From Thermoanaerobaculia bacterium (GTDB lineage: Bacteria; Acidobacteriota; Thermoanaerobaculia; Multivoradales; JAHEKO01), in the NCBI GenBank assembly GCA_947259925.1, contig CAMYOG010000058.1, positions 1 to 64,000 of the forward strand: a stretch of 64,000 bases of DNA, in the 5' to 3' direction. Every line of letters begins with the position of its first letter. Position 1 is the first letter of the stretch. Shown here piece by piece: positions 1-64,000 of the stretch. Below the pieces are notes generated by a model. That model did not search any database, was not told where the DNA came from, and saw only the letters and a program-made list of their open reading frames with translations. The position numbers and the translations under genes are program-made.

Positions 1-1
1 G

Positions 2-487
2 CTGCGCAAGGCGCTGGCGATCGATCCAGGCTTCGTTCCGGCGTACGTCAACCTGGCCGACGTCTATCGCCTCGGGGGGCGAGATTCGGAAGGTGAGCCA
101 ATCCTCCGCCAGGGTCTCACGGTCGCTCCGGAAGCGGCATCTCTTCGTCACGCCCTCGGACTGCTGCTGGTGAGAACGCAGCGCACGGGCGAGGCGCTCG
201 AAGAGCTCGAGAAGGCGACGACCCTCGCTCGCGAGCAGGTTCGATACGCCTACGTCTACGGCATCGCGCTCAACTCGGTCGGCTCGGGCTCGAAAGCCCT
301 CGAGGTGCTCGAAGGGGCGCACCAGCGCGCACCGGCCGATCGCTCGGTGCTCCAGGCTCTGGCGACGATCCATCGCGATCGGGGTAAAGCGGCCGAAGCG
401 CTGACCTACGCGCGCCGGCTCCTCGAGCTCTCTCCCGAGGATGCCGGAGTTGTGCAGCTCATCGATCAGCTCGAGGCGAATTCGTAG
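2..487 (+). CDS. TPR-repeat protein, C-terminal part (5' truncated by window edge)
   Basis: Open frame from base 2 (LRKALAIDPGFVPAYVNLADVYRL...) continuing into the 170..487 ORF; TPR periodicity (LEVLEGAHQRAPADRSVLQALATIHRDRGKAAEAL). Confidence 0.8.
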   Translation: MRKALAIDPGFVPAYVNLADVYRLGGRDSEGEPILRQGLTVAPEAASLRHALGLLLVRTQRTGEALEELEKATTLAREQVRYAYVYGIALNSVGSGSKALEVLEGAHQRAPADRSVLQALATIHRDRGKAAEALTYARRLLELSPEDAGVVQLIDQLEANS

Positions 488-592
488 GCAACGCACGGTG
501 CGAGGCGTCTCGATAGTCCATGCGGCGGACAAGCTCCGCCGTCACCAGTTGCTAGAGTTGCGCGCTCGGACGTCTCCAACTCCGGAATCGAA

Positions 593-2368
593 ATGACTGC
601 TGACCAGGTCTTCCTGTTCGCCGTGCTCGTCGTGCTCTTCGCGCTGCTCCTCTGGGGGCGCGTCAGGTACGACGTCGTCGCGGTCGGCGCTCTGATCGTC
701 TCCTACGTCGGCGGCGTCATCCCCAAGGGCGAGATCTTCGTCGGGTTCGGACATCCGGCGACCGTCATCATCGCGCTCGTTCTGATCGTCAGCCGCGGTC
801 TCTACCGGTCCGGCGCGATCGAGGTGCTCGCGCGTCACCTGGTGGTCGCCTCACGTGGCCTGCGCACGCACATCGGCATCATGTCCGCGATCGCCGCCGG
901 GCTCTCGGCGTTGATGAACAACGTAGCCGCACTCGCGCTGTTGATGCCAGTGGACCTGCAGGCGGCGAGGAAGGCCAAGCGCAGTCCCGCGCTGACGCTG
1001 ATGCCGCTCTCGTTCGCGTCGATCCTCGGCGGCATGGTGACGTTGATCGGTACCCCACCGAACGTCGTGATCGCCACCTTCCGTGAGCAGGCGCTCGGCG
1101 CCTCCTACAGGATGTTCGACTTCACGCCGGTGGGCATCGTGGTGGCAGCGGTGGGCGTCGCCTACGTCGCAGTGATCGGCTGGCGGCTCATCCCCGTCGA
1201 GCGACGGGCGCATGACAGCCCAAAGGAGCTCGGGGACCTCTCGGGGTACATCGCCGAAGGCAAGGTACGCGAGAAGTCCAAGGCGATCGATATGCGCTTG
1301 CGCGAGCTTCAGAACGTGGCCGACGAGGACGACGTCAACCTGCTCGGCCTCGTTCGGCGAGGCAAGCGGGTGCCCGGCGCGGCGCGCAACGAAGTGATTC
1401 GCAAGGGCGACATCATCGTGCTCGAGGGGGCGCCCCAGGGGATCGAGCAGTTCATGGGAGCGGCGGGTCTGGAGGCCGCCGGTTCCGACAAGCACGGCGG
1501 TGTGGCCGGCGAGACGCTCGAGCTGGTCGAGGTCGTCGTGCCGCAGGGTGCCCGAATCGAGGGACGATCGGCGCTGGACGTTCGACTCCTGTACCGGCAC
1601 GGAGTGACGCTGCTCGGCGTGTCGCGCAGCGGGCGGCGCTTTCGCGACCGCGTGCGCAAGCTGGAGATCGAGGCCGGCGACCTCCTGCTGCTCTTCGGCC
1701 CCGCCGGCCGGATGTCGAGCATCGTCGAGTGGTTGGGATGTCTACCGCTCGCCGACCGGGGAATCCGCGTGATTCAGCGGCAGAAGGCGTGGGTTGCGGT
1801 CGGCGCGTTCGCCGTGGCGATCGTGGCGGCGAGCCTCGATCTCCTCTACCTGCCGGTGGCGCTGGCCGCCGTGGTGGTCGTCTACGTGTTGCTGCGCATC
1901 GTGCCGCTCTCGAACCTCTACGAGGCGGTCGAATGGCCGGTGATCATCCTGCTCGGCTGCCTGATCCCCATCGGTACCGCCCTGGAGGCGAGCGGCGGCA
2001 CCGCACTGATCGCCCGGACGATCGTCGACTCGGCGCAGGGGCTACCTGCCCCGGCGGTGCTCGCCATCCTGATGCTGGTAACGATGACGCTCTCCGACGT
2101 TCTCAACAACGTCGCGACGGCTCTCATCGCCGCGCCGATCGGTGTCGATATCGCACACCAGCTGGGCGTCAACCCGGATTCGTTCCTGATGGCGGTCGCA
2201 GTCGCCGCCTCGTGCGCCTTCCTGACACCGATCGGGCACAAGAACAATACCATCATCATGGGGCCGGGCGGCTACAAGTTCGGCGACTACTGGCGAATGG
2301 GGTTGCCTCTGGAGCTGCTGGTGATCGCGGTCGGGCTGCCGGCGATCCTGGTGTTCTGGCCGCTCTGA
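593..2368 (+). CDS. SLC13/DASS-type anion permease with central TrkA_C (RCK_C) domains
   Basis: 591 aa; two membrane halves flanking a hydrophilic pair of TrkA_C-like domains ([65 protein letters not shown]). Confidence 0.85.
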
Positions 2369-2532
2369 TGCGGCTCAGTCTTCCAGCACTTCGACCACCT
2401 TACCCCCGCGAGCGGCAGGTCCTCGAGCTGGTCGTCACCGGCCTCTTGAACCTACAGATCGCGGCACGCCGCGGGACCAGTGAGAAGACGGTCAAGGTCC
2501 ATCGCGGTCGCAGGGCGGCTTCGCGTCGGTAG
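2368..2532 (+). pseudogene. LuxR/FixJ-type HTH remnant
   Basis: In-frame [37 protein letters not shown], i.e. a GerE/LuxR HTH, with no receiver domain and a degraded end. Confidence 0.65.
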
Positions 2533-2541
2533 AATCGCCCG

Positions 2542-3552
2542 ATGAGTCATCGTCTGCTCCACAGGTGGTTGCCGCTCGTGGCGATCCAGGCGTTGATCTG
2601 TGCAGCGCCCGCGCGGCCGGAGCCGGCCGACTACAACCCGGCCGTCCGACCGGACCCCGCCGGCACGCCGACCGAGGTGTCGGTGGCGGCTCTGGTCATC
2701 GATCTCGCCGACATCGACGACGTGAAGCAGGAGTTCACCATCGATGTCTACGTGATCGTGCGCTGGCGAGACGGACGGCTGGCGGCGGATTCCGAGCTCG
2801 ACGAGGAGCGAACCCTGCCGCTCGCCTCGGTCTGGCATCCGGCGCTCGGCGCCCTGAATCGGCGCGGCGCGTCGATCATGCTGCCCGAGGTGGTGTTCAT
2901 CGACCCGGACGGCAACGTCGAGTACTCCCAGCGCTACTTCGGCCAGATCGGCTCGCCGCTCGATCTCCAGGAGTTCCCCGCCGACACCCAGACGCTCGAG
3001 GTTCGCATGCTCTCCTACCGCTATGGTCCGGACGAGCTCGTGGTCGGTTCCCGGGGCGCACAGCGGCTCGAGCGCATGAGCGTGAGCGGCTGGAGAGTCG
3101 GCCAGCCGCGGCTCGAACCCTCGCTCCTCGATCTCCCAGAGGTAACTCGCGCTGGAACGAGCCTCCAGGTCGAAGTGGAGCGCGAGACCGGCTACTACGT
3201 GCTGACGATGGTGATGCCGCTCCTGCTGATCACGCTCATGGCCTGGGCGGTGTTCTGGATCGACCCCTCACTTCTACCGTCGCAGGTGGGCATCGCGACG
3301 GCCTCGGTGTTCACCCTCATCGCGTTCCGCTTCAGCCTCAGCCTGCGGCTACCTGAAGTGTCGTATCTGACAACCGCCGACTGGTTCGTGCTGACCGCCA
3401 CCCTGCTGGTCTTCGGCGCTCTGGGCGAGACCGTTTACGCTGGGCGGCTCGCCAAGCTGGGGCGCGAGGACGCGGCGCGTCGAGTCGACTACCATTCTCG
3501 CTGGATCTACCTGGTGGCACTCACCACGCTCTGCCTCCTTACGCTGTCGTAA
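2542..3552 (+). CDS. Prokaryotic pentameric ligand-gated (Cys-loop-type) ion channel homologue
   Basis: 336 aa: signal peptide, beta-rich extracellular domain (VYVIVRWRDGRL, FPADTQTLEVRMLSYRYGPDEL), then four hydrophobic segments including YYVLTMVMPLLLITLMAWAVFWI. Confidence 0.85.
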   Translation: MSHRLLHRWLPLVAIQALICAAPARPEPADYNPAVRPDPAGTPTEVSVAALVIDLADIDDVKQEFTIDVYVIVRWRDGRLAADSELDEERTLPLASVWHPALGALNRRGASIMLPEVVFIDPDGNVEYSQRYFGQIGSPLDLQEFPADTQTLEVRMLSYRYGPDELVVGSRGAQRLERMSVSGWRVGQPRLEPSLLDLPEVTRAGTSLQVEVERETGYYVLTMVMPLLLITLMAWAVFWIDPSLLPSQVGIATASVFTLIAFRFSLSLRLPEVSYLTTADWFVLTATLLVFGALGETVYAGRLAKLGREDAARRVDYHSRWIYLVALTTLCLLTLS

Positions 3553-3663
3553 CGCGGTATCGTTCCGCAGGATGACTGCCGAGCCCAGCGGCAGGCCGAG
3601 CGCGCGACGCCCCGAACAGAGCTTGCCAGGTCTTCTGCGAGCGACCCTCTCTGGAGGTGTGTG

Positions 3664-3999
3664 ATGAACCGGCGGCGTTTCTTGCGTGTGGGAGCTCTGG
3701 CGCTCGTGGCGTCCTCTCTCTGGGGCGCGGCGGTTGGTGCGACCGAGATCGAGCCCGGGATCTACCGGGTCGACGGCATCGACGAGACGCTCCCCAACGA
3801 CGACCTGGCGCCGCTCGCCGGGATCATCAAGAAAGCCGAGATCGTCGGGATGGGAGAGTCGGTACACACGGTCGGCGACTACTACCGGGCCAAGTTCCGG
3901 ATCTTCAAGTACCTGGTCGAGGAGCTCGGCTTCCGCGCCCTGGGCTTCGAGTCGCCGTGGAAGATGGTCCCCTACGCCTGGCCCCCCTGCCAGCCCTGA
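3664..3999 (+). pseudogene. Truncated erythromycin-esterase-like protein (N-terminal fragment)
   Basis: IIKKAEIVGMGESVHTVGDYYRAKFRIFKYLVEELGFRALGFES matches the N-terminus of erythromycin esterase-like enzymes, then abrupt non-homologous tail and stop. Confidence 0.6.
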
Positions 4000-4113
4000 G
4001 AACCCACTCCCTTGCACCTCTAGGTTCCGGGCGGGGGCGTCCCTCTCCCCCCGTGAGGGAGGGAGAGGGGTTCGGGTGCCGGGAGGGGGTGGAGGGTGAG
4101 GAGGGCGATCCGA

Positions 4114-4515
4114 TCAAACCTGATCGGCGATCAGCGGCGGGATCTCGATCGCCCGGATGCCGCCCGGCTCGTCGAGCACGCAGCAGACCGCAGTGATCTC
4201 GCCGCGCGCGACCTTGGTCTCGCCCTTGACGAAATCGAACCGGTAGGTCATCGATTTCGTCCCCTTGCGGCCCACCGTGACCTCGATGTCGAGCTCGTCG
4301 CCGAAGCCGATCGGGCTCAGGTACTCGCAGGATGCATTGACCCGTGGCCAACCGATCTCGTGGCCCTCGTGCTGCATGTGCACCTCGGCGCCGAGCGAGC
4401 GTAGGAACTGGTGCTCCGCGGTCTCCATGAAGACGAAGAAGCGCGAGAAGTGGACCAGGCCGCTCAAATCGGTGTCGGCGAACTCGACCTTGCGTGTGGT
4501 CTTGAAGGTCATCAT
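4114..4515 (-). CDS. Hotdog-fold acyl-CoA thioesterase (4-hydroxybenzoyl-CoA thioesterase/YbgC-like)
   Basis: FADTDLSGLVHFSRFFVFMETAEHQFLRSLG motif; 133 aa. Confidence 0.85.
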   Translation of the reverse strand: MMTFKTTRKVEFADTDLSGLVHFSRFFVFMETAEHQFLRSLGAEVHMQHEGHEIGWPRVNASCEYLSPIGFGDELDIEVTVGRKGTKSMTYRFDFVKGETKVARGEITAVCCVLDEPGGIRAIEIPPLIADQV

Positions 4516-6066
4516 CTACTCCGCCAGCGCGTAAAGCAGATCGACGTAGAACTTCTCGATCTGCGCCAGGTCGGCGATCTCCGAGCCCTCGTGCGGCTCG
4601 ATCACCATGTACTCGTTCGGTGCGTGGGCGCCCGAGCCGTGGCCGAGGCCGCCGGCGACCAGCGGCAGGCCGAGCTCGGTGAAGACGTAGTAGGGAGCGC
4701 TGCCGCCGATGCGCGGCGAGACGTCGGGTGTCTTGCCGTACTTGTTGTAGACGCGGATCGCGGCCTGGACGAGGGGCGCCTCGACCGAGGTCTGGGCCGG
4801 TGGGTAGCCGCCGAGCTGGCGGATCTCGAGGTCGCCGAAGCCGTTGTCGTCGAGATGCTTGCGAATCATCTCGAGCGCCTCTTCGGGCCGCTGGTTCGGC
4901 GCCAGTCGCGAGTCCATCTTGGCGGTCGCCATGTGCGGCAGGATCGTCTTCGAGCCCTCGCCGGTGTAGCCGGCCCAGATGCCGTCGACGTTGAGCGTCG
5001 TGGTGTAGAGGTAGCTCATCAGAAGATCGCGGCCGGTCATGTCGTTGGCGAAGCGGTCGACGGCGAACGCCTGCTTGAGCATCGTTTCCTGGGTCTCCCA
5101 GTCGTCGAGCAAGGCGTTGATCAGAGTCTCCTCTTCGTGCGTCGGCGGCCGGATCGGGTCGTAGTAGCCAGGGATCAGGATCGTGTTGCCGTCGACCGAG
5201 GTCATCGAGGCGATCGCCTGGATCAGCTTGAGGACCGGCGAGTCGACCATCGCCTTGAGCGAGCCGTGGATCTCGGCCTCCTTCGGGCCGCCGGTCTCGT
5301 TGCCGCGCGCTTCGAGCTCGAAGTAGAGGATCCCCTTGACGCCCAGGAACATCGAGACGTCGCCGCGCGGATCCTGGGAGTTGAACGGGAAGAGGACGCC
5401 GTCGGCGCTTCGCAGCCGGTCTTCGTACTTCGCGATCACCTCCGGGTAGTTGGGGGAGCCGATCTCCTCTTCCCCTTCGGCGGCGATCATCAGGTTGACC
5501 GGCAGCGTCCCCTCGACCGCCAGAATCGACTCGAGCGCGTTGAAGAAGGCGCGCTCGGGGCCTTTCTGGTTGGTCGCAGCGCGGGCCATGATCACGCGCC
5601 CGAACTGATGGTCGATCACGTTGGCCTCGAACGGCGGCGACTCCCAGTCCTCCGGGTCGACCGGCTGGACGTCGTACATCAGGTAGAGCACCAGCGTCTT
5701 GTCGGCGCCGGCGTCGTAATAGCCCCAGACGCCCGGATGCCCGCTGGTCGGGACCAGCTCGGCCTCGGCGAAGTCCATCCCCTCGAGGTCCGAGCGCAGC
5801 ATCTCGGCCATCTCCTGGATACCGACGTTCTGGGCGCTGATCGAGCGCTGACGGAGCCAGCGCTGGATACTGCCGAGGTGAGCGTCGAGGTTCTGGTCGA
5901 TGTGCGCGTAGACCGCCGAGTGCTCACCCTCGTAGCTGCCGAGGGCGGCGGCGTCGAACGCCTCGTCGGTGGTGGCCGAGAACTCGGGTGGTCCACCGGC
6001 CGCGAGCGGCGGAGCCGCGATCAGGACCAGTGCGACGACGACCAGCGACAACCTTCTTCCAGGCAT
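4516..6066 (-). CDS. M20-family (zinc) peptidase, secreted
   Basis: MPGRRLSLVVVALVLIAAPPLAA signal peptide; LYLMYDVQPVDPEDWESPPF, AAEGEEEIGSPNYPEVI, RIGGSAPYYVF, GLGHGSGAHAPNEYM. Confidence 0.85.
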   Translation of the reverse strand: MPGRRLSLVVVALVLIAAPPLAAGGPPEFSATTDEAFDAAALGSYEGEHSAVYAHIDQNLDAHLGSIQRWLRQRSISAQNVGIQEMAEMLRSDLEGMDFAEAELVPTSGHPGVWGYYDAGADKTLVLYLMYDVQPVDPEDWESPPFEANVIDHQFGRVIMARAATNQKGPERAFFNALESILAVEGTLPVNLMIAAEGEEEIGSPNYPEVIAKYEDRLRSADGVLFPFNSQDPRGDVSMFLGVKGILYFELEARGNETGGPKEAEIHGSLKAMVDSPVLKLIQAIASMTSVDGNTILIPGYYDPIRPPTHEEETLINALLDDWETQETMLKQAFAVDRFANDMTGRDLLMSYLYTTTLNVDGIWAGYTGEGSKTILPHMATAKMDSRLAPNQRPEEALEMIRKHLDDNGFGDLEIRQLGGYPPAQTSVEAPLVQAAIRVYNKYGKTPDVSPRIGGSAPYYVFTELGLPLVAGGLGHGSGAHAPNEYMVIEPHEGSEIADLAQIEKFYVDLLYALAE

Positions 6067-6089
6067 GAACCTCCTCCGTCCGAAGAAAA

Positions 6090-6164
6090 GCGGTGACAGG
6101 ATACTCATTTCCACAATCGGTACCTCTCAATTCGGTGGAGGAGAGATGAGTATCCCGTCACCGC
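6090..6164 (-). repeat. 19-bp inverted repeat (large-loop hairpin) between the selenoprotein-candidate gene and the M20 peptidase gene
   Basis: GCGGTGACaGGATACTCAT (6090-6108) / ATGAGTATCCCGTCACCGC (6146-6164), one mismatch (G-U in minus-strand RNA), followed on the minus strand by TTTTCTT. Confidence 0.75.
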
Positions 6165-6201
6165 ATCTCTGGCCACGAGAGGGAGAAAGGGCGGGGCCGT
6201 C

Positions 6202-6780
6202 TCAGCGCCGCCAGAAGGTCGGTGCGACCTTGTACTCCATCCCCTTCTCGTACTCGACGCCGTCGGTGTCGAGGCGCATCGTGATGTTGAACTTGTTGCC
6301 CCAGTTGAAGATCGAGGTGGCGAAGACGAGCTCGACGACTTCCTCCTCGGTGAACGCTTCACTCAGCTTGGCCCAGAAGTCGTCGTCCACCGAGTGCGGG
6401 TCCATCGCCATCCGCTCGGCGAGCTCCACCGCCAGCGCCTCGCGGAGCGCTAGCGAGCTGTAGTCGCCGGAGAGGATCGCGTCTTCCTTGGGCCGTACGT
6501 CGCCGCTCACGGCGGCGGTGCGCACGGCGCTTCAATAGGCGCAGTCGTTCATCTGCCCCGTCTTGACGCGCATCATCTCGAAGATGTGGGGCTCGATCCG
6601 GCCGCCGCCGAAGAAAGCGCCAAAGACCGGAACGATCTTCTTGAGCAGATCGGGCACGCGAGCGATGACGCCGAACATCTCGGTGTCCTTCCACCAGCCC
6701 TCGGCACCCTCCTGGAGCAGCTCCTGAAGCTCCTCGTCGGTGGTCTGGTCGCGGGTTATGGGGGCGATTCTCGACGGCAT
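6202..6780 (-). CDS. Carboxymuconolactone decarboxylase/AhpD-like protein, probable selenoprotein (in-frame TGA at 6534-6532 read as Sec)
   Basis: ORFs 6532..6780 and 6202..6525 are in the same frame; joined product ...MMRVKTGQMNDCAY-U-SAVRTAAVSGDVRPKED... places the TGA at the second Cys of the CxxC motif. Confidence 0.8.
6492..6528 (-). promoter_or_regulatory. Candidate bacterial SECIS hairpin
   Basis: Minus strand after TGA: AGC-GCCGTGC-GCAC-CGCCGC-CGTGA-GCGGCG-AC-GTACGGC; 7-bp and 6-bp stems, apical loop CGUGA starting 21 nt after the UGA. Confidence 0.65.
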
Positions 6781-6841
6781 GACACGTCCTCCTCCAGGCT
6801 CGTGATCGTGGTGATCCCGGATCCTAGCAAGATGGCCGCCG

Positions 6842-8131
6842 TCAGCCGACCAACCGCCGGTAGACGGCGACGATCGCGTCGGCGTTCGCGTCGTCGGTGA
6901 ACCGCGAGCGAACCGCCGCCTGGCCGCTAGCCCCGAGCTGCCGCCGCCGCCCGGGGTCGATCACCAGCTCGCGAATCCCTTCGACCAGGCTCTCGGTCGA
7001 GCCCGGCTCGGTGAGCAGGCCGCCGCCGGTCTCTTCGATGAGCTCCGGAAACGAACCGTGCCGGGGCAGCACCACCGGCACCGCATCGGCCAGCGCTTCG
7101 AGCACGAAGATCCCCTTCGACTCTTGATAGACGGTCGGCACCGAGAGAATGTCGAGGGAGTGCAGGAATGCGAGCTTGCCCTCGAGATCGACCTCGCCGA
7201 CGAAATCGACCCGCTCGGACAGACCGGCGCTTTCGATCTTAGCCAGGCACTCGTCCTTGTAGGGGACGTCACGGGCCCCGAGATAGCCGGCGACACGCAG
7301 CCTGAGGGCGTCGCATTCGGGGAGCTTGGCCAGACGCACGAAGGCGTCGACCAGTTGAAGCAGCCCCTTCTCGGGTGAGATCCGGGCCAGATAGCCGAGC
7401 TGGACGGAGCCGTCGGCGCGCGGCTCGCGCTCGTGGCCGTGCCCTTCGAGCCGGATGCCGAGCGGCACGACGGCTATCCGATCGGGCGACACCCCGAGCA
7501 GCTCCGCCATGTGGTCGGCGTAGTAACGGCTCGGCGAGATGAACAGGCTGGCGTCCATCGCGCGGCGCCGCATCTCCTCGATGACTGTCGTATGAAACGG
7601 CTCCGGGAGATCGTCGATGAACAGGTCCTCACCCTGGAGTGCCACCACCACCGGCACCCCGACCTCCTCCCGGATCCGCTTGACCATGCCGAGCAGCATC
7701 GAGTTCGTGATGTGCACGACGTCGGGCTTGAAGTCGTCGCGCAGCCACGCGACCAGGCGCTCGAGCTCCTTGTGCTGGTGGCCGTCCTCGCCCTTGAGGA
7801 CGTCGAGCGCCATCCAGCCGAGGTCCTTCGGATCGGTGGTCGAGCCGAGCTTGGAGACCAGCTTGAGGACCGACGGCCGGTCGAGCAGCCAGTCGAGCGC
7901 GCGCGGCGTGTGCCGGAAGAGCGACGACTTGCCCTGGAGATAGACGTTGAGTGCGCCGTAGAAGACCTCGCCGGTGCTGACGTTCTCCTCGTCGGTACGC
8001 ATCGGCGTATAGGTCGGCATCAGCGCGACCTCGTGCCCGTCTCGGATCAGGGCCGCGGCCAGCGTGTTGTCGTGAATGCAGGTGCCGCAGTACATGCCGC
8101 CGGCGCCCGCCGCGATGTAGGCGATTCTCAT
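6842..8131 (-). CDS. Family-4-type glycosyltransferase
   Basis: MRIAYIAAGAGGMYCGTCIHDNTLAAALIRDGHEV...LARISPEKGLLQLVDAF...ESKGIFVLEALADAVPVVLPRHGSFPELIEETGGGLL. Confidence 0.9.
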   Translation of the reverse strand: MRIAYIAAGAGGMYCGTCIHDNTLAAALIRDGHEVALMPTYTPMRTDEENVSTGEVFYGALNVYLQGKSSLFRHTPRALDWLLDRPSVLKLVSKLGSTTDPKDLGWMALDVLKGEDGHQHKELERLVAWLRDDFKPDVVHITNSMLLGMVKRIREEVGVPVVVALQGEDLFIDDLPEPFHTTVIEEMRRRAMDASLFISPSRYYADHMAELLGVSPDRIAVVPLGIRLEGHGHEREPRADGSVQLGYLARISPEKGLLQLVDAFVRLAKLPECDALRLRVAGYLGARDVPYKDECLAKIESAGLSERVDFVGEVDLEGKLAFLHSLDILSVPTVYQESKGIFVLEALADAVPVVLPRHGSFPELIEETGGGLLTEPGSTESLVEGIRELVIDPGRRRQLGASGQAAVRSRFTDDANADAIVAVYRRLVG

Positions 8132-8240
8132 GGTCGTATCGGGTTTCGTGGCCGCACGCTGCGGGTTGCACGGAGTGTATAGCCACACACCCCGCCGGGG
8201 CCTTTAATGCCCGCACCGGTTCGGCTACCTTCGTGAGCCC

Positions 8241-8381
8241 ATGCCCTCGCGCAAGCACATTCTGGGCTCGGTCGACCGGTCGCTCGAGGCGCTCGCCGAT
8301 CCGCTGATGACCGCCGACGAGTTGGCCGAGGCGTTCGCCGCCCTCCGCCAGGCGGGCAAGGCGCCCGGAACGCTCCTATAA
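8241..8381 (+). CDS. Small protein (46 aa) upstream of cytochrome b gene
   Basis: MPSRKHILGSVDRSLEALADPLMTADELAEAFAALRQAGKAPGTLL; ends 15 bp before the cytochrome b ORF. Confidence 0.45.
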   Translation: MPSRKHILGSVDRSLEALADPLMTADELAEAFAALRQAGKAPGTLL

Positions 8382-8396
8382 TCACCGCTGCAATCG

Positions 8397-9758
8397 ATGG
8401 GCGGGATGGGATCCAGAGACGTCCGGACGCCCTTGCGGCTGCCGCGCACCGATCGCGAGCGGGCGCGGGCGACGCGCGGAACCTTCCTGCTCCACCTGCG
8501 ACCGATCAAGCTGCCGCGTCGCGCGATCCGTTGGGCGCACACCTTCGGGCTCGGGGGCTCGTCCTTCGTGCTCTGGCTCACCCTGGCCTCGACGGGGATC
8601 CTCATGCTGCTGGTGTATCAGCCCGTCCCGGACGTGGCCTACGACTCGGTGCGTACGCTCGAGGACGGCGTGCGGTTCGGAGCGCTGGTGCGCGGCGTCC
8701 ACTACTGGAGCGCCACCCTGCTGATCGCGGTGGTGCTCCTGCACACCGCCCGGGTCGTTTTGACCGGCGGTTTCCACCGCCCGCGGCGGCTGAACTGGGT
8801 GATCGGCGTCGGCCTCCTCATCGGCGTGCTCGCGTCGGCCTTCACCGGCTATCTGCTGACCTGGGATCAACGCGCCTTCTGGGCGGTGACGATCTCGACC
8901 GGCATGTTGGCCTACGTGCCGGTGGTGGGCGATGCTCTGCGGGGGGTCGTCCTGGGCGGCCCCGAGGTCGGCGCGGCGACCCTGCTGACCTTCTACACCT
9001 TCCACACCACGTTCTTGCCGACGCTGGCGATCGGGCTCATGGCCTTCCACTTCTGGCGGGTGCGCAAGGCCGGCGGCGTGATCGTGCCGCCCGGGGACGA
9101 CGACTCCGCCGGCGATGGATCGAGCGCCCGGGACAAGGTCTTCTTCTTTCCCGAGCTCCTGGTGCGCGAGATCGCGCAGGCGCTGGTCGTGCTGGCCGTC
9201 GTCTGCGTGCTGGGGGCGCTCGTCGGCGCCCAGCTCGGAGAGCGCGCCAACCCGGGGATGAGCCCCAACCCCGCCAAGGCGCCCTGGTACTTCATGGGAT
9301 TCCAGGAGCTCCTCATACACCTCCACCCGGTGTTCGCCGTGCTGGTGCTGCCGCTGGCGACGATCGCCGGCTTTGTGGCGCTGCCGTGGCTGGGCTCTGA
9401 CGACGGCCCGACGGGAACCTGGTTCCTGTCGACCGCCGCGCGGCGCGCGGCCGCGATGGCCGCGGTGGCCGCCGTCGCGCTGACGGTGGCGGGAGTCTGG
9501 ATAGACGACTGGCTCGCGGGCGCTACGGCCGCGAGTCCCGGCTGGCTGCCGCGCGGGCTGATCCCGACGGCGGGGCTCGCCGCGCTCACCACCGCACTCG
9601 TCGCGTTCGCCCGCCGCCGGTTCGTTCTCGGACGCAACGAGTCGCTGCAGACCGCGGTCGTGTTCCTCTTCGTCATCTTCGTGACCCTGACCGTGATCGG
9701 CGTCTTCTTTCGCGGCCCGGGGATGGCGCTGACCTGGCCCTGGGGGAGCGGCGGATGA
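8397..9758 (+). CDS. Cytochrome b/b6-type subunit of a bc-like complex
   Basis: SSFVLWLTLASTGILMLLVYQP, GVHYWSATLLIAVVLLHTARVVLTGGFH, PAKAPWYFMGFQELLIHLHP. Confidence 0.9.
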   Translation: MGGMGSRDVRTPLRLPRTDRERARATRGTFLLHLRPIKLPRRAIRWAHTFGLGGSSFVLWLTLASTGILMLLVYQPVPDVAYDSVRTLEDGVRFGALVRGVHYWSATLLIAVVLLHTARVVLTGGFHRPRRLNWVIGVGLLIGVLASAFTGYLLTWDQRAFWAVTISTGMLAYVPVVGDALRGVVLGGPEVGAATLLTFYTFHTTFLPTLAIGLMAFHFWRVRKAGGVIVPPGDDDSAGDGSSARDKVFFFPELLVREIAQALVVLAVVCVLGALVGAQLGERANPGMSPNPAKAPWYFMGFQELLIHLHPVFAVLVLPLATIAGFVALPWLGSDDGPTGTWFLSTAARRAAAMAAVAAVALTVAGVWIDDWLAGATAASPGWLPRGLIPTAGLAALTTALVAFARRRFVLGRNESLQTAVVFLFVIFVTLTVIGVFFRGPGMALTWPWGSGG

Positions 9759-10303
9759 GCCGGAGAAAGCGCGCCCGCCGCCGACCGTCCGCCGCGCCCA
9801 CGGCGAACGCGACGACCGAGGCCGAGCCCACCGCGACACCGCGTCGCCGGCTCCTTGGCTGGATCTGGGCCGGCCTGCTCGCGGCGCTCACGGCGGAGAT
9901 CGGCTGGATCGTGGCCTCATTCCTGCGCCCGCGCGGCGTGTCGCGTTCCGACGATGCGTCGCTGGTCATCGCCGGCCCGGTCGATCGCTTCGAGCCGGGT
10001 ACCGTGACCGCCTTCCCCGGAGGCAGGTTCTACCTGGCGCGCCTGGAGGACGGCGGCTTCCTCGCCCTCGACCGCACCTGCACGCATCTCGGCTGCACGG
10101 TGCCGTGGGACGCCGAGCTGGGCCGCTTCTCCTGCCCCTGTCACGCGTCGTCCTTCGATATCGCCGGGGTCGTGCTGGCGCCACCGGCGCCCCGGCCGCT
10201 CGACTTCTACCGCGTCCGCATCGAGAACGACGTCGTCAAGGTGGACGTCTCGCGGCGCGAGCGCCGGCGGGAGCATCTGCCCTCGCAGGTGACGCGGGCG
10301 TGA
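9755..10303 (+). CDS. Rieske 2Fe-2S protein
   Basis: CTHLGCTVPWDAELGRFSCPCHASSFD; N-terminal TM; ATGA overlap with cytochrome b. Confidence 0.92.
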   Translation: MSRRKRARRRPSAAPTANATTEAEPTATPRRRLLGWIWAGLLAALTAEIGWIVASFLRPRGVSRSDDASLVIAGPVDRFEPGTVTAFPGGRFYLARLEDGGFLALDRTCTHLGCTVPWDAELGRFSCPCHASSFDIAGVVLAPPAPRPLDFYRVRIENDVVKVDVSRRERRREHLPSQVTRA

Positions 10304-12591
10304 GCGGCCAGCCTCGAGAGCCCGGCGGTCCCGATCCCGCCTTGCGCCGCTGGGAGGCCGTCGGCCTGGTCGCGCTGGCCGCGATCGTCGCCACGATCCC
10401 GCTCTCGCAGCTGCGCTCCGGCAACGAGGCGCCCCGCCGGCTCGCCGATCAGGAAGCCGCCTTCGTGGGCAGCGCCTCCTGCCGCGACTGCCACGTCGCC
10501 GAGTTCGAGCGCTGGACGGGCTCCGATCACGACAAGGCGATGGACGTGGCCACCGAGCAGACGGTGCTCGGCGACTTCGACGACGCGACCTTCTCGGACG
10601 GCCGCGTGAGCTCGAGGTTCTATCGCCGCGACGGTAGGTTCCTCGTCCACACCGAGGGGCCCGACGGCGAGATGGCCGAGTTCGAGGTGACCCACGTCTT
10701 CGGTCACGATCCGCTGCAGCAGTATCTGGTGCCGTTTCCCGGCGGCCGTCTCCAGGCCCTCAACCTGACCTGGGACGCTTCCGAGCAGCGCTGGTACCGC
10801 CAGTATCCCGACCAGGACATCCCGGCGGGCGACTGGCTGCACTGGACTCGCGGCGGGCAGAACTGGAACGGCATGTGCGCCGAGTGCCATTCGACCAACC
10901 TCCAGAAGGGCTACGACCCGGGGAGCGACTCGTACCAGACGACCTGGTCGGACATCGACGTCGGCTGCGAAGCCTGCCACGGCCCAGGCTCGCGCCACGT
11001 CGCCTGGGCGCGCATCCAGCCGATGGCCCGGCCCGACATCGCGGAGTACGGCCTGGCGGTGACGACCTCGAGGATCTCGCCGGCCGGAGTGGTCGAGCTG
11101 TGCGCGCCGTGCCACTCGCGCCGGGCGGAGCTCGGCGATTACGATCACACCGGCGCCGAGCTCCTCGATCACATGCTCCCGAGCCTGCTCCGGGAGGGCC
11201 TCTACCACTCCGACGGCCAGATCCTCGACGAGGTGTACGTCTACGGCTCGTTCCTGCAGAGCAAGATGTACGCGCGCGAGGTCTCGTGCCCGGACTGCCA
11301 CGACAGTCACAGCCTCGCGCTCCACCGCGAGGGCAACGAGCTCTGCCTGCAGTGTCACCAGCCCGAGGTGTACGACACGCGCGACCACCACTTCCATCAG
11401 AAGATCCACGAGGGCAAGGAGTCGGAAGGCGCGAAGTGCGTACGCTGCCACATGGTCGAGCGGCCCTACATGGTCATCGACTGGCGCGCCGACCACAGCT
11501 TTCGACTCCCGCGGCCGGATCTGTCGGCCGAGGTCGGCACGCCGAACGCGTGCACGCAATCCGGCTGCCACGACGACAAGCCGCTCGAGTGGTCGATCGA
11601 CGCCTACAGCAAATGGTACGGGGAGGCGCGCAAACCCCACTTCGGAACGACCTTCGCGGCTGCCGGCAACGGCGATCCGGCCGCGCGGCCGGAGCTGACC
11701 CGGATCGCGGAGAGCGAACTCGCTCCGGCGATCGTGCGCGCTACGGCGATCGAGCTCCTCGCGCGCTCACCGGCTGCGGCCGAGGGCGCAGCGGTGCGCG
11801 CCGCGATCGCCGCGCCCGAGCCGCTTCTGCGTCGAACCGCCGCGGCCCATCTCGAGCTCGCCTCGCCCGCGGACGTCGAGCGGCTGGCGCCGCTCTTGTC
11901 CGATCCGGTCAAGGCGGTGCGCATGGTGGCGGTCGCGCGCCTGGCCGCGGTGCCGCGCGATCTGTTGAAGCCCTACCAGAAGGAAGCCTTCGACGCCGCC
12001 CTCGTCGAATACCGCGATGCGATGGCCTACACGCTCGACTTCGCGAGCTCGGCCTACAACCTCGGCAACCTCGAGGTCGGGCTCGGCAACCCGGAGGTGG
12101 CGGAGCGCTACTACCGCCAGGCGATCGCCATCGACGATCTGTTCACGCCGGCGAAGGCCAACCTGGCGGTGGTGCTCAGCGGCCGGGGCCGCAACGGCGA
12201 AGCGGAAGAGCTTCTCCGCGAGATCCTGAGGGACTACCCCGAGAACTCCGAGGCCATGGTCTCGCTGGGATTGCTGCGCATCGAGATGGGCGATCCCGAC
12301 GAGGGCGCCGAGTGGCTCGCCCGCGCCGCCGTCGCGCGACCCGAGGACGCGCGGGTGCACCGCAATCTCGGCCTGCTCCTGCAGCAGCAGGGGCGGCCCG
12401 ACGAGGCGGAGGCGGCGCTGCGCCGGGCGTACGAGCTCGCTCCCGGGGACCTCGACATCCTCCACGTCTGGGCCGATCACCTGCTGCGGAAGGGCCGGCG
12501 CGAGGAGGGATCGCGGATCGTCGAGCGGCTGATCGAGCTCTACCCCGATCAGCCGATCGGCCGCGAGATGAAGCAGGCGTTCGGACTGTGA
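10300..12591 (+). CDS. Multihaem cytochrome c with HEAT-like and C-terminal TPR repeats
   Basis: CRDCH, CAECH, CEACH, CAPCH, CPDCH, CLQCH, CVRCH plus CTQSGCH; TPR units at C-terminus; GTG start overlaps Rieske stop (GTGA). Confidence 0.88.
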   Translation: MSGQPREPGGPDPALRRWEAVGLVALAAIVATIPLSQLRSGNEAPRRLADQEAAFVGSASCRDCHVAEFERWTGSDHDKAMDVATEQTVLGDFDDATFSDGRVSSRFYRRDGRFLVHTEGPDGEMAEFEVTHVFGHDPLQQYLVPFPGGRLQALNLTWDASEQRWYRQYPDQDIPAGDWLHWTRGGQNWNGMCAECHSTNLQKGYDPGSDSYQTTWSDIDVGCEACHGPGSRHVAWARIQPMARPDIAEYGLAVTTSRISPAGVVELCAPCHSRRAELGDYDHTGAELLDHMLPSLLREGLYHSDGQILDEVYVYGSFLQSKMYAREVSCPDCHDSHSLALHREGNELCLQCHQPEVYDTRDHHFHQKIHEGKESEGAKCVRCHMVERPYMVIDWRADHSFRLPRPDLSAEVGTPNACTQSGCHDDKPLEWSIDAYSKWYGEARKPHFGTTFAAAGNGDPAARPELTRIAESELAPAIVRATAIELLARSPAAAEGAAVRAAIAAPEPLLRRTAAAHLELASPADVERLAPLLSDPVKAVRMVAVARLAAVPRDLLKPYQKEAFDAALVEYRDAMAYTLDFASSAYNLGNLEVGLGNPEVAERYYRQAIAIDDLFTPAKANLAVVLSGRGRNGEAEELLREILRDYPENSEAMVSLGLLRIEMGDPDEGAEWLARAAVARPEDARVHRNLGLLLQQQGRPDEAEAALRRAYELAPGDLDILHVWADHLLRKGRREEGSRIVERLIELYPDQPIGREMKQAFGL

Positions 12592-12613
12592 GACCACCTC
12601 GGGGGATCAGGTC

Positions 12614-13648
12614 GTGACCGGCTCGGCGACCGCGCTGGCGCGTCTCACCGCCTTCGTCGCGCGCGAGAGCGAGCGGCTCGGTGCCGATCGCGCCGAGCTC
12701 CTGCGGCGCGCGGGTCTCTCCGAAGAGGCCCTGCGGGATCCCGACCGGCGCCTCCAGGTGCGCCTGGACCTGCGGCTCTGGCTGGCGATGCTGGAGCTGC
12801 TGCCGGACCCGAAGCTGGGACTGCGGCTGGCCGAGCGCCTGGAGGCGCGCGACCTCGGACTCGTCGGCTACCTGATGCGCAACAGCCCGACCGTGAGGGA
12901 GGCGCTCGAGCGGCTCACCCGCTTCAGCCGCATTCTCGACGAGACGTATCCTCCGGAGCTGCGAGTCCGCGGCGGCGAGGCCGTGTACTCGTCCGACTCG
13001 GTCGCGTATCCGATCGCGCGCCTCGAGCCGGTCGCCGACTGGGAGCTCGCGGCCGTGGTGACGCTGGTCCGCCGGCTGGCCGGACGGCCGGTGGACCCGA
13101 AGGAGGTCCGGTTTCCCTACCCACGTCCGGCGGACGTGACCGCCCACCGCGCTCTGTTTCGAGCCTCCCTCGTCTTCGACCAGGCCCGACTCGAGATCGT
13201 GTTCCACCGGGCCGATCTGGAGCTTTCGGTCGTCGGTGCCGACCAGGAGCTCGGTCGCTATCTGGAGCGCCATGCCGAGACCGTGGTGGCGGCGCTCGTA
13301 CCCGAGGGAACGGTGGCCCAGAAGGTCGAGCGCGCCCTGTGGACGGGCATGAAGGAAGGCCGGATCTCGCTGACCGAGGTCGCGAAGCAGCTGGCGATGA
13401 GCGGGCGCAGCCTGCAGCGCCGCCTCGAGAGCGAGGGCACGACCTTCGCCAGTGAGCGCGACGCGTTCCGTCGCGAGATGGCGATGTCACTGCTGCGGGA
13501 GCGCGATCTGGCGATCTGGGAGGTGGCCTTCCTGCTCGGCTACTCCGAGCCCAGCACCTTCTACCGTGCCTTCCGACGCTGGACCGGCTCGTCGCCGCGC
13601 CGGTTCCGGGCGGCGTTCGATCGTCGCTCGGACAGCCCCGGTGCTTGA
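12614..13648 (+). CDS. AraC-family transcriptional regulator
   Basis: C-terminal SLTEVAKQLAMSGRSLQRRLESEGTTF...WEVAFLLGYSEPSTFYRAFRRWTGSSPRRFR. Confidence 0.9.
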   Translation: MTGSATALARLTAFVARESERLGADRAELLRRAGLSEEALRDPDRRLQVRLDLRLWLAMLELLPDPKLGLRLAERLEARDLGLVGYLMRNSPTVREALERLTRFSRILDETYPPELRVRGGEAVYSSDSVAYPIARLEPVADWELAAVVTLVRRLAGRPVDPKEVRFPYPRPADVTAHRALFRASLVFDQARLEIVFHRADLELSVVGADQELGRYLERHAETVVAALVPEGTVAQKVERALWTGMKEGRISLTEVAKQLAMSGRSLQRRLESEGTTFASERDAFRREMAMSLLRERDLAIWEVAFLLGYSEPSTFYRAFRRWTGSSPRRFRAAFDRRSDSPGA

Positions 13649-14014
13649 TCCCGGACCGGAGAGAGCCTTGGCGGTCATCTGCCAGGGCACGCCGAAGGCC
13701 GGCGCGAGCTCCAGGAGGACGGAGAGGATCTCGCCGTAGCAGCGCAGCGCGATCCCCGGATCGCTCGGCCAGAGGCCCTGCCGCCGGAGGATGTAGACGG
13801 AGGTCTCCAGCAGATAGGGCTCGGACGCGACCTGCCGGGCCGCCGACGACAGGCCGGAGCGCTCGGTTCCGGCGCCGATGCGCAGTTCGGTGAGTGGAGC
13901 GAGGATGTCGCTCGCCGCCGTCCCCGGCGCCGTGTGCCGGCGGGTCGCGAACTCGCTCACGAGCCAGCGCGAAAGGTCTCGGGCGTATCTGATGCGGCAG
14001 TCGAGCCCGCTCAT
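13487..14014 (-). CDS. Hypothetical protein convergent with the AraC-family gene
   Basis: 175-aa ORF; N-terminal two thirds non-antisense, C-terminus overlaps the araC-like gene. Confidence 0.35.
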   Translation of the reverse strand: MSGLDCRIRYARDLSRWLVSEFATRRHTAPGTAASDILAPLTELRIGAGTERSGLSSAARQVASEPYLLETSVYILRRQGLWPSDPGIALRCYGEILSVLLELAPAFGVPWQMTAKALSGPGSSTGAVRATIERRPEPARRRAGPASEGTVEGAGLGVAEQEGHLPDRQIALPQQ

Positions 14015-14190
14015 TCGGTGTCCGGGAACCGCGGGGTCGCCGGCTGTCCGACGCTGCGGTTCAATCGCAGACTAGCGACGCCGCCGGCCGCGGTCATTGA
14101 CCGCGCGCGACAAAGCGTGGCGGGCCGTGCCTGGCCCAGGCGTAGGAGAGGGTCTCGCGCCCTCCCTATCGGATTCTTCGGCTCCAGTCG

Positions 14191-15684
14191 TCAGAACCGG
14201 AACGTGGCGACGGCCTGGATCTGCTGAGCCCGCCCGCGCGCCCGGTCCTTGTTTCTCCTCTCGCCCCAGAGGTACTCGAGCCCGAGGTCGATCGAGGAGA
14301 TCGGCGACCAGATCACGTTGAAGCTCGCCCGCAGCGTGCGGTCGTAGGAATCGGGCGGCTGGAAGTCCAGGTTTGTTACGTTCACGACCCCGTAGACGAA
14401 CGTCGAGCGCAGGTTGTGGAGCCAGCTCCCGACCAGGCGGCTCTTCCAGAAATGCTGGAACGAGACATAGCCACCGAATGCCGGCAGCGCTCGGAGGCGA
14501 CCCTGGGGGTCGAACACGGCATCCTGGCCGCCGACCGAGTCGAGATCGTTCAGGTACCGGCCGAGGCCGTCGCCGTAGCTCACCTGGAACCTGAAACTGT
14601 CTCGTTGGTTCCAGGGCATGAGGACGGAGCCGCTCGTGGTCATTCCCCAGGCCGAGGCCCGGACGCGCTTGCCACCGCCCTCCGGTTCGCCCACCAGATC
14701 CCGGATCAGGATGCCGCCCCGCATGTGTCCCCAGGGGTAGTCTCGGCCGGCGCGGGCGATGAAGTCGGGCACCAGGCTCACCCCCTGCCCGCCAGTGATC
14801 TCGGGTGCGGGGTCCTCGAGGCTGATCGCCAGCCGCCGACCGCTCTCGGTGACCCGGCTCCAGCGCAGCCCGGCCTGCCGAAAGTTGATCTGGGCGTTCA
14901 GACCTTCGAAGTCCAGATACTCGGGAACCGCCTGACGGTCCACCAGGTTCGACCAGGTCTGCCCGATGAGGAACTCTCTGAACTGCCCGTAGGCGTGGCG
15001 CAGGCGGTAGTTGTCGGTGCCTCCGTCCCCGGCGAAATCGCCTTCGAGGAAGGCGCGGAACTGCCCGACGCTCGAATCCATGCGCATGTCGAGGCTGAGA
15101 CGCGAGCGCTTGGCCGAGAACGTCGACCTTCGAGCCTCTTCCGCGGTCTCGGTGCCTTCTACCGGAATCGAGCCGACGACGAATCGATCGTCGCTGCCGA
15201 TCGGATCGGTGTTATAGACGTAGCCGAGCCTGACGAAGCCGCCGAGCTGTCCGGCGAGATTGGTGCCCGGAATCCGGATCGAGCCCGGGAACTCGCCCGC
15301 TCGCAGAACGTCCTCGGGAGCGTCGGGCGGGCTGTCGAGCTCCTCTTCGACCCGGGCCAGCCGTTCGCGAACGGCGATGTCCTCCTCGCTGGGCGCGAGC
15401 TGTCCCTGTTGCGCCGCCAGCTCGTCGAGGCGGGCCTGCATTCCCCGCAGGAGCTGGTGCTGCTCCTCGAGCTGTTGGGCCTGAATCTCGATCTGCTCGC
15501 GCTGCTGACGGATCGCCTCGCTCTGGGTCTCGATCAGGCTCTGCTGACGGTCGAGGATCTGTTGCACCTCCGCGAGCTCCGGCGTGGCGGGCTGGCCCAT
15601 GGCGGCGGAGGCCGTCAGGGCGATGGCGAGAGCCAGTGCGAGCCCCGGGAGGGTCGAGAACCTCATGTGCTTGCTCATCTGCAT
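14191..15684 (-). CDS. DcaP-like outer-membrane porin with N-terminal coiled coil
   Basis: Signal peptide, Gln-rich coiled coil, FPGSIRIPGTNLAGQLGGFVRLGYVYNTDPIGSDDRFV, C-terminal F. Confidence 0.8.
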   Translation of the reverse strand: MQMSKHMRFSTLPGLALALAIALTASAAMGQPATPELAEVQQILDRQQSLIETQSEAIRQQREQIEIQAQQLEEQHQLLRGMQARLDELAAQQGQLAPSEEDIAVRERLARVEEELDSPPDAPEDVLRAGEFPGSIRIPGTNLAGQLGGFVRLGYVYNTDPIGSDDRFVVGSIPVEGTETAEEARRSTFSAKRSRLSLDMRMDSSVGQFRAFLEGDFAGDGGTDNYRLRHAYGQFREFLIGQTWSNLVDRQAVPEYLDFEGLNAQINFRQAGLRWSRVTESGRRLAISLEDPAPEITGGQGVSLVPDFIARAGRDYPWGHMRGGILIRDLVGEPEGGGKRVRASAWGMTTSGSVLMPWNQRDSFRFQVSYGDGLGRYLNDLDSVGGQDAVFDPQGRLRALPAFGGYVSFQHFWKSRLVGSWLHNLRSTFVYGVVNVTNLDFQPPDSYDRTLRASFNVIWSPISSIDLGLEYLWGERRNKDRARGRAQQIQAVATFRF

Positions 15685-15753
15685 GGCGTTGTCTCCTGAT
15701 AACCGCAGTTGGCGGCCGCGTCGAGAACCGGCCGCACGCGCCTGCGCAGGGGC

Positions 15754-16893
15754 TTAGCGCCAGGCGCTACCGAGCACGATGTAGTAGGCCCATTCCTCCG
15801 GCCCCCGCGCAACGTCGATGCCCCCCCAGAAGCCGACCGCCCGGGCCAGCAGGTAACGGAAGCCGGCGCCGCCGGCGTAGATGTCGGAGAAGTTGGCCTG
15901 GGTGTCGGTGCCTTTGGTTGCACCCGCGCCGCCGAACGCGAGAACCGACCAGCGGGGATGGACGACCCAGCGCGTCTGGAGCTCCAGGGACGCGGCGCTG
16001 TCGCCCTGGTAGCGAAGGGCGGGAACGCCCCGCAGGCGGACAAAGGGCAGGCCGTAGAACGGCGCGTCGCCGTCGGTGGCCTGCGCGAACAGCCGCGCAC
16101 CGAAGAAGACCCGGTCACGGCTCAGCGGGTGAAAGGCCTTGAGGTCGAGGTCGAGCTGGTCGTAGTCGAAGTCACCACCCAGGGACTGGCGATGGAAGGT
16201 CGACTTGAGGAGCATCTCGAAGCCCTCGAGCGGCGTGAAGAGATTGTCCCGGCTGTCATAGTAGGCGATGGCCGCCAGGCCGGCGTTGGTCGAGTCGAGA
16301 GCCGCCGGGTCCACTCCCGGCACCTCCGAATCGATCTCGAAGACCGCCTCGGCGTTGAGATAGATGTAGGAGCCACCGAGAAACCAGCGGCTCGAGCCGA
16401 GGCGAAACCTGAGATCCTGGTACAAGACACCACCGGTGATCTCGAAATCGAAGGGATCGTCGTCGACATAGAAGCTCAGGTTGAGCTCGGTCGCCGCCGC
16501 GGCTCCCAGGTAGCGCACGCGGTCCCTCCGCCAGGAGCCGAAGTGCCCGGCGCCGAGCACCCAGCTGCCGTTCGACGTCACCAGCCCGAAGGCGGCCGTG
16601 GCGCTCGGAGGCAGCCGCTCATCGGCCGGCAGCAGCTCGCCGTTCTCGTCGGTCAGTTTGTTCTTGCCGTGAAACCAGACCGGCGCCAGCCCCAGTCCGA
16701 CGCCGATGGAGGGCTCGGTGACGATCAGAGGGGTCGGCACGAAGCCGCTCTCGCTCAGGACGGAATCGCTGATGTCGAAGTAGTTGTCCTCGGGATCTCT
16801 ATAGCCCCCGGTCGCGGGGGCCGTCGCGGCGAGCAGCGCGCAGAGCGCGATCGCGGTGAGCAAGCGTGATGACGCTTTTTCTGGATCCTTCAA
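15754..16893 (-). CDS. BamA/Omp85-type surface-antigen beta-barrel protein
   Basis: GLAPVWFHGKNKLTDENG..., YYDSRDNLFTPLEGFEMLLKS, FRYLLARAVGFWGGIDVARGPEEWAYYIVLGSAW. Confidence 0.75.
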   Translation of the reverse strand: MKDPEKASSRLLTAIALCALLAATAPATGGYRDPEDNYFDISDSVLSESGFVPTPLIVTEPSIGVGLGLAPVWFHGKNKLTDENGELLPADERLPPSATAAFGLVTSNGSWVLGAGHFGSWRRDRVRYLGAAAATELNLSFYVDDDPFDFEITGGVLYQDLRFRLGSSRWFLGGSYIYLNAEAVFEIDSEVPGVDPAALDSTNAGLAAIAYYDSRDNLFTPLEGFEMLLKSTFHRQSLGGDFDYDQLDLDLKAFHPLSRDRVFFGARLFAQATDGDAPFYGLPFVRLRGVPALRYQGDSAASLELQTRWVVHPRWSVLAFGGAGATKGTDTQANFSDIYAGGAGFRYLLARAVGFWGGIDVARGPEEWAYYIVLGSAWR

Positions 16894-16929
16894 CGGCTCG
16901 GGCTCGTTCTACGCATGGCTCCCATCGCC

Positions 16930-17832
16930 TCAGGATATCCACTTTTCGTCGGCGACGAACAGGACGTCCACGACCCACGAGGGCTGGAGGGCGGCCAGCT
17001 CCTCGGTAACGCTCTGCCGAACCTCGTCGAGCTCCTCGATACCCTCTAGCGCGGTGCCGGCCTCGACCAGGACGTAGACCAGCGCCGCCCTCTGGCGGCC
17101 CACCTTCATCATCCGGATGACCGTACGGCGCACCGGCAGCTCGCCCATGACCGCCTCGACGCGCTCGCGCACCGCGTCCTGGGCCGCTTCCGGCGGCGCC
17201 CCGAGCAGCAGCTCGCCTACGTTCCGCCCGACGACCCTCAGCGGGACGGGGGCGGCGAGCAGCACCAGCAGGATCACCAGCGAGGGGTCGACGAAGGGCA
17301 GAAACGGCTCGAACCGGGTGCCGGTGGCGAGATAGGAGGCGCCGAAGGCCAGCGCCACCGCCAGGCTCAGAAAGCCGTCGATCCTCCAGCTCCCGGCCTC
17401 GACCTCGAGCAGCGGCGACTCGGTCCTGCGGGCGCCGCGCTGCTGGAGGGCGGCCACGGCGAAGCAGCCGGCGGTGGCGATCACCGCGTACACCACGCCC
17501 CACCCCATCTCCATCGGCCGGCCGCCGTCGAGCAGGCTGAGAACGGCGGTCACCAGCGCGAAGCCGCACACCAGCATGCTCAGCAGCCCCTTGACCGTGT
17601 TGAGCAGCGGCTCGAAGCTCGCGTACCCGAATTGAAAGCGCTCGTCCGCGGGCTCCCGGACCAGCGCGGCGACGCGCAGAGTCAGGACGCCCATGACGAG
17701 GTTGATCAGCGAGAAGAACCCGTCGAAGAGGATGGCGCCGGAGCCGGTAAAGACGGAGAACGAGAGACCGAGCAGCGCGAAGAAGAAGCTACCGAAGATC
17801 GAGAGCCGAAGTGAGTCCCGCTCGCTGTCCAT
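16930..17832 (-). CDS. Cation diffusion facilitator (CDF) family transporter
   Basis: SGSGAILFDGFFSLINLVMGVLTLRVAALVREPADERFQFGYASFEPLLNTVKGLL. Confidence 0.88.
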   Translation of the reverse strand: MDSERDSLRLSIFGSFFFALLGLSFSVFTGSGAILFDGFFSLINLVMGVLTLRVAALVREPADERFQFGYASFEPLLNTVKGLLSMLVCGFALVTAVLSLLDGGRPMEMGWGVVYAVIATAGCFAVAALQQRGARRTESPLLEVEAGSWRIDGFLSLAVALAFGASYLATGTRFEPFLPFVDPSLVILLVLLAAPVPLRVVGRNVGELLLGAPPEAAQDAVRERVEAVMGELPVRRTVIRMMKVGRQRAALVYVLVEAGTALEGIEELDEVRQSVTEELAALQPSWVVDVLFVADEKWIS

Positions 17833-17892
17833 CGATCGCCCCTTCGCTAGTTGCCGTACGCGTCGGACGAGTGCCGACTCTACAGCCTCGCG

Positions 17893-18738
17893 CTACCAAC
17901 GGGCCTTGCCGAAGATACCGAAGCGCAAGACGTCGACCTTTGCGCTGCCGATCCAGTCGCTGGAGTTGACGTCGACGTCGATGGCGCTGAAGCTACCCCC
18001 GAAGCCCCACGAGAAGCCCTTCCAAGCGAGATGCTCCGCCACCGCGCCGACGATCGTCTGCGAGCCGTTGAAGTCGTCGATCTCGATGTCGAAGACTCCG
18101 AGGTTGGCCCCCAGGCGCCAGTTCGGGGAGATGCCGTAGCGGTAGTCGAGGTTGAAGAACGGCATGGGGGCGGAGGCCGCGGCGGTCTCCCGCTGGGCCA
18201 CCGCCACCGGAGTACCTTGGGGGAGGAGGGTGATTTCGGTACTGGTGGAGATGTCGAGCCAGCGGAAGCCGAGACCGAACCCGAGGGCCCAGCGGTCACG
18301 AAGCCACGGATAGTAGTTGTAGCCGAAGAGGAGCTCGTCGAGATCGAAGGCGGTGGTCACCGTGGCGTCGACGGGGATGACCAGGTCGCCGAAGCGCAGT
18401 TCCGTCGATACCGCCTCCGTTCCGTCGCGCTCGACGGCGTCCCAGCGGCCGAAGATGTTGTGGCGCCGCCCGGGCTGCCACTGAAAAACCAGAGAGGGCG
18501 TGAATTCGTCGCTCGAGACTCCGAGAGTGTCCTCGAAATCGATTTCGGTGCCGCCGATGTTCAGAGCATCGACCCGGATGGCGGTGTCGAAGCTCAGACC
18601 GCTGACGCCGAGCCCGATGCTGAACTTGTCGAAGAGGGAGTACTCCTGGGCCTGGGCCGGTGAGGCGGCAAGCAAGCCGCCGGCGAGCACGGCGATGGCG
18701 GCGATGGCGATCAGGGATTTCGCGGGTCGGATCTTCAT
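17893..18738 (-). CDS. Outer-membrane beta-barrel protein
   Basis: Signal peptide (LIAIAAIAVLAGGLLAASPAQAQ) and alternating beta strands ending RW. Confidence 0.7.
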   Translation of the reverse strand: MKIRPAKSLIAIAAIAVLAGGLLAASPAQAQEYSLFDKFSIGLGVSGLSFDTAIRVDALNIGGTEIDFEDTLGVSSDEFTPSLVFQWQPGRRHNIFGRWDAVERDGTEAVSTELRFGDLVIPVDATVTTAFDLDELLFGYNYYPWLRDRWALGFGLGFRWLDISTSTEITLLPQGTPVAVAQRETAAASAPMPFFNLDYRYGISPNWRLGANLGVFDIEIDDFNGSQTIVGAVAEHLAWKGFSWGFGGSFSAIDVDVNSSDWIGSAKVDVLRFGIFGKARW

Positions 18739-18792
18739 GGTTCGTACCTCCTGTTAGGGACGACGGTTGACATGGAGTTCACGCCTCTCGTC

Positions 18793-18808
18793 TTCAAGAT
18801 CAACGCCA
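18793..18808 (-). promoter_or_regulatory. Putative sigma-54 -24/-12 element (TGGCGTTGATCTTGAA)
   Basis: GG/TG spacing as in sigma-54 promoters, 98 bp from UAS-like element, upstream of OMP 17893..18738. Confidence 0.45.
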
Positions 18809-18905
18809 CTCGCCCGAGACCCGTCGGAAGTCCCCTGGTTTGAGTGACTTGACCTGACGGTTCGGCTGCCGCACGGGCCCACGGGCGCCGCCGCTCCGAC
18901 CCCGT

Positions 18906-18925
18906 ATTTCGTGTCGGCACGGGAT
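18906..18925. promoter_or_regulatory. UAS-like element, inverted half-sites ATTTCGTG-N4-CACGGGAT
   Basis: Same half-sites as the elements at 24303, 42012, 46203. Confidence 0.5.
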
Positions 18926-19097
18926 CTAGTATTCGCGAAGTCGGCCACTCGGCCTGTTCACTCCGCAGCTTCGGTCTCGTGCCGGTAGGTCGAGCGAAGA
19001 GGAAGTGGAAGCGATGTTACATTCACGTAGCGGAATCCAAAATCGAGCCACTATCGAATGGATCGAGGGGTGGCTCATTGAGTGGGAGGAATCTGTG

Positions 19098-19712
19098 ATG
19101 AGCAGGACAAAGAGCAGTCTCGCAGCTTCGGTTTTCTCGGTTCTTGGATTGATTCTGGTGTTGGCGAACGTCGAATCGGCGGAAGCCGAAAGCCGCCTGC
19201 CCGAGCACTTCCAAGCCAACGTGATGGCAACGGCTGGCGCCGCGGGCGGGCGGTCGACGATGCTCGAGATCAGGGTCCTGGGTTGGACCAGCGAGGAAGA
19301 GCGCCAGCAGCTCCTGTCCGAGATCATCGAGTCCACCTCGCAGCAGAAGCGCAATCGGAACCGCGCCGTCGCGCGGGCTTTGCGAGGTGCCTCCAGGGTC
19401 GGCATCGTCTTCCCGCGCGCGAGCACCGGCTGGCCGCTGCACTACGCCAAGGAGTTCCCGCTCGAGGACGGGGGCCGGCGCATCCTTCTCGCCACCGACC
19501 GCCCGGTGACGTTCACCGAGGCCTACGGGAATCTGATGTTCGGCGACTTCGACGTCACCATCATCGAGTTGAATCTCGACAAGGACGGCAATGGCGAGGG
19601 GATTCTCTCGTTGGGCACCGAGGTCAGCTGGAACCCTGAGGCCGAGAAGCTCGAGGTCACCAACTTCTCCTCGCAGCCGCTCCGACTGGGCAACGTCCGG
19701 AGGGTAAAGTAG
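19098..19712 (+). CDS. Secreted hypothetical protein
   Basis: MSRTKSSLAASVFSVLGLILVLANVESAEA signal peptide; 204 aa. Confidence 0.65.
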   Translation: MSRTKSSLAASVFSVLGLILVLANVESAEAESRLPEHFQANVMATAGAAGGRSTMLEIRVLGWTSEEERQQLLSEIIESTSQQKRNRNRAVARALRGASRVGIVFPRASTGWPLHYAKEFPLEDGGRRILLATDRPVTFTEAYGNLMFGDFDVTIIELNLDKDGNGEGILSLGTEVSWNPEAEKLEVTNFSSQPLRLGNVRRVK

Positions 19713-19759
19713 CGTCCGGGAAGCCGCGGTAACGGGTAGGGAAGCGGAGGAAACGTCGG

Positions 19760-22096
19760 GTGGGAACAGGGGTGCCGCGCGGTCTGCTGATCCGCTGTCT
19801 CGTCGCGCTGGGCTCGAGCCTCGGACCGACGGCTGCGGCCGCGTCGTCCGGGTCGCCGAGCCCGGAGTCCGACGTCGCCGCGGGAACTCGTGTCGCCGGG
19901 TTCTACGGCGAAGTGATCCAGGTGAGGGCGGAGAAGGTCGAGGAGCCGCTCGAGTCCGTTGGCGTCACGCTCTCGGTCCTCGGGGACTTGGAGCTCCGCG
20001 AGCGCAGGATTCGGACGTTGACCGACGTGGCGGCGACCGCGCCGAACGTCGTGATCGAGCCCACGATCGGGGGCCAGAACCCGTCGGTGACGATTCGCGG
20101 GGTCGGTCTCAACGCCTTCGATCCGGCCAACAACCCGGCGGTGGGCATCTACATCGACGAGGTTCCGCTCTCGAGCCTCACCATGCTCTCGTTTCCGATC
20201 TTCGACATGGAGCGCGTCGAGATCCTGAAGGGGCCGCAGGGGACGCTCTATGGCCGCAACAGCGCCGGTGGGGCGATCAACTTCTTTACCCGTCGCCCTA
20301 CCCGGGAGCGGGACGGGTACGTGTCGATCGGCGCGGGAGCCTTCGATCTGCTGGAGCTGGAGGGGGCCTACGGAGGTCCGATCGGCCGGCGCGGGTCGGG
20401 ACGGCTGAGCGCCAGGATGGCGGGGCGCGGCGCGAGCTTCGATCGGAATCGACTCACCGGCGACGATTTCGGCGATCACCGAACGTGGAGCGGCCGGGGT
20501 CAACTGCGCTTCGAGGGCGAGGCGTGGGAGCTGGACCTGAGCCTCGAAGCCTCCCGGCACGAGGGCGCGGCCCATCCCTACAAGCACTTCGGGCTCTTCG
20601 ACCCCGGCTTCGTGGACGCGGCGCTCGAGGAGGGGGCGCTGCCCCTCGAGCTGGGGCTCGGCTTCGTGACCGGGGCGATTGCCGGCGACGACATCCTGTG
20701 CCGATCGGTGCGGCTCGGAAACGTGGACCGATCGGGGTGCGTAGACGCCTTCGGCTTTCGCGATGCCGATCCGGACAACCGCTCTCACTTCCAGACGCCG
20801 ACCGACGGTAGGGTGGAATCCGCGACCGCGGCCACGACCCTGCAACTCGTCGTCGACCTGGGAGGGTCGACGCTGAGCTCCATCACGGGCTACCGTGAGC
20901 TCGACCGCGAGTTCACCGAGCTCAACGACGCCAATCCGTTCGCCACGCTGCATTTCGAGCACGACAACCGAATCGAGCAGCTCTCGCAGGAGCTGCGGCT
21001 GAACGGTGCCACCGCTCGAACGGATTGGATCGCCGGCATCTTCGCCACAGCCGACGACGTCGAGGTCCGGACGCCGGTTGTCTCCGACGAGTTTCTTTTC
21101 ACCCGTCTCCTGATCGAGGCCTACCAGGAGACGAGGTCTCTGGCCGGCTTCGGGCAGGTGACCGTCGGTCTGTCGGACCGGCTCGCCCTGGTCGGCGGGC
21201 TGCGCTACACCTGGGAGGAGATCGACTACGTGGGCGGCACGACCGATTCGAACCCGTTCGGCACGAGCCGGCTCCTGCCCTTCGCGGACCCCTCCGCGCT
21301 CACCTTCCGAGACGATCGGATCTCCGACGACGATCTCTCCGGCAAGCTCGGGCTGGAGCTCCGCACGAGCGACGATTCGCTCCTGTTCGCTACGATCTCG
21401 AAGGGCCACAAGAGCGGTGGCTTCTTCGCCGATATCACGCTGTCGGACGAGGAGCTCGTGCCCTACGGGCCCGAGACCCTCTGGGCCTACGAGCTCGGCT
21501 GGCGAGGCGAAGTCGGTGACCGGGCGCGGCTCGCCGGCTCGCTCTTCTACTACGACTATCGGGACGTGCAGACCTTCGTCCAGACCGATCTCGCCTTCAA
21601 GCTCGACAACATTCCGGAGGCGGAAGTTCTCGGAGCCGACTTCGACTTGAGGTGGGCGGTCTCCCCGGGCCTGGACCTGGGTCTCGGACTGGGCCTGCTC
21701 GACACCGAGCTCGGCGCCTTCGTCGGCGCGGAGGGACCGGTGCCGGCCGGAAACCGGCTGGCCAACGCCCCGGAGGTCAGCTTCAACGCGCTGGTTGGAT
21801 ATCGCTTGCCGCTAGCGGCGGGCCGGTTCGTTTCGATGCAGCTCGACGCCAGCTATCGTGACGAGGCTTTCCGCGACGCCGCCAACACCGAGCTCATCAA
21901 GGCGGATGACTACTGGCTGGTGAACGCACGACTCGCCTGGTCGCCTTCTAGCCGGCTCGAGCTGGCGCTCTGGGGCCAGAACCTGACCGACGAGGACTAC
22001 GTCGAGATCGGAGCCCTGATTCCCCTGCTGGGCTCGGGTTTCCGGTCCTACAACGAACCCCGCCGCTGGGGCGTCTCGTTGACGGTCGATCTCTGA
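19760..22096 (+). CDS. TonB-dependent outer-membrane receptor
   Basis: Plug (VGVTLSVLGDLELRERRIRTLTDVAATAPNV...ILKGPQGTLYGRNSAGGAINFFTRRP) and C-terminal barrel ending RWGVSLTVDL. Confidence 0.93.
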   Translation: MGTGVPRGLLIRCLVALGSSLGPTAAAASSGSPSPESDVAAGTRVAGFYGEVIQVRAEKVEEPLESVGVTLSVLGDLELRERRIRTLTDVAATAPNVVIEPTIGGQNPSVTIRGVGLNAFDPANNPAVGIYIDEVPLSSLTMLSFPIFDMERVEILKGPQGTLYGRNSAGGAINFFTRRPTRERDGYVSIGAGAFDLLELEGAYGGPIGRRGSGRLSARMAGRGASFDRNRLTGDDFGDHRTWSGRGQLRFEGEAWELDLSLEASRHEGAAHPYKHFGLFDPGFVDAALEEGALPLELGLGFVTGAIAGDDILCRSVRLGNVDRSGCVDAFGFRDADPDNRSHFQTPTDGRVESATAATTLQLVVDLGGSTLSSITGYRELDREFTELNDANPFATLHFEHDNRIEQLSQELRLNGATARTDWIAGIFATADDVEVRTPVVSDEFLFTRLLIEAYQETRSLAGFGQVTVGLSDRLALVGGLRYTWEEIDYVGGTTDSNPFGTSRLLPFADPSALTFRDDRISDDDLSGKLGLELRTSDDSLLFATISKGHKSGGFFADITLSDEELVPYGPETLWAYELGWRGEVGDRARLAGSLFYYDYRDVQTFVQTDLAFKLDNIPEAEVLGADFDLRWAVSPGLDLGLGLGLLDTELGAFVGAEGPVPAGNRLANAPEVSFNALVGYRLPLAAGRFVSMQLDASYRDEAFRDAANTELIKADDYWLVNARLAWSPSSRLELALWGQNLTDEDYVEIGALIPLLGSGFRSYNEPRRWGVSLTVDL

Positions 22097-24255
22097 GCGC
22101 GGACGATCCCGAGCTTCTTCATGCGGTAGCGCAGCGTGTTGGCGTGCAGGCCGAGGATCTCGGCCGCCCCGCCGGCCCCCGCGATCTGCCCGTCGCAGGC
22201 CTCGAGCACCGCCTGGATGTGACGGCGCTGCACCTCGTCGAGCGTCACCAGGCCGTCGCCTCCGGCGGCCGGAGGCGCGACCCGGTCCATCCGCCCCTCG
22301 TCCAGCTCCAGGCGGCCGGCCAGCTTGAGCACCGACCCTTCGGCGGCATACGAGGCGCGCTCGACGACGTGCTTGAGCTCGCGCACGTTTCCAGGCCAGG
22401 GGTATTGCTCCAGCCGTCGCAGGACCTCGCGCGGCAGCTCGGTGAGCGGCACGGTCCGACTCTCGTTGATGCGCCGTAGAAAATGGAAGACCAGCGGCGC
22501 GATGTCCTCCGTCCGCTCGCGAAGTGGCGGGACGCTGATCGGATAGCCCTCCAGACGATAGAAGAGGTCCTCGCGGAAGCGCCCCTGGCGAACTTCCTGC
22601 AGCAGCCGCCGGTTGGTGGCCGCGATCAAGCGGACGTCCACGTGCAGGATCTGGTTGCCGCCGACGCGGCTCATCTCGCCATCCTCGAGCACTCGCAGCA
22701 GCTTGGGCTGGACCTCGAGCGGCAGCTCGCCGATCTCGTCCAGGAAGAGCGTGCCACCGTCGGCAAGCTCGAAGCGTCCTCGACGCCTCCGGTCCGCGCC
22801 GGTGAACGCTCCTCTCTCGTGGCCGAAGAGCTCGCTGCTTTCGAGCCCTGGAGGCAGCGCCGCGCAGTTCACGACGACGAAGGAGCGGTGCGCGCGCCCG
22901 CTCTGCTCGTGAATCGTCCGAGCCACGAGCTCCTTGCCGACGCCGGTCTCGCCCTGTATCAACACCGAGGCATCAGTGTGCGGGGCGACCTCGCGGATCT
23001 TGTGTAGGACGTATTGGAGGCCGTCGCTCGTGCCGATGATGCCCTCGAATCCCGCCCGCTGCCCGATCTCCTCGCGCAGGACCAGGTTCTCCTCCTCGAG
23101 CCGACCCTTGAGGCGCTCGAGCTCTGCCACCGTGCGCTCGAGCCGTCTCAGGGCATCGCGCGTGGCACCCTCCGCCCGCTCGCGCTCGGTGACGTCCGCG
23201 CCGAGGCCGAGAGTCTCCCTCTCATCGCCGTCGTTCTTGACGAGGGCCACGTAGCGCCATTCGATGGTGCGGCGCAGGCCGTCGCCGCCGAGCATGCTCT
23301 GGCGCGCGGCTCCCGTCCCGCCCTCGCCCGGCACTCTGGACAGGGACCTCGAGGCGGCCTGCCGCTCTTCGGGCGCCACCAGCTCCACCAGCGGTCGACC
23401 GATCACGTCGGCCGCGGGTGGTCCCAAGACCTCGACGAAGTGCGGGTTCACCTCGCGCACGAGGCCGTCGGCGTCGAGGCGGATGATGAGCAACTGAGCC
23501 CGTTCGACCAATTGGCGATAGCGCTTCTCGTTGGTCGCGATCTTCCGCGAGAGACGGGCTGCCTTGGCCGCCACGCCGGTGAGCTCCCAGGTCATGAAGA
23601 CGACGACCAGGAGGAACGCGAAGGGGTGGAGCGGGGGCACCTTGAGCAGGCCGAGATCCATGGGAATGATCGCCAGCACCGAGACGCTCAGAACCACGAA
23701 CGAGGCGCCGATCCAGCGAGCCAGGCCGTGCCGGCCTTCCCTGGCCAGGCGCAGCATCGTGTCCAGGAGCAGGATCAGGAAAGTGACGTTCGCCAGGTCG
23801 CCCACGAGGCGCCAGGGTCCGGCCGGGCCGACGCCGAACGAGATCGTCTCCCCCCAGGGAAACAAAACACGTTCGATCGAAGTAAGTTGAAAAGCCAACG
23901 CTTCCGGGGACGCGAAGCCGACTAGGGCGGTGGCGGCGAGCAGCGCCAGAACCGCCGTGAGCAGGGGTCGTCGCACCCGACCGGTGCGAACCGACAGAAA
24001 GACCGCCAGCAGGGCGAGGAACGTCGTGATGGACACCGCCTGCCAACGCAGCGCCATATGGAGCTCGGCGGGGCTCTGCGCGGTCACGAATCGGCGTTCC
24101 ACGAAGAACGCGTCGAGCGCGGCGGCGAGCGCGCAAGCGGCGAACAGCAGGCTTCGCAGGCGCTCGGGCGAGCGCGCCGCGATCATCGCCCAAACGCCGC
24201 TCACGGCGGCGCAGACGAGGGCGACGACCAGGTAGCCGGACTGGAAGAGATTCAA
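22048..24255 (-). CDS. Membrane-anchored sigma-54-dependent transcriptional activator (about 7 TM, PAS, AAA+, Fis-type HTH)
   Basis: Walker A GETGVGKELVARTIH, GHERGAFTGADRRRRGRFELADGGTLFLDEIGELP (sigma-54 contact loop), HTH NTLRYRMKKLGI; TTG start preceded by AGGAG. Confidence 0.92.
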   Translation of the reverse strand: MNLFQSGYLVVALVCAAVSGVWAMIAARSPERLRSLLFAACALAAALDAFFVERRFVTAQSPAELHMALRWQAVSITTFLALLAVFLSVRTGRVRRPLLTAVLALLAATALVGFASPEALAFQLTSIERVLFPWGETISFGVGPAGPWRLVGDLANVTFLILLLDTMLRLAREGRHGLARWIGASFVVLSVSVLAIIPMDLGLLKVPPLHPFAFLLVVVFMTWELTGVAAKAARLSRKIATNEKRYRQLVERAQLLIIRLDADGLVREVNPHFVEVLGPPAADVIGRPLVELVAPEERQAASRSLSRVPGEGGTGAARQSMLGGDGLRRTIEWRYVALVKNDGDERETLGLGADVTERERAEGATRDALRRLERTVAELERLKGRLEEENLVLREEIGQRAGFEGIIGTSDGLQYVLHKIREVAPHTDASVLIQGETGVGKELVARTIHEQSGRAHRSFVVVNCAALPPGLESSELFGHERGAFTGADRRRRGRFELADGGTLFLDEIGELPLEVQPKLLRVLEDGEMSRVGGNQILHVDVRLIAATNRRLLQEVRQGRFREDLFYRLEGYPISVPPLRERTEDIAPLVFHFLRRINESRTVPLTELPREVLRRLEQYPWPGNVRELKHVVERASYAAEGSVLKLAGRLELDEGRMDRVAPPAAGGDGLVTLDEVQRRHIQAVLEACDGQIAGAGGAAEILGLHANTLRYRMKKLGIVRAQRSTVNETPQRRGSL

Positions 24256-24302
24256 GCGCCAGACTCCTCGAAAGTCGGCAGAGTATCATCGACGGAAACC
24301 AC

Positions 24303-24323
24303 ATCCCGTCACGGTATTTCGTG
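24303..24323 (+). promoter_or_regulatory. UAS-like element ATCCCGTC-ACGGT-ATTTCGTG
   Basis: Shared with elements at 42012, 46203, 50682, 58499; adjacent to the sigma-54 activator gene. Confidence 0.55.
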
Positions 24324-24429
24324 GCCACCGGGGAATTCCGCGAGCTCTCGATTCGTGGCGGAAGCGCCGCGGGGAGCTATCTCCTACCCCCTCAGCAGCT
24401 TGGAGAAGCTCGACAAGCCCGGCCCAGAA

Positions 24430-24445
24430 TGGCACCGGGCGTGCA
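24430..24445 (+). promoter_or_regulatory. Putative sigma-54 promoter TGGCACCGGGCGTGCA
   Basis: TGGCAC...TGCA with 10 bp between GG and GC; 107 bp downstream of UAS; 24 bp before ABM gene. Confidence 0.6.
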
Positions 24446-24468
24446 GTTCCCTTTCACGAGCATTGAGA

Positions 24469-24840
24469 ATGTCCGAGGCCGAGAGCACCAGAGAGGAGAA
24501 GAACGAGGGCCTGCTCCTCGCTCTGACGACCAGGCCCAGCCAGCGCCGGGAGTTTCTTCTCGCGCTCGAGGAGTTCCGCGATCGGGTGCTCGCCGAGCCC
24601 GGATGCGCGCGGTGCGAGATCTACGAGGACGTCACGCAGATCAATCGCTTCGTCTGGAGCGAATGGTGGCCGGATCGGAACTCGGCCGAGCGGACCGTCC
24701 ACGAAAACCGGTTCCGCGCCCTGCTCGGGGCGGTCAAGCTACTGGGGACCATCGAAAGCCTCGACTGGGTCAGCCGGCGGCGGAGTCACGGCGTGATCGG
24801 CAAGCAGAAGTCCACTGGACGGGAGAGAGGAGTTTCGTGA
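24469..24840 (+). CDS. ABM-domain (antibiotic biosynthesis monooxygenase-like) protein
   Basis: TRPSQRREFLLALEEFRDRVLAEPGCARCEIYEDVTQINRFVWSEWW. Confidence 0.7.
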   Translation: MSEAESTREEKNEGLLLALTTRPSQRREFLLALEEFRDRVLAEPGCARCEIYEDVTQINRFVWSEWWPDRNSAERTVHENRFRALLGAVKLLGTIESLDWVSRRRSHGVIGKQKSTGRERGVS

Positions 24841-25403
24841 TGAGGGTGTTCCCACTCGCGCTGGGCGCGATCGGCCTCGTGCTGGCGCTGCCGGCGTCCG
24901 CGCAGACCGTGCACGTCGACTACGACCGCTCGGCGAACTTCGACAGCTATCGCACCTTCGCCTGGGCGAAGGCGCCCGACAACAGGATGCCCGGCGAGTC
25001 GCCCTTGACCCACTCGCGGATCAAGAACGCGATCGAGCACCACCTGGCCGAAGCTGGACTGGTGGAGAACACCGAAGAGCCTGATCTCTACGTCACCTAC
25101 CACACCTCCTCGAAGGAAGAGGTGAGCTTTCACACCTCGAGCTTCGGCGCCGGCTACGGCCCGAGCTGGGGCTGGGACCCCTACTGGGGCGGCCGCATGT
25201 CGACCTCCACCACGACGGCGCATTCCTACGAGCGCGGCACCCTGGTCGTCGATCTATGGGACGCCGACTCCAAGCAGATGGTGTGGCGCGGCACGGCGAG
25301 CGCGGTGGTGTCGTCGAACCCCGAGAAGGAAGAAAAGCAGATCTACAAGGCCATCCAGAAGATGGTCAAGACCTTCGACAAGAAGTACCGCAAGGGTCGA
25401 TGA
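24840..25403 (+). CDS. DUF4136-like secreted protein
   Basis: VHVDYDRSANFDSYRTFAWAKAP...RIKNAIEHHLAEAGLVENTEEPDLYVTYHTSSKEEVSF; ATGA overlap with previous gene. Confidence 0.8.
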   Translation: MRVFPLALGAIGLVLALPASAQTVHVDYDRSANFDSYRTFAWAKAPDNRMPGESPLTHSRIKNAIEHHLAEAGLVENTEEPDLYVTYHTSSKEEVSFHTSSFGAGYGPSWGWDPYWGGRMSTSTTTAHSYERGTLVVDLWDADSKQMVWRGTASAVVSSNPEKEEKQIYKAIQKMVKTFDKKYRKGR

Positions 25404-25464
25404 GTGATTGGAGCGATCGGACGAATGGGCGGGAACCGTCCCGACCGAAGGAAAGGAGCTTGAT

Positions 25465-27036
25465 GTGAAGAAGCGGAGTGTCTCGATAGTTCTCCTGGGT
25501 GTGCTCGGCCTGGCGCTCGCCGGCGCCGGCGTGGCCCAGGACAAACCCAACATCGTCGTCATCTGGGGCGACGACATCGGCGTTGACAACATCAGCGCCT
25601 ATCACCGCGGCATGATGGGGGGCTCGACGCCCAACATCGACCGCATCGCCAGCGAGGGCGTCCTGTTCACCGACTACTACGCCCAGCAGTCGTGTACCGC
25701 GGGCCGCGCCTCCTTCATCACGGGGCAGAACCCCTTCCGCACCGGGCTGCTGACCATCGGCATGCCGGGCTCCGAGCAGGGCCTCCAGGCGAAGGATCCG
25801 ACCCTGGCCGAGCTGCTCAAGCCGATGGGCTACGCGACCGCCCAGATCGGCAAGAACCACCTGGGCGACCGCAACGAATTCCTGCCGACCGTGCACGGCT
25901 TCGACGAGTTCTACGGCAATCTCTACCACCTGAACGCCGAAGAAGAGCCAGAAGATCCCGACTATCCGAAGGACCCGGCGTTTCATGAGCAGTTCGGCCC
26001 ACGCGGAGTTCTCGACTGCGTAGCTTCAGACGTCGACGATCCCACCTCCGACCCGCGCTGGGGCCCGATGGGCAAACAGAAGTGCACGGATACAGGCCCA
26101 CTGACCCGCAAGCGCATGGAGACGGTCGAAGAGGATCTGCTCGAGCGATCGCTCGCCTTCATCGACAAGTCGCACCAGGCGGGCAAGCCCTTCTTCCTCT
26201 GGCACAACTCGACGCGCAATCACGTCTGGATCCGCCTGAGCGAGAAGTGGGAGAACAAGTCCGGCTACGGCATCTACGCGGACGGCATGATGGAGCTCGA
26301 CTACGTGGTCGGCGAGCTGCTCGACAAGCTCGACGAGCTCGGCATCGCGGACAACACCATCGTCCTGTTCTCGACCGACAACGGCGGCGAGATCTTCACC
26401 TGGCCCGAGGGCGGCAACCATCCGTTCCACGGCGAGAAGGGCAGCACCTGGGAAGGCGGATTCCGAGTGCCGTCGCTGGCCCGGTGGCCCGCCAAGTGGC
26501 CCAAGGGCAAGATCGTCAACGACATCTTCTCGCACCAGGACTGGCTGCCGACCCTCATGGCGGCGGCGGGCGAGCCCAACATCAAGGAGAAGCTCCTGAC
26601 CGGCTACCAGGCCGGCGACAAGACGTTCAAGGCGCACCTCGACGGCTACAACCAGATGGACCTGCTCACGGGTATGGGTCCCGGCAAGCGTAAGGAGATC
26701 ATGTACTTCGACGCCGGGGGGCACTTGAACGCGCTCCGATACGGCGACTGGAAGCTGATCTTCACGCTGGTTGAGGGTCCCATACCGGAGGCGTATCGGA
26801 AGTCCCCGACCTGGCCGCGGATCGTCAACCTGCGCCAGGATCCGTACGAGCGATTCCTCTTCGAATCCCAGATGTACACCCGGTGGTTCGCCGACAAGAT
26901 GTGGACCATGGTGCCGGCGCAGACCTTCGTTGCCGGCTATCTCGAGACGCTGAAGGACTTCCCGCCCACCCGTGGCTCCAGCCTGAGCGTCGATGCGGTG
27001 CTGCAGCAGCTGCTGACGCAGAAGGCGCGGCAGTAG
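25465..27036 (+). CDS. Arylsulfatase-type sulfatase
   Basis: KPNIVVIWGDDIGVDNIS; SCTAGRASFITGQ (CxAxR formylglycine motif); ENSKDFFSTDNGG-type metal-site motif VLFSTDNGGE. Confidence 0.9.
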   Translation: MKKRSVSIVLLGVLGLALAGAGVAQDKPNIVVIWGDDIGVDNISAYHRGMMGGSTPNIDRIASEGVLFTDYYAQQSCTAGRASFITGQNPFRTGLLTIGMPGSEQGLQAKDPTLAELLKPMGYATAQIGKNHLGDRNEFLPTVHGFDEFYGNLYHLNAEEEPEDPDYPKDPAFHEQFGPRGVLDCVASDVDDPTSDPRWGPMGKQKCTDTGPLTRKRMETVEEDLLERSLAFIDKSHQAGKPFFLWHNSTRNHVWIRLSEKWENKSGYGIYADGMMELDYVVGELLDKLDELGIADNTIVLFSTDNGGEIFTWPEGGNHPFHGEKGSTWEGGFRVPSLARWPAKWPKGKIVNDIFSHQDWLPTLMAAAGEPNIKEKLLTGYQAGDKTFKAHLDGYNQMDLLTGMGPGKRKEIMYFDAGGHLNALRYGDWKLIFTLVEGPIPEAYRKSPTWPRIVNLRQDPYERFLFESQMYTRWFADKMWTMVPAQTFVAGYLETLKDFPPTRGSSLSVDAVLQQLLTQKARQ

Positions 27037-27069
27037 CCGCAGCCGAAGGCTGGAGTACGCAGCACCTCA

Positions 27070-27092
27070 CCCGGGGGCCTGACGCCCCCGGG
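27070..27092 (+). terminator. GC-rich hairpin CCCGGGGGC-CTGAC-GCCCCCGGG
   Basis: 9-bp perfect stem, 5-nt loop, followed by TTCT, between sulfatase and OMP gene. Confidence 0.6.
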
Positions 27093-27109
27093 TTCTAGGA
27101 GTCTCAAGA

Positions 27110-27937
27110 GTGAAGTGTGCCCGCATCATGCTCGTCGCGGTCCTGCTGACAGGCGGTGCCGTGCTCGCGGCCGACGAGCAGGGCTCGAACACCGAGCCGG
27201 AGGAGCCGGCTGCCCGCCCGCGCTACTTCCTGCTACCTATGGAGATCGACGGCGATTCGGGCGCCGCCAACGGCGATGCCGTCATCGGCCGGATCCTGCC
27301 GGCCAACTCCATTCCGCTCGGCGAGAAGTGGCGGCTGCTCAACATCGCTATCGTCAATATCGCCGATGCGCCCGGCGGCAGACCCGGTACTCCGGGAAAC
27401 CCGGAGTCGCCCCCCGGCCCCAGTGTCTTCGGGCTCGGCGACATCAGCGACGCGGTTCTCTTCGCGAAGCACCGCAGCTGGTGGGGCTTCGGCGTCATCT
27501 TCGGGCTTCCCACCGCCACCGCCGATGCCCTGGGCAGCGGCAAGTGGTCGATCGGGCCGGCGTTCCGGGCCGCGCATCAATCGGGACCCTGGCTCCTGAC
27601 CGCGCTGATTGGCAACCTGAGCTCCTTCGCCGGCGACAGCAACCGCGCCTCCACCAACCAGTTGCTGGCAAGGGTCATCGTCCGACGGACTTTCAAGAAG
27701 AGGTGGTTCTTCATCTACGCACCCATCATCACCGCCAACTGGAACGCGAGCTCGGATCAGCGTTGGGTGGTACCGGTCGGCGGCGGCTTCGGCCGGCATG
27801 TGGACCTGCACGGCACGCCGCTCAACATCTCGCTCCAGGCCTACAGCAATGTGGTCCGACCCGACGGGGCGCCGCACAGCGTGTTTCGGGTCGGCTTCGC
27901 GATTCCATTCCGCCTGCCGGACAGGCTAAGGGACTAA
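27110..27937 (+). CDS. Outer-membrane beta-barrel/transporter-like protein
   Basis: KHRSWWGFGVIFGLPTATADALGSGKWSIGPAF; paralogous to next gene. Confidence 0.7.
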   Translation: MKCARIMLVAVLLTGGAVLAADEQGSNTEPEEPAARPRYFLLPMEIDGDSGAANGDAVIGRILPANSIPLGEKWRLLNIAIVNIADAPGGRPGTPGNPESPPGPSVFGLGDISDAVLFAKHRSWWGFGVIFGLPTATADALGSGKWSIGPAFRAAHQSGPWLLTALIGNLSSFAGDSNRASTNQLLARVIVRRTFKKRWFFIYAPIITANWNASSDQRWVVPVGGGFGRHVDLHGTPLNISLQAYSNVVRPDGAPHSVFRVGFAIPFRLPDRLRD

Positions 27938-27976
27938 CGCGTCCCAATGACACCAGGAAGAGAGGAGAGATTCCCA

Positions 27977-28867
27977 GTGCTGAACCTCGAGATTCCCAGG
28001 GCCCGATGGTTGGGGCTACTCATGATTGCGGCGTTGTGCTGTCTCGTCACCGCGATCGTCCCGCTGCCCGCTGCTGCCGAGGAACACGGCACGGCCGAAG
28101 AGCACGGCACCAGCGAAGAGCATGCCGAAGAGCACGAGTCGAGCGCCAAGCGGCCCCCGAGCATCGACGCGATGGTGAATTGGTTCTTCGTCAGCATGCT
28201 GCCCGGCGAGGACGACGCGGAGGCCTGGGGCATCGAGTTCGACGCCTCGTTCGACCTCGGCCCCTACCGGGTCAAGAACATCAACTACTTCGAGCTGGCC
28301 GACTATCCGCGTCAGATTCCCGGCCAGCCGCCCGGCAACGAGGACATCGATCCCGGCATCAAGGTCAACACCGGCGTCAACGACCTGATCTCGGGCTTCT
28401 GGGCCTCGAGACGAGGCAAGCCCCACCGCAAGCATCATCTCGCCTGGGGCGCGGCGTTCACGTTTCCCACCGCGTCGAACGACAGCCTCGGCAGCGGCAA
28501 GTACTCCCTAGGCCCGGGCGTCGACTACGAGTACGAGCACGGCAACTGGTTCGCGGGCTTCATCGCGCTCCAGCAGTGGTCGGTCGCCGGCGACTCGAAC
28601 CGCAAGGACGTCAACTTCATGATGATCAAGCCCTTCGCCTACTGGGCGCTCACCGAGAAGTGGAGCTTCACCTACGTGCCGTACGGCATCTCCGTCTACT
28701 GGAATAAGCCCTCTGGTGAGAACATCTACTTCCCGGTCGGCGGCGGCTTCCAGCGCAGCTTCGGCAAGCGCGTCAACGCCTCGCTGCAGGGCTTCCAGAA
28801 CGTGCTGCGGCCGAACAAGGGCACCAAGTACGACGTGCGATTCATGCTCGAGTTCGTCTTCGAGTAG
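27977..28867 (+). CDS. Outer-membrane beta-barrel/transporter-like protein, paralogue of preceding gene
   Basis: HHLAWGAAFTFPTASNDSLGSGKYSLGPGVDYEYEHGNWFAG...YFPVGGGFQRSFGKRVNASLQGFQNVLRP. Confidence 0.7.
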   Translation: MLNLEIPRARWLGLLMIAALCCLVTAIVPLPAAAEEHGTAEEHGTSEEHAEEHESSAKRPPSIDAMVNWFFVSMLPGEDDAEAWGIEFDASFDLGPYRVKNINYFELADYPRQIPGQPPGNEDIDPGIKVNTGVNDLISGFWASRRGKPHRKHHLAWGAAFTFPTASNDSLGSGKYSLGPGVDYEYEHGNWFAGFIALQQWSVAGDSNRKDVNFMMIKPFAYWALTEKWSFTYVPYGISVYWNKPSGENIYFPVGGGFQRSFGKRVNASLQGFQNVLRPNKGTKYDVRFMLEFVFE

Positions 28868-28975
28868 GCTGGCGAGGATGGCACGGAGCCAACAAGCTCA
28901 AGGACTAGATAAACCGCTCGCGGCCCCCAGAAGCGCAAGAGATTGGGGGCGGAGCAGTTCGAATGGAGGTAGCGA

Positions 28976-30457
28976 ATGAAGAAGGTATTGATCTGCTCCC
29001 TCGCGATGAGCATGCTCGCGGGTGCCTGCGCTCAGGGTCCGCAACGAGCTCCAGACGAGCGCTCCACGCAAGCCACGTGGGCGGAGCTGAGGGGACTGGA
29101 GTTCCCCGACAACTATCCCACCGACGAAGCGGCGCAACGGCTCTACGACGAGACGTTGTTCCACCGTGCGACGCAGGTCGTGCTCTGGTCGCTGCCGGCA
29201 ACCACCCTGTGGGCGATGAAGAAGGGGTCGGAGGCGCAGTTCGGCGAAGGCTCCAACGTGTTTCCCATCTGGAAGGACCGGCTCAGCGCCGAGACTCTGG
29301 TGAGTACCCCCAACTCGGACGTCATCTACGGCATGGGCTACCTGGATCTCCAGAAGGACGGACCGACGGTGATCGAGGTGCCGCCGAAGCTCCAGGGCAT
29401 GCTCGACGATTTCTGGCACCGGCCGCTCACCGATGTCGGCTTCGTAGGTCCCGACGAGGGCGAGGGCGGCAAGTACTTGATACTGCCGCCGGATCACGAG
29501 GGTGAGGTGCCGGAGGGCTACTACACCTTCACCTCGCCGACGTACAACGTCTTCGTCTTCTGGCGTGCCTTCATCGAGGATCGCGACACCACCAAGCCGG
29601 TGGCGCTGATGGAGCGCACCCGCATCTATCCGCTCGCCCAGGCCGACAATCCGCCGGAGATGGTCTTCCCCAACGGCAGCGGCCAGCCGGCCGACATGCT
29701 CTACCCGATGGACTACAGCTACTTCGAGGGCCTGGCCGACTTCGTCCAGAACGAGTACGTCGGGCCGGAAGACTGGTCGATGCGGGGCATGATGGCGTCG
29801 CTCGGCATCGTCAAGGGCCAGCCGTTCGAGCCCGACGATCGCATGAAGGAGATTCTGGCCGCGGGCGCCGAGGTCGGGATGAAGATGGCGCAGGCACTGC
29901 GCTTCGGCGAGAAGCTTCCGAACACCCACTACTACGACGACCGGCAGTGGCACAACGTGCTCAACGTCCTCGACGTGGAGTTCAAGCAGGACTCGTATCT
30001 CGACATCGATGCCCGCGTCGGCATGTTCAAGATCGCCTATTCGATCAGCCCGGCGATGGTGCTGAACATGGTCGGCAAGGGGTCCAAGTACCCCTTCGCC
30101 TATCGCGACGCGGACGGAGACTTCTTGTCGGGCGCCAACTCCTACCGGCTGCACATGCCGCCCGACGTACCGGCCGCCAACTTCTGGTCGGTAACCCTGT
30201 ACGACGCCGAGAACGCCTCCGGGCTCCAGAACGGACAGCCCTTCCCTTCGATCGGTTCGCTGTCCGACCTGCAATACAACGACGACGGATCAGTCGACCT
30301 GTACTTCGGCCCCGAACTGCCGGAGGGCGCCCCGGAATCCAACTACCTGCGGACCGTCCCAGGCAGGGGCTGGTTCACGCTGCTGCGGCTCTACAGCCCG
30401 ACCGAAGCGTTCTTCGATCAGACCTGGAGGCCCAGTGACTTCGAGAAGATCGGCTGA
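28976..30457 (+). CDS. DUF1254/DUF1214-domain secreted protein
   Basis: TPNSDVIYGMGYLDLQKDGPTVIEVP...NFWSVTLYDAENASGLQNGQPFPSIGS...DGSVDLYFGPELPEG. Confidence 0.88.
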   Translation: MKKVLICSLAMSMLAGACAQGPQRAPDERSTQATWAELRGLEFPDNYPTDEAAQRLYDETLFHRATQVVLWSLPATTLWAMKKGSEAQFGEGSNVFPIWKDRLSAETLVSTPNSDVIYGMGYLDLQKDGPTVIEVPPKLQGMLDDFWHRPLTDVGFVGPDEGEGGKYLILPPDHEGEVPEGYYTFTSPTYNVFVFWRAFIEDRDTTKPVALMERTRIYPLAQADNPPEMVFPNGSGQPADMLYPMDYSYFEGLADFVQNEYVGPEDWSMRGMMASLGIVKGQPFEPDDRMKEILAAGAEVGMKMAQALRFGEKLPNTHYYDDRQWHNVLNVLDVEFKQDSYLDIDARVGMFKIAYSISPAMVLNMVGKGSKYPFAYRDADGDFLSGANSYRLHMPPDVPAANFWSVTLYDAENASGLQNGQPFPSIGSLSDLQYNDDGSVDLYFGPELPEGAPESNYLRTVPGRGWFTLLRLYSPTEAFFDQTWRPSDFEKIG

Positions 30458-30519
30458 GATAGCCAGTCAGATGACGGAAGGAGATTCAAGGACGAAGCAG
30501 CTACTCGTACTGAAGACGG

Positions 30520-30627
30520 CGGTGCTCTGCCTATGACGTCAAGCGTTTCGGTCTCACGGTAGGTCCCGAGGTCCCCATGACCGTAACCGAGCGGGCCTAC
30601 ACGAGCCCGATCTGGTACATGCCCTGA
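30520..30627 (+). pseudogene. C-terminal remnant of a DUF3604-type protein
   Basis: In-frame SAYDVKRFGLTVGPEVPMTVTERAYTSPIWYMP* typical of DUF3604 C-termini, no upstream coding. Confidence 0.65.
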
Positions 30628-30679
30628 TCGCGGAAGCGCACGAGCTTCGGGGCGGGGCATTATCGAAAGAAGGTAGCGC

Positions 30680-31738
30680 ATGAAGAAAAGAGCAGCCATG
30701 AGGCCTGCACTGGCGGTCGTGGCCGCGCTCTCGATTGGCTGCGCCCAGCCTGGCCAGCAGCCGGCCTCGAGCGACTCCGGTCCCCCCGCGGATTCGACCA
30801 CCGCGGTCGGACTCCCGTCGTGGAACGAGGGCGCGGCCAAGGAAGCCATCGTCGAGTTCGTCGCCCGGGTCACCGACCCGGCCAGCGCGGACTACGTCCC
30901 CGAGCCCGAGCGCATCGCCACCTTCGACAACGACGGCACCCTCTGGTCCGAGAAACCGATCTATTTCCAGCTGCTCTTCGCCATGGATCGAGTCAAGGAG
31001 CTCGCCCCCGAACATCCCGAGTGGAGAGACCGGCAGCCGTTCAAGGGGGTGCTCGAGGGTGATCTCGAAGCCGTGGCCGCCAGCGGTAAGCGCGGCCTGC
31101 TCGAGATGGTGCTGGCGACGCATGGCGGGATGAGCACGGCGGAGTTCGAGGAGATCGTCGAGAGTTGGCTCGCCACCGCCCGGCACCCCGACCGCGACCG
31201 CCCCTACACCGAGCTCGTGTACCAACCGATGCTGGAGCTCCTCGACTACCTGCGGGCCCACGGCTTCCAGACCTTCATCACCTCCGGTGGGGGCATCGAG
31301 TTCATGCGACCGTGGGTCGAGGAGGTCTACGGCATTCCGCCGGAGCAGGTGATCGGTTCCAGCGTCAAGGTCGAGCTCCAGGAGCGCGACGGCGAGCCGA
31401 TCCTGGTGCGACTGCCGGAGCTCGACTTCATCGACGACAAGGAGGGCAAGCCGGTAGGCATCCACAAGTTCATCGGCCGGCGACCGATCGCGGCCTTCGG
31501 CAACTCCGACGGCGACTTCCAGATGCTCGAGTGGGCCACGGCCGGCGAGGGGCCGAGCCTCGGGGTGCTCATCCACCACACGGATGCCGAGCGCGAGTGG
31601 GCCTACGACCGCGACTCGCACGTCGGCCGCCTCGACCGAGGCCTCGACGAAGCCGCCGAGCGGGGGTGGGTCGTGGTCGACATGACGAGGGACTGGAACA
31701 TCGTCCACACCGGTCCGCCGCAGACGGCCCAGCGGTAG
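30680..31738 (+). CDS. HAD-superfamily phosphatase, secreted
   Basis: RIATFDNDGTLWSEKPIYFQ; FITSGGGIEFMRPW; IAAFGNSDGDFQMLEWA. Confidence 0.88.
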   Translation: MKKRAAMRPALAVVAALSIGCAQPGQQPASSDSGPPADSTTAVGLPSWNEGAAKEAIVEFVARVTDPASADYVPEPERIATFDNDGTLWSEKPIYFQLLFAMDRVKELAPEHPEWRDRQPFKGVLEGDLEAVAASGKRGLLEMVLATHGGMSTAEFEEIVESWLATARHPDRDRPYTELVYQPMLELLDYLRAHGFQTFITSGGGIEFMRPWVEEVYGIPPEQVIGSSVKVELQERDGEPILVRLPELDFIDDKEGKPVGIHKFIGRRPIAAFGNSDGDFQMLEWATAGEGPSLGVLIHHTDAEREWAYDRDSHVGRLDRGLDEAAERGWVVVDMTRDWNIVHTGPPQTAQR

Positions 31739-31786
31739 AGATCCTCGAGAGAGGAGTTGGCGAACGAACAAGGAGACCGTGAGGCC

Positions 31787-33076
31787 GTGGGCACTAGCAG
31801 ACGAGCTCAGCCTGTGGGCAGGCGACTAGCCGGATTCGCCCTGCCGCTCGCGCTGCTCGTCGGCGGCGCGGCCGCGGCCGCGGCCGAGGATTCCGACGAC
31901 GAGAGGAGGCAACGGCGAACCGGCAGATGGCTGGAGGACCGGGCCCAATACGATCCGCGGCCGTACGAGGAGGGCGTGCTCGCCGAGGGCTGGCCGGGGA
32001 CGAGCTTCTTCCTCCGCAAGGACCGAATGTGGCTCGAGGACGGCGTAGCGTTCGGCGGCTACTTCTCGGCCAATGTCCAGTCGGGCAGCGAAGGCGGCAA
32101 GGCGCACTCGATCAGCGAGACCCTGCTGCTCGCTACCTGGGAGCCGGTGCGGCGCGGCAACACCGCGGGCCGGCTGGTGATGGGTTTCGCCTACGACTTC
32201 ACGTTCGGCCGACCCACGACGCGGAAGTTCGCCGACAACCTGGGGCTTGTCGAGACCCCGAACGACCTCGACACCGACCCCGACCTCAACTTCGCCACGC
32301 TGGGGCTCTTGCACTGGGAGCAGGAGTACCATCGCGGTTCTGGCCGCGGCTGGGGCTGGCGCGCCGGGCAACTCTACGGGCCCTCCTACTTCGGCATCTC
32401 CGGCTATCTGGACGACGACCGTAGCTACTTCATGGCTCGACCGCTCGCGACCCCGGCTGGCGCCCAGTGGGTGGGCGGCAACGATATCGGGCTGGGCGTC
32501 GATCTGACCGCCTGGAACGGGCCCTGGTACGTCTCCGCCGCGGCGATGGACGGCAAGGCGAACCGCCAGTATCCGCACTTTTCGAGTCTCGCCGACGGCC
32601 AGCTGCTCTATCTCGGCGAGGTCGGCCTGGAGTTCGATCGCGGCGGCCCGAACGAGGCCGCGGTGCGCCTGACCGGGAGCCATCTCGACGTCCACGACGG
32701 CGCCGCTCCCGACAAGGGGCCGGGCCAGTCGGCGATGGTCTCCGGGTATCGCACCTTCGCCGGCCGCTGGGCCCTCTCCGGACGCTGGAGCCGCTCCTGG
32801 AAGCGGCTGTCGTCCGACTATCGCGAGCTCTATGCGCTCGGCCTTCTCTCGCTTCGGCCGCTGTCGCGATCGCTCGACGTCGCGGGCCTCGGGGTCTTCA
32901 CCGGCCAGCCGAGCGACGCCTCGCGGGGCACAGAGTCGGGAGCCGAGCTCTTCTACCGCCTGCAGCTCACCCAGGCACTGAATCTCATGGGGAGCGCTCA
33001 GTACTGGAGTCGCGACCGGGCCGGGGGCGGCTCGGGCGCCTGGGTCGGCGGCCTGCGGGTCAACTTCGAATTCTGA
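31787..33076 (+). CDS. OprB-like carbohydrate porin (start uncertain)
   Basis: Signal peptide; GYFSANVQSGSEGG...; AGLGVFTGQPSDASRGTESGAELFYRLQLTQALNLMGSAQYWSRD; C-terminal RVNFEF. Confidence 0.78.
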   Translation: MGTSRRAQPVGRRLAGFALPLALLVGGAAAAAAEDSDDERRQRRTGRWLEDRAQYDPRPYEEGVLAEGWPGTSFFLRKDRMWLEDGVAFGGYFSANVQSGSEGGKAHSISETLLLATWEPVRRGNTAGRLVMGFAYDFTFGRPTTRKFADNLGLVETPNDLDTDPDLNFATLGLLHWEQEYHRGSGRGWGWRAGQLYGPSYFGISGYLDDDRSYFMARPLATPAGAQWVGGNDIGLGVDLTAWNGPWYVSAAAMDGKANRQYPHFSSLADGQLLYLGEVGLEFDRGGPNEAAVRLTGSHLDVHDGAAPDKGPGQSAMVSGYRTFAGRWALSGRWSRSWKRLSSDYRELYALGLLSLRPLSRSLDVAGLGVFTGQPSDASRGTESGAELFYRLQLTQALNLMGSAQYWSRDRAGGGSGAWVGGLRVNFEF

Positions 33077-33171
33077 CGCCCAACCGACAACGACCTCGGT
33101 TTCTACGCCCGCCACTGCTGGAACGGGTCGGCGATTCGCGCTCTAGGTGCATCGCGAGTCCCGGCGAAACC

Positions 33172-33348
33172 TCAAGGGGCCGCCTGCCGCAGGCGTTCCA
33201 GGGCACCGCTCCTATGGGCGAGCTCGATCGCCTGCTCGAGCCATCGCAGCCGCTGTGCCGGCGTTGCTGAGAGCCATGTCTCCAGCTGAGCGCGCCGGTT
33301 TTCCTCGAAGCTGACCCTCCAGCGCTGCTCGTCTTTCGGTTCGCTCAC
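33172..33348 (-). CDS. Small partner protein of nucleotidyltransferase pair
   Basis: VSEPKDEQRWRVSFEENRRAQLETWLSATPAQRLRWLEQAIELAHRSGALERLRQAAP; GTGA overlap with 33345..33848. Confidence 0.65.
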   Translation of the reverse strand: MSEPKDEQRWRVSFEENRRAQLETWLSATPAQRLRWLEQAIELAHRSGALERLRQAAP

Positions 33349-33848
33349 TCCGCGTCTCGCTCTCGCCGGGCGATCTCCTCGAGCTGCTCGATATCGACCA
33401 GGTCCTGGGGCCGGCCGGCGATGCGCTTGAGCTCGATGAGATCGGCGAGCGAAGCGATGCGCACCGAGGTCGCTTCGAGCTCCACGAGCTTCGACCGGGA
33501 CCAAAGATCCTCGAAGTCGAGTGGGTTCTCGACGAACAGGTCGACCGCCCGCATCGGGTCGTTCGGATCCAACATCGAGAAGACCTGCATGCTCTTCTCC
33601 CGCGTCCACTCGGCCCGCTTGGCGGGGTCTGCGAAGTCGCCGGCCGGGACCGGTGCTCGCGGCTCGAAGCCGAGGCTGGTCAGGCAAGTCACGACCTTCT
33701 CGGCCTCGGCAGGACTGAGATCGATGATCAGATCGACGTCTGCGGTGAACCTGGCGAAGCCGTGGAGAACGGTTGCCACTCCGCCCACCACCACGTACCG
33801 GGCCTCGGCCTCGTTGAGCGCCTGGAAGATCGGCTCGAAGAGGGGCAC
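33345..33848 (-). CDS. Nucleotidyltransferase-fold protein (AbiEii/MNT-like)
   Basis: RYVVVGGVATVLHGFARFTADVDLIID...DLIELKRIAGRPQDLVDIEQL. Confidence 0.82.
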   Translation of the reverse strand: MPLFEPIFQALNEAEARYVVVGGVATVLHGFARFTADVDLIIDLSPAEAEKVVTCLTSLGFEPRAPVPAGDFADPAKRAEWTREKSMQVFSMLDPNDPMRAVDLFVENPLDFEDLWSRSKLVELEATSVRIASLADLIELKRIAGRPQDLVDIEQLEEIARRERDAE

Positions 33849-33907
33849 CGAGCGAAGTATAGCCCTCGCTCTCCTGGCCGCCCTCTAGGGTGCTTCGCTC
33901 CACTCCT

Positions 33908-34140
33908 CTCGGCCTTCTCCCGCTCCGGCCGCTATCGCGATCGCTCGACGTCGCGGGCCTCGGAGTCTTCACCGGCCAGCCCCGCGACGCCTCGCGGGGC
34001 ACCGAGTCGGGGGCCGAGCTCTTCTATCGCGTGCAGCTCACCCAGGCACTGAATCTCATGGGGAGCGCTCAGTACTGGAGCCGCGACCGGGCCGGGCGCG
34101 TGGGTCGGTGGCCTGCGGGTCAACGTCGAGTTCTGACGCC
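33908..34140 (+). repeat. Partial duplicate of the 3' end of the 31787..33076 porin gene
   Basis: Near-identical to ~32838-33083, with a small deletion near the end that shifts the frame. Confidence 0.92.
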
Positions 34141-34167
34141 CACGAAATGTGGGAACGGCATTTCGTG
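34141..34167 (+). promoter_or_regulatory. UAS-like perfect palindrome CACGAAATG-N9-CATTTCGTG
   Basis: 9-bp perfect arms; half-site ATTTCGTG shared with other elements. Confidence 0.6.
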
Positions 34168-34240
34168 TCCGAGTCGGGAAGGGCCACGAATCGCCAAGGT
34201 TTTTCCTTGTTTCTATGGGGCCGAGAAGGGACTCTCGGAA

Positions 34241-34256
34241 TGGCACAGAGCTTGAT
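34241..34256 (+). promoter_or_regulatory. Putative sigma-54 promoter TGGCACAGAGCTTGAT
   Basis: TGGCAC-N5-TTGA with correct spacing, 74 bp from UAS. Confidence 0.55.
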
Positions 34257-34342
34257 AAGCCCCCTGCGAGCAGGGGTCGCATTCCGACAAGCGACGGCCC
34301 GGTTTCTACATCTAACGGCAACAGACCGAATGGGAGAGTGAG

Positions 34343-34936
34343 ATGAAATTCGTAAGTTCGAGGCTATCCGTAGCTGCCCTGACGATCGTCCTCGTGATGG
34401 GCTGCCTGGTGGTGGGATCGACGCCGGCCGAAGCCGCCGAGTTCAGCGTCTTCGGTTCGTACATGGATTCGGACGATCTGAATGACGCGCCGGGCCTCGG
34501 GTTCCGGGTGGCGTTCTTCGAGCAGATCCAGCTCCAGATCACGGCTTCCTGGTACGACAAGTTCGATGGACTCGTTGTCGTGCCGAGCGGTCCCGTCCAG
34601 ATCGCTGGAGCGACCCCGGTGGTGGTACCGATCGATCTGATTCCGATCGACGTGGGTGGCGCCTACTACTTCGATGAAGATGCCACCGGCGCCTACCTTG
34701 GAGCCGGATTGTCCTACTTCATGCTCGACTCCAGCCTGGGCAACACCAATACCGACAACGAGCTCGGTTTCTACGCCCAGATCGGCTACCAGTCGGGCGG
34801 CGGCTTCTTCGGGGAGCTCGTCTACCGCCTGGCCCAAGGGGAGGTCGAGGGAGTTCCCGTGGTCGGCCCGGAGAGATTCCGGACCGTCAAGTACGACTTG
34901 AACGCGATCGCGGTGAGCGTGGGCTGGCGCTTCTAG
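34343..34936 (+). CDS. Outer-membrane beta-barrel protein
   Basis: Signal peptide; GAGLSYFMLDSSLGNTNTDNELGFYAQIGYQSGGGFFGELVYRLA; C-terminal GWRF. Confidence 0.78.
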   Translation: MKFVSSRLSVAALTIVLVMGCLVVGSTPAEAAEFSVFGSYMDSDDLNDAPGLGFRVAFFEQIQLQITASWYDKFDGLVVVPSGPVQIAGATPVVVPIDLIPIDVGGAYYFDEDATGAYLGAGLSYFMLDSSLGNTNTDNELGFYAQIGYQSGGGFFGELVYRLAQGEVEGVPVVGPERFRTVKYDLNAIAVSVGWRF

Positions 34937-34963
34937 CCTGAGGCAGCCGCGGGCTTTCGACGG

Positions 34964-34992
34964 AAGGGGCCGAGCTAGGCGCTCGGCCCCTT
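34964..34992. terminator. Strong (bidirectional) hairpin terminator
   Basis: AAGGGGCCGAGC-TAGGC-GCTCGGCCCCTT, 12-bp perfect stem, between convergent genes. Confidence 0.88.
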
Positions 34993-35011
34993 CTCGTTTC
35001 GAATGACGAGC

Positions 35012-35425
35012 TCACTCCGGTGTCTCGAGGGGGACGGACGGAAAGTACGTCTTGAAGCGCCCGCGGTCGGCAGTCGCGAGCGTCCAGCCCATGATTCCGG
35101 CATGGGCGCCGATGAAGAAGTCGGGCAGCGGCATCGGAGCGGTCTTCTTCGCAGAGGCCCGCCGCTTTCGGTACTTCCGGAAAGCGATTGAGCACATCTC
35201 GGCGGCGGCAGACGGCACATCGAGAACTTCGACACCCCAGCTGCGAACTCGATCGGCGACCGTCGGCGGATCGGCGTCGCCAACACATACCTCGGCCAGG
35301 CTCACCGCGTTGATGGCGGCGCCGTCACCCGCCACCGCATCGGCGATAGTCTCTCTGGCCCATTCGAAGAAGGGCGAATCAGGATCGAAAGCGTAGATCA
35401 CGACGTTGGTGTCGAGCAGGATCAT
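35012..35425 (-). CDS. PIN-domain toxin (VapC-like)
   Basis: MILLDTNVVIYAFDPDSP...PMPLPDFFIGAHAGIMGWTLATADRGRFKTYFPSV. Confidence 0.9.
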   Translation of the reverse strand: MILLDTNVVIYAFDPDSPFFEWARETIADAVAGDGAAINAVSLAEVCVGDADPPTVADRVRSWGVEVLDVPSAAAEMCSIAFRKYRKRRASAKKTAPMPLPDFFIGAHAGIMGWTLATADRGRFKTYFPSVPLETPE

Positions 35426-35655
35426 GGCTCTCGAGTGAGCCCGCGCAGCTCCTCCCAGCTCTTGGTGGGCCGCAGCGGCGCTCTACGCATGGCTTCCAGG
35501 CATGCCCGCCGGCTCTTGCGGCCAGACGGCTTCGGCTTCTCCAGCCGGACCAGGAGGAAACGGCCGTCCGCCTGCTGCTGGATGTCGAACACATCCCCTG
35601 GGCGTCCGTTGGGGAGCAGGATGCGCTTCTTGGCATCGACTCTAGACGAGCTCAT
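35422..35655 (-). CDS. Cognate antitoxin (AbrB/VapB-like)
   Basis: MSSSRVDAKKRILLPNGRPGDVFDIQQQADGRFLLVRLE; overlaps toxin start. Confidence 0.75.
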   Translation of the reverse strand: MSSSRVDAKKRILLPNGRPGDVFDIQQQADGRFLLVRLEKPKPSGRKSRRACLEAMRRAPLRPTKSWEELRGLTREP

Positions 35656-35743
35656 GGTGGGATTATCCCACATTCAGGTCCCGGGTACTCATGAGGCCCC
35701 GGGGACCTGGCAGCACCAACGACGCCTTCCTACCGGCTGAGGA

Positions 35744-35846
35744 TCAGTCGGCAAAGAGCTTCCGGGCCGTGTCGCCACGCACGTAGACGGAGTCGACCCT
35801 GCCGAAGGCCGGATCAGAGTGCAGGTGGTTCGAGTAGCCGCTTCCA
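35744..35846 (-). pseudogene. C-terminal remnant, possibly amidohydrolase-type
   Basis: GSGYSNHLHSDPAFGRVDSVYVRGDTARKLFAD* in frame, stop immediately upstream. Confidence 0.35.
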
Positions 35847-35951
35847 CTTCAGCGCCGCGGCGAAGGCTACCACCCGGCTCACGCCATCATCGTTACCCGC
35901 GCGGTGAAGCGAGCAGACCGTGCAGCCGGTGGATGGAGCCGGCGCCAATCG

Positions 35952-36650
35952 TCAAGCGCCGCAGTGACCGCCCTCTTCACGCCGGACCCGACGCACCTCG
36001 AGTAGCGCCTGATCCGCCATCAGGCTCGCTTGCTGGATCGTGTCGACGTCGTCGTCCAACGGAATCAGGGCTTCGTAGAGCCTCTCGGCCTCCGCCTGGT
36101 TCTTGCGGTCGAGCTCGACCAGAGCCTCGATCCAGTGCGCCACGAGCCGGTGGTCGGCAACGTCCACGGTGGCTGCCGCCTGGGCGAGGAGCCTCGCCCG
36201 GGCGTGCTGACAATCGATCAAGGCATCGAGCGCGTTGACGTTGTCCTGTCCGATCGCCGCCACCCAGGCCTCGTCGGTCTGAGGCAGGTCGGCGGGCATG
36301 TACGCGGGCGTAGCCTTCTGTTCGGCCTCTTCCCGCTCTCTGGCTTCGGCCGCCGCCCGCTCGGCTTCCTTGCGACGCAGCTCCTCCAGCTCTTCCTGCC
36401 GAGCTCTCTTGCGGTCCTTCGACTCCGAGATGGCGCCGGCCGCGGCGCCGCCCGCCGCGCCCAAGGCGGCTCCCTCGGCGGCCGAGCCCAGATCTCCGCC
36501 GACCAGCAGGCCGAGAACGGCTCCGCCGGCGGCGCCCTTGCCGGCCCACCGCCCGGCCTTGCCCGCCAGTACCGGCGATGTCATCCAGACCAGGATCACG
36601 AGGATCAGCAGGGGCGTCAGAATCGGTGCGATGTGGCGATGTCCAGTCAT
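35952..36650 (-). CDS. Secreted/membrane protein with glycine-zipper segment
   Basis: AGKAGRWAGKGAAGGAVLGLLVGGDLGSAAEGAALGAAGGAAAGAI followed by charged helix. Confidence 0.72.
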   Translation of the reverse strand: MTGHRHIAPILTPLLILVILVWMTSPVLAGKAGRWAGKGAAGGAVLGLLVGGDLGSAAEGAALGAAGGAAAGAISESKDRKRARQEELEELRRKEAERAAAEAREREEAEQKATPAYMPADLPQTDEAWVAAIGQDNVNALDALIDCQHARARLLAQAAATVDVADHRLVAHWIEALVELDRKNQAEAERLYEALIPLDDDVDTIQQASLMADQALLEVRRVRREEGGHCGA

Positions 36651-36674
36651 ACTCCCTCCGTTCGTTTCTTGCCT

Positions 36675-37835
36675 TCAGAAGGAGACGTTCCAGTCGAGGC
36701 GGAACCGGTTGCCGCTCTCGCGGGTCGTGTCTCCCGGATTCAAGAGATCGATGGCGTCGACGAGAAACAGCCGGGCGAACAGGTTCATGCCGGGCCGGAT
36801 CGTGTAGATCGCCCGCAGCTCGCTGCCCTCGATGTTGGTCGCGCGAACCTGATTGGCGTTCCCCCACCGGACCCAGTCGTCCTGGATGTAGGAGCTGTGC
36901 GCCGAAAGAGCCTCCAGGTGGGCGTAGAAGAACCCGAGCTGCCAATCGCCCGCGGAGGCCCTCTCGCCCCAGAGGAGCTCGATAACGTATCCATCCACGT
37001 CATCCTGGTGGAGCTCGCCGAAGCTGCCGGCCGGCTCGTCGCCGTAGTCGTCGGTGTTGTGGGTCAGGTCCGCGCCGATGCGTAGCGGTCTCCCGAACGC
37101 GCGGGTCCGGTACTGCAGCTGCAGGCCGAGGACTCGGTAGTCGCGAGTGTTGTTCTCGGTCAGGAGGATCTCTCCCGCCGGGTCGTCGGCATCGGCTCGG
37201 GTCGCGAAGAAGCCGCCGGCCAGGGTGATGCCGGAGTCCCCGAAGTCCCGCTCGTACGAGACCTGCCCGATGGTCCCCGTGCCCGAGAAGTCCCGCATAC
37301 CCACCGGCAGGGCGACGTAGTTGAGGCTCCAGGTCATCGAAGCCCCGCCGAGGTCGTGCCGGAAGCTGCCGCCCGCGCCGGCATAGGTGACGTTGTCGAA
37401 GACGAAGAAGTCGTCCTGGCGCCAGAAGGAGAGCTGGTTGCGGCCGGCCCAGGCCTCGAAACCTCCGTGCGCGTAGCGCAGGAACCAGCGGTCGAGATTG
37501 AGCTCGTAGGGCCCCGTACTCCCACCGTCGAAGTCGTGAACGGTGATGTGGGGCGATTGCTGCGACAAACGAGGGCCGGTGCGCGCCTGAGCCAGGGCCG
37601 ACCAACGGTCGCCGAGCCCTACCTCGACGCCGCCGCGAAGCCGGACGCGCAGCCGCAGCCGGTCGTCGCGCTTCGCGCCGTCGCCCTGTAGCGAGTCCCA
37701 GTCCTGCTCCAGCCTGAGTCGGGAATCGCCGAAGAAACGGAATCTACCGGTCTTCTCCTCCGCGGACGCGGCGGACGCCACGACCAGCAGCAGGAGCCAG
37801 GAGATCACCGCGAGCTCCCACCCGGGGCGGTTCAT
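36675..37835 (-). CDS. Alginate-export-type outer-membrane porin
   Basis: FRFFGDSRLRLEQDWDSLQGDGAKRDDRLRLRVRLRGGVEV...RNQLSFWRQDDFFVFDNV...RLDWNVSF. Confidence 0.75.
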   Translation of the reverse strand: MNRPGWELAVISWLLLLVVASAASAEEKTGRFRFFGDSRLRLEQDWDSLQGDGAKRDDRLRLRVRLRGGVEVGLGDRWSALAQARTGPRLSQQSPHITVHDFDGGSTGPYELNLDRWFLRYAHGGFEAWAGRNQLSFWRQDDFFVFDNVTYAGAGGSFRHDLGGASMTWSLNYVALPVGMRDFSGTGTIGQVSYERDFGDSGITLAGGFFATRADADDPAGEILLTENNTRDYRVLGLQLQYRTRAFGRPLRIGADLTHNTDDYGDEPAGSFGELHQDDVDGYVIELLWGERASAGDWQLGFFYAHLEALSAHSSYIQDDWVRWGNANQVRATNIEGSELRAIYTIRPGMNLFARLFLVDAIDLLNPGDTTRESGNRFRLDWNVSF

Positions 37836-37896
37836 TTGCAGCCCCCTCCGTCGACCGTGAGAGGAGCCACGTCTGAGACCTGGTGGGGAACGCATG

Positions 37897-40800
37897 CTAG
37901 CTCCCGGCTCTCTCGGCCTCGGCCCTCGCCTTGCGGGCCTCGTTCAGCGCCTTCTTGCAGAGCTTCTTGTCGGCGGTCACCCGCTTCAGCAGTCCCGTGG
38001 CGGCGAGTGACAGGCCGCCCGTGCCGATCGCCAGTCCGGTGGCGGTGGCGGCTGCGAGGGGCTTGGTCTCGACCTCGGGGGCCCCGAGGGTGCCCCCGAC
38101 CTTGACCAGGCTGTCGGCCGCCGAGGCCAGGCCCAGGCGGAGTCCGCGCGGCTTGGTGGCCCAGCGGAAGGCGAGCTCCTCGGTCTCGAGATCGACCCGG
38201 CCGACGCCGAGGACGTCCAGATACTCGGAGCGCGTGGCGACCGGTTCCAGCTCGACGACACCGTCCTCGACTCTCGCCACGGCGACGATGCATTCGAGGT
38301 TGGTGTAGTTGGAGGCGCCCGCCAGCGGATTGAAGGAGCGGATGAGCCCGACGATGCCGCCGAGAAGCGGCAGCCTCGCGGCCGCGAGCTCGACCAGCGT
38401 GAGATCGATCTGGCCGGCGCCGGCCGCCACGATCAGGTGGCCGTCGAGGCTTCTGGCCATGGCGTGAGGCGAGTCGCCGACGCCTTCGATCGAGAGATCG
38501 AAGTCCAGCGGCACCGCCCGCGCGAGGTCCTCGTCCGGCGTGAGGCCCGGCGACTTGATGTCGGAACCGGTCAGCCGTCCGAGAGCGCGGTAGCCCGACG
38601 CCACCGGCTCGAGAGTCAGCCCCAGTGAGATGGCCCCCGCCGTCTCACCCGCGGCCGAGCTGCGCTCGACGTCGAGACGCCCGTCGCGCAGGCTGGCGAT
38701 CACCTCGACGTCGTCGATCCGGCCGGCGCGGGCGGTGACTTCGTCCACCCGGTAGGCGACTTCGGCGTCGATCTTGTCGAGCACGCCGAGCTCGAACGGC
38801 TCGTCGGCGAAGACGAGCTCGCCCTCCTCGGCAGCGGGCTCCGCTGCCGCCGCCTCGATCTCGCCGGCCGGGCTGACTGCTGCCGACGGCTCCGGGAGGC
38901 CGAGCAGGGTGGGCAGGTCGATGCGCTCGGATCGGAGCTCGAGCCGTACGTAGGGCTTCTCTCGCAGATCGACGCGCAGCGACCCCGCGAGGTCGCTCGC
39001 ACCGAAGCGCGCTTGGAGATCCTCGACCAGGAACTCCTGGGGACTGCCCGCGAGGCGGGCGCCGACCTCGTACGGCTGATCCGGGAACCCCTCGGGCTTC
39101 TCGAGAAGCTCGGCCAGGACCGTCGTATCGGGCCCCTCGGCTTGGAGCTCGAGCCGCGTGCCGACCATCCGGGGCGGCTTGCCCAGCGTTCCGTCGAGCG
39201 CGACCCGGTGGTCGCCCAACCAGGCCCGGACCTGGTGAAACCGGGTCTCCTCGCCCAGGATCTCCGCGCGACCGCTCGCCCCGAAGGCCTGCGCCGGCAC
39301 CCGGACGCCGGCCATCTCGCCGACCACCGAGGCGTCGGGCCCGGTGACGTCGGCGGTCAGCTCCAGGCCGGTGGCGCGCGCGAAGCTGGCAAGCCTCGCC
39401 TCGGCGCGGACTTCGATGCCGCCCAGGGTGGCGGTGACGTCGCTCAGCCCGAAGCCCGACTCCGTGAGCCGCAGCTCGCCGGTGACCGCGTAGCGGTCGG
39501 GCGGCAGATCGGGGACCCAGTCGAGCCCGGCCCCCGACAGGATCCGGCCGGCCGAGCCGGCGTCCGAGCCGGCGACCGACAGGAGAAGCTCGGTAGACCC
39601 CATGCCGGGGAGCGGACCGACGGCGCCCGACGCCGTGGCCCGGTGGAGGCCGAGCTCGCCCACCATCTCCTCCAGGCGGTAGATCTCGCCGTCGATGCGC
39701 ACCCTTCCGGCGACGTCGAAGGGGTCCTCGGGGAGCGGCGGCAGCTCGCGCCAGGCGCCGAGGTCCGAGAGACGGGGCCCGCGCGCTTCGACCTCGAGGT
39801 CGGTTCCGTCGAGGTCGGGAAGCGGGCCCACGAGCCCGGCGACCTTCAGCTCGATGTCGCCGGCCCGCGCGGCGAGGTCGTCGAGCGCGTAGCCGGCGGG
39901 CGACGCGCCGAGGCGTCCGCTGACATCGAAGGGCTGTGCGGGCAGACCGGCCAGCCCGGCCAGGCCCCCCGCCCGCGAGACATCCGGGCCGGCGACACGG
40001 AAGAGCACGTTCGAGCCGGCGAGGCCGGGTCCGGCGTCCAGGCGGCCGCTCGCCCGCAGCGCGATCTCGCCCAGGCTGCCCTCGACCCCTTCGAGCTCGA
40101 AGCGCCGGGCGCCGAGAGCGCGCACCCGCCCGGCGACCTCGTACCGCTCCGCGGGCAGCTCGAGCAGCTCGGGCAGCTCGACGGGAACGAGGGCGGCGGC
40201 CCGCGCCAGGTCGGGACCGGCGGCTCGAAGCTCGAGATCGGTGCCGGCGAGGCCCGCGACGGGGAAGACGACGCCCTCGGCCAGCACCTCGCTCTCGGCC
40301 GCCTTCAGCACCACCGGCCGCAGACTCAGCCGGTCGCCACCCCAGCCCAGGTGCCCCTCGATCTTGAGCGGCGAGGAGGGCAGCCGGAAGCCGGCCAGCG
40401 CGGAGAAGGCGGCGGGATCGGGGCTCGCGATCCGGAGGTCGATCGCGGCGCCGGCGAAGCTCGGCGGCCTCCCCAACGTGCCGTCCAGCCAGAGCCGGGT
40501 CGCGCCGATCCGTCCCTCGAGTCCCTCGGCCGCGAGCTCTCCTTGCCGGCTCGCCAGTCGGCCTCGGATTCGGTACGGACGGGGCGGAAGATCGATCCCG
40601 GCCAGGCCACCGAGGCTGGACAGGTCCGGGCCCTCCGCCTCGATCACGACTTCCGAGCCGCTCATCTCGGGCGCCCAGCTCAGCAGGCCGTCCGCGGAGA
40701 GCCGGTGACCTCCGATCCGGGCGGCAAAGCGCTCGAAGGCGGCTCCCGAATCGGTCAGCCGCGCCTTGCCGGAGACCGAGAACGGGCCCGGCGGCAGGCG

Positions 40801-41784
40801 GTCGATGCCGTTGATCGCTCCGAGCGACTCCGGACCGGGACCCCGGGCATCGATCGTGAGGTCGAGGTCCCGGGGATCTCGCAGAGAGCTCACCCGGCCC
40901 GTGGCCTCGATCTCTACCTCGCCGACCGCCGCGTCCAGCTGGAGGTCGAACGGTCCGCCGGGCTCGACGGGCGAGATTGCGCCCGAGACGCGGAACGGTC
41001 CGGCGCCGAGCGGCGGCAGGCCGAACGCGCGGGCGACGCCGGCGACGTCGGGGCCGTCGATCTCGATCTCGAGAGCCAGGCCAGCGAGCGTCGCCAGGTC
41101 GGCGATCGCTCCGCCCAGGGTGAGGTCGACGTCGCCCCATCGACCGGTGAGCTCGTGCTCGATGCTGCCGGCCGCCAGGAGCTCCTCCAGCGGACCGACC
41201 CTGCCTGCCAGCTCGAAGGGGGTCTGCTCGAGGCTGCCGCTGGCCTCGAGATCGAGCCATCCGGCCGCGGTCGAGCGCACCCGGAGCCGCTGGACGCTCG
41301 CCTCGCGGGACTCCTCGCGGGCCGGGTCGCGGTAGCGGATCTCGGCGTCCGCGAGCTCGAGGGCCTCGACGAGGACCTGGGGCACCTCGTCGGCGCTCAC
41401 CTCGAGCTCCCAGTTGCCGCGACCCTCGCCGTCGGTCTCGAGAAGCAGCTTCGCTCCCTGGAGACGCAGATCGACGATCCGTAGCGGCCCCGAGATCAGC
41501 GACCAGAGGCCGAACGAGATCTCGACGCGATCGGCGCGGGCCATCAGCGGGCTGGTGCTCCAGCTCGGGTTGGCCAGCCCGAGGTCTTCGAAGACGAGCC
41601 GCGTCACCCCACCCGGATCGGCCCGGAAGCGGCCGATGGTGACCTCCCGGTCCACCCGATCCGAGGCCGCGCGGGCGATCGTCGGGCTCCAACCGCTCAG
41701 ATCGGCCAGCTCCAGGTAGAGCAGGACGGCGGCTGCCAGAAGCACCGGCAGGGCGATCAGTGCGAGTAGGAGCTTCCGAGACAT
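37897..41784 (-). CDS. AsmA-family (AsmA/TamB-like) envelope protein, 1295 aa
   Basis: MSRKLLLALIALPVLLAAAVLLYLELADLSGWSP...VTIGRFRADPG; repetitive beta-rich domain; C-terminal AsmA-like VLGVGRVDLETEELAFRWATKPRGL. Confidence 0.85.
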   Translation of the reverse strand: MSRKLLLALIALPVLLAAAVLLYLELADLSGWSPTIARAASDRVDREVTIGRFRADPGGVTRLVFEDLGLANPSWSTSPLMARADRVEISFGLWSLISGPLRIVDLRLQGAKLLLETDGEGRGNWELEVSADEVPQVLVEALELADAEIRYRDPAREESREASVQRLRVRSTAAGWLDLEASGSLEQTPFELAGRVGPLEELLAAGSIEHELTGRWGDVDLTLGGAIADLATLAGLALEIEIDGPDVAGVARAFGLPPLGAGPFRVSGAISPVEPGGPFDLQLDAAVGEVEIEATGRVSSLRDPRDLDLTIDARGPGPESLGAINGIDRLPPGPFSVSGKARLTDSGAAFERFAARIGGHRLSADGLLSWAPEMSGSEVVIEAEGPDLSSLGGLAGIDLPPRPYRIRGRLASRQGELAAEGLEGRIGATRLWLDGTLGRPPSFAGAAIDLRIASPDPAAFSALAGFRLPSSPLKIEGHLGWGGDRLSLRPVVLKAAESEVLAEGVVFPVAGLAGTDLELRAAGPDLARAAALVPVELPELLELPAERYEVAGRVRALGARRFELEGVEGSLGEIALRASGRLDAGPGLAGSNVLFRVAGPDVSRAGGLAGLAGLPAQPFDVSGRLGASPAGYALDDLAARAGDIELKVAGLVGPLPDLDGTDLEVEARGPRLSDLGAWRELPPLPEDPFDVAGRVRIDGEIYRLEEMVGELGLHRATASGAVGPLPGMGSTELLLSVAGSDAGSAGRILSGAGLDWVPDLPPDRYAVTGELRLTESGFGLSDVTATLGGIEVRAEARLASFARATGLELTADVTGPDASVVGEMAGVRVPAQAFGASGRAEILGEETRFHQVRAWLGDHRVALDGTLGKPPRMVGTRLELQAEGPDTTVLAELLEKPEGFPDQPYEVGARLAGSPQEFLVEDLQARFGASDLAGSLRVDLREKPYVRLELRSERIDLPTLLGLPEPSAAVSPAGEIEAAAAEPAAEEGELVFADEPFELGVLDKIDAEVAYRVDEVTARAGRIDDVEVIASLRDGRLDVERSSAAGETAGAISLGLTLEPVASGYRALGRLTGSDIKSPGLTPDEDLARAVPLDFDLSIEGVGDSPHAMARSLDGHLIVAAGAGQIDLTLVELAAARLPLLGGIVGLIRSFNPLAGASNYTNLECIVAVARVEDGVVELEPVATRSEYLDVLGVGRVDLETEELAFRWATKPRGLRLGLASAADSLVKVGGTLGAPEVETKPLAAATATGLAIGTGGLSLAATGLLKRVTADKKLCKKALNEARKARAEAERAGS

Positions 41785-41872
41785 TCCGGTACACGTCGAC
41801 GGAGCGCGCGAGCCAGCCTGGTCCGCTGTCGATGACCGCCGTCGGCGTCGCGTGCTCTTTCGAAGCTGAGAC

Positions 41873-41888
41873 TGCAAGATCAAAGCCG
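41873..41888 (-). promoter_or_regulatory. Putative sigma-54 element CGGCTTTGATCTTGCA facing AsmA operon
   Basis: GGC...TTGCA with correct spacing; conserved at 46349 (other copy) and similar at 50555. Confidence 0.45.
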
Positions 41889-42011
41889 CTGCGGAGTTGG
41901 GCTCAGCGAGGCGCCCATCCAGCCGGATCCGTCGAAGAATCCGGCGAATTCCTCGAGAGGAGCCTCGTTCCTGGCTTCCGGGACGAGCACTGCGGTCCTT
42001 CGCGAGACGAG

Positions 42012-42032
42012 ATCCCGTGACGACATTTCGTG
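42012..42032. promoter_or_regulatory. UAS-like element ATCCCGTG-ACGAC-ATTTCGTG
   Basis: Direct half-sites; nearly identical to 46203-46223. Confidence 0.6.
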
Positions 42033-42139
42033 CCGGCTCGTTCGAGGCCGCCGCACTGTCCGTACACCAGAGGAGGCCTGCCGGAGAATCGTCAACTCCG
42101 ATTGGCTCATTCCGGACTCGTGCCGGGGCGTTGGCTTGT

Positions 42140-42155
42140 TGGCACTCGGCATGCA
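42140..42155 (+). promoter_or_regulatory. Putative sigma-54 promoter TGGCACTCGGCATGCA
   Basis: TGGCAC...TGCA, correct spacing, 108 bp from UAS, same as at 46080. Confidence 0.62.
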
Positions 42156-42171
42156 GTCGAGTCGACCGACC

Positions 42172-43026
42172 ATGAGTGTCATGCGACGACGTCCCCGCCG
42201 AGGGCGGCTTGCCCCTCTGCTGATCGCGGCGTTGGTAGCCGGGAGCGGGGCGTTTCCCGCCGGCGCCCAGGAAGAAGGCGCCCAGGAAGAAGAGGCCGCG
42301 GCGCCCGGCCCGATCGTCACCGATCGCCCGACCGACAGCGCCTCGCCCGTTCTGGTGCCTCCGCGCACGCTGCAGATCGAGGCGGGCTACAAGTTCACCC
42401 ACACCGACGACGGCTCGGGCCGCACCGACACCCACGAGCTGCCCGACCTGCTGGCCCGCTTCGGTATCAACGAACGGGTCGAGGCGCGCCTGACCGCGAC
42501 GGGGTGGACCTTCCGCGACGCTACCGCAGGCGACGACGACGGCTTCAACGACGTCAGCCTGGGCGCCAAGTTCGCGCTCGGCGAGGGGCGCGGCCGCCGG
42601 CCGCGGACCTCGCTGCTGGCCGACGTGAGCCTGCCCGTGGGCCAGACCGGGTTCACCAACGACTACGTGATCCCCAAGGTCCTCTTTCTGGCGGAGCACG
42701 GGCTGACCGGCGGTGCCGGGCTGATCTGGAACCTCGGGCCCAGCTTCGTGAGCAGGAAGAAGGACGACGAGCGGCGAACGGACGTGGTGCTCAATTACGC
42801 GATCGCCATGAGCGGAGCGCTCGGCGGACCCTGGAGCCTCTTCGGCGAGGTCTACGGCAACTTCGACTTCGGCTCGGACAGCTCCGACAGCCACACCGTC
42901 CAGGCGGGCACGACCGTGCTGCTCGGCCGGACCTTCCAGCTCGACGTCCGCGTCGGGTACGGTCTGGTCTCCGGCGTGCCGGACTGGCTGGCCGGAGCCG
43001 GCCTCGCCTTCCGTATCCCAGGCTAG
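42172..43026 (+). CDS. Transporter/MetA-pathway-type outer-membrane protein
   Basis: IVTDRPTDSASPVLVPPRTLQIEAGYKFTHTDDG...; barrel C-terminus GLAFRIPG. Confidence 0.75.
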   Translation: MSVMRRRPRRGRLAPLLIAALVAGSGAFPAGAQEEGAQEEEAAAPGPIVTDRPTDSASPVLVPPRTLQIEAGYKFTHTDDGSGRTDTHELPDLLARFGINERVEARLTATGWTFRDATAGDDDGFNDVSLGAKFALGEGRGRRPRTSLLADVSLPVGQTGFTNDYVIPKVLFLAEHGLTGGAGLIWNLGPSFVSRKKDDERRTDVVLNYAIAMSGALGGPWSLFGEVYGNFDFGSDSSDSHTVQAGTTVLLGRTFQLDVRVGYGLVSGVPDWLAGAGLAFRIPG

Positions 43027-43202
43027 CCCGACCTTCTCACCAGCTTCCTACTGCGCCGCCGCATGCACCTGAATCTGCAGGACTTCGTTCGGTCGGGCAT
43101 CCTCGACGTATGTCGAATACGCCTGCGGTGCCCTCGGTCGCAAAGCCCAGCATCTTCAGGCACCTACGCCGGCTCGCTACGAAAGCCGGTGAGAAGGTCG
43201 GG

Positions 43203-44621
43203 CTAGAGGTCCGTTGCGTCCTCGCGCTCGGGGAGCTCGGGGCTCGACGGATCCCCTTGCTCGGTCTTCTCGCGCCGGCTCAGGTTCACCAGCGTCTGCC
43301 CGGCGAACTCGGCGTTCGGCATGGTCAGCAGCGTACCGTCCGCTCTGCGGATCTTCGTCGAGCGCAGGCCCACCTCCTCGAGGCAGCCCTGCTCATCTCC
43401 CATCTGCACGGATTCGCCGATCCGCACGGGCTGATCGGCGTACAGGCTGATGCCGGCGATCAGGTTCTCGAGGGTGCTCTTGGCGGCGAGCGCCACCGCC
43501 AGTCCGCCGACGCCCAACCCGGCGACCATCGCGGTCACCGGCAGACCCAGCCGCTGGCCGGCGAAGAAGACCCACGCCAGGACCAGCACTAGCGCCAGCG
43601 CTCTCGAGCTGACGCGAATGAGCTGCTGGCTCAACGGCCGCTCGAGCGCCAGGCCGCGAACCAGGTACTCGGCCCCTCGAGTCACCACCACGACCGTGAG
43701 CCAGGCGCCGCCGAGCATCGCCACCAGTGTCAGGGCCAGCCGCAGGTAGAGCCCGGGAGCCCCCCAGATGGTCAACTGCTCGAAGCTCGCTCTCCGCACC
43801 ACGAGAGGGATGGCGATCAGCGCCACCGGGCCTAGGAACGCCCAGAGCCGGTTGAGGCCGCGGCTCTCCGCGACGGGCCGCGTGTACTTCCTTCCGGCGC
43901 GAAGCGCGACCAGAACCAGCGTGCCGGCCGCGATCAGCACCAGGCCGAGCCCCACCCACTGCCAGGTCGCTTGCCCCCCGATCTCGCGCTTCGTCCAGGC
44001 GGGGAGGCGGGCGACGAGCGCGCTGATCCACTTCGACTTGCTGCCGAAGCGGAACTCCTCGTAGATGGTTCCTCGCTTGCCAGGCTGGTAGGGCAGATGG
44101 CGCACCCGCTCGAAGAACTCCGCCGTCCGCTCGACGGTTGCGGCCGAGAACAGGAACTGGCCGGCGCGGTCGCCCTCTTCCATCTTGACGATCTCGATCT
44201 CGGTGTGGGGGACCCTCCAGGCGGTCAGCCCCTCCTCTGCGACCCGGCTCGCGTCCGGGATCTCGGATCGCGGCGGCAGCTCGAGGCGGTCGAGGACCTC
44301 CTTGAGGAGCAGGGTCGCCTCGCCGCTGGCACGCTCGGCGGTCCGTGGGGCGAGGCGGCTCGGATCGATACAGCCCTGCGCCACGGCGTACGGTCTCCGA
44401 AAGGCCGGGTCGCCCGCCTGGTAGAGCGCCACGGCTTTGTCGACCGACTCGAGCAGGGTCTCGAGCGTGGCGCGCGGACTCGAACGATCCGGAGGCGCCA
44501 GCGGGTGTGGAGTGCCGGGCGAGGAGGCGGCGGGAGCCTGCGCCGTGAGCGGGGCGACGGCGAGGAGTGCCGCAAGGACGAGCGTATCGATTCGAAGTCG
44601 AACAGTCTGGCTGCTGCGCAT
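43203..44621 (-). CDS. MscS-family mechanosensitive channel, paralogue lacking most of the C-terminal domain
   Basis: VAGLGVGGLAVALAAKSTLENLIAGISLYADQPVRIGESVQMGDEQGCLEEVGLRSTKIRRADGTLLTMPNAEF then VNLSRREKTEQGDPSSPELPER*. Confidence 0.88.
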   Translation of the reverse strand: MRSSQTVRLRIDTLVLAALLAVAPLTAQAPAASSPGTPHPLAPPDRSSPRATLETLLESVDKAVALYQAGDPAFRRPYAVAQGCIDPSRLAPRTAERASGEATLLLKEVLDRLELPPRSEIPDASRVAEEGLTAWRVPHTEIEIVKMEEGDRAGQFLFSAATVERTAEFFERVRHLPYQPGKRGTIYEEFRFGSKSKWISALVARLPAWTKREIGGQATWQWVGLGLVLIAAGTLVLVALRAGRKYTRPVAESRGLNRLWAFLGPVALIAIPLVVRRASFEQLTIWGAPGLYLRLALTLVAMLGGAWLTVVVVTRGAEYLVRGLALERPLSQQLIRVSSRALALVLVLAWVFFAGQRLGLPVTAMVAGLGVGGLAVALAAKSTLENLIAGISLYADQPVRIGESVQMGDEQGCLEEVGLRSTKIRRADGTLLTMPNAEFAGQTLVNLSRREKTEQGDPSSPELPEREDATDL

Positions 44622-44627
44622 CGCCCG

Positions 44628-46022
44628 CTACTCTAACCGAGCGGCCTCGTCCGGCTGCGCCCACTTGCGTACCGACACCGCCGCGCTGATCTCCTCGATC
44701 ACCGCCAGCGAGATCTCGCGGGCGATCCGCTCGAGCTCGCCGTCGGTCAACCCGTCGACCAGCCCGTCGACCGTCTGCGCGAGGATCGATTGCAGCGCCT
44801 CGCGGCCCTCTTCGCTCTCGAGCGTAGCGGCCATGGTGTCGGCGATCGAGTCGAAGACCGCCTGGCCGATGTAGATCACCAGCGGCCGCACCACCCGGTC
44901 GGGCAGCGGCAGACGGCGCAGCGCCTGGGCGCTCTCCACCGCTCGCTCGAGGTTGGCGTCGAGGAAGCCTCGCGCCTGCTGGCGGAGGTCCGCGTTGGCC
45001 AGCACGTCGCGGGTCCTCACCGTGAGCTCGTTGGCGAGGGCATCGCGGTGGGGTTCGACGGTGTCGCGGATGATCTGTTTATGTCGCCCGTCGCGTACCT
45101 CTTCGGCGGTCTCGCTGAGAATCCGCAGGGCGACGATGTCGCTGATCTCCTCGGCGATGATGTTGTAGATGTACGTTCCGGTACGGGTGATGAAGTCGTC
45201 GCCGACGCTCGTCAGCTCGCTCCGTCGCAGGCGCACGTAGATCGACCCGATGCGGATGAGCCGGAAGAGGCGGAACTGGCGGAGGGGGATGATGCCCAGA
45301 AGGTCGTACCAGTTCAGGATCGGGTAGAGAAACCACTTGGCGTAGGTCTTGCGCCGCACCGCCAGAAACCAGCCGGTGTAGAACTCGATGGTAAAGATCA
45401 CGAGAAAGGGCAGATCGATCAGCCAGAAGTGGTCGGTGAGCTTGCCGCCGAGATCGTAGGCGCGGTAGAAGTTGATCGCGAAGTGGCGTCGCGCCTGCGA
45501 ATCGAAGCGTGCGAGCCTCGCCGGCAGCCGCTCGGCGTCCCAGCTCCAGTAGAGCTCGAAGCCCTCGCCGGCGGTCCGAGGCTGCAGGCCCTCGATGCGC
45601 AGCTCGGTACCGAGAGCGGCCTTGACGGCATTGAAGGCGCGCGTCTGCCCCGAGCGCTCGAAAGGACTGTCTTCGAGCATCTCGCGCGAGAGCACCCGGA
45701 GCTCGGCGAGCCGCGGCTCGATCTCGCCGCGGCGTGGCTCGAGGTCCTCCGGAGTCGAGGTGGGCGGCACGATGGCGGTGAGCTCGTCAGTAAGCTCCAA
45801 GTAGCGACTGGTGAGCGGATGCGACTCGATGCCCTTGACTGGATCGTAGATCCGGGTGACCACCGGCAGGTGACGAAAATAGTGCGGTCGCAGCCAGAGG
45901 TAGGTGAGGTCGAAGAGGATCAAGCCGACGTTGATGGTGGCGAGGTAGACCATCAACAGGTCCCACAGAAGCCGCGGAGTGAGCCGCCGGCGGAAGGCGC
46001 GGAAGCGCGTCAGCAGGCCCAC
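44628..46022 (-). CDS. Ion-transport-like integral membrane protein
   Basis: Several TM segments, NWYDLLGIIPLRQFRLFRLIRIGSIYVRLRRSEL (voltage-sensor-like Arg-rich helix); 6 bp upstream of the MscS paralogue; GTG start inferred. Confidence 0.6.
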   Translation of the reverse strand: MGLLTRFRAFRRRLTPRLLWDLLMVYLATINVGLILFDLTYLWLRPHYFRHLPVVTRIYDPVKGIESHPLTSRYLELTDELTAIVPPTSTPEDLEPRRGEIEPRLAELRVLSREMLEDSPFERSGQTRAFNAVKAALGTELRIEGLQPRTAGEGFELYWSWDAERLPARLARFDSQARRHFAINFYRAYDLGGKLTDHFWLIDLPFLVIFTIEFYTGWFLAVRRKTYAKWFLYPILNWYDLLGIIPLRQFRLFRLIRIGSIYVRLRRSELTSVGDDFITRTGTYIYNIIAEEISDIVALRILSETAEEVRDGRHKQIIRDTVEPHRDALANELTVRTRDVLANADLRQQARGFLDANLERAVESAQALRRLPLPDRVVRPLVIYIGQAVFDSIADTMAATLESEEGREALQSILAQTVDGLVDGLTDGELERIAREISLAVIEEISAAVSVRKWAQPDEAARLE

Positions 46023-46079
46023 GATTCGAGGGGTATCAGGAGATCTCGCCGGATTCGGCTCACGGTCAGTCGACTCGAT

Positions 46080-46095
46080 TGCAGGCCGAGTGCCA
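46080..46095 (-). promoter_or_regulatory. Putative sigma-54 promoter TGGCACTCGGCCTGCA
   Basis: Correct GG/GC spacing; 108 bp from UAS at 46203; homologous to 42140-42155. Confidence 0.62.
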
Positions 46096-46202
46096 GGGAG
46101 CCAGCGCCCCGGCACGAGTCCCGAATGACCCGATTCGAGTTGCTGTTACTCTGGCCCGGCTCATCATAAGCGCAGACCGTTCCGCCGCCTCGAACGACCC
46201 GC

Positions 46203-46223
46203 CACGAAATGCTGTCACGGGAT
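46203..46223. promoter_or_regulatory. UAS-like element (minus: ATCCCGTG-ACAGC-ATTTCGTG)
   Basis: Copy of element at 42012 in a ~300-bp inverted homologous regulatory region. Confidence 0.6.
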
Positions 46224-46348
46224 ATGGTCTCGCGGAGGACCGTGGAGCCCGTACCGGGAGTCGGCGACGAGGCTCCACCCCGGCATTTCGACAGATTCTT
46301 CGGTGGAACTCGGCGGGGACGGGCGCCTCGCTGGGCACGAGTCCTCGG

Positions 46349-46364
46349 CGGCTCTCGTCTTGCA
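46349..46364 (+). promoter_or_regulatory. Putative sigma-54 element CGGCTCTCGTCTTGCA facing 46416..47798
   Basis: GGC...TTGCA with correct spacing; counterpart of 41873-41888. Confidence 0.45.
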
Positions 46365-46415
46365 CCTACTTCTGAAGCTACTTTCACCGTGGCTTCTGAA
46401 CGGGAGGAGCTCGTC

Positions 46416-47798
46416 ATGCCGCCGAGAACCGTCGCTCGGATTCTCTCAGTCGTCCTGCCGGCTGTCGTAACGCTCTTGATGCTGTCCGGCACCGCCTGGG
46501 CCGCCAAAAAGGCAAAGCAGACCGAGACCGTCATCACCGAGGAAGAGCTTCAGCTCGAGCTGATGAGCTACGCGGATCGCTACGCGGCCACGGTCGCACA
46601 AGCGGTCGACGACGTCGAGCGGCTCGACCCTTCGCCCGAGACGCGGCGGGTAGTGCTCGGCGACATGGTCTTCTCGGCGGCGGCCGCCTTCACCACGGCG
46701 GCGGATCCCGAGGTAGATCTCGCCCTGCTCGACCTCGTGGTCATGACCTCGCTGGGCCGGATGGTCTTCGAGGACTACTGGCGTCCACGGATCGGAGCCG
46801 CCGCCGACCCCGCGATTGCCGCCCTGACCAAGCTCGAGAGCGAGGTCTGGACCGTGGCGGCGCCGATTCTCAGCGAGCCGCAGCGGCGCGAGCTCCGCGA
46901 CCGGATCACGGCCTTCCACAGCGCCAACCCGGAGCTGAGCACCTTCAGCCACCTGCGGTTCGCCGACTTTCCATCGCACCAAGAGGGGTCGACACTCCAG
47001 AAGACCAGCGGTCCAGGAGGCGGGATCTTCAAGTCGGTCAAGCACGTCAGCGAGCAGGTGCAGAAGACGCGCATCCTGGCTGAACGCGGCATGTACATTG
47101 CGACCAGGCTGCCCCTGCTCTCGGGAGGGTTCGCCGACATCTGGGTCTCGCGACTCGCGGCCAACCCCGCCGTCGACAAAGTGCTGGCCGACACCCATGC
47201 CTTCGCCGAGGTCGCCGACCGTTTCGCGGTCGTCGCGGAAGGGCTGCCCGAGACGATCACGACCCAGCGCCACGAGGCGATCGAGCAGCTGGGCAGCGAG
47301 GTGAGCGTCCTCCGCGAGGAGGCCTTCGACGACCTCTTCCAGCACATCGCCAGGGAGCGCGAGGAGATCATCCGGCGGATCACCCACGCCGACGAGCAGC
47401 TGGGAGCCCTGCTCGAGGCGCTCAGTGAGACCCTGGCGGAGTCCAACACCCTGGTGGCCGCCGCGGACGATCTGGCCGAGCGTTTCGCCAAGGGACCCGA
47501 AGCCGATCCTTTCGAGATCGAGCCCTACCGATTGACCATCGACCAGGCGGGCGTGCTCGTCCAGCAGCTCACCACCCTGCTCGAGGCGACGCAGGAGACG
47601 CTCGACTCGCCGGGTGCCGAGCGACTGGCACCCGCGGTGAACGAGACGATCGACGCGGTCGGTCGGACCACGCACGAGCTGGTCGACCACACGTTCTACC
47701 GCGCCCTGATTCTGATCGTGCTGGCACTCGTCGGCGCCGTCGTCGCCATGCTCGGCTACCGCTGGCTGGCCAAGCGGATGTTCCCCGAACCGGCCTGA
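46416..47798 (+). CDS. Periplasmic coiled-coil hypothetical protein with C-terminal TM
   Basis: Signal peptide VLPAVVTLLMLSGTAWA; long helical region; C-terminal ALILIVLALVGAVVAMLGYRWLAKRMF. Confidence 0.7.
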   Translation: MPPRTVARILSVVLPAVVTLLMLSGTAWAAKKAKQTETVITEEELQLELMSYADRYAATVAQAVDDVERLDPSPETRRVVLGDMVFSAAAAFTTAADPEVDLALLDLVVMTSLGRMVFEDYWRPRIGAAADPAIAALTKLESEVWTVAAPILSEPQRRELRDRITAFHSANPELSTFSHLRFADFPSHQEGSTLQKTSGPGGGIFKSVKHVSEQVQKTRILAERGMYIATRLPLLSGGFADIWVSRLAANPAVDKVLADTHAFAEVADRFAVVAEGLPETITTQRHEAIEQLGSEVSVLREEAFDDLFQHIAREREEIIRRITHADEQLGALLEALSETLAESNTLVAAADDLAERFAKGPEADPFEIEPYRLTIDQAGVLVQQLTTLLEATQETLDSPGAERLAPAVNETIDAVGRTTHELVDHTFYRALILIVLALVGAVVAMLGYRWLAKRMFPEPA

Positions 47799-47814
47799 TG
47801 CCAAGCTGGGAGTG

Positions 47815-47998
47815 GGTAGTGGTACGGAAAGGGCCGGCGCACCCCAGACGGGGCATAAAGCGCAGCGCCCCCACTCCGTCACCACAAGAGGAGACTTGCC
47901 AGGCCTTGTCGCCTGGCAAGGCTCTCTCGGGCTCCCCGGTCCGAAGGGGCGCGAGCCAGCCCCGGGCGGGGTGCGCCGGCTCTTTCCGTACCACCACC
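47815..47998. mobile_element. MITE-like structured element with 31-bp terminal inverted repeats
   Basis: GGTAGTGGTACGGAAAGGGCCGGCGCACCCC / GGGGTGCGCCGGCTCTTTCCGTACCACCACC (29/31), internal CTTGCCAGG-N8-CCTGGCAAG hairpin, no ORF. Confidence 0.65.
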
Positions 47999-48048
47999 TG
48001 AGCGTGTGTAGCGCGGTAGTCTGGACCCATGCCACGATCGGAGGAGCG

Positions 48049-48636
48049 ATGAGCGGAAGCAGATGGGGGTCTCGATTCGGTGGGTCGCTGGTGCTCCTCG
48101 CGTGCACATTGACCGCCGCGGTCGGCGCTCAGAACCAGATCGGCCTGAAGCCGGACGAGTTCGCGCTGATGGAGGCGGCCTACACCGGCAGCCTCGAATC
48201 GGTTCAGCGCCTGGTATCCGCGGGTGTCTCCGTGAGCGCGGCCGATGACGAGAACCGCACGGCCCTGATGTGGGCGGCGTTCAACGGCCACGCGCCGGTG
48301 ATCGGCTACCTGCTGGAGAAGGGCGCGGAGGTCGACACCAGGGACGGGAACGGTCGCACCGCTCTGATGTACGCCTCGAGCGGCCCGCATCGAGAGGCGG
48401 TGGAGGTGCTGCTGGAGAACGGCGCCGACGTCAATGCCCAGGGCGAGCTCGAGGGCTTCACGGCGCTGATGACGGCCGCCGCGGAGGGTCAGGTGGAAGT
48501 CGTGCGGCTGCTTCTCAGCCATGGGGCCGACGCCAGCTTGAAGGACAAGGACGGAGACACCGCCGAGAGCTTTGCTGCCCAGAAGGGCCACTCGGCCGTT
48601 GTCGACGTTCTCAGGAACCGGCGCGAGCCGGGCTAG
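48049..48636 (+). CDS. Secreted ankyrin-repeat protein
   Basis: ENRTALMWAAFNGHAPVIGYLLEKGAEVDTRDGNGRTALMYASSGPHREAVEVLLENGADVNAQ. Confidence 0.9.
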   Translation: MSGSRWGSRFGGSLVLLACTLTAAVGAQNQIGLKPDEFALMEAAYTGSLESVQRLVSAGVSVSAADDENRTALMWAAFNGHAPVIGYLLEKGAEVDTRDGNGRTALMYASSGPHREAVEVLLENGADVNAQGELEGFTALMTAAAEGQVEVVRLLLSHGADASLKDKDGDTAESFAAQKGHSAVVDVLRNRREPG

Positions 48637-50459
48637 TCCGTGCGCTCCGGAAGCTCGGGATTCGGCAGCTCGCCCCGCTCCCGCCAGCGGGCGACCTGGG
48701 CCTCGACCTCGCGCACCCGCGCCGGGTCGGGTCCGCGGTCCTCGGCGGCGTAGTGGATCTCGGAAGGTAGGGCGAGCGCGGTGCCGGCCTCCTCGACGAT
48801 GGCGAGCGCCCGCATGAAGAGGTCTTGACGGATCTCTTTGAAGCGCGGCCATTCGGTGGTGTTGGCGAAGGCCTGAAACTGAACCTCCAGGAAGTAGGGG
48901 CCGAAGCCGATCAGCTTCGCGTCGGCGTCCTCCGGGTCGAGCTCGGGATGCTCGACCAGCATGGCCTGGAGCTTGGCCAGCAGGTAGTGGAGCTGGTCGC
49001 CGGTGGTGTCGTAGCGCAGGCGCAGCGACGTCTGCAGAAGAGTCTTCTCTCGACGGCTCAGGTTCACTACCGCCAGCTTGGCGAACTCGGCGTTGGGCAA
49101 CGTGAAGAGCGTGCCCTCGGGCGTGCGGATCTTCGCCGAGCGGAGGCCCACCTCCTCGAGACAGCCCCGGCGGTCTCCCAGCTGCAGCCATTCGCCGATC
49201 CGCACCGGCTGATCGGCGTAGAGGCTGATGCCGCCGATCAGGTTCTCGATCGAGCTCTGAGCGGCCAGCGCCACCGCCAGTCCACCGACTCCCAGGCCGG
49301 CGATCATCGCGGTCACCGGCAGGCCCAGGCGCTGGCCGGCGAAGAAGATCCAGGCCAGGACGAGCACCAGGGCCAGGGCTCTCGACGTCACGCGAATGAG
49401 CTGCTGGCTCAACGGCCGCTCGAGCCGCGCGCCGCGGATCAGATGCTCGGCGCCACGCGTCACCACGACGGCCGTCAGCCAGGCGCCGCCCATCATTGCC
49501 AGCACCGTCATGACGAGCCGCAGGTAGAGCCCGGTCTCCCCCCAGATGGTCAGCTGCTCGAAGCTGATCCTCCGAACCAGAAGAGGGATCGCGATCAGCG
49601 CCGCGGGCCCCACGAACGCCCACAACCGGTTGAGGCCGTGACTCTCCGCGACCGGCCGCGTGTACTTCCGGCCGGCGCGAAGCGCGGCTGTCGTCAGCGC
49701 GCCGGCCGCGATCAGGATGAGTACCAGCAACAGCCACTGCCAGGCCGCCTGCCCCGCGACCACCTGCTTCGCCATGTCGGGCAGGCGGGTTACGAGCACG
49801 GTGATAAGGGGCGACTTGCTGCCGAAGCGCAAATCCTCGTAGATAGCGCCCTTCTTGCCGGGCTGGTAGGGCAGATAGCGGACTTGCTGGTAGTAGTCCG
49901 CGACGCGCTCGACGGTCTCGGCCGAGAAGAGGAACTCGCCGGCGCGGTTGCCGTCTTCCATCCTGACGATCTCGATCTCCGTGTGCGGTACCGTCCAGGA
50001 CTTCAGCGCTTCTTCCTCGACCCGGCTCGCGTCCGGGATCTCGGATCGCGGCGGCAGCTCGAGGCGGTCGAGCACCTCTTTGAGGAGCAGCGTCGCCTCG
50101 CCGGCGGCGCGCTCGGCGGTCCGTGGGGCGAGGCGGCTCGGATCGATGCAGCCCTGCGCCACAGCGTACGGTCTGCGATAGCCCGGGTCGCCCGCCTGGT
50201 AGAGCGCCACGGCTTCGTCGAGCGACTCGAGGAGGGTCTCGAGCGTGGCGCGGGGACTGGAGCGATCGGGAGGCTCGAGAGGGTGCGGGGCGCCGGAGGC
50301 CGCCGGAGCCTGGGCCGCGAGGGGAGCGGCGACCATCAGCGCCGCGACGGCGAGCGCGCCGAGTCCGCGGCGGGGATTCCGGCGGCCGCGCGCCCCTCTA
50401 CCCGAGTCGAGCCCGACGGTCGTCCACCTTCCCAAGCTCTGCACTACGTTTTCCCTCAT
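48633..50459 (-). CDS. MscS-family mechanosensitive channel (full length)
   Basis: 608 aa; VAGQRLGLP-type pore helix region, AGLGVGGLAVALAAQSSIENLIGGISLYADQPVRIGEWLQLG; intact C-terminal domain. Confidence 0.9.
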   Translation of the reverse strand: MRENVVQSLGRWTTVGLDSGRGARGRRNPRRGLGALAVAALMVAAPLAAQAPAASGAPHPLEPPDRSSPRATLETLLESLDEAVALYQAGDPGYRRPYAVAQGCIDPSRLAPRTAERAAGEATLLLKEVLDRLELPPRSEIPDASRVEEEALKSWTVPHTEIEIVRMEDGNRAGEFLFSAETVERVADYYQQVRYLPYQPGKKGAIYEDLRFGSKSPLITVLVTRLPDMAKQVVAGQAAWQWLLLVLILIAAGALTTAALRAGRKYTRPVAESHGLNRLWAFVGPAALIAIPLLVRRISFEQLTIWGETGLYLRLVMTVLAMMGGAWLTAVVVTRGAEHLIRGARLERPLSQQLIRVTSRALALVLVLAWIFFAGQRLGLPVTAMIAGLGVGGLAVALAAQSSIENLIGGISLYADQPVRIGEWLQLGDRRGCLEEVGLRSAKIRTPEGTLFTLPNAEFAKLAVVNLSRREKTLLQTSLRLRYDTTGDQLHYLLAKLQAMLVEHPELDPEDADAKLIGFGPYFLEVQFQAFANTTEWPRFKEIRQDLFMRALAIVEEAGTALALPSEIHYAAEDRGPDPARVREVEAQVARWRERGELPNPELPERTD

Positions 50460-50554
50460 CGCTCCTCCTTCCCCGCGGCCACTGCCTGACGCGCCTTCAG
50501 GGCCTCCTTACAGCGCCTTCTCGCCGAGCTTGCGACCGGGTACGAGACCAGTAT

Positions 50555-50570
50555 TGCAGGATCAAGGCCC
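50555..50570 (-). promoter_or_regulatory. Putative sigma-54 element GGGCCTTGATCCTGCA facing MscS gene
   Basis: GGC...CTGCA spacing; resembles 41873-41888 and 18793-18808. Confidence 0.4.
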
Positions 50571-50681
50571 TGTCGCGCCTCTCCGCTCGGGTTGCGCGAC
50601 CAGACGTCCGCCTCCCGAATCGCGGCCTCGTCCCCGACGAAACCACATCGCGAGCTGGGAAGACTCGTCGGTGGAGACGAA

Positions 50682-50702
50682 GATTCGCCACGGTATTTCG
50701 TG
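50682..50702. promoter_or_regulatory. UAS-like element ATTCGCCACGGTATTTCGTG
   Basis: CACGGTATTTCGTGG shared with 24311-24324. Confidence 0.5.
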
Positions 50703-50783
50703 GGCACGGGCCTAAGTCGCGGCTTCGAGCGCGCGAACGCTGGCTTTTCGAGCTTCTTGCGGTGTCGGAGGCCTGCGAACCGT

Positions 50784-50799
50784 TGGCACTGCTCCTGCA
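50784..50799 (+). promoter_or_regulatory. Putative sigma-54 promoter TGGCACTGCTCCTGCA
   Basis: TGGCAC...TGCA with correct spacing, 82 bp from UAS. Confidence 0.6.
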
Positions 50800-50896
50800 G
50801 TCGCACACCGGTATTGAGCGAGTGCAACCCAACGAGCGATCGCGCCTCGTGGAGTGGAGCCCGCGGCAGTGGTGCTCCGCGGCTCGAGGGTGAGCG

Positions 50897-51592
50897 ATGA
50901 CGGCTGGCGGACGGATCGGCAACAACCTGCTTCTCGTGCTGGTGGTCGCGGCCGTCTTCGGCGTGCCCCTCTTTCCGGCGTCGCTGCACTGGCTACTCTA
51001 CAACCTGGCCTACACCGGCATCTACTTTCTGGCCGCGATGGCGATCGAGCGGCACCGCCGAATGATCCTGTTGCTGGCGCTCTCGGCGGTGGCCCTCGAG
51101 TGGACCAGCGACCTGCTCGGCCTGCCGCTCCTCACCGCGCTGGCCGGGATCGTGAACGTCGTCTTTTTCATCTGGATCGCGACCCTGCTGATCGCGCAGA
51201 TCGCGCGCTCGAAGCGGGTGACCGGGCGGCTGATCGTGGAGGCGATCAACGGCTATCTGCTGCTCGGGCTGGTCTTCGCCGCGCTGGTGATACTGCTCGG
51301 AGACCATCAGCCGGGTGCTTACAGCTTCGGCGGTGACGGCGCGTCGGCGGCGGGCTCCGCGATCGAGGCCAGCGACTGCCACTACTACGCCTTCGTCACG
51401 TTCACCACCGTCGGCTACGGCGACCTGCTGCCCGAGACGCCCCAGAGCAAGTCGCTGGCGACGATGATGGGGATGGCGGGCCAGCTGTACCTGGCGGTGA
51501 TCCTCGCCATGCTGGTCGGGAAGTTCAGCTCGAGCACCGGCAGCGGCGACGATCCGCCGCAGGCCGAGTCCGAGAGACGGGAGGAGACATGA
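50897..51592 (+). CDS. Two-TM-pore potassium channel family protein
   Basis: HYYAFVTFTTVGYGDLLPETPQSKSLATMMGMAGQLYLAVILAMLVGKF (TVGYGD filter). Confidence 0.9.
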   Translation: MTAGGRIGNNLLLVLVVAAVFGVPLFPASLHWLLYNLAYTGIYFLAAMAIERHRRMILLLALSAVALEWTSDLLGLPLLTALAGIVNVVFFIWIATLLIAQIARSKRVTGRLIVEAINGYLLLGLVFAALVILLGDHQPGAYSFGGDGASAAGSAIEASDCHYYAFVTFTTVGYGDLLPETPQSKSLATMMGMAGQLYLAVILAMLVGKFSSSTGSGDDPPQAESERREET

Positions 51593-52233
51593 GCGAGCAC
51601 TCGCACGAATCGATCGGCCGCAGCCAGCTTCGCCGGCTCGAAACGCTCACGGATTGCGTCTACGCGCTGGCCCTGGTGACCGTGATGCGCTGGCTGCCGC
51701 TGCCGGAAGAGAGTGTCGTCGTCGGCGAGGAGCATTGGATGCTCGAGCTCTTCGCCGAGTTCTCGGGCAATCTCGTCGCCGCTCTGATCGGCCTGGTGTT
51801 CATCATCATGTACTGGCTGCGCAGCAATCAGCTTTCCGCTCATCTCGAGCGGACGGACAAGATGCACACGGTCTTCTCGATCTTGTCGGTGGCCGCCGTG
51901 GTGCTGTTGCTGTACGTGGTCCGGGTGAGCGCCGAGGTGGCGGCTCCGGCACGCCGCTCCGGGGAGAGCCTCGCGGTCTTCCTGATCGGCGCGATGGGTG
52001 CGGCGGCGTGGTGGCACGCACGGCGAAAGGGCCTGGTACGAGCGGGCATCTCGTCGGAGGAGGCCTCCGGAGTGCAGCTGGAGGCCTACACCGAGCCGAT
52101 CGTCGCCCTGATCACGCTGCCCTTCGCCTACGTCGGCGAAATCGTCTGGAACGTGGCCTGGCTGGCCTATATCCCGGTGGCCGCGCTGCTCCGGCGTCGG
52201 TCACTCCGCAAAGCCGAGAGCGACCGGCCGTAG
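51589..52233 (+). CDS. TMEM175/DUF1211-like membrane protein
   Basis: RRLETLTDCVYALALVTVMRWL resembling the R-x-x-x-FSD region of TMEM175; ATGA overlap with K+ channel. Confidence 0.65.
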   Translation: MSEHSHESIGRSQLRRLETLTDCVYALALVTVMRWLPLPEESVVVGEEHWMLELFAEFSGNLVAALIGLVFIIMYWLRSNQLSAHLERTDKMHTVFSILSVAAVVLLLYVVRVSAEVAAPARRSGESLAVFLIGAMGAAAWWHARRKGLVRAGISSEEASGVQLEAYTEPIVALITLPFAYVGEIVWNVAWLAYIPVAALLRRRSLRKAESDRP

Positions 52234-52352
52234 CCGAGCAGCTGCCCGACCGCCCGGCCGCCGGGGAGCGCGAGCGGATGCTCGGATGGCTCGGTATATC
52301 GTCAGCCGTAGCCGGGATGGTCCTACGAACAGAGTGAGCCGGCATTGAGCGG

Positions 52353-54542
52353 ATGTCGACAGGTCCGATAACCGAGTCCAAAGAGAAGAGGCCTCGCCTC
52401 AGCCTTTCGCGGGCCGTTCTGCTGGCGCTCGGTCTCGGAGTCGCGACCGGGCTCTTCTTCGGCGAGCACTGCGCGCCGCTCAAGGTGCTCGGCGACGTCT
52501 TCATCGGCCTGCTGCAGATGACGGTGCTGCCGTACATCGTCTTCGCGTTGATTGCCAACATAGGCAGCCTCGAGGTGGACGGGGCCAGGGCGATGGCGCG
52601 TTGGGGCGCGGCGACCATGCTGGTGCTCTGGGGCGTGACGGTCGCCGTGATCCTCGTCATGCCTCTGGCGCTACCCGCATTTCAGAGCGGCTCCTTCTTC
52701 AGCTCCAGCCTGGTGGAAGCGCGCGAGGAGATCGACTTTCTCGAGCTCTACATTCCGGTCAACCCCTTCCGCTCGCTCGCGGAGAACCTGATCCCGGCGG
52801 TCGTCCTCTTCTGCATCGTTCTGGGAGCCGCGCTGATCGGCTCCCCCGGGACGGACAGCCTGCTCACGCCGATGAGGGTGGCGCTCGACGCCATGGGCCG
52901 GATCGTCAGGTGGGTGGCGAAGCTCACGCCCCTCGGCGTCTTCGGGCTCGCGGCGCACGCGGCGGGAACCCTGACGCTCGAGCAGTTCGGCCGTCTGCAG
53001 GGCTACGTCATCCTCTACGTCGCCGCCGCGGTGCTGCTGAGCTTCGTGATCCTGCCGGCGCTGGTGGCGGCCGTCACTCCGTTCAAGATGCGCGAGGTCG
53101 TCGGCGTCTCGAGGGACGCCCTGATCACCGCCCTCGCTACCGACAACGTCTTCATCGTGCTGCCGCTGCTGATCGAGGGCGCCAAGGATCTCTTCGAGCG
53201 TCACGGCCTGCGGACCGAGGCGACCGATCGGGAGATCGACATCGCGATGCCGCTCGCCTTCCCGTTCCCCAACGCCGGGCGCCTGCTGGCGATGATCTTC
53301 ATTCCGTTCGCCGCCTGGTTCGTCGGCCGCTCCCTTCCGCTTGCCGACTATCCGGTGCTGATCGTCTCGGGTGTCTCGAGCCTGTTCGCCAAGGTGACCG
53401 TCGCCGTGCCCTTCCTGCTCGATCTGGTCGAGCTGCCGGCCGATCTGTTCAATCTCTTCCTGCTCGCCGGCGTCTTGGCCGGGCGCTTCAACTCGCTAGC
53501 CGGCGCCATGCACCTGTTCGCCTTCACCCTGATCGTCGCCGCGGGCGTGAGCGGCCTGGTCCGGCTGCACCGGCCCAGGGCCATGGGGGGTCTTCTGTTG
53601 ACGGTGGCGGTCCTGCTGGTCGCGATCGCCGGGGCTCGATTGATCATCGGGCGCACGTTGGAGACGCTGGCCGCCCAGGGCAGCGTCCTCGACCGGATGG
53701 AGCTCAAGTACCCGGCGAAGCCGGCGAGGGTTCTCGAGAGCATGAGCGCCGATCCGCTCTCGCTGGCCAAGGGCGAATCGGTGCTCGACCGCATTCGCCG
53801 GCGCGGCGCCTTGCGGGTCGCCTTCAACCCGCAGCGGCTGCCGTTCTGCTACCTCGACTCGGCAGGCCGCCCGCTCGGCTTCGACGTCGAGATGGCTCAC
53901 CGGCTGGCCGACCACCTCGGTGTCTCCCTGGAGCTCGCGCCGCTGGGTCTCGAGAAACTCGACCCGGATCACACCGCCGAGTACTTCGATCTGGCGATGG
54001 CCGGGATTCCCGCCACTCCGAAGCGCTACCGTGACTACCTGCTGAGCGATCCGTACCTCGAGGCCACTCTCGCTCTCGTCGTGCGCGACCACCGGCGCGA
54101 CGACTTCGACTCCCTCGAGGAGGTGCGGGAGTCGGACTACGGTCTGGCGGTTCTCGACGAGCCGCTTCTCGTAGAGGGTGCGCGCGAGCTTCTGCCGCGC
54201 GCCCGCGTCGTGCCGACTCCCGATCTCGAGACCTTCTTCGAGGGTCGGCTCGAAGGGGCCGACGCCATGCTTCTGATTGCCGAGGTCGGATCGGCCTGGA
54301 CGCTCCTGCACCCCGAGTTCCACGTCGTGACGCCCTGGATGGATCGACGGAGCGTGCCGCTCGCCTACGTCATCGGGGGTCACGATCGCGAGCTCCGCGC
54401 GCTCATCGACGACTGGATCCTCGGACTGAAGCTCGACGGCACGATCGACGAGCTCTACGAGCACTGGGTCCTGGGTCGCGCGGCGGAGCAGCGCGGCCCC
54501 CGCTGGTCGATCGCCTGCGACGTTCTCGGCTGGATCGACTGA
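52353..54542 (+). CDS. DAACS (SLC1-type) dicarboxylate/amino-acid symporter fused to a family-3 solute-binding domain
   Basis: N-term ALGLGVATGLFFGEHCAPLKVLGDVFIGLLQMTVLPYIVFALI...; C-term RRRGALRVAFNPQRLPFCYLDSAGRPLGFDVEMAHRLADHLGV...GTIDELYEHWVLG. Confidence 0.88.
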   Translation: MSTGPITESKEKRPRLSLSRAVLLALGLGVATGLFFGEHCAPLKVLGDVFIGLLQMTVLPYIVFALIANIGSLEVDGARAMARWGAATMLVLWGVTVAVILVMPLALPAFQSGSFFSSSLVEAREEIDFLELYIPVNPFRSLAENLIPAVVLFCIVLGAALIGSPGTDSLLTPMRVALDAMGRIVRWVAKLTPLGVFGLAAHAAGTLTLEQFGRLQGYVILYVAAAVLLSFVILPALVAAVTPFKMREVVGVSRDALITALATDNVFIVLPLLIEGAKDLFERHGLRTEATDREIDIAMPLAFPFPNAGRLLAMIFIPFAAWFVGRSLPLADYPVLIVSGVSSLFAKVTVAVPFLLDLVELPADLFNLFLLAGVLAGRFNSLAGAMHLFAFTLIVAAGVSGLVRLHRPRAMGGLLLTVAVLLVAIAGARLIIGRTLETLAAQGSVLDRMELKYPAKPARVLESMSADPLSLAKGESVLDRIRRRGALRVAFNPQRLPFCYLDSAGRPLGFDVEMAHRLADHLGVSLELAPLGLEKLDPDHTAEYFDLAMAGIPATPKRYRDYLLSDPYLEATLALVVRDHRRDDFDSLEEVRESDYGLAVLDEPLLVEGARELLPRARVVPTPDLETFFEGRLEGADAMLLIAEVGSAWTLLHPEFHVVTPWMDRRSVPLAYVIGGHDRELRALIDDWILGLKLDGTIDELYEHWVLGRAAEQRGPRWSIACDVLGWID

Positions 54543-54644
54543 CCCGGCTTCGGGTCGCCGCGAGGCCGCTCCACCTGTTAACCTTCCGCAGCTTTGTCGA
54601 GCACCGGAATCATGAACGAGTCTCTTCCTAGAGAGAGGTGTCAG

Positions 54645-56225
54645 ATGGTACGACTTCGTATGGCAGGGCGGGTCGCCCTGCTGCTGGTGACGATCGCGGG
54701 CCTGTCCGGCCCGACGTCGGTCGTGGCCGCCGACGGCAAGCCGAACATCCTCGTCGTCTGGGGCGACGACATCGGCATGTCGAACATCTCCTACAACACG
54801 CGCGGACTGATGGGATACCGCACGCCCAACATCGACCGCATCGCCAACGAGGGCATGGCCTTTACGGACTACTACGGCGAGCAGTCCTGCACGGCGGGGC
54901 GCTCCTCGTTCATCACCGGCCAGAGCGTGTTCCGCACCGGCCTGTCCAAGGTCGGCCTGCCGAACGCCGAGCAGGGCATGCAGAAGGAAGACCCGACCAT
55001 CGCCACGGTGCTGAAGGCTCGAGGGTACGCGACCGGCCAGTTCGGCAAGAACCACCTCGGCGACCGGGACGAGCACCTGCCGACGATGCACGGCTTCGAC
55101 GAGTTCCTCGGCAACCTCTACCACCTGAACGCCGAGGAGGAGCCGGAAAACGAGGACTACCCCACCGACTTCGTCCTGGCCGACGGCAAGACCTTCCGCG
55201 AGCGGTACGGCCCGAGGGGCGTCATCCACTCATGGGCGAACGCGGACGGCAGCCAGCGCATCGAGGACACCGGCCCGCTGACGAGGAAGCGCATGGAGAC
55301 GGTGGACGACGAGACCTCCGACCGCGCGCTCGAGTTCATCCGCGAGGCGCACGCCGCCGGCAAGCCCTGGTTCGTCTGGTGGAGCGGCACGCGCATGCAC
55401 TTCCGCACGCACGTGAAGGAGGAGTTGCGCGGCATCTCCGGCCAGGACGAGTACTCGGACGGCATGGTCGAGCACGACATGCACATCGGCAGGTTCCTGG
55501 ACCTGCTGGATGAGCTCGGCATAGCCGACGACACGATCGTCCTCTACTCGACCGACAACGGTCCGCACATGAACACCTGGCCGGACGCGGCCATGACGCC
55601 GTTCCGCGGCGAGAAGAACACGAACTGGGAAGGCGGCTGGCGGGTTCCCGCCTTCGTGCGCTGGCCCGGCAGGATCGAGGCCGGCTCGGTGACGAACGAG
55701 ATCGTGCACCACATGGACTGGCTGCCGACGTTTGCCGCCATGGCCGGCGATACGGACGTCAAGGAGCGCCTGCTGGGCGGCACCCAGCTCGGTGCCCGCA
55801 GCTACAAGGTGCACCTCGACGGCTACAACATCCTGCCGCTGCTCACCGGCGAGACCGACAAGAGCCCGCGCAACGAGATCTTCTACTTCTCCGACGACGG
55901 CGACCTGACGGCGCTGCGCTTCCGGGACTGGAAGGTCATCTTCATGGAGCAGCGCGCCGAGGCCACGTTCCAGGCCTGGCGCGAGCCGTTCGTGCTCCTG
56001 CGGGCGCCGCTGCTCGTCAACCTCCGCCGCGATCCCTATGAGCGGGGGATGGTGACCTCCAACACCTACGACGACTGGTGGCTCGACCGGCCCTACCTGA
56101 TGCTGCCGGCGGGCGACTACGTGGGCAGGTTCCTGGCGACGTTCAAGGAGTTCCCGCCGCGGCAGAAGCCGGGCAGCTTCACCATCGGGGACGCCACCAA
56201 GGCGCTGACGCCGCCGGGGGGCTGA
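54645..56225 (+). CDS. Arylsulfatase-type sulfatase, paralogue of 25465..27036
   Basis: KPNILVVWGDDIGMSNISYNTRGLMGYRTPNIDRIANEG...SCTAGRSSFITGQ. Confidence 0.92.
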   Translation: MVRLRMAGRVALLLVTIAGLSGPTSVVAADGKPNILVVWGDDIGMSNISYNTRGLMGYRTPNIDRIANEGMAFTDYYGEQSCTAGRSSFITGQSVFRTGLSKVGLPNAEQGMQKEDPTIATVLKARGYATGQFGKNHLGDRDEHLPTMHGFDEFLGNLYHLNAEEEPENEDYPTDFVLADGKTFRERYGPRGVIHSWANADGSQRIEDTGPLTRKRMETVDDETSDRALEFIREAHAAGKPWFVWWSGTRMHFRTHVKEELRGISGQDEYSDGMVEHDMHIGRFLDLLDELGIADDTIVLYSTDNGPHMNTWPDAAMTPFRGEKNTNWEGGWRVPAFVRWPGRIEAGSVTNEIVHHMDWLPTFAAMAGDTDVKERLLGGTQLGARSYKVHLDGYNILPLLTGETDKSPRNEIFYFSDDGDLTALRFRDWKVIFMEQRAEATFQAWREPFVLLRAPLLVNLRRDPYERGMVTSNTYDDWWLDRPYLMLPAGDYVGRFLATFKEFPPRQKPGSFTIGDATKALTPPGG

Positions 56226-56296
56226 TCTTCGCGCCTTTTCGACTCGTCGTCGGAATCCCTGTAACGGGACGGCCGGTGCGCACCGGGCGCCTCAGG

Positions 56297-56542
56297 CTAG
56301 GAATTCGCTGAAAGGCCGACCTCCTCCAGATGCCGCGCGATCAACATCTTGATGAGGGACTGCCGGGGCACTCCCAGCCTCGAGGCCTCGCGATCGAGGG
56401 ACTCGATCATCCAGGTGGGGAAATCGACGTTGACCCGTCGTTGCTCGTGACCGGGACGCCGGGCCTTCGACAGGTCGAGATACCTGGTGATGTCCTCACC
56501 CGCGTCGAACTTCCTGTCGAGCTCTCTCGCCTTAGCCTTCAT
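56297..56542 (-). CDS. brnA: BrnA-like/RHH antitoxin
   Basis: ARRPGHEQRRVNVDFPTWMIESLDREASRLGVPRQSLIKMLIARHL; overlaps brnT-like gene. Confidence 0.75.
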   Translation of the reverse strand: MKAKARELDRKFDAGEDITRYLDLSKARRPGHEQRRVNVDFPTWMIESLDREASRLGVPRQSLIKMLIARHLEEVGLSANS

Positions 56543-56792
56543 AGAATGCGACCTCCTCTTCGCGGGATCGACGAACCGAGATGATCCGGAGGCGGTCGTC
56601 GCGGTAGGTAACGATCGCGGACCAGTGCAGATCCTCGATCTTCCCGACGATCAGGATCCTCGGCTCGTCGCTGGTCCTGGCGGGGACCGCAATCAGGTCT
56701 GGATCGTTCCACAGTTTCTGCGCCTCTTCGAAATCGATCCCGTGTGTCTTGTGGTTCGAGCGGCTCTTGCGGGCGTCGAACTCGAACTCCAT
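56532..56792 (-). CDS. brnT: BrnT-like toxin
   Basis: MEFEFDARKSRSNHKTHGIDFEEAQKLWNDPDLI...DDRLRIISVRRSREEEVAFYEG. Confidence 0.88.
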   Translation of the reverse strand: MEFEFDARKSRSNHKTHGIDFEEAQKLWNDPDLIAVPARTSDEPRILIVGKIEDLHWSAIVTYRDDRLRIISVRRSREEEVAFYEG

Positions 56793-57091
56793 GGTATAGA
56801 ATTTATACCTCTGGGGTATCTGAGTCAAGACGTCAGCGACCGAAGGTAGGGTCCGCGGCGCAGCCCGACAGATAGACGAGCTCGCGGGCTACGGGACGTC
56901 GCGTTTGCTCAATCGGCTTCTCCGCGAACCGCGCGACCGACAGCGGCTTTGAGCCGCCAGCCTGTGCTTCAGGCGCGGATGGCGCGAAACCCGCGAAGAC
57001 TGTCGCGCCCGGCCAATGCTCCGGCCGATCTCCGAGCGTAGCGTTTCCTCAGCCGCAGGAAAGAGCCGTGAGCCCTGCGCGGAGGAACGTC

Positions 57092-57193
57092 ATGAAGAGA
57101 AGGCTGATCTACTGGCCGGAGTTCACGCTCCTGCTGCTCGTGCTGGCGATGACGGCGGTCTTACTGTCGACCCTCGTGGCCTGGAGGCCGTAG
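57092..57193 (+). CDS. 33-aa single-TM small protein
   Basis: MKRRLIYWPEFTLLLLVLAMTAVLLSTLVAWRP, preceded by GGAGGA. Confidence 0.5.
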   Translation: MKRRLIYWPEFTLLLLVLAMTAVLLSTLVAWRP

Positions 57194-57398
57194 ATGCTCG
57201 GCATCGACCGAATCGGGGGCTGCTTCAGCGATCGGCGATCGCTGGCTCAGATCGGGGGCTGGAGAGCCTACCTCCGCCAGATCGGCTGGAGTCTCAATTT
57301 CAACTTCGGTCGCGGCCCGATACCGCGTCCGGAGCCCTCCCGGGCTGGAGAAGTGGCGGTACGATCGCGCTATCGCGAGGCGGCCAGCCAACATCAGG

Positions 57399-58261
57399 CT
57401 AGAACGGAAAGCCGAAGTTGATCCGGTACGCGACCAGGTCGTCGCCGGTTCGATAGCTGAGTCCGATGCGAGGTAGCTTCACGCCCCAGATCCGTATCGG
57501 CGGATCGGTCCCGAAGCTGGTGCCGACCTCGTACTGGCTCTCGATCTCGATCGGCGGCTGACCGATCTGCTCGAAGACCAGGCTGGACACGAAGCGGCGG
57601 CCGACGAGGAAGACGCTGGCGTCGAGCGGACGTCCGGCGATATCCACGCCGAGCGGAAAGCGGAAGTCGACCCCCGCTTCGACGATTCCGAGCTCGTCGG
57701 TGGACCGGTTTCCGTCGATGCCCGATACGCCGTTCCGCTTGGCCCCGGCGCCGAAGCTGCAGGTGTAGCGTCCCCGTGGCCGTTCGAGAAGCGCCCGGAC
57801 GCCGGTGGAGTAGACGAGCACCCGGTCTCCGCCGGCCGAGATCTCCTTGCCGAAGCCCACCTCCGCAAAAGGCTTGAGGAGCCACGCTCGGCCGGCAGGG
57901 AATTGGAACTCCACTCCCGGCGTGACGACCACCGTTCGCAAGTTCGCGCGGAGTGCGTCGTCGCCGGCGATCACCGCTCGCAGATCGTGGAACCCGAACG
58001 ACACCGGAAAGGTCAGCTTGAGCCCCCAGGGGTGCTCGACGATCGAGCGGAGGGTGTAGGAGATGGGGATCCGGTAGGTCTGCACCGAGCGGCCGGAGAC
58101 GCTGAAGCTGCCGAGGCCGCTGTCGAGTACGTAGGCGTAGTTGATCAGCTCGTCCGGATCGATCTGCAGGGTGGACGAGGTCTGTGCCGAGAGCGCGCCG
58201 GACACCGTCGACGAGAGGAGCGCGAGTGCGAACAGGGCCCTGGCCCGGCCGCGACCCGCCC
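57399..58261 (-). CDS. Outer-membrane beta-barrel protein (start unresolved)
   Basis: ALFALALLSSTVSGALSAQ signal peptide, barrel to YRINFGFPF; no in-frame ATG/GTG/TTG close to the signal peptide. Confidence 0.65.
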
Positions 58262-58415
58262 GTATGGCCGCCGAGCGCCGGTTGGGCCCGTCGAGCCCGC
58301 TACCACGAGGCTCTGCACGAGGGCGATCGCCAGGAAGCTCATGGGTGGTGTCGAAGAGGAATGCGCGTGGCGCCTGAATGATCGTTTGTCGTCGACCTCC
58401 TCGCAGCGCTCGAAA

Positions 58416-58431
58416 GGCAATACGTGTGCCA
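58416..58431 (-). promoter_or_regulatory. Putative sigma-54 promoter TGGCACACGTATTGCC
   Basis: Canonical TGGCAC-N5-TTGC; 68 bp from UAS-like element. Confidence 0.68.
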
Positions 58432-58498
58432 AGCGGAGAGTCGAGTTTCAGCCGGCTCCTGGCAACCACGGTGCTCGAGCCCGGGGGGTCGAGACGGT

Positions 58499-58519
58499 AT
58501 TCCGTGACGACATCTCGTG
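58499..58519. promoter_or_regulatory. UAS-like element ATTCCGTG-ACGAC-ATCTCGTG
   Basis: Same half-site arrangement and N5 as 42012-42032. Confidence 0.5.
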
Positions 58520-58653
58520 GCCGCTCCCACAGCCGGCGCTGTTGACGGCGATGCAGCCGATGACCCCGTCGACCGCACGCGCCTCGCCTGGCTGCCGATG
58601 ATACGCGTCCGATGTCATTGCGAAACTCGAGCCTACGTAGTAGAGCTGGGTAG

Positions 58654-61600
58654 ATGAGCCGGTCATCCCGAAACCTCGGGCCAGCCCTGGCCTCGATACT
58701 GCTGGCATTCGGGAGCGCTTCCCGAGGGGCCGCCGAGCTGACCTTCGACCACGTCGTCATCGACCCGAGCAACCCGGCCAACCCCCACTGCAAGACGCTC
58801 GGAGACATCGACGGCGACGGGCAGGTCGACGCGATCGTCGCCAGCTCGTCGGACGGCGGGATGTTCTGGTACGAGTATCCGGACTGGACCAAGCACACGA
58901 TCCGGGCCTCGGGCTCGTGGACCACCGACATGCAGGTGGGCGACGTCGATGCCGACGGCGACCTGGACGTCGTGATTCCGGACTCGAGCGGCCTCCGGTG
59001 GTACGAGAACCCGCTTCCCGGCGGCGACCCCGCGGTCGACACCTGGACCGGGCACCTGATCGGCGCCGCCGGCGCCAACAACCACGACGTGGAGGTCGGC
59101 GATCTGGAGCCCGACGGCGACCTCGACGTGGTCACCCGGCGCAAGGGGGGAAACGGGACCTACTTCTGGCGGCAGGGGACCACGCCTACGGCCTGGACGC
59201 AGGTGACGATCTCGACCGAGAGCGGCGAGGGCGTCGGGCTGGGCGACATCGACGGCGACGGCGACCTCGACGTGGCCCAGAACGGGCAGTGGGTCGAGCA
59301 GGTGACGCCGACCAGCTGGACGGAGCACACGATCGATACCAACTGGCCCGACGACGTCGGCGTGCTGGTCGCGGACGTCGACGGCAACGGCACCGAGGAC
59401 GTCGTGCTGGGTCCGTCCGAGAGCTCCGGGCGCCTCTCCTGGTACGAGGCGATCGACCCAAAGGCCGGCCCGTGGATCGAGCACGCGATCGACGGCTCGG
59501 TCTCGTACCTGCACACCTTCAAAGCGGTCGACGTGGATCGGGACGGAGACCTCGATCTGGTCACGGCGGAGATGCACCAGTCGTCGAACCCGGACGAGGT
59601 GAGCGTCTACTTCAACAACGACAGCGGCACGAGCTGGACCCAGCAGGTGATCGCCGAGGGTGGCTCGCACAACGTGCGCGCCGGCGACATCGGCGGCGAC
59701 GGCGATATCGACGTCTTCGGCGCCAACTGGAACGACTCGGCACCCAACTCGGCGGTGGTCGAGATGTGGGTGAATCAGTCGTCTCCTCTCGACCTCGATC
59801 AATGGCAGCGGCACATCGTCGAGACCTCGCTGCCCTGGAACGCGGTCTTCGTCGAGGGCCGGGACCTGAACGGTGACGGCCTGCCGGACCTGGTCGTCGG
59901 CGGCTGGTGGTATCCGAACCCCGGCTCGCTCGGTGGCGTCTGGTCGCGTCAGACGATCGGCGCGCCGCTCCACAACATGGCCGCGGTTCACGACTTCGAT
60001 CGCGACGGCGACCTCGACGTCTTCGGCACCGACGGGCAGGTGGGCGGTGAGGATCTCTCCTGGGCCGAGAACGACGGCGCCGGCAGCTTCACCATTCGCG
60101 ACATCACGAACACCGCGACCAGCGGCGACTTCCTGCAGGGCGTCAGCGTCCGTCAGGTTCTGGCCGGCGGGCAGGAGGAGGTCGTGCTGTCATGGCACAA
60201 CGGCGGCAACGGCACGGCGCTCCTCGCCGTCCCCGACGATCCGACCACCACCGCCTGGCCGCTGAGCGTCGCCAGTGCGACGACCAACCAGGAGGAAGTT
60301 CCGGTCGGCGATCTCGACGGCGACGGCGACGCCGACATCCACCTGGGCACCTCGTGGCTACGGCAGGAGGCCGGCGGCACCTTCTCGGTGCAGAGCGGCA
60401 TCAGCCTCGGCGGCGGAGCGGTGCCGGACCGGGTCAAGCTCGCCGACCTGGATGGGGACGGCGACCTCGACGTCGTGATCGGGGTCGAGTTCGGCTCGGC
60501 GTTGGTCTGGGGAGAGAACGACGGGTCCGGGGGCGGCTGGACGAACCGCGCCATCGCTTCCGACTTCGATTACTTCAGCGTCGATGTCGGCGACGTCGAC
60601 CACGACGGCGATGTCGACGTCGTCGGCGGGGCACACCAGGGCAACGGCGAGGTCTCGCTCTATGCGAACGACGGGACCGGCCTCGGGTGGACGACCCAGG
60701 TGATCGACAGCGGCGACTCGACCCAGATCGATCATCACGACGGGACGGTGCTGGTCGACATGGACCTCGACGGCGATCTCGACCTCGTCTCGGTCGGCTG
60801 GACGATGCGTAGCCTGGTGATCTACGAGAACCTGGCGATCGACGACGGCGGTGGCGGCGGTGGCGATACGACTCCTCCGGTCATCACCTCGGTCCACGCT
60901 CTCGGCCAGGCGACGCGGGTGGTCGTCGACTTCAGCGAGCCGCTCAGTGCCGGCTCCGCGAACGCCCCACTCAACTACACGATCTCGGGCGGCGTGACGG
61001 TCTCGGCGGCCGCGCTTCACGCGAACCAGACGGCGGTGACGCTGACGACCTCGGCGCTAAGCGCGGGCACCGACTACACGCTTACGGTCGACAACGTCCT
61101 CGACCTGGCCGGCAATCCGATCGAGCCGGGATCGACGGCGAGCTTCGGTCTCGGCGCCGGCGATCCGGACCCGAGCCTGGTCGCCCACTGGCCCCTCGAC
61201 GCAGGGAGTGGCAGCGTGGCGGTCGACGCCTCGGGCAACGGCCACACCGGCTATCTGATGAACGGAGCCGGCTGGGCTTCCCCAGCGGCGTCGCTCGACG
61301 GCGTCGACGACCACATCGACGCCGGAACGTTCGACGTCTCGGGCAGCGCGCTCACCCTGGCGGCCTGGATCAACGCCGACGGCTTTTCGCACTGCAGCTC
61401 GCGCGACTGCCGGATCCTCTCGAAGGCGACCGGCACCGCCGAGGGCGATCACTACTTCATGCTCAGCACCATCGCCAGCGGTGCGGAGACCCGGCTCCGG
61501 TTCCGGCTGAAGACCGGCGGCGTGACCACGACCCTGATCGCCTCGAGCGGCGACCTGGCAGCCGGGCAGTGGCTGCTCGCCGCGGCGGTCTACGACGGCT

Positions 61601-62610
61601 CGGAGATGGAGCTCTTCCTGAACGGCCAATCGGTCGGCAGCACCGCGAAGAGCGGACTTCTGAGTCAGGACGGAACGGTGCCGGTCTGGATCGGCGGCAA
61701 CCCGACCGATCCGAACGCCAAGCCGTGGGACGGGCAGATCGACGACGTGAGGATCTACGACCGGGCGCTGACCGGCGCCGAGATCCGGGCGCTGCCGCCG
61801 GCCAGCGCCGAATCGATCTTCAGCGACGGCTTCGAATCGGGCGATGTCTCGAGCTGGACCGACAGCGAAGGCGTCGTGGACGTCCTCGGGGCGGCGGCGC
61901 GAACCGGCACCCGCGGAGCCCGCGCCCGGGCGACCACCAGCTGCTCGGCTCCGGACGTGGTGGTCATCGAGCCGCCGCCGCCGACCTTCCAGGGCACCGA
62001 AGAGGCATGCCGCGAGATCCAGGCCGGGGCGGTCGAGATCGTCGCCCCCGGCGCCACCCTGCGGGCGGGCGAGCTGATCTCGGTCGACAACGGCTTCACT
62101 GTCACCGCCGATCTGGTGCTCGAAGTGGACTCCGCACTGCTCCCCTTCGGCTGGATGAGGGACGACTCCCCGGCCGGCGAGACGAGCTACACGGCCGAGT
62201 TCCATCTCAACCTCGACAATCTGACGCTGAGCGCCGGTGATCGGCTGGAGCACCTAGTGGCGAGCTCGAGCGCCGGCGGGATGACGTTCCGCCTGGTCCT
62301 GCAGCCGGACGGTGGCGGTGGGGTCGAGGTGACCTTGGAGGCGCGGCTCGACGACGGAACGGTTGCGGCGTCGGCCGCCGGCCAAGAAGTGGACATGCCG
62401 GCCGGATGGCACACCGTGCGGCTCATCTGGCGGGCCGGAGCGGGGGACGGCTCCCTGGCCCTGTGGTTGGACGGTGTCGAGGCCGGAGCGCTCTCGAATC
62501 TGACCAACAGTCTCCACCGTGTGGACGGAGTCGACTGGGGCGTCGTCGCCGGCTCGCTCGACGGAGCGACCGGCACGATCGACCTCGACGCCTTCTCGTC
62601 CTGGCGCTAG
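58654..62610 (+). CDS. Large secreted FG-GAP/VCBS-repeat protein with Ig-like and LamG-type domains
   Basis: Repeated DxDGDGDLDV motifs, SALSAGTDYTLTVDNVLDLAGNPI, LVAHWPLDAGSGSVAVDASGNGHTGYL...IDDVRIYDRALTGAEI. Confidence 0.88.
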   Translation: MSRSSRNLGPALASILLAFGSASRGAAELTFDHVVIDPSNPANPHCKTLGDIDGDGQVDAIVASSSDGGMFWYEYPDWTKHTIRASGSWTTDMQVGDVDADGDLDVVIPDSSGLRWYENPLPGGDPAVDTWTGHLIGAAGANNHDVEVGDLEPDGDLDVVTRRKGGNGTYFWRQGTTPTAWTQVTISTESGEGVGLGDIDGDGDLDVAQNGQWVEQVTPTSWTEHTIDTNWPDDVGVLVADVDGNGTEDVVLGPSESSGRLSWYEAIDPKAGPWIEHAIDGSVSYLHTFKAVDVDRDGDLDLVTAEMHQSSNPDEVSVYFNNDSGTSWTQQVIAEGGSHNVRAGDIGGDGDIDVFGANWNDSAPNSAVVEMWVNQSSPLDLDQWQRHIVETSLPWNAVFVEGRDLNGDGLPDLVVGGWWYPNPGSLGGVWSRQTIGAPLHNMAAVHDFDRDGDLDVFGTDGQVGGEDLSWAENDGAGSFTIRDITNTATSGDFLQGVSVRQVLAGGQEEVVLSWHNGGNGTALLAVPDDPTTTAWPLSVASATTNQEEVPVGDLDGDGDADIHLGTSWLRQEAGGTFSVQSGISLGGGAVPDRVKLADLDGDGDLDVVIGVEFGSALVWGENDGSGGGWTNRAIASDFDYFSVDVGDVDHDGDVDVVGGAHQGNGEVSLYANDGTGLGWTTQVIDSGDSTQIDHHDGTVLVDMDLDGDLDLVSVGWTMRSLVIYENLAIDDGGGGGGDTTPPVITSVHALGQATRVVVDFSEPLSAGSANAPLNYTISGGVTVSAAALHANQTAVTLTTSALSAGTDYTLTVDNVLDLAGNPIEPGSTASFGLGAGDPDPSLVAHWPLDAGSGSVAVDASGNGHTGYLMNGAGWASPAASLDGVDDHIDAGTFDVSGSALTLAAWINADGFSHCSSRDCRILSKATGTAEGDHYFMLSTIASGAETRLRFRLKTGGVTTTLIASSGDLAAGQWLLAAAVYDGSEMELFLNGQSVGSTAKSGLLSQDGTVPVWIGGNPTDPNAKPWDGQIDDVRIYDRALTGAEIRALPPASAESIFSDGFESGDVSSWTDSEGVVDVLGAAARTGTRGARARATTSCSAPDVVVIEPPPPTFQGTEEACREIQAGAVEIVAPGATLRAGELISVDNGFTVTADLVLEVDSALLPFGWMRDDSPAGETSYTAEFHLNLDNLTLSAGDRLEHLVASSSAGGMTFRLVLQPDGGGGVEVTLEARLDDGTVAASAAGQEVDMPAGWHTVRLIWRAGAGDGSLALWLDGVEAGALSNLTNSLHRVDGVDWGVVAGSLDGATGTIDLDAFSSWR

Positions 62611-64000
62611 CGGGTGAGAAAGAACCGCTCGACCCGCTCCGCCGTCGGCGCCGGGGTGAGCAGCGAGCCGACGATCATGGCGACCAAGGACGCACCGAGC
62701 AGCGGTACGACCGGCATCAGCCCGGCGATCGTGTAGCCGGGGTTGCTGGATCCCTGGACGAAGAAGTAGGCCCAGAGCGCGCCCACGGTGAGCACCGAAG
62801 CGAACGCGCCGCCGGCGGTCGAGCGCTTCCAGAAGAGCGCCGCGAACGGCAGCGGCGTCAGCGCCGCGAAGCCGGAGAAGGACCAGACGCCGAGGCTGAA
62901 GATGCTGCGGTTGACGGCCAGCGAGATCAAGAAGGTGACCGCCAGCACGCCGGCGACGAAGAAGCGGCCGAGAAGCACCTGGCGGCGGTCGTCGATATGG
63001 CCGCTGTAGTGCCGGACGACGTCACGCGTGAACATGGTACTGATCGCCAGGGTCTGCGAATCGAGCGACGACATGATCGCGGCGAAGACCCCGGCCGCCA
63101 GCAGGCCGGCGAGGAGCTCCGGGGCGTGAATGCCGATCAGCTGCACCAGGATCGTGTTCGCCGCCGGTCCCTGCAGCCCGGAGAGCTGGACCGCACCGAT
63201 GACGCCCACCAGCACGCTCGGCACCCAGACGATGACCAGGCAGATCGGGTAGGCGACGATCGACAGCTTGAACGATTCCGTACGGTTGGCGGTGAGCCAG
63301 TGTGCGTAGATGTGCGGGAACATCCCCAGGCTCATCGGAATCGCGGTGTAGCTGAGCAGCTTGAGCGGGGATATGAGCTCTCCTCGGGCCAGCAGGTCGG
63401 GTCGGGCCTGGGCAACGCTCTCCAGAGCGCCGGCGAGGCCGCCCGAGCCGCGTAGGATGACCAGAAACGTCAATCCGCCCAGGATCATGAAGACGAGGGT
63501 CTGGAAGGTGTTCGCCCAGGCGGTGCCGCGCATGCCACCGACCGTGACGTAGGCCACGACCACCAGGCAGATCGCCAGGCTGCCCACCCATTCGGGCACC
63601 AGGCCGCCGCTGATCTGAGCGAGCGTGATGCCGCCGCCCTTGACCCCGATCAGCAAGTAGGGGATCAGCAGGGCTACCAGCACCAGGAAGAGGACGGTGC
63701 CGAGGGCGTTGGATCCCCAGCGGTCGCGGAAGTACTCGACCTGGGTCAGGTAGCCCAACCGTTTGCCGAGCGCCCAGATGCGCGTTCCGAGGAGGTAGAT
63801 CAGGACCGGCGAAACGATCGCGGTCGAGGACGCCATCAGGGCGAAGACGCCGATCCCCCGGTGATAGGCCTCGCCTGAGGCACCGAGCATCGAGAACGCG
63901 GTCATATTGGTGCCGAAGAGCGTCATCAGCAGGATGAACGGCCCGATCGTCCGGGTGGCGACGAAGTAGTCCTCGCCCGAGCCGCGGAAGAGCCGGTGGC
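62607..64000 (-). CDS. Sodium:solute symporter family (SLC5-type), N-terminus beyond window
   Basis: YFVATRTIGPFILLMTLFGTNMTAFSMLGASGEAYHRG...GILAQISGGLVPEWVG-type TM pattern; frame open to window edge. Confidence 0.85.
   Translation of the reverse strand, partial: HRLFRGSGEDYFVATRTIGPFILLMTLFGTNMTAFSMLGASGEAYHRGIGVFALMASSTAIVSPVLIYLLGTRIWALGKRLGYLTQVEYFRDRWGSNALGTVLFLVLVALLIPYLLIGVKGGGITLAQISGGLVPEWVGSLAICLVVVAYVTVGGMRGTAWANTFQTLVFMILGGLTFLVILRGSGGLAGALESVAQARPDLLARGELISPLKLLSYTAIPMSLGMFPHIYAHWLTANRTESFKLSIVAYPICLVIVWVPSVLVGVIGAVQLSGLQGPAANTILVQLIGIHAPELLAGLLAAGVFAAIMSSLDSQTLAISTMFTRDVVRHYSGHIDDRRQVLLGRFFVAGVLAVTFLISLAVNRSIFSLGVWSFSGFAALTPLPFAALFWKRSTAGGAFASVLTVGALWAYFFVQGSSNPGYTIAGLMPVVPLLGASLVAMIVGSLLTPAPTAERVERFFLTR

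Follow-up and report, generated by a model that had tools for sequence, protein, structure and literature searches.

The question raised by this locus is how two closely similar control regions, lying in opposite orientations within the 64,000-nucleotide stretch of DNA analysed here (the window), came to stand in front of different genes, and which protein acts on them. The answer that we consider very probable, as read from the sequence, is that a local sigma-54 regulon grew by the copying and inversion of a bidirectional control island, the dyad of which would be served by the regulator encoded at 22048-24255; 46039-46364 is an inverted duplicate of the control island 41873-42196. The duplication, its edges, the anatomy and spacing of its motifs, the recurrence of the enhancer-promoter arrangement elsewhere and in a relative, and the lack of the enhancer in front of the g39 orthologs are direct observations. 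The islands and the genes that they precede are as follows:

41873-42196, plus strand: regulatory island, copy A, aligned end to end with copy B
46039-46364, minus strand: regulatory island, copy B, sharing 75-76% identity with copy A throughout its length
42172-43026, plus strand: g37, Phenol_MetA_deg-family protein, under copy A
37897-41784, minus strand: AsmA-family protein, under the divergent promoter of copy A
44628-46022, minus strand: g39, under copy B, coding for a membrane protein of unknown family (start taken from orthologs)
43203-44621, minus strand: mscS1, encoding a mechanosensitive channel and placed second behind the copy B promoter
46417-47798, plus strand: g40, predicted membrane protein with an N-terminal signal or transmembrane (TM) segment, under copy B (start set by the ribosome-binding site GGGAGGAG, read in the sequence)

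The two islands, their promoters and their enhancer

The original prediction had stated that the two regions are similar over their full length and had named motifs common to both. Each point is borne out. BLASTN matched 46059-46364, reverse-complemented, to 41873-42176 (+) with 75.8% identity over 306 columns, MAFFT giving a concordant result; the E value was 9.1e-55 in the search of the organism's own assembly (4.72 Mb, 60 contigs). Aligned globally, 41873-42196 and the reverse complement of 46039-46364 share 243/324 identical positions, with two 1-nt gaps, and the named motifs are present in both islands. When the genome was searched by BLASTN for more copies no further full one appeared, the assembly containing exactly two; the next-best match, 58490-58526, covers the enhancer part only.

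Both copies display TGGCACTCGGC(A/C)TGCA in one direction and CGGCT...TTGCA in the other, with the enhancer in between:

42140-42155, plus strand: copy A sigma-54-type promoter TGGCACTCGGCATGCA, facing g37
41873-41888, minus strand: copy A divergent sigma-54-type promoter CGGCTTTGATCTTGCA, facing the AsmA-family gene
42006-42033, plus strand: copy A enhancer (UAS dyad) GACGAGATCCCGTGACGACATTTCGTGC
46080-46095, minus strand: copy B sigma-54-type promoter TGGCACTCGGCCTGCA, facing g39 and mscS1
46349-46364, plus strand: copy B divergent sigma-54-type promoter CGGCTCTCGTCTTGCA, facing g40
46202-46229, minus strand: copy B enhancer (UAS dyad) GACCATATCCCGTGACAGCATTTCGTGG

Sigma-54 promoters have GG-N10-GC as their core, and boxes were assigned to this type by a -24 GG and a -12 GC placed 10 nt apart within TGGCAC-N5-TTGCW. 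This spacing was found in the boxes of both islands; all four keep it and face outward. The divergent boxes read CGGCT(TTGAT/CTCGT)CTTGCA, being non-consensus at -24 (CGGCT, not TGGCA) and keeping TTGCA. The element facing the opposite way had been predicted to be retained, and indeed CGGCTCTCGTCTTGCA in copy B (+) matches CGGCTTTGATCTTGCA in copy A (-). The pattern TGGCACN6TGCA occurs 7 times in the genome, 4 of them within the window, and rpoN is encoded in the same genome (PF04552, E = 5.8e-65, C30:92313-92789). The interpretation of each island as a divergent pair of sigma-54-type promoters, of putative activity, around one shared enhancer is thus supported.

The enhancer is a 27-bp dyad, ACGARAT-N11-ATTTCGTG, placed centrally and with identical spacing in both copies, the left half-site of copy B being degenerate. 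Concerning its distance to the promoter, for which a conserved value of 108 bp had been put forward, the distance is in fact identical in the two copies, while the value itself depends on the edges chosen: it is about 106 nt from the dyad edge to the -24 box and 125 nt from CCGT to TGGCAC. Measured from the dyad centre, the -24 box lies about 120 nt away at five sites, which belong to two genomes: copies A and B, a site at 24.3 kb of the window, and two sites (on contigs C115 and C489) of the same-genus genome G002.

Recurrence of the enhancer and the candidate regulator

Islands A and B appear to belong to a wider local regulon, the other sites of which share with them the enhancer and the sigma-54 box alone; this regulon was no part of the original prediction. 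These sites and the candidate regulator are listed here:

22048-24255, minus strand: candidate regulator with 7 predicted TM segments, PAS, a sigma-54 AAA+ domain with GAFTGA, and a Fis helix-turn-helix (HTH)
24297-24324, plus strand: enhancer between the regulator and the ABM gene, with the sigma-54 box TGGCACCGGGCGTGCA at 24430-24445
34141-34168, no strand assigned: enhancer dyad CACGAAATG-N9-CATTTCGTG, preceding an outer-membrane protein gene
50676-50703, plus strand: enhancer between mscS2 (minus) and the ion channel gene g43 (plus)
58493-58520, plus strand: enhancer between g49 (minus) and g50 (plus), with a sigma-54 box at 58416-58431 (minus)

Counting the islands, dyads were found at six sites in the window and at three in G002, where the most complete one, TACGAAATGCCGTGACGGCATTTCGTG, is a near-perfect 27-bp palindrome. 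The dyad thus lies upstream of sigma-54 boxes and recurs at putatively co-regulated genes. The enhancer at 50676 is flanked by divergent boxes at 50555-50570 (-) and 50784-50799 (+); at the 34141 dyad, the -24 box TGGCAC is present with an imperfect -12 (TTGAT), the imperfect box lying at 34241. With an enhancer matrix, the six window dyads scored far above the background of the contig, a circular result for these six and for one G002 site, which together made up the training set; the G002 sites C115:10015 and C489:4587 were outside it and are hence independent. The composite pattern TTCGTG-N100-130-TGGCACN6TGC gave 3 matches in 4.7 Mb, all of them in the window, and its reversed control gave 0. 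Among the relatives, it gave mostly scattered background matches in a number comparable to the control, and is therefore given no weight there. At one site from that scan (G008, contig C260, 6500-7476), an oxidoreductase-like gene is preceded by TTCGTG and TGGCACGCGCCATGCT; the enhancer is a different one, and the site adjoins the end of an HTH-encoding gene.

Two further repeats were seen in the window. The 3' end of an OprB-like porin gene is repeated at 32837-33082 and 33908-34142, the fragment being 89% identical and stopping where the enhancer dyad starts (34141). Two sulfatase genes of one gene cluster (25534-26764 and 54729-55944) share about 69% DNA identity over 1.25 kb.

The 22048-24255 product appears to be a one-component enhancer-binding protein (EBP), with its seven predicted TM segments preceding the PAS, AAA+ and Fis domains. 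It has the domains of a bacterial EBP (PF00158, E = 9.9e-68; HTH_8, E = 4e-9), its translation contains the Walker A sequence GETGVGKE as well as GAFTGA, and full-length relatives of it occur in G002, G008 and G017. Since the sigma-54 activator domain has about 20 matches in the assembly, the regulator was assigned by adjacency and phylogenetic co-occurrence. It is conceivable for the same reason that the islands are sigma-54 control islands on which another EBP acts, the adjacent regulator merely sharing the neighbourhood. This seems unlikely in view of the location and conservation of the dyad. One dyad lies directly upstream of the regulator gene, and the order regulator, dyad, sigma-54 box, ABM gene, DUF4136 gene is the same in G002; in G008 and G017, too, repeats of the CACGAAAT/ATTTCGTG type directly precede the regulator gene, so that the half-sites occupy this position in four genomes, although with a spacing of 16 nt, not 11, in the latter two. 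Besides, all four regulators keep the recognition-helix region NTLRxRMKKLG, and the three exact matches to the enhancer core in the genome are all on the contig of the window. From adjacency and conservation, the dyad is most likely bound by the Fis-type HTH of the 22048-24255 protein.

According to the mechanism that we propose, each island would hold two divergent sigma-54-dependent promoters served by one central enhancer. The 22048-24255 ATPase would assemble on the enhancer upon a membrane or PAS signal, the enhancer-bound regulator would presumably loop the DNA, and sigma-54 RNA polymerase would be opened at either promoter, both being putatively active.

Origin of the similarity between the islands

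Considering the similarity as such, the enhancer and the two promoter boxes are identical between the copies at 51/60 positions (85%), and the non-motif positions at 192/264 (73%). Identity is therefore not restricted to the three short motif blocks; such a restriction would have contradicted the original prediction. The difference between motif blocks and remainder is marginal (Fisher p = 0.049) and the mismatches show no significant clumping (p = 0.44). The claim that a whole bidirectional promoter was duplicated in front of differing genes holds, while its other part, that the copies are conserved, is reflected weakly in these figures. The divergence outside the motifs (27%) is close to the 31% seen at fourfold-degenerate sites between the duplicated mscS genes nearby, and much of the identity between the copies may for this reason come from a recent common origin and not from constraint. 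These values are compatible with a similar age of the island and mscS duplications, with little constraint outside the motifs.

The fact that identity reaches beyond the promoter motifs might also be explained by a conserved small RNA or small protein present in both islands. We regard this as quite improbable: no Rfam match was obtained at gathering thresholds, the mismatches show little codon periodicity (24/27/18), which disfavours coding constraint, single-base gaps are present, and the non-motif divergence approaches that of the fourfold sites just mentioned.

A mobile or dispersed repeat of the MITE type, in which the motifs would be incidental, is brought to mind by the two similar inverted copies and by other inverted-repeat elements of the region, and yet it is very improbable. 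The several dispersed copies by which such an element is recognized were not found, and a dispersed repeat was rejected: there are two copies only in 4.72 Mb, and the 316-bp island had no full-length counterpart by BLASTN in 58 related genomes, an absence that is provisional for several relatives with fragmented assemblies. The edges, moreover, fall at a promoter box and at a start codon, and the enhancer with sigma-54 boxes recurs without the rest of the island. Independent convergence through shared enhancer and promoter motifs alone, as suggested by other regulon islands that share only motifs, has next to no probability, since the 264 non-motif positions are 73% identical and no more than two 1-nt gaps occur, which rules out an identity confined to the motifs.

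Copies A and B thus stand apart as a real duplicate, as the remaining sites of the window share with them an enhancer-sized stretch alone. On the left, the island ends at the TGCA that belongs to the divergent -12 box and, on the right, identity fades just beyond the start codon of g37; in the 300 bp outside each edge, the alignment scores of A versus B are those of shuffled sequence. Copy B retains at its right edge a similar GACCGTGAGC, with g39 beginning about 40 nt later in another frame. This resembles what would be left of the 5' end of a gene similar to g37, and suggests that copying went from A to B.

Flanking genes and proposed growth of the regulon

The genes flanking A and B are unrelated, as judged by Pfam and flank alignment. 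In G002, an island with the dyad at C489:4587-4612 and TGGCACCGCCCCTGCA at 4720 lies between a g17 homolog with AsmA and, in the opposite direction, the orthologs of g43-g44-g37. This gene set is split in the window, with AsmA and g37 at island A and g43-g44 at the 50.5-kb island, opposite mscS2. The mscS1 and mscS2 genes are 82.7% identical in DNA, and only one close mscS homolog, not two, was found in G002 (assembly 82% complete). Orthologs of g39 in five relatives (G002, G008, G010, G014 and G047) follow other upstream sequence, in which no outstanding enhancer matrix hit was found and inspection by eye revealed no sigma-54 box; for g40, no ortholog was found in 13 relatives. These absences, too, are provisional where the assembly of the relative is fragmented. 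Given the g39 orthologs without the enhancer, the single close mscS of G002 and the unmatched g40, copy B is most simply taken to mean that the regulon recruited g39-mscS1 and g40. The copying of the island alongside the mscS duplication would have brought these genes into a pre-existing envelope and ion-channel regulon.

Some other elements were noted near these genes, the first two by eye. A possible 17-codon leader ORF (46063-46011, minus strand, GTG at 46063) overlaps the start of g39 and may be left over from the 5' end of g37. An element of about 185 bp (43022-43207), MITE-like in appearance and bounded by an inverted repeat (GCCCGACCTTCTCACC ... GGTGAGAAGGTCGGGC), lies at the g37 stop codon. 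After g40 there is a 40-nt inverted repeat (47815-47854 and 47959-47998), 88% complementary, with its arms 104 nt apart.

Each type of component is already known. At the Desulfovibrio vulgaris orp locus, two divergent operons are co-regulated by sigma-54 and a cognate EBP (PMC3897727; reference 14 in PMC4641369). Divergent transcription units with sigma-54 and one EBP are likewise proposed here; unlike that single locus, the whole bidirectional island occurs twice, inverted, before genes that are unrelated, and a membrane-bound location is predicted for the candidate regulator. EBP genes divergent from sigma-54 operons, with a predicted UAS upstream of the promoter, are common, and UAS-promoter distances are mostly 100-250 bp in Clostridiales (PMC4641369, PMC6615313), where most EBP sensor domains lack TM regions (PMC6615313). 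The present locus resembles such local regulons of one-component EBPs in having the EBP gene divergent from a putative sigma-54 operon and a predicted UAS upstream of the promoter; it differs in organism and genes, and in the seven predicted TM segments of the regulator. In Planctomycetia, mscS (COG0668) genes are enriched among predicted sigma-54 targets (PMC12316311), a prediction paralleled here by an mscS under predicted sigma-54 control; that case comes from promoter scans, whereas here an mscS operon and its paralog adjoin islands with a defined enhancer. What is unusual is the inverted duplication of a whole bidirectional island, together with the seven-TM regulator. A limited literature search gave no direct precedent for promoter-island duplication in bacteria, and no characterisation of a 7TM one-component EBP regulon with sulfatases, porins and ion channels was found in the literature accessible to search.

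It is possible, but doubtful, that regulons grow by cassette copying of a complete island, an inverted copy here having captured unrelated genes on either side, and that the full length of the island is functionally required, for instance to set the geometry of the loop joining one enhancer to two promoters in competition. In either case, the two copies constitute a natural experiment that may show which elements of a divergent sigma-54 control region are important. The locus offers a clear, not exotic, example of regulon growth through promoter copying, and a concrete case of the gain of regulon members: g39, which in the relatives is found at an unrelated locus without the enhancer, lies here beside a copied island.
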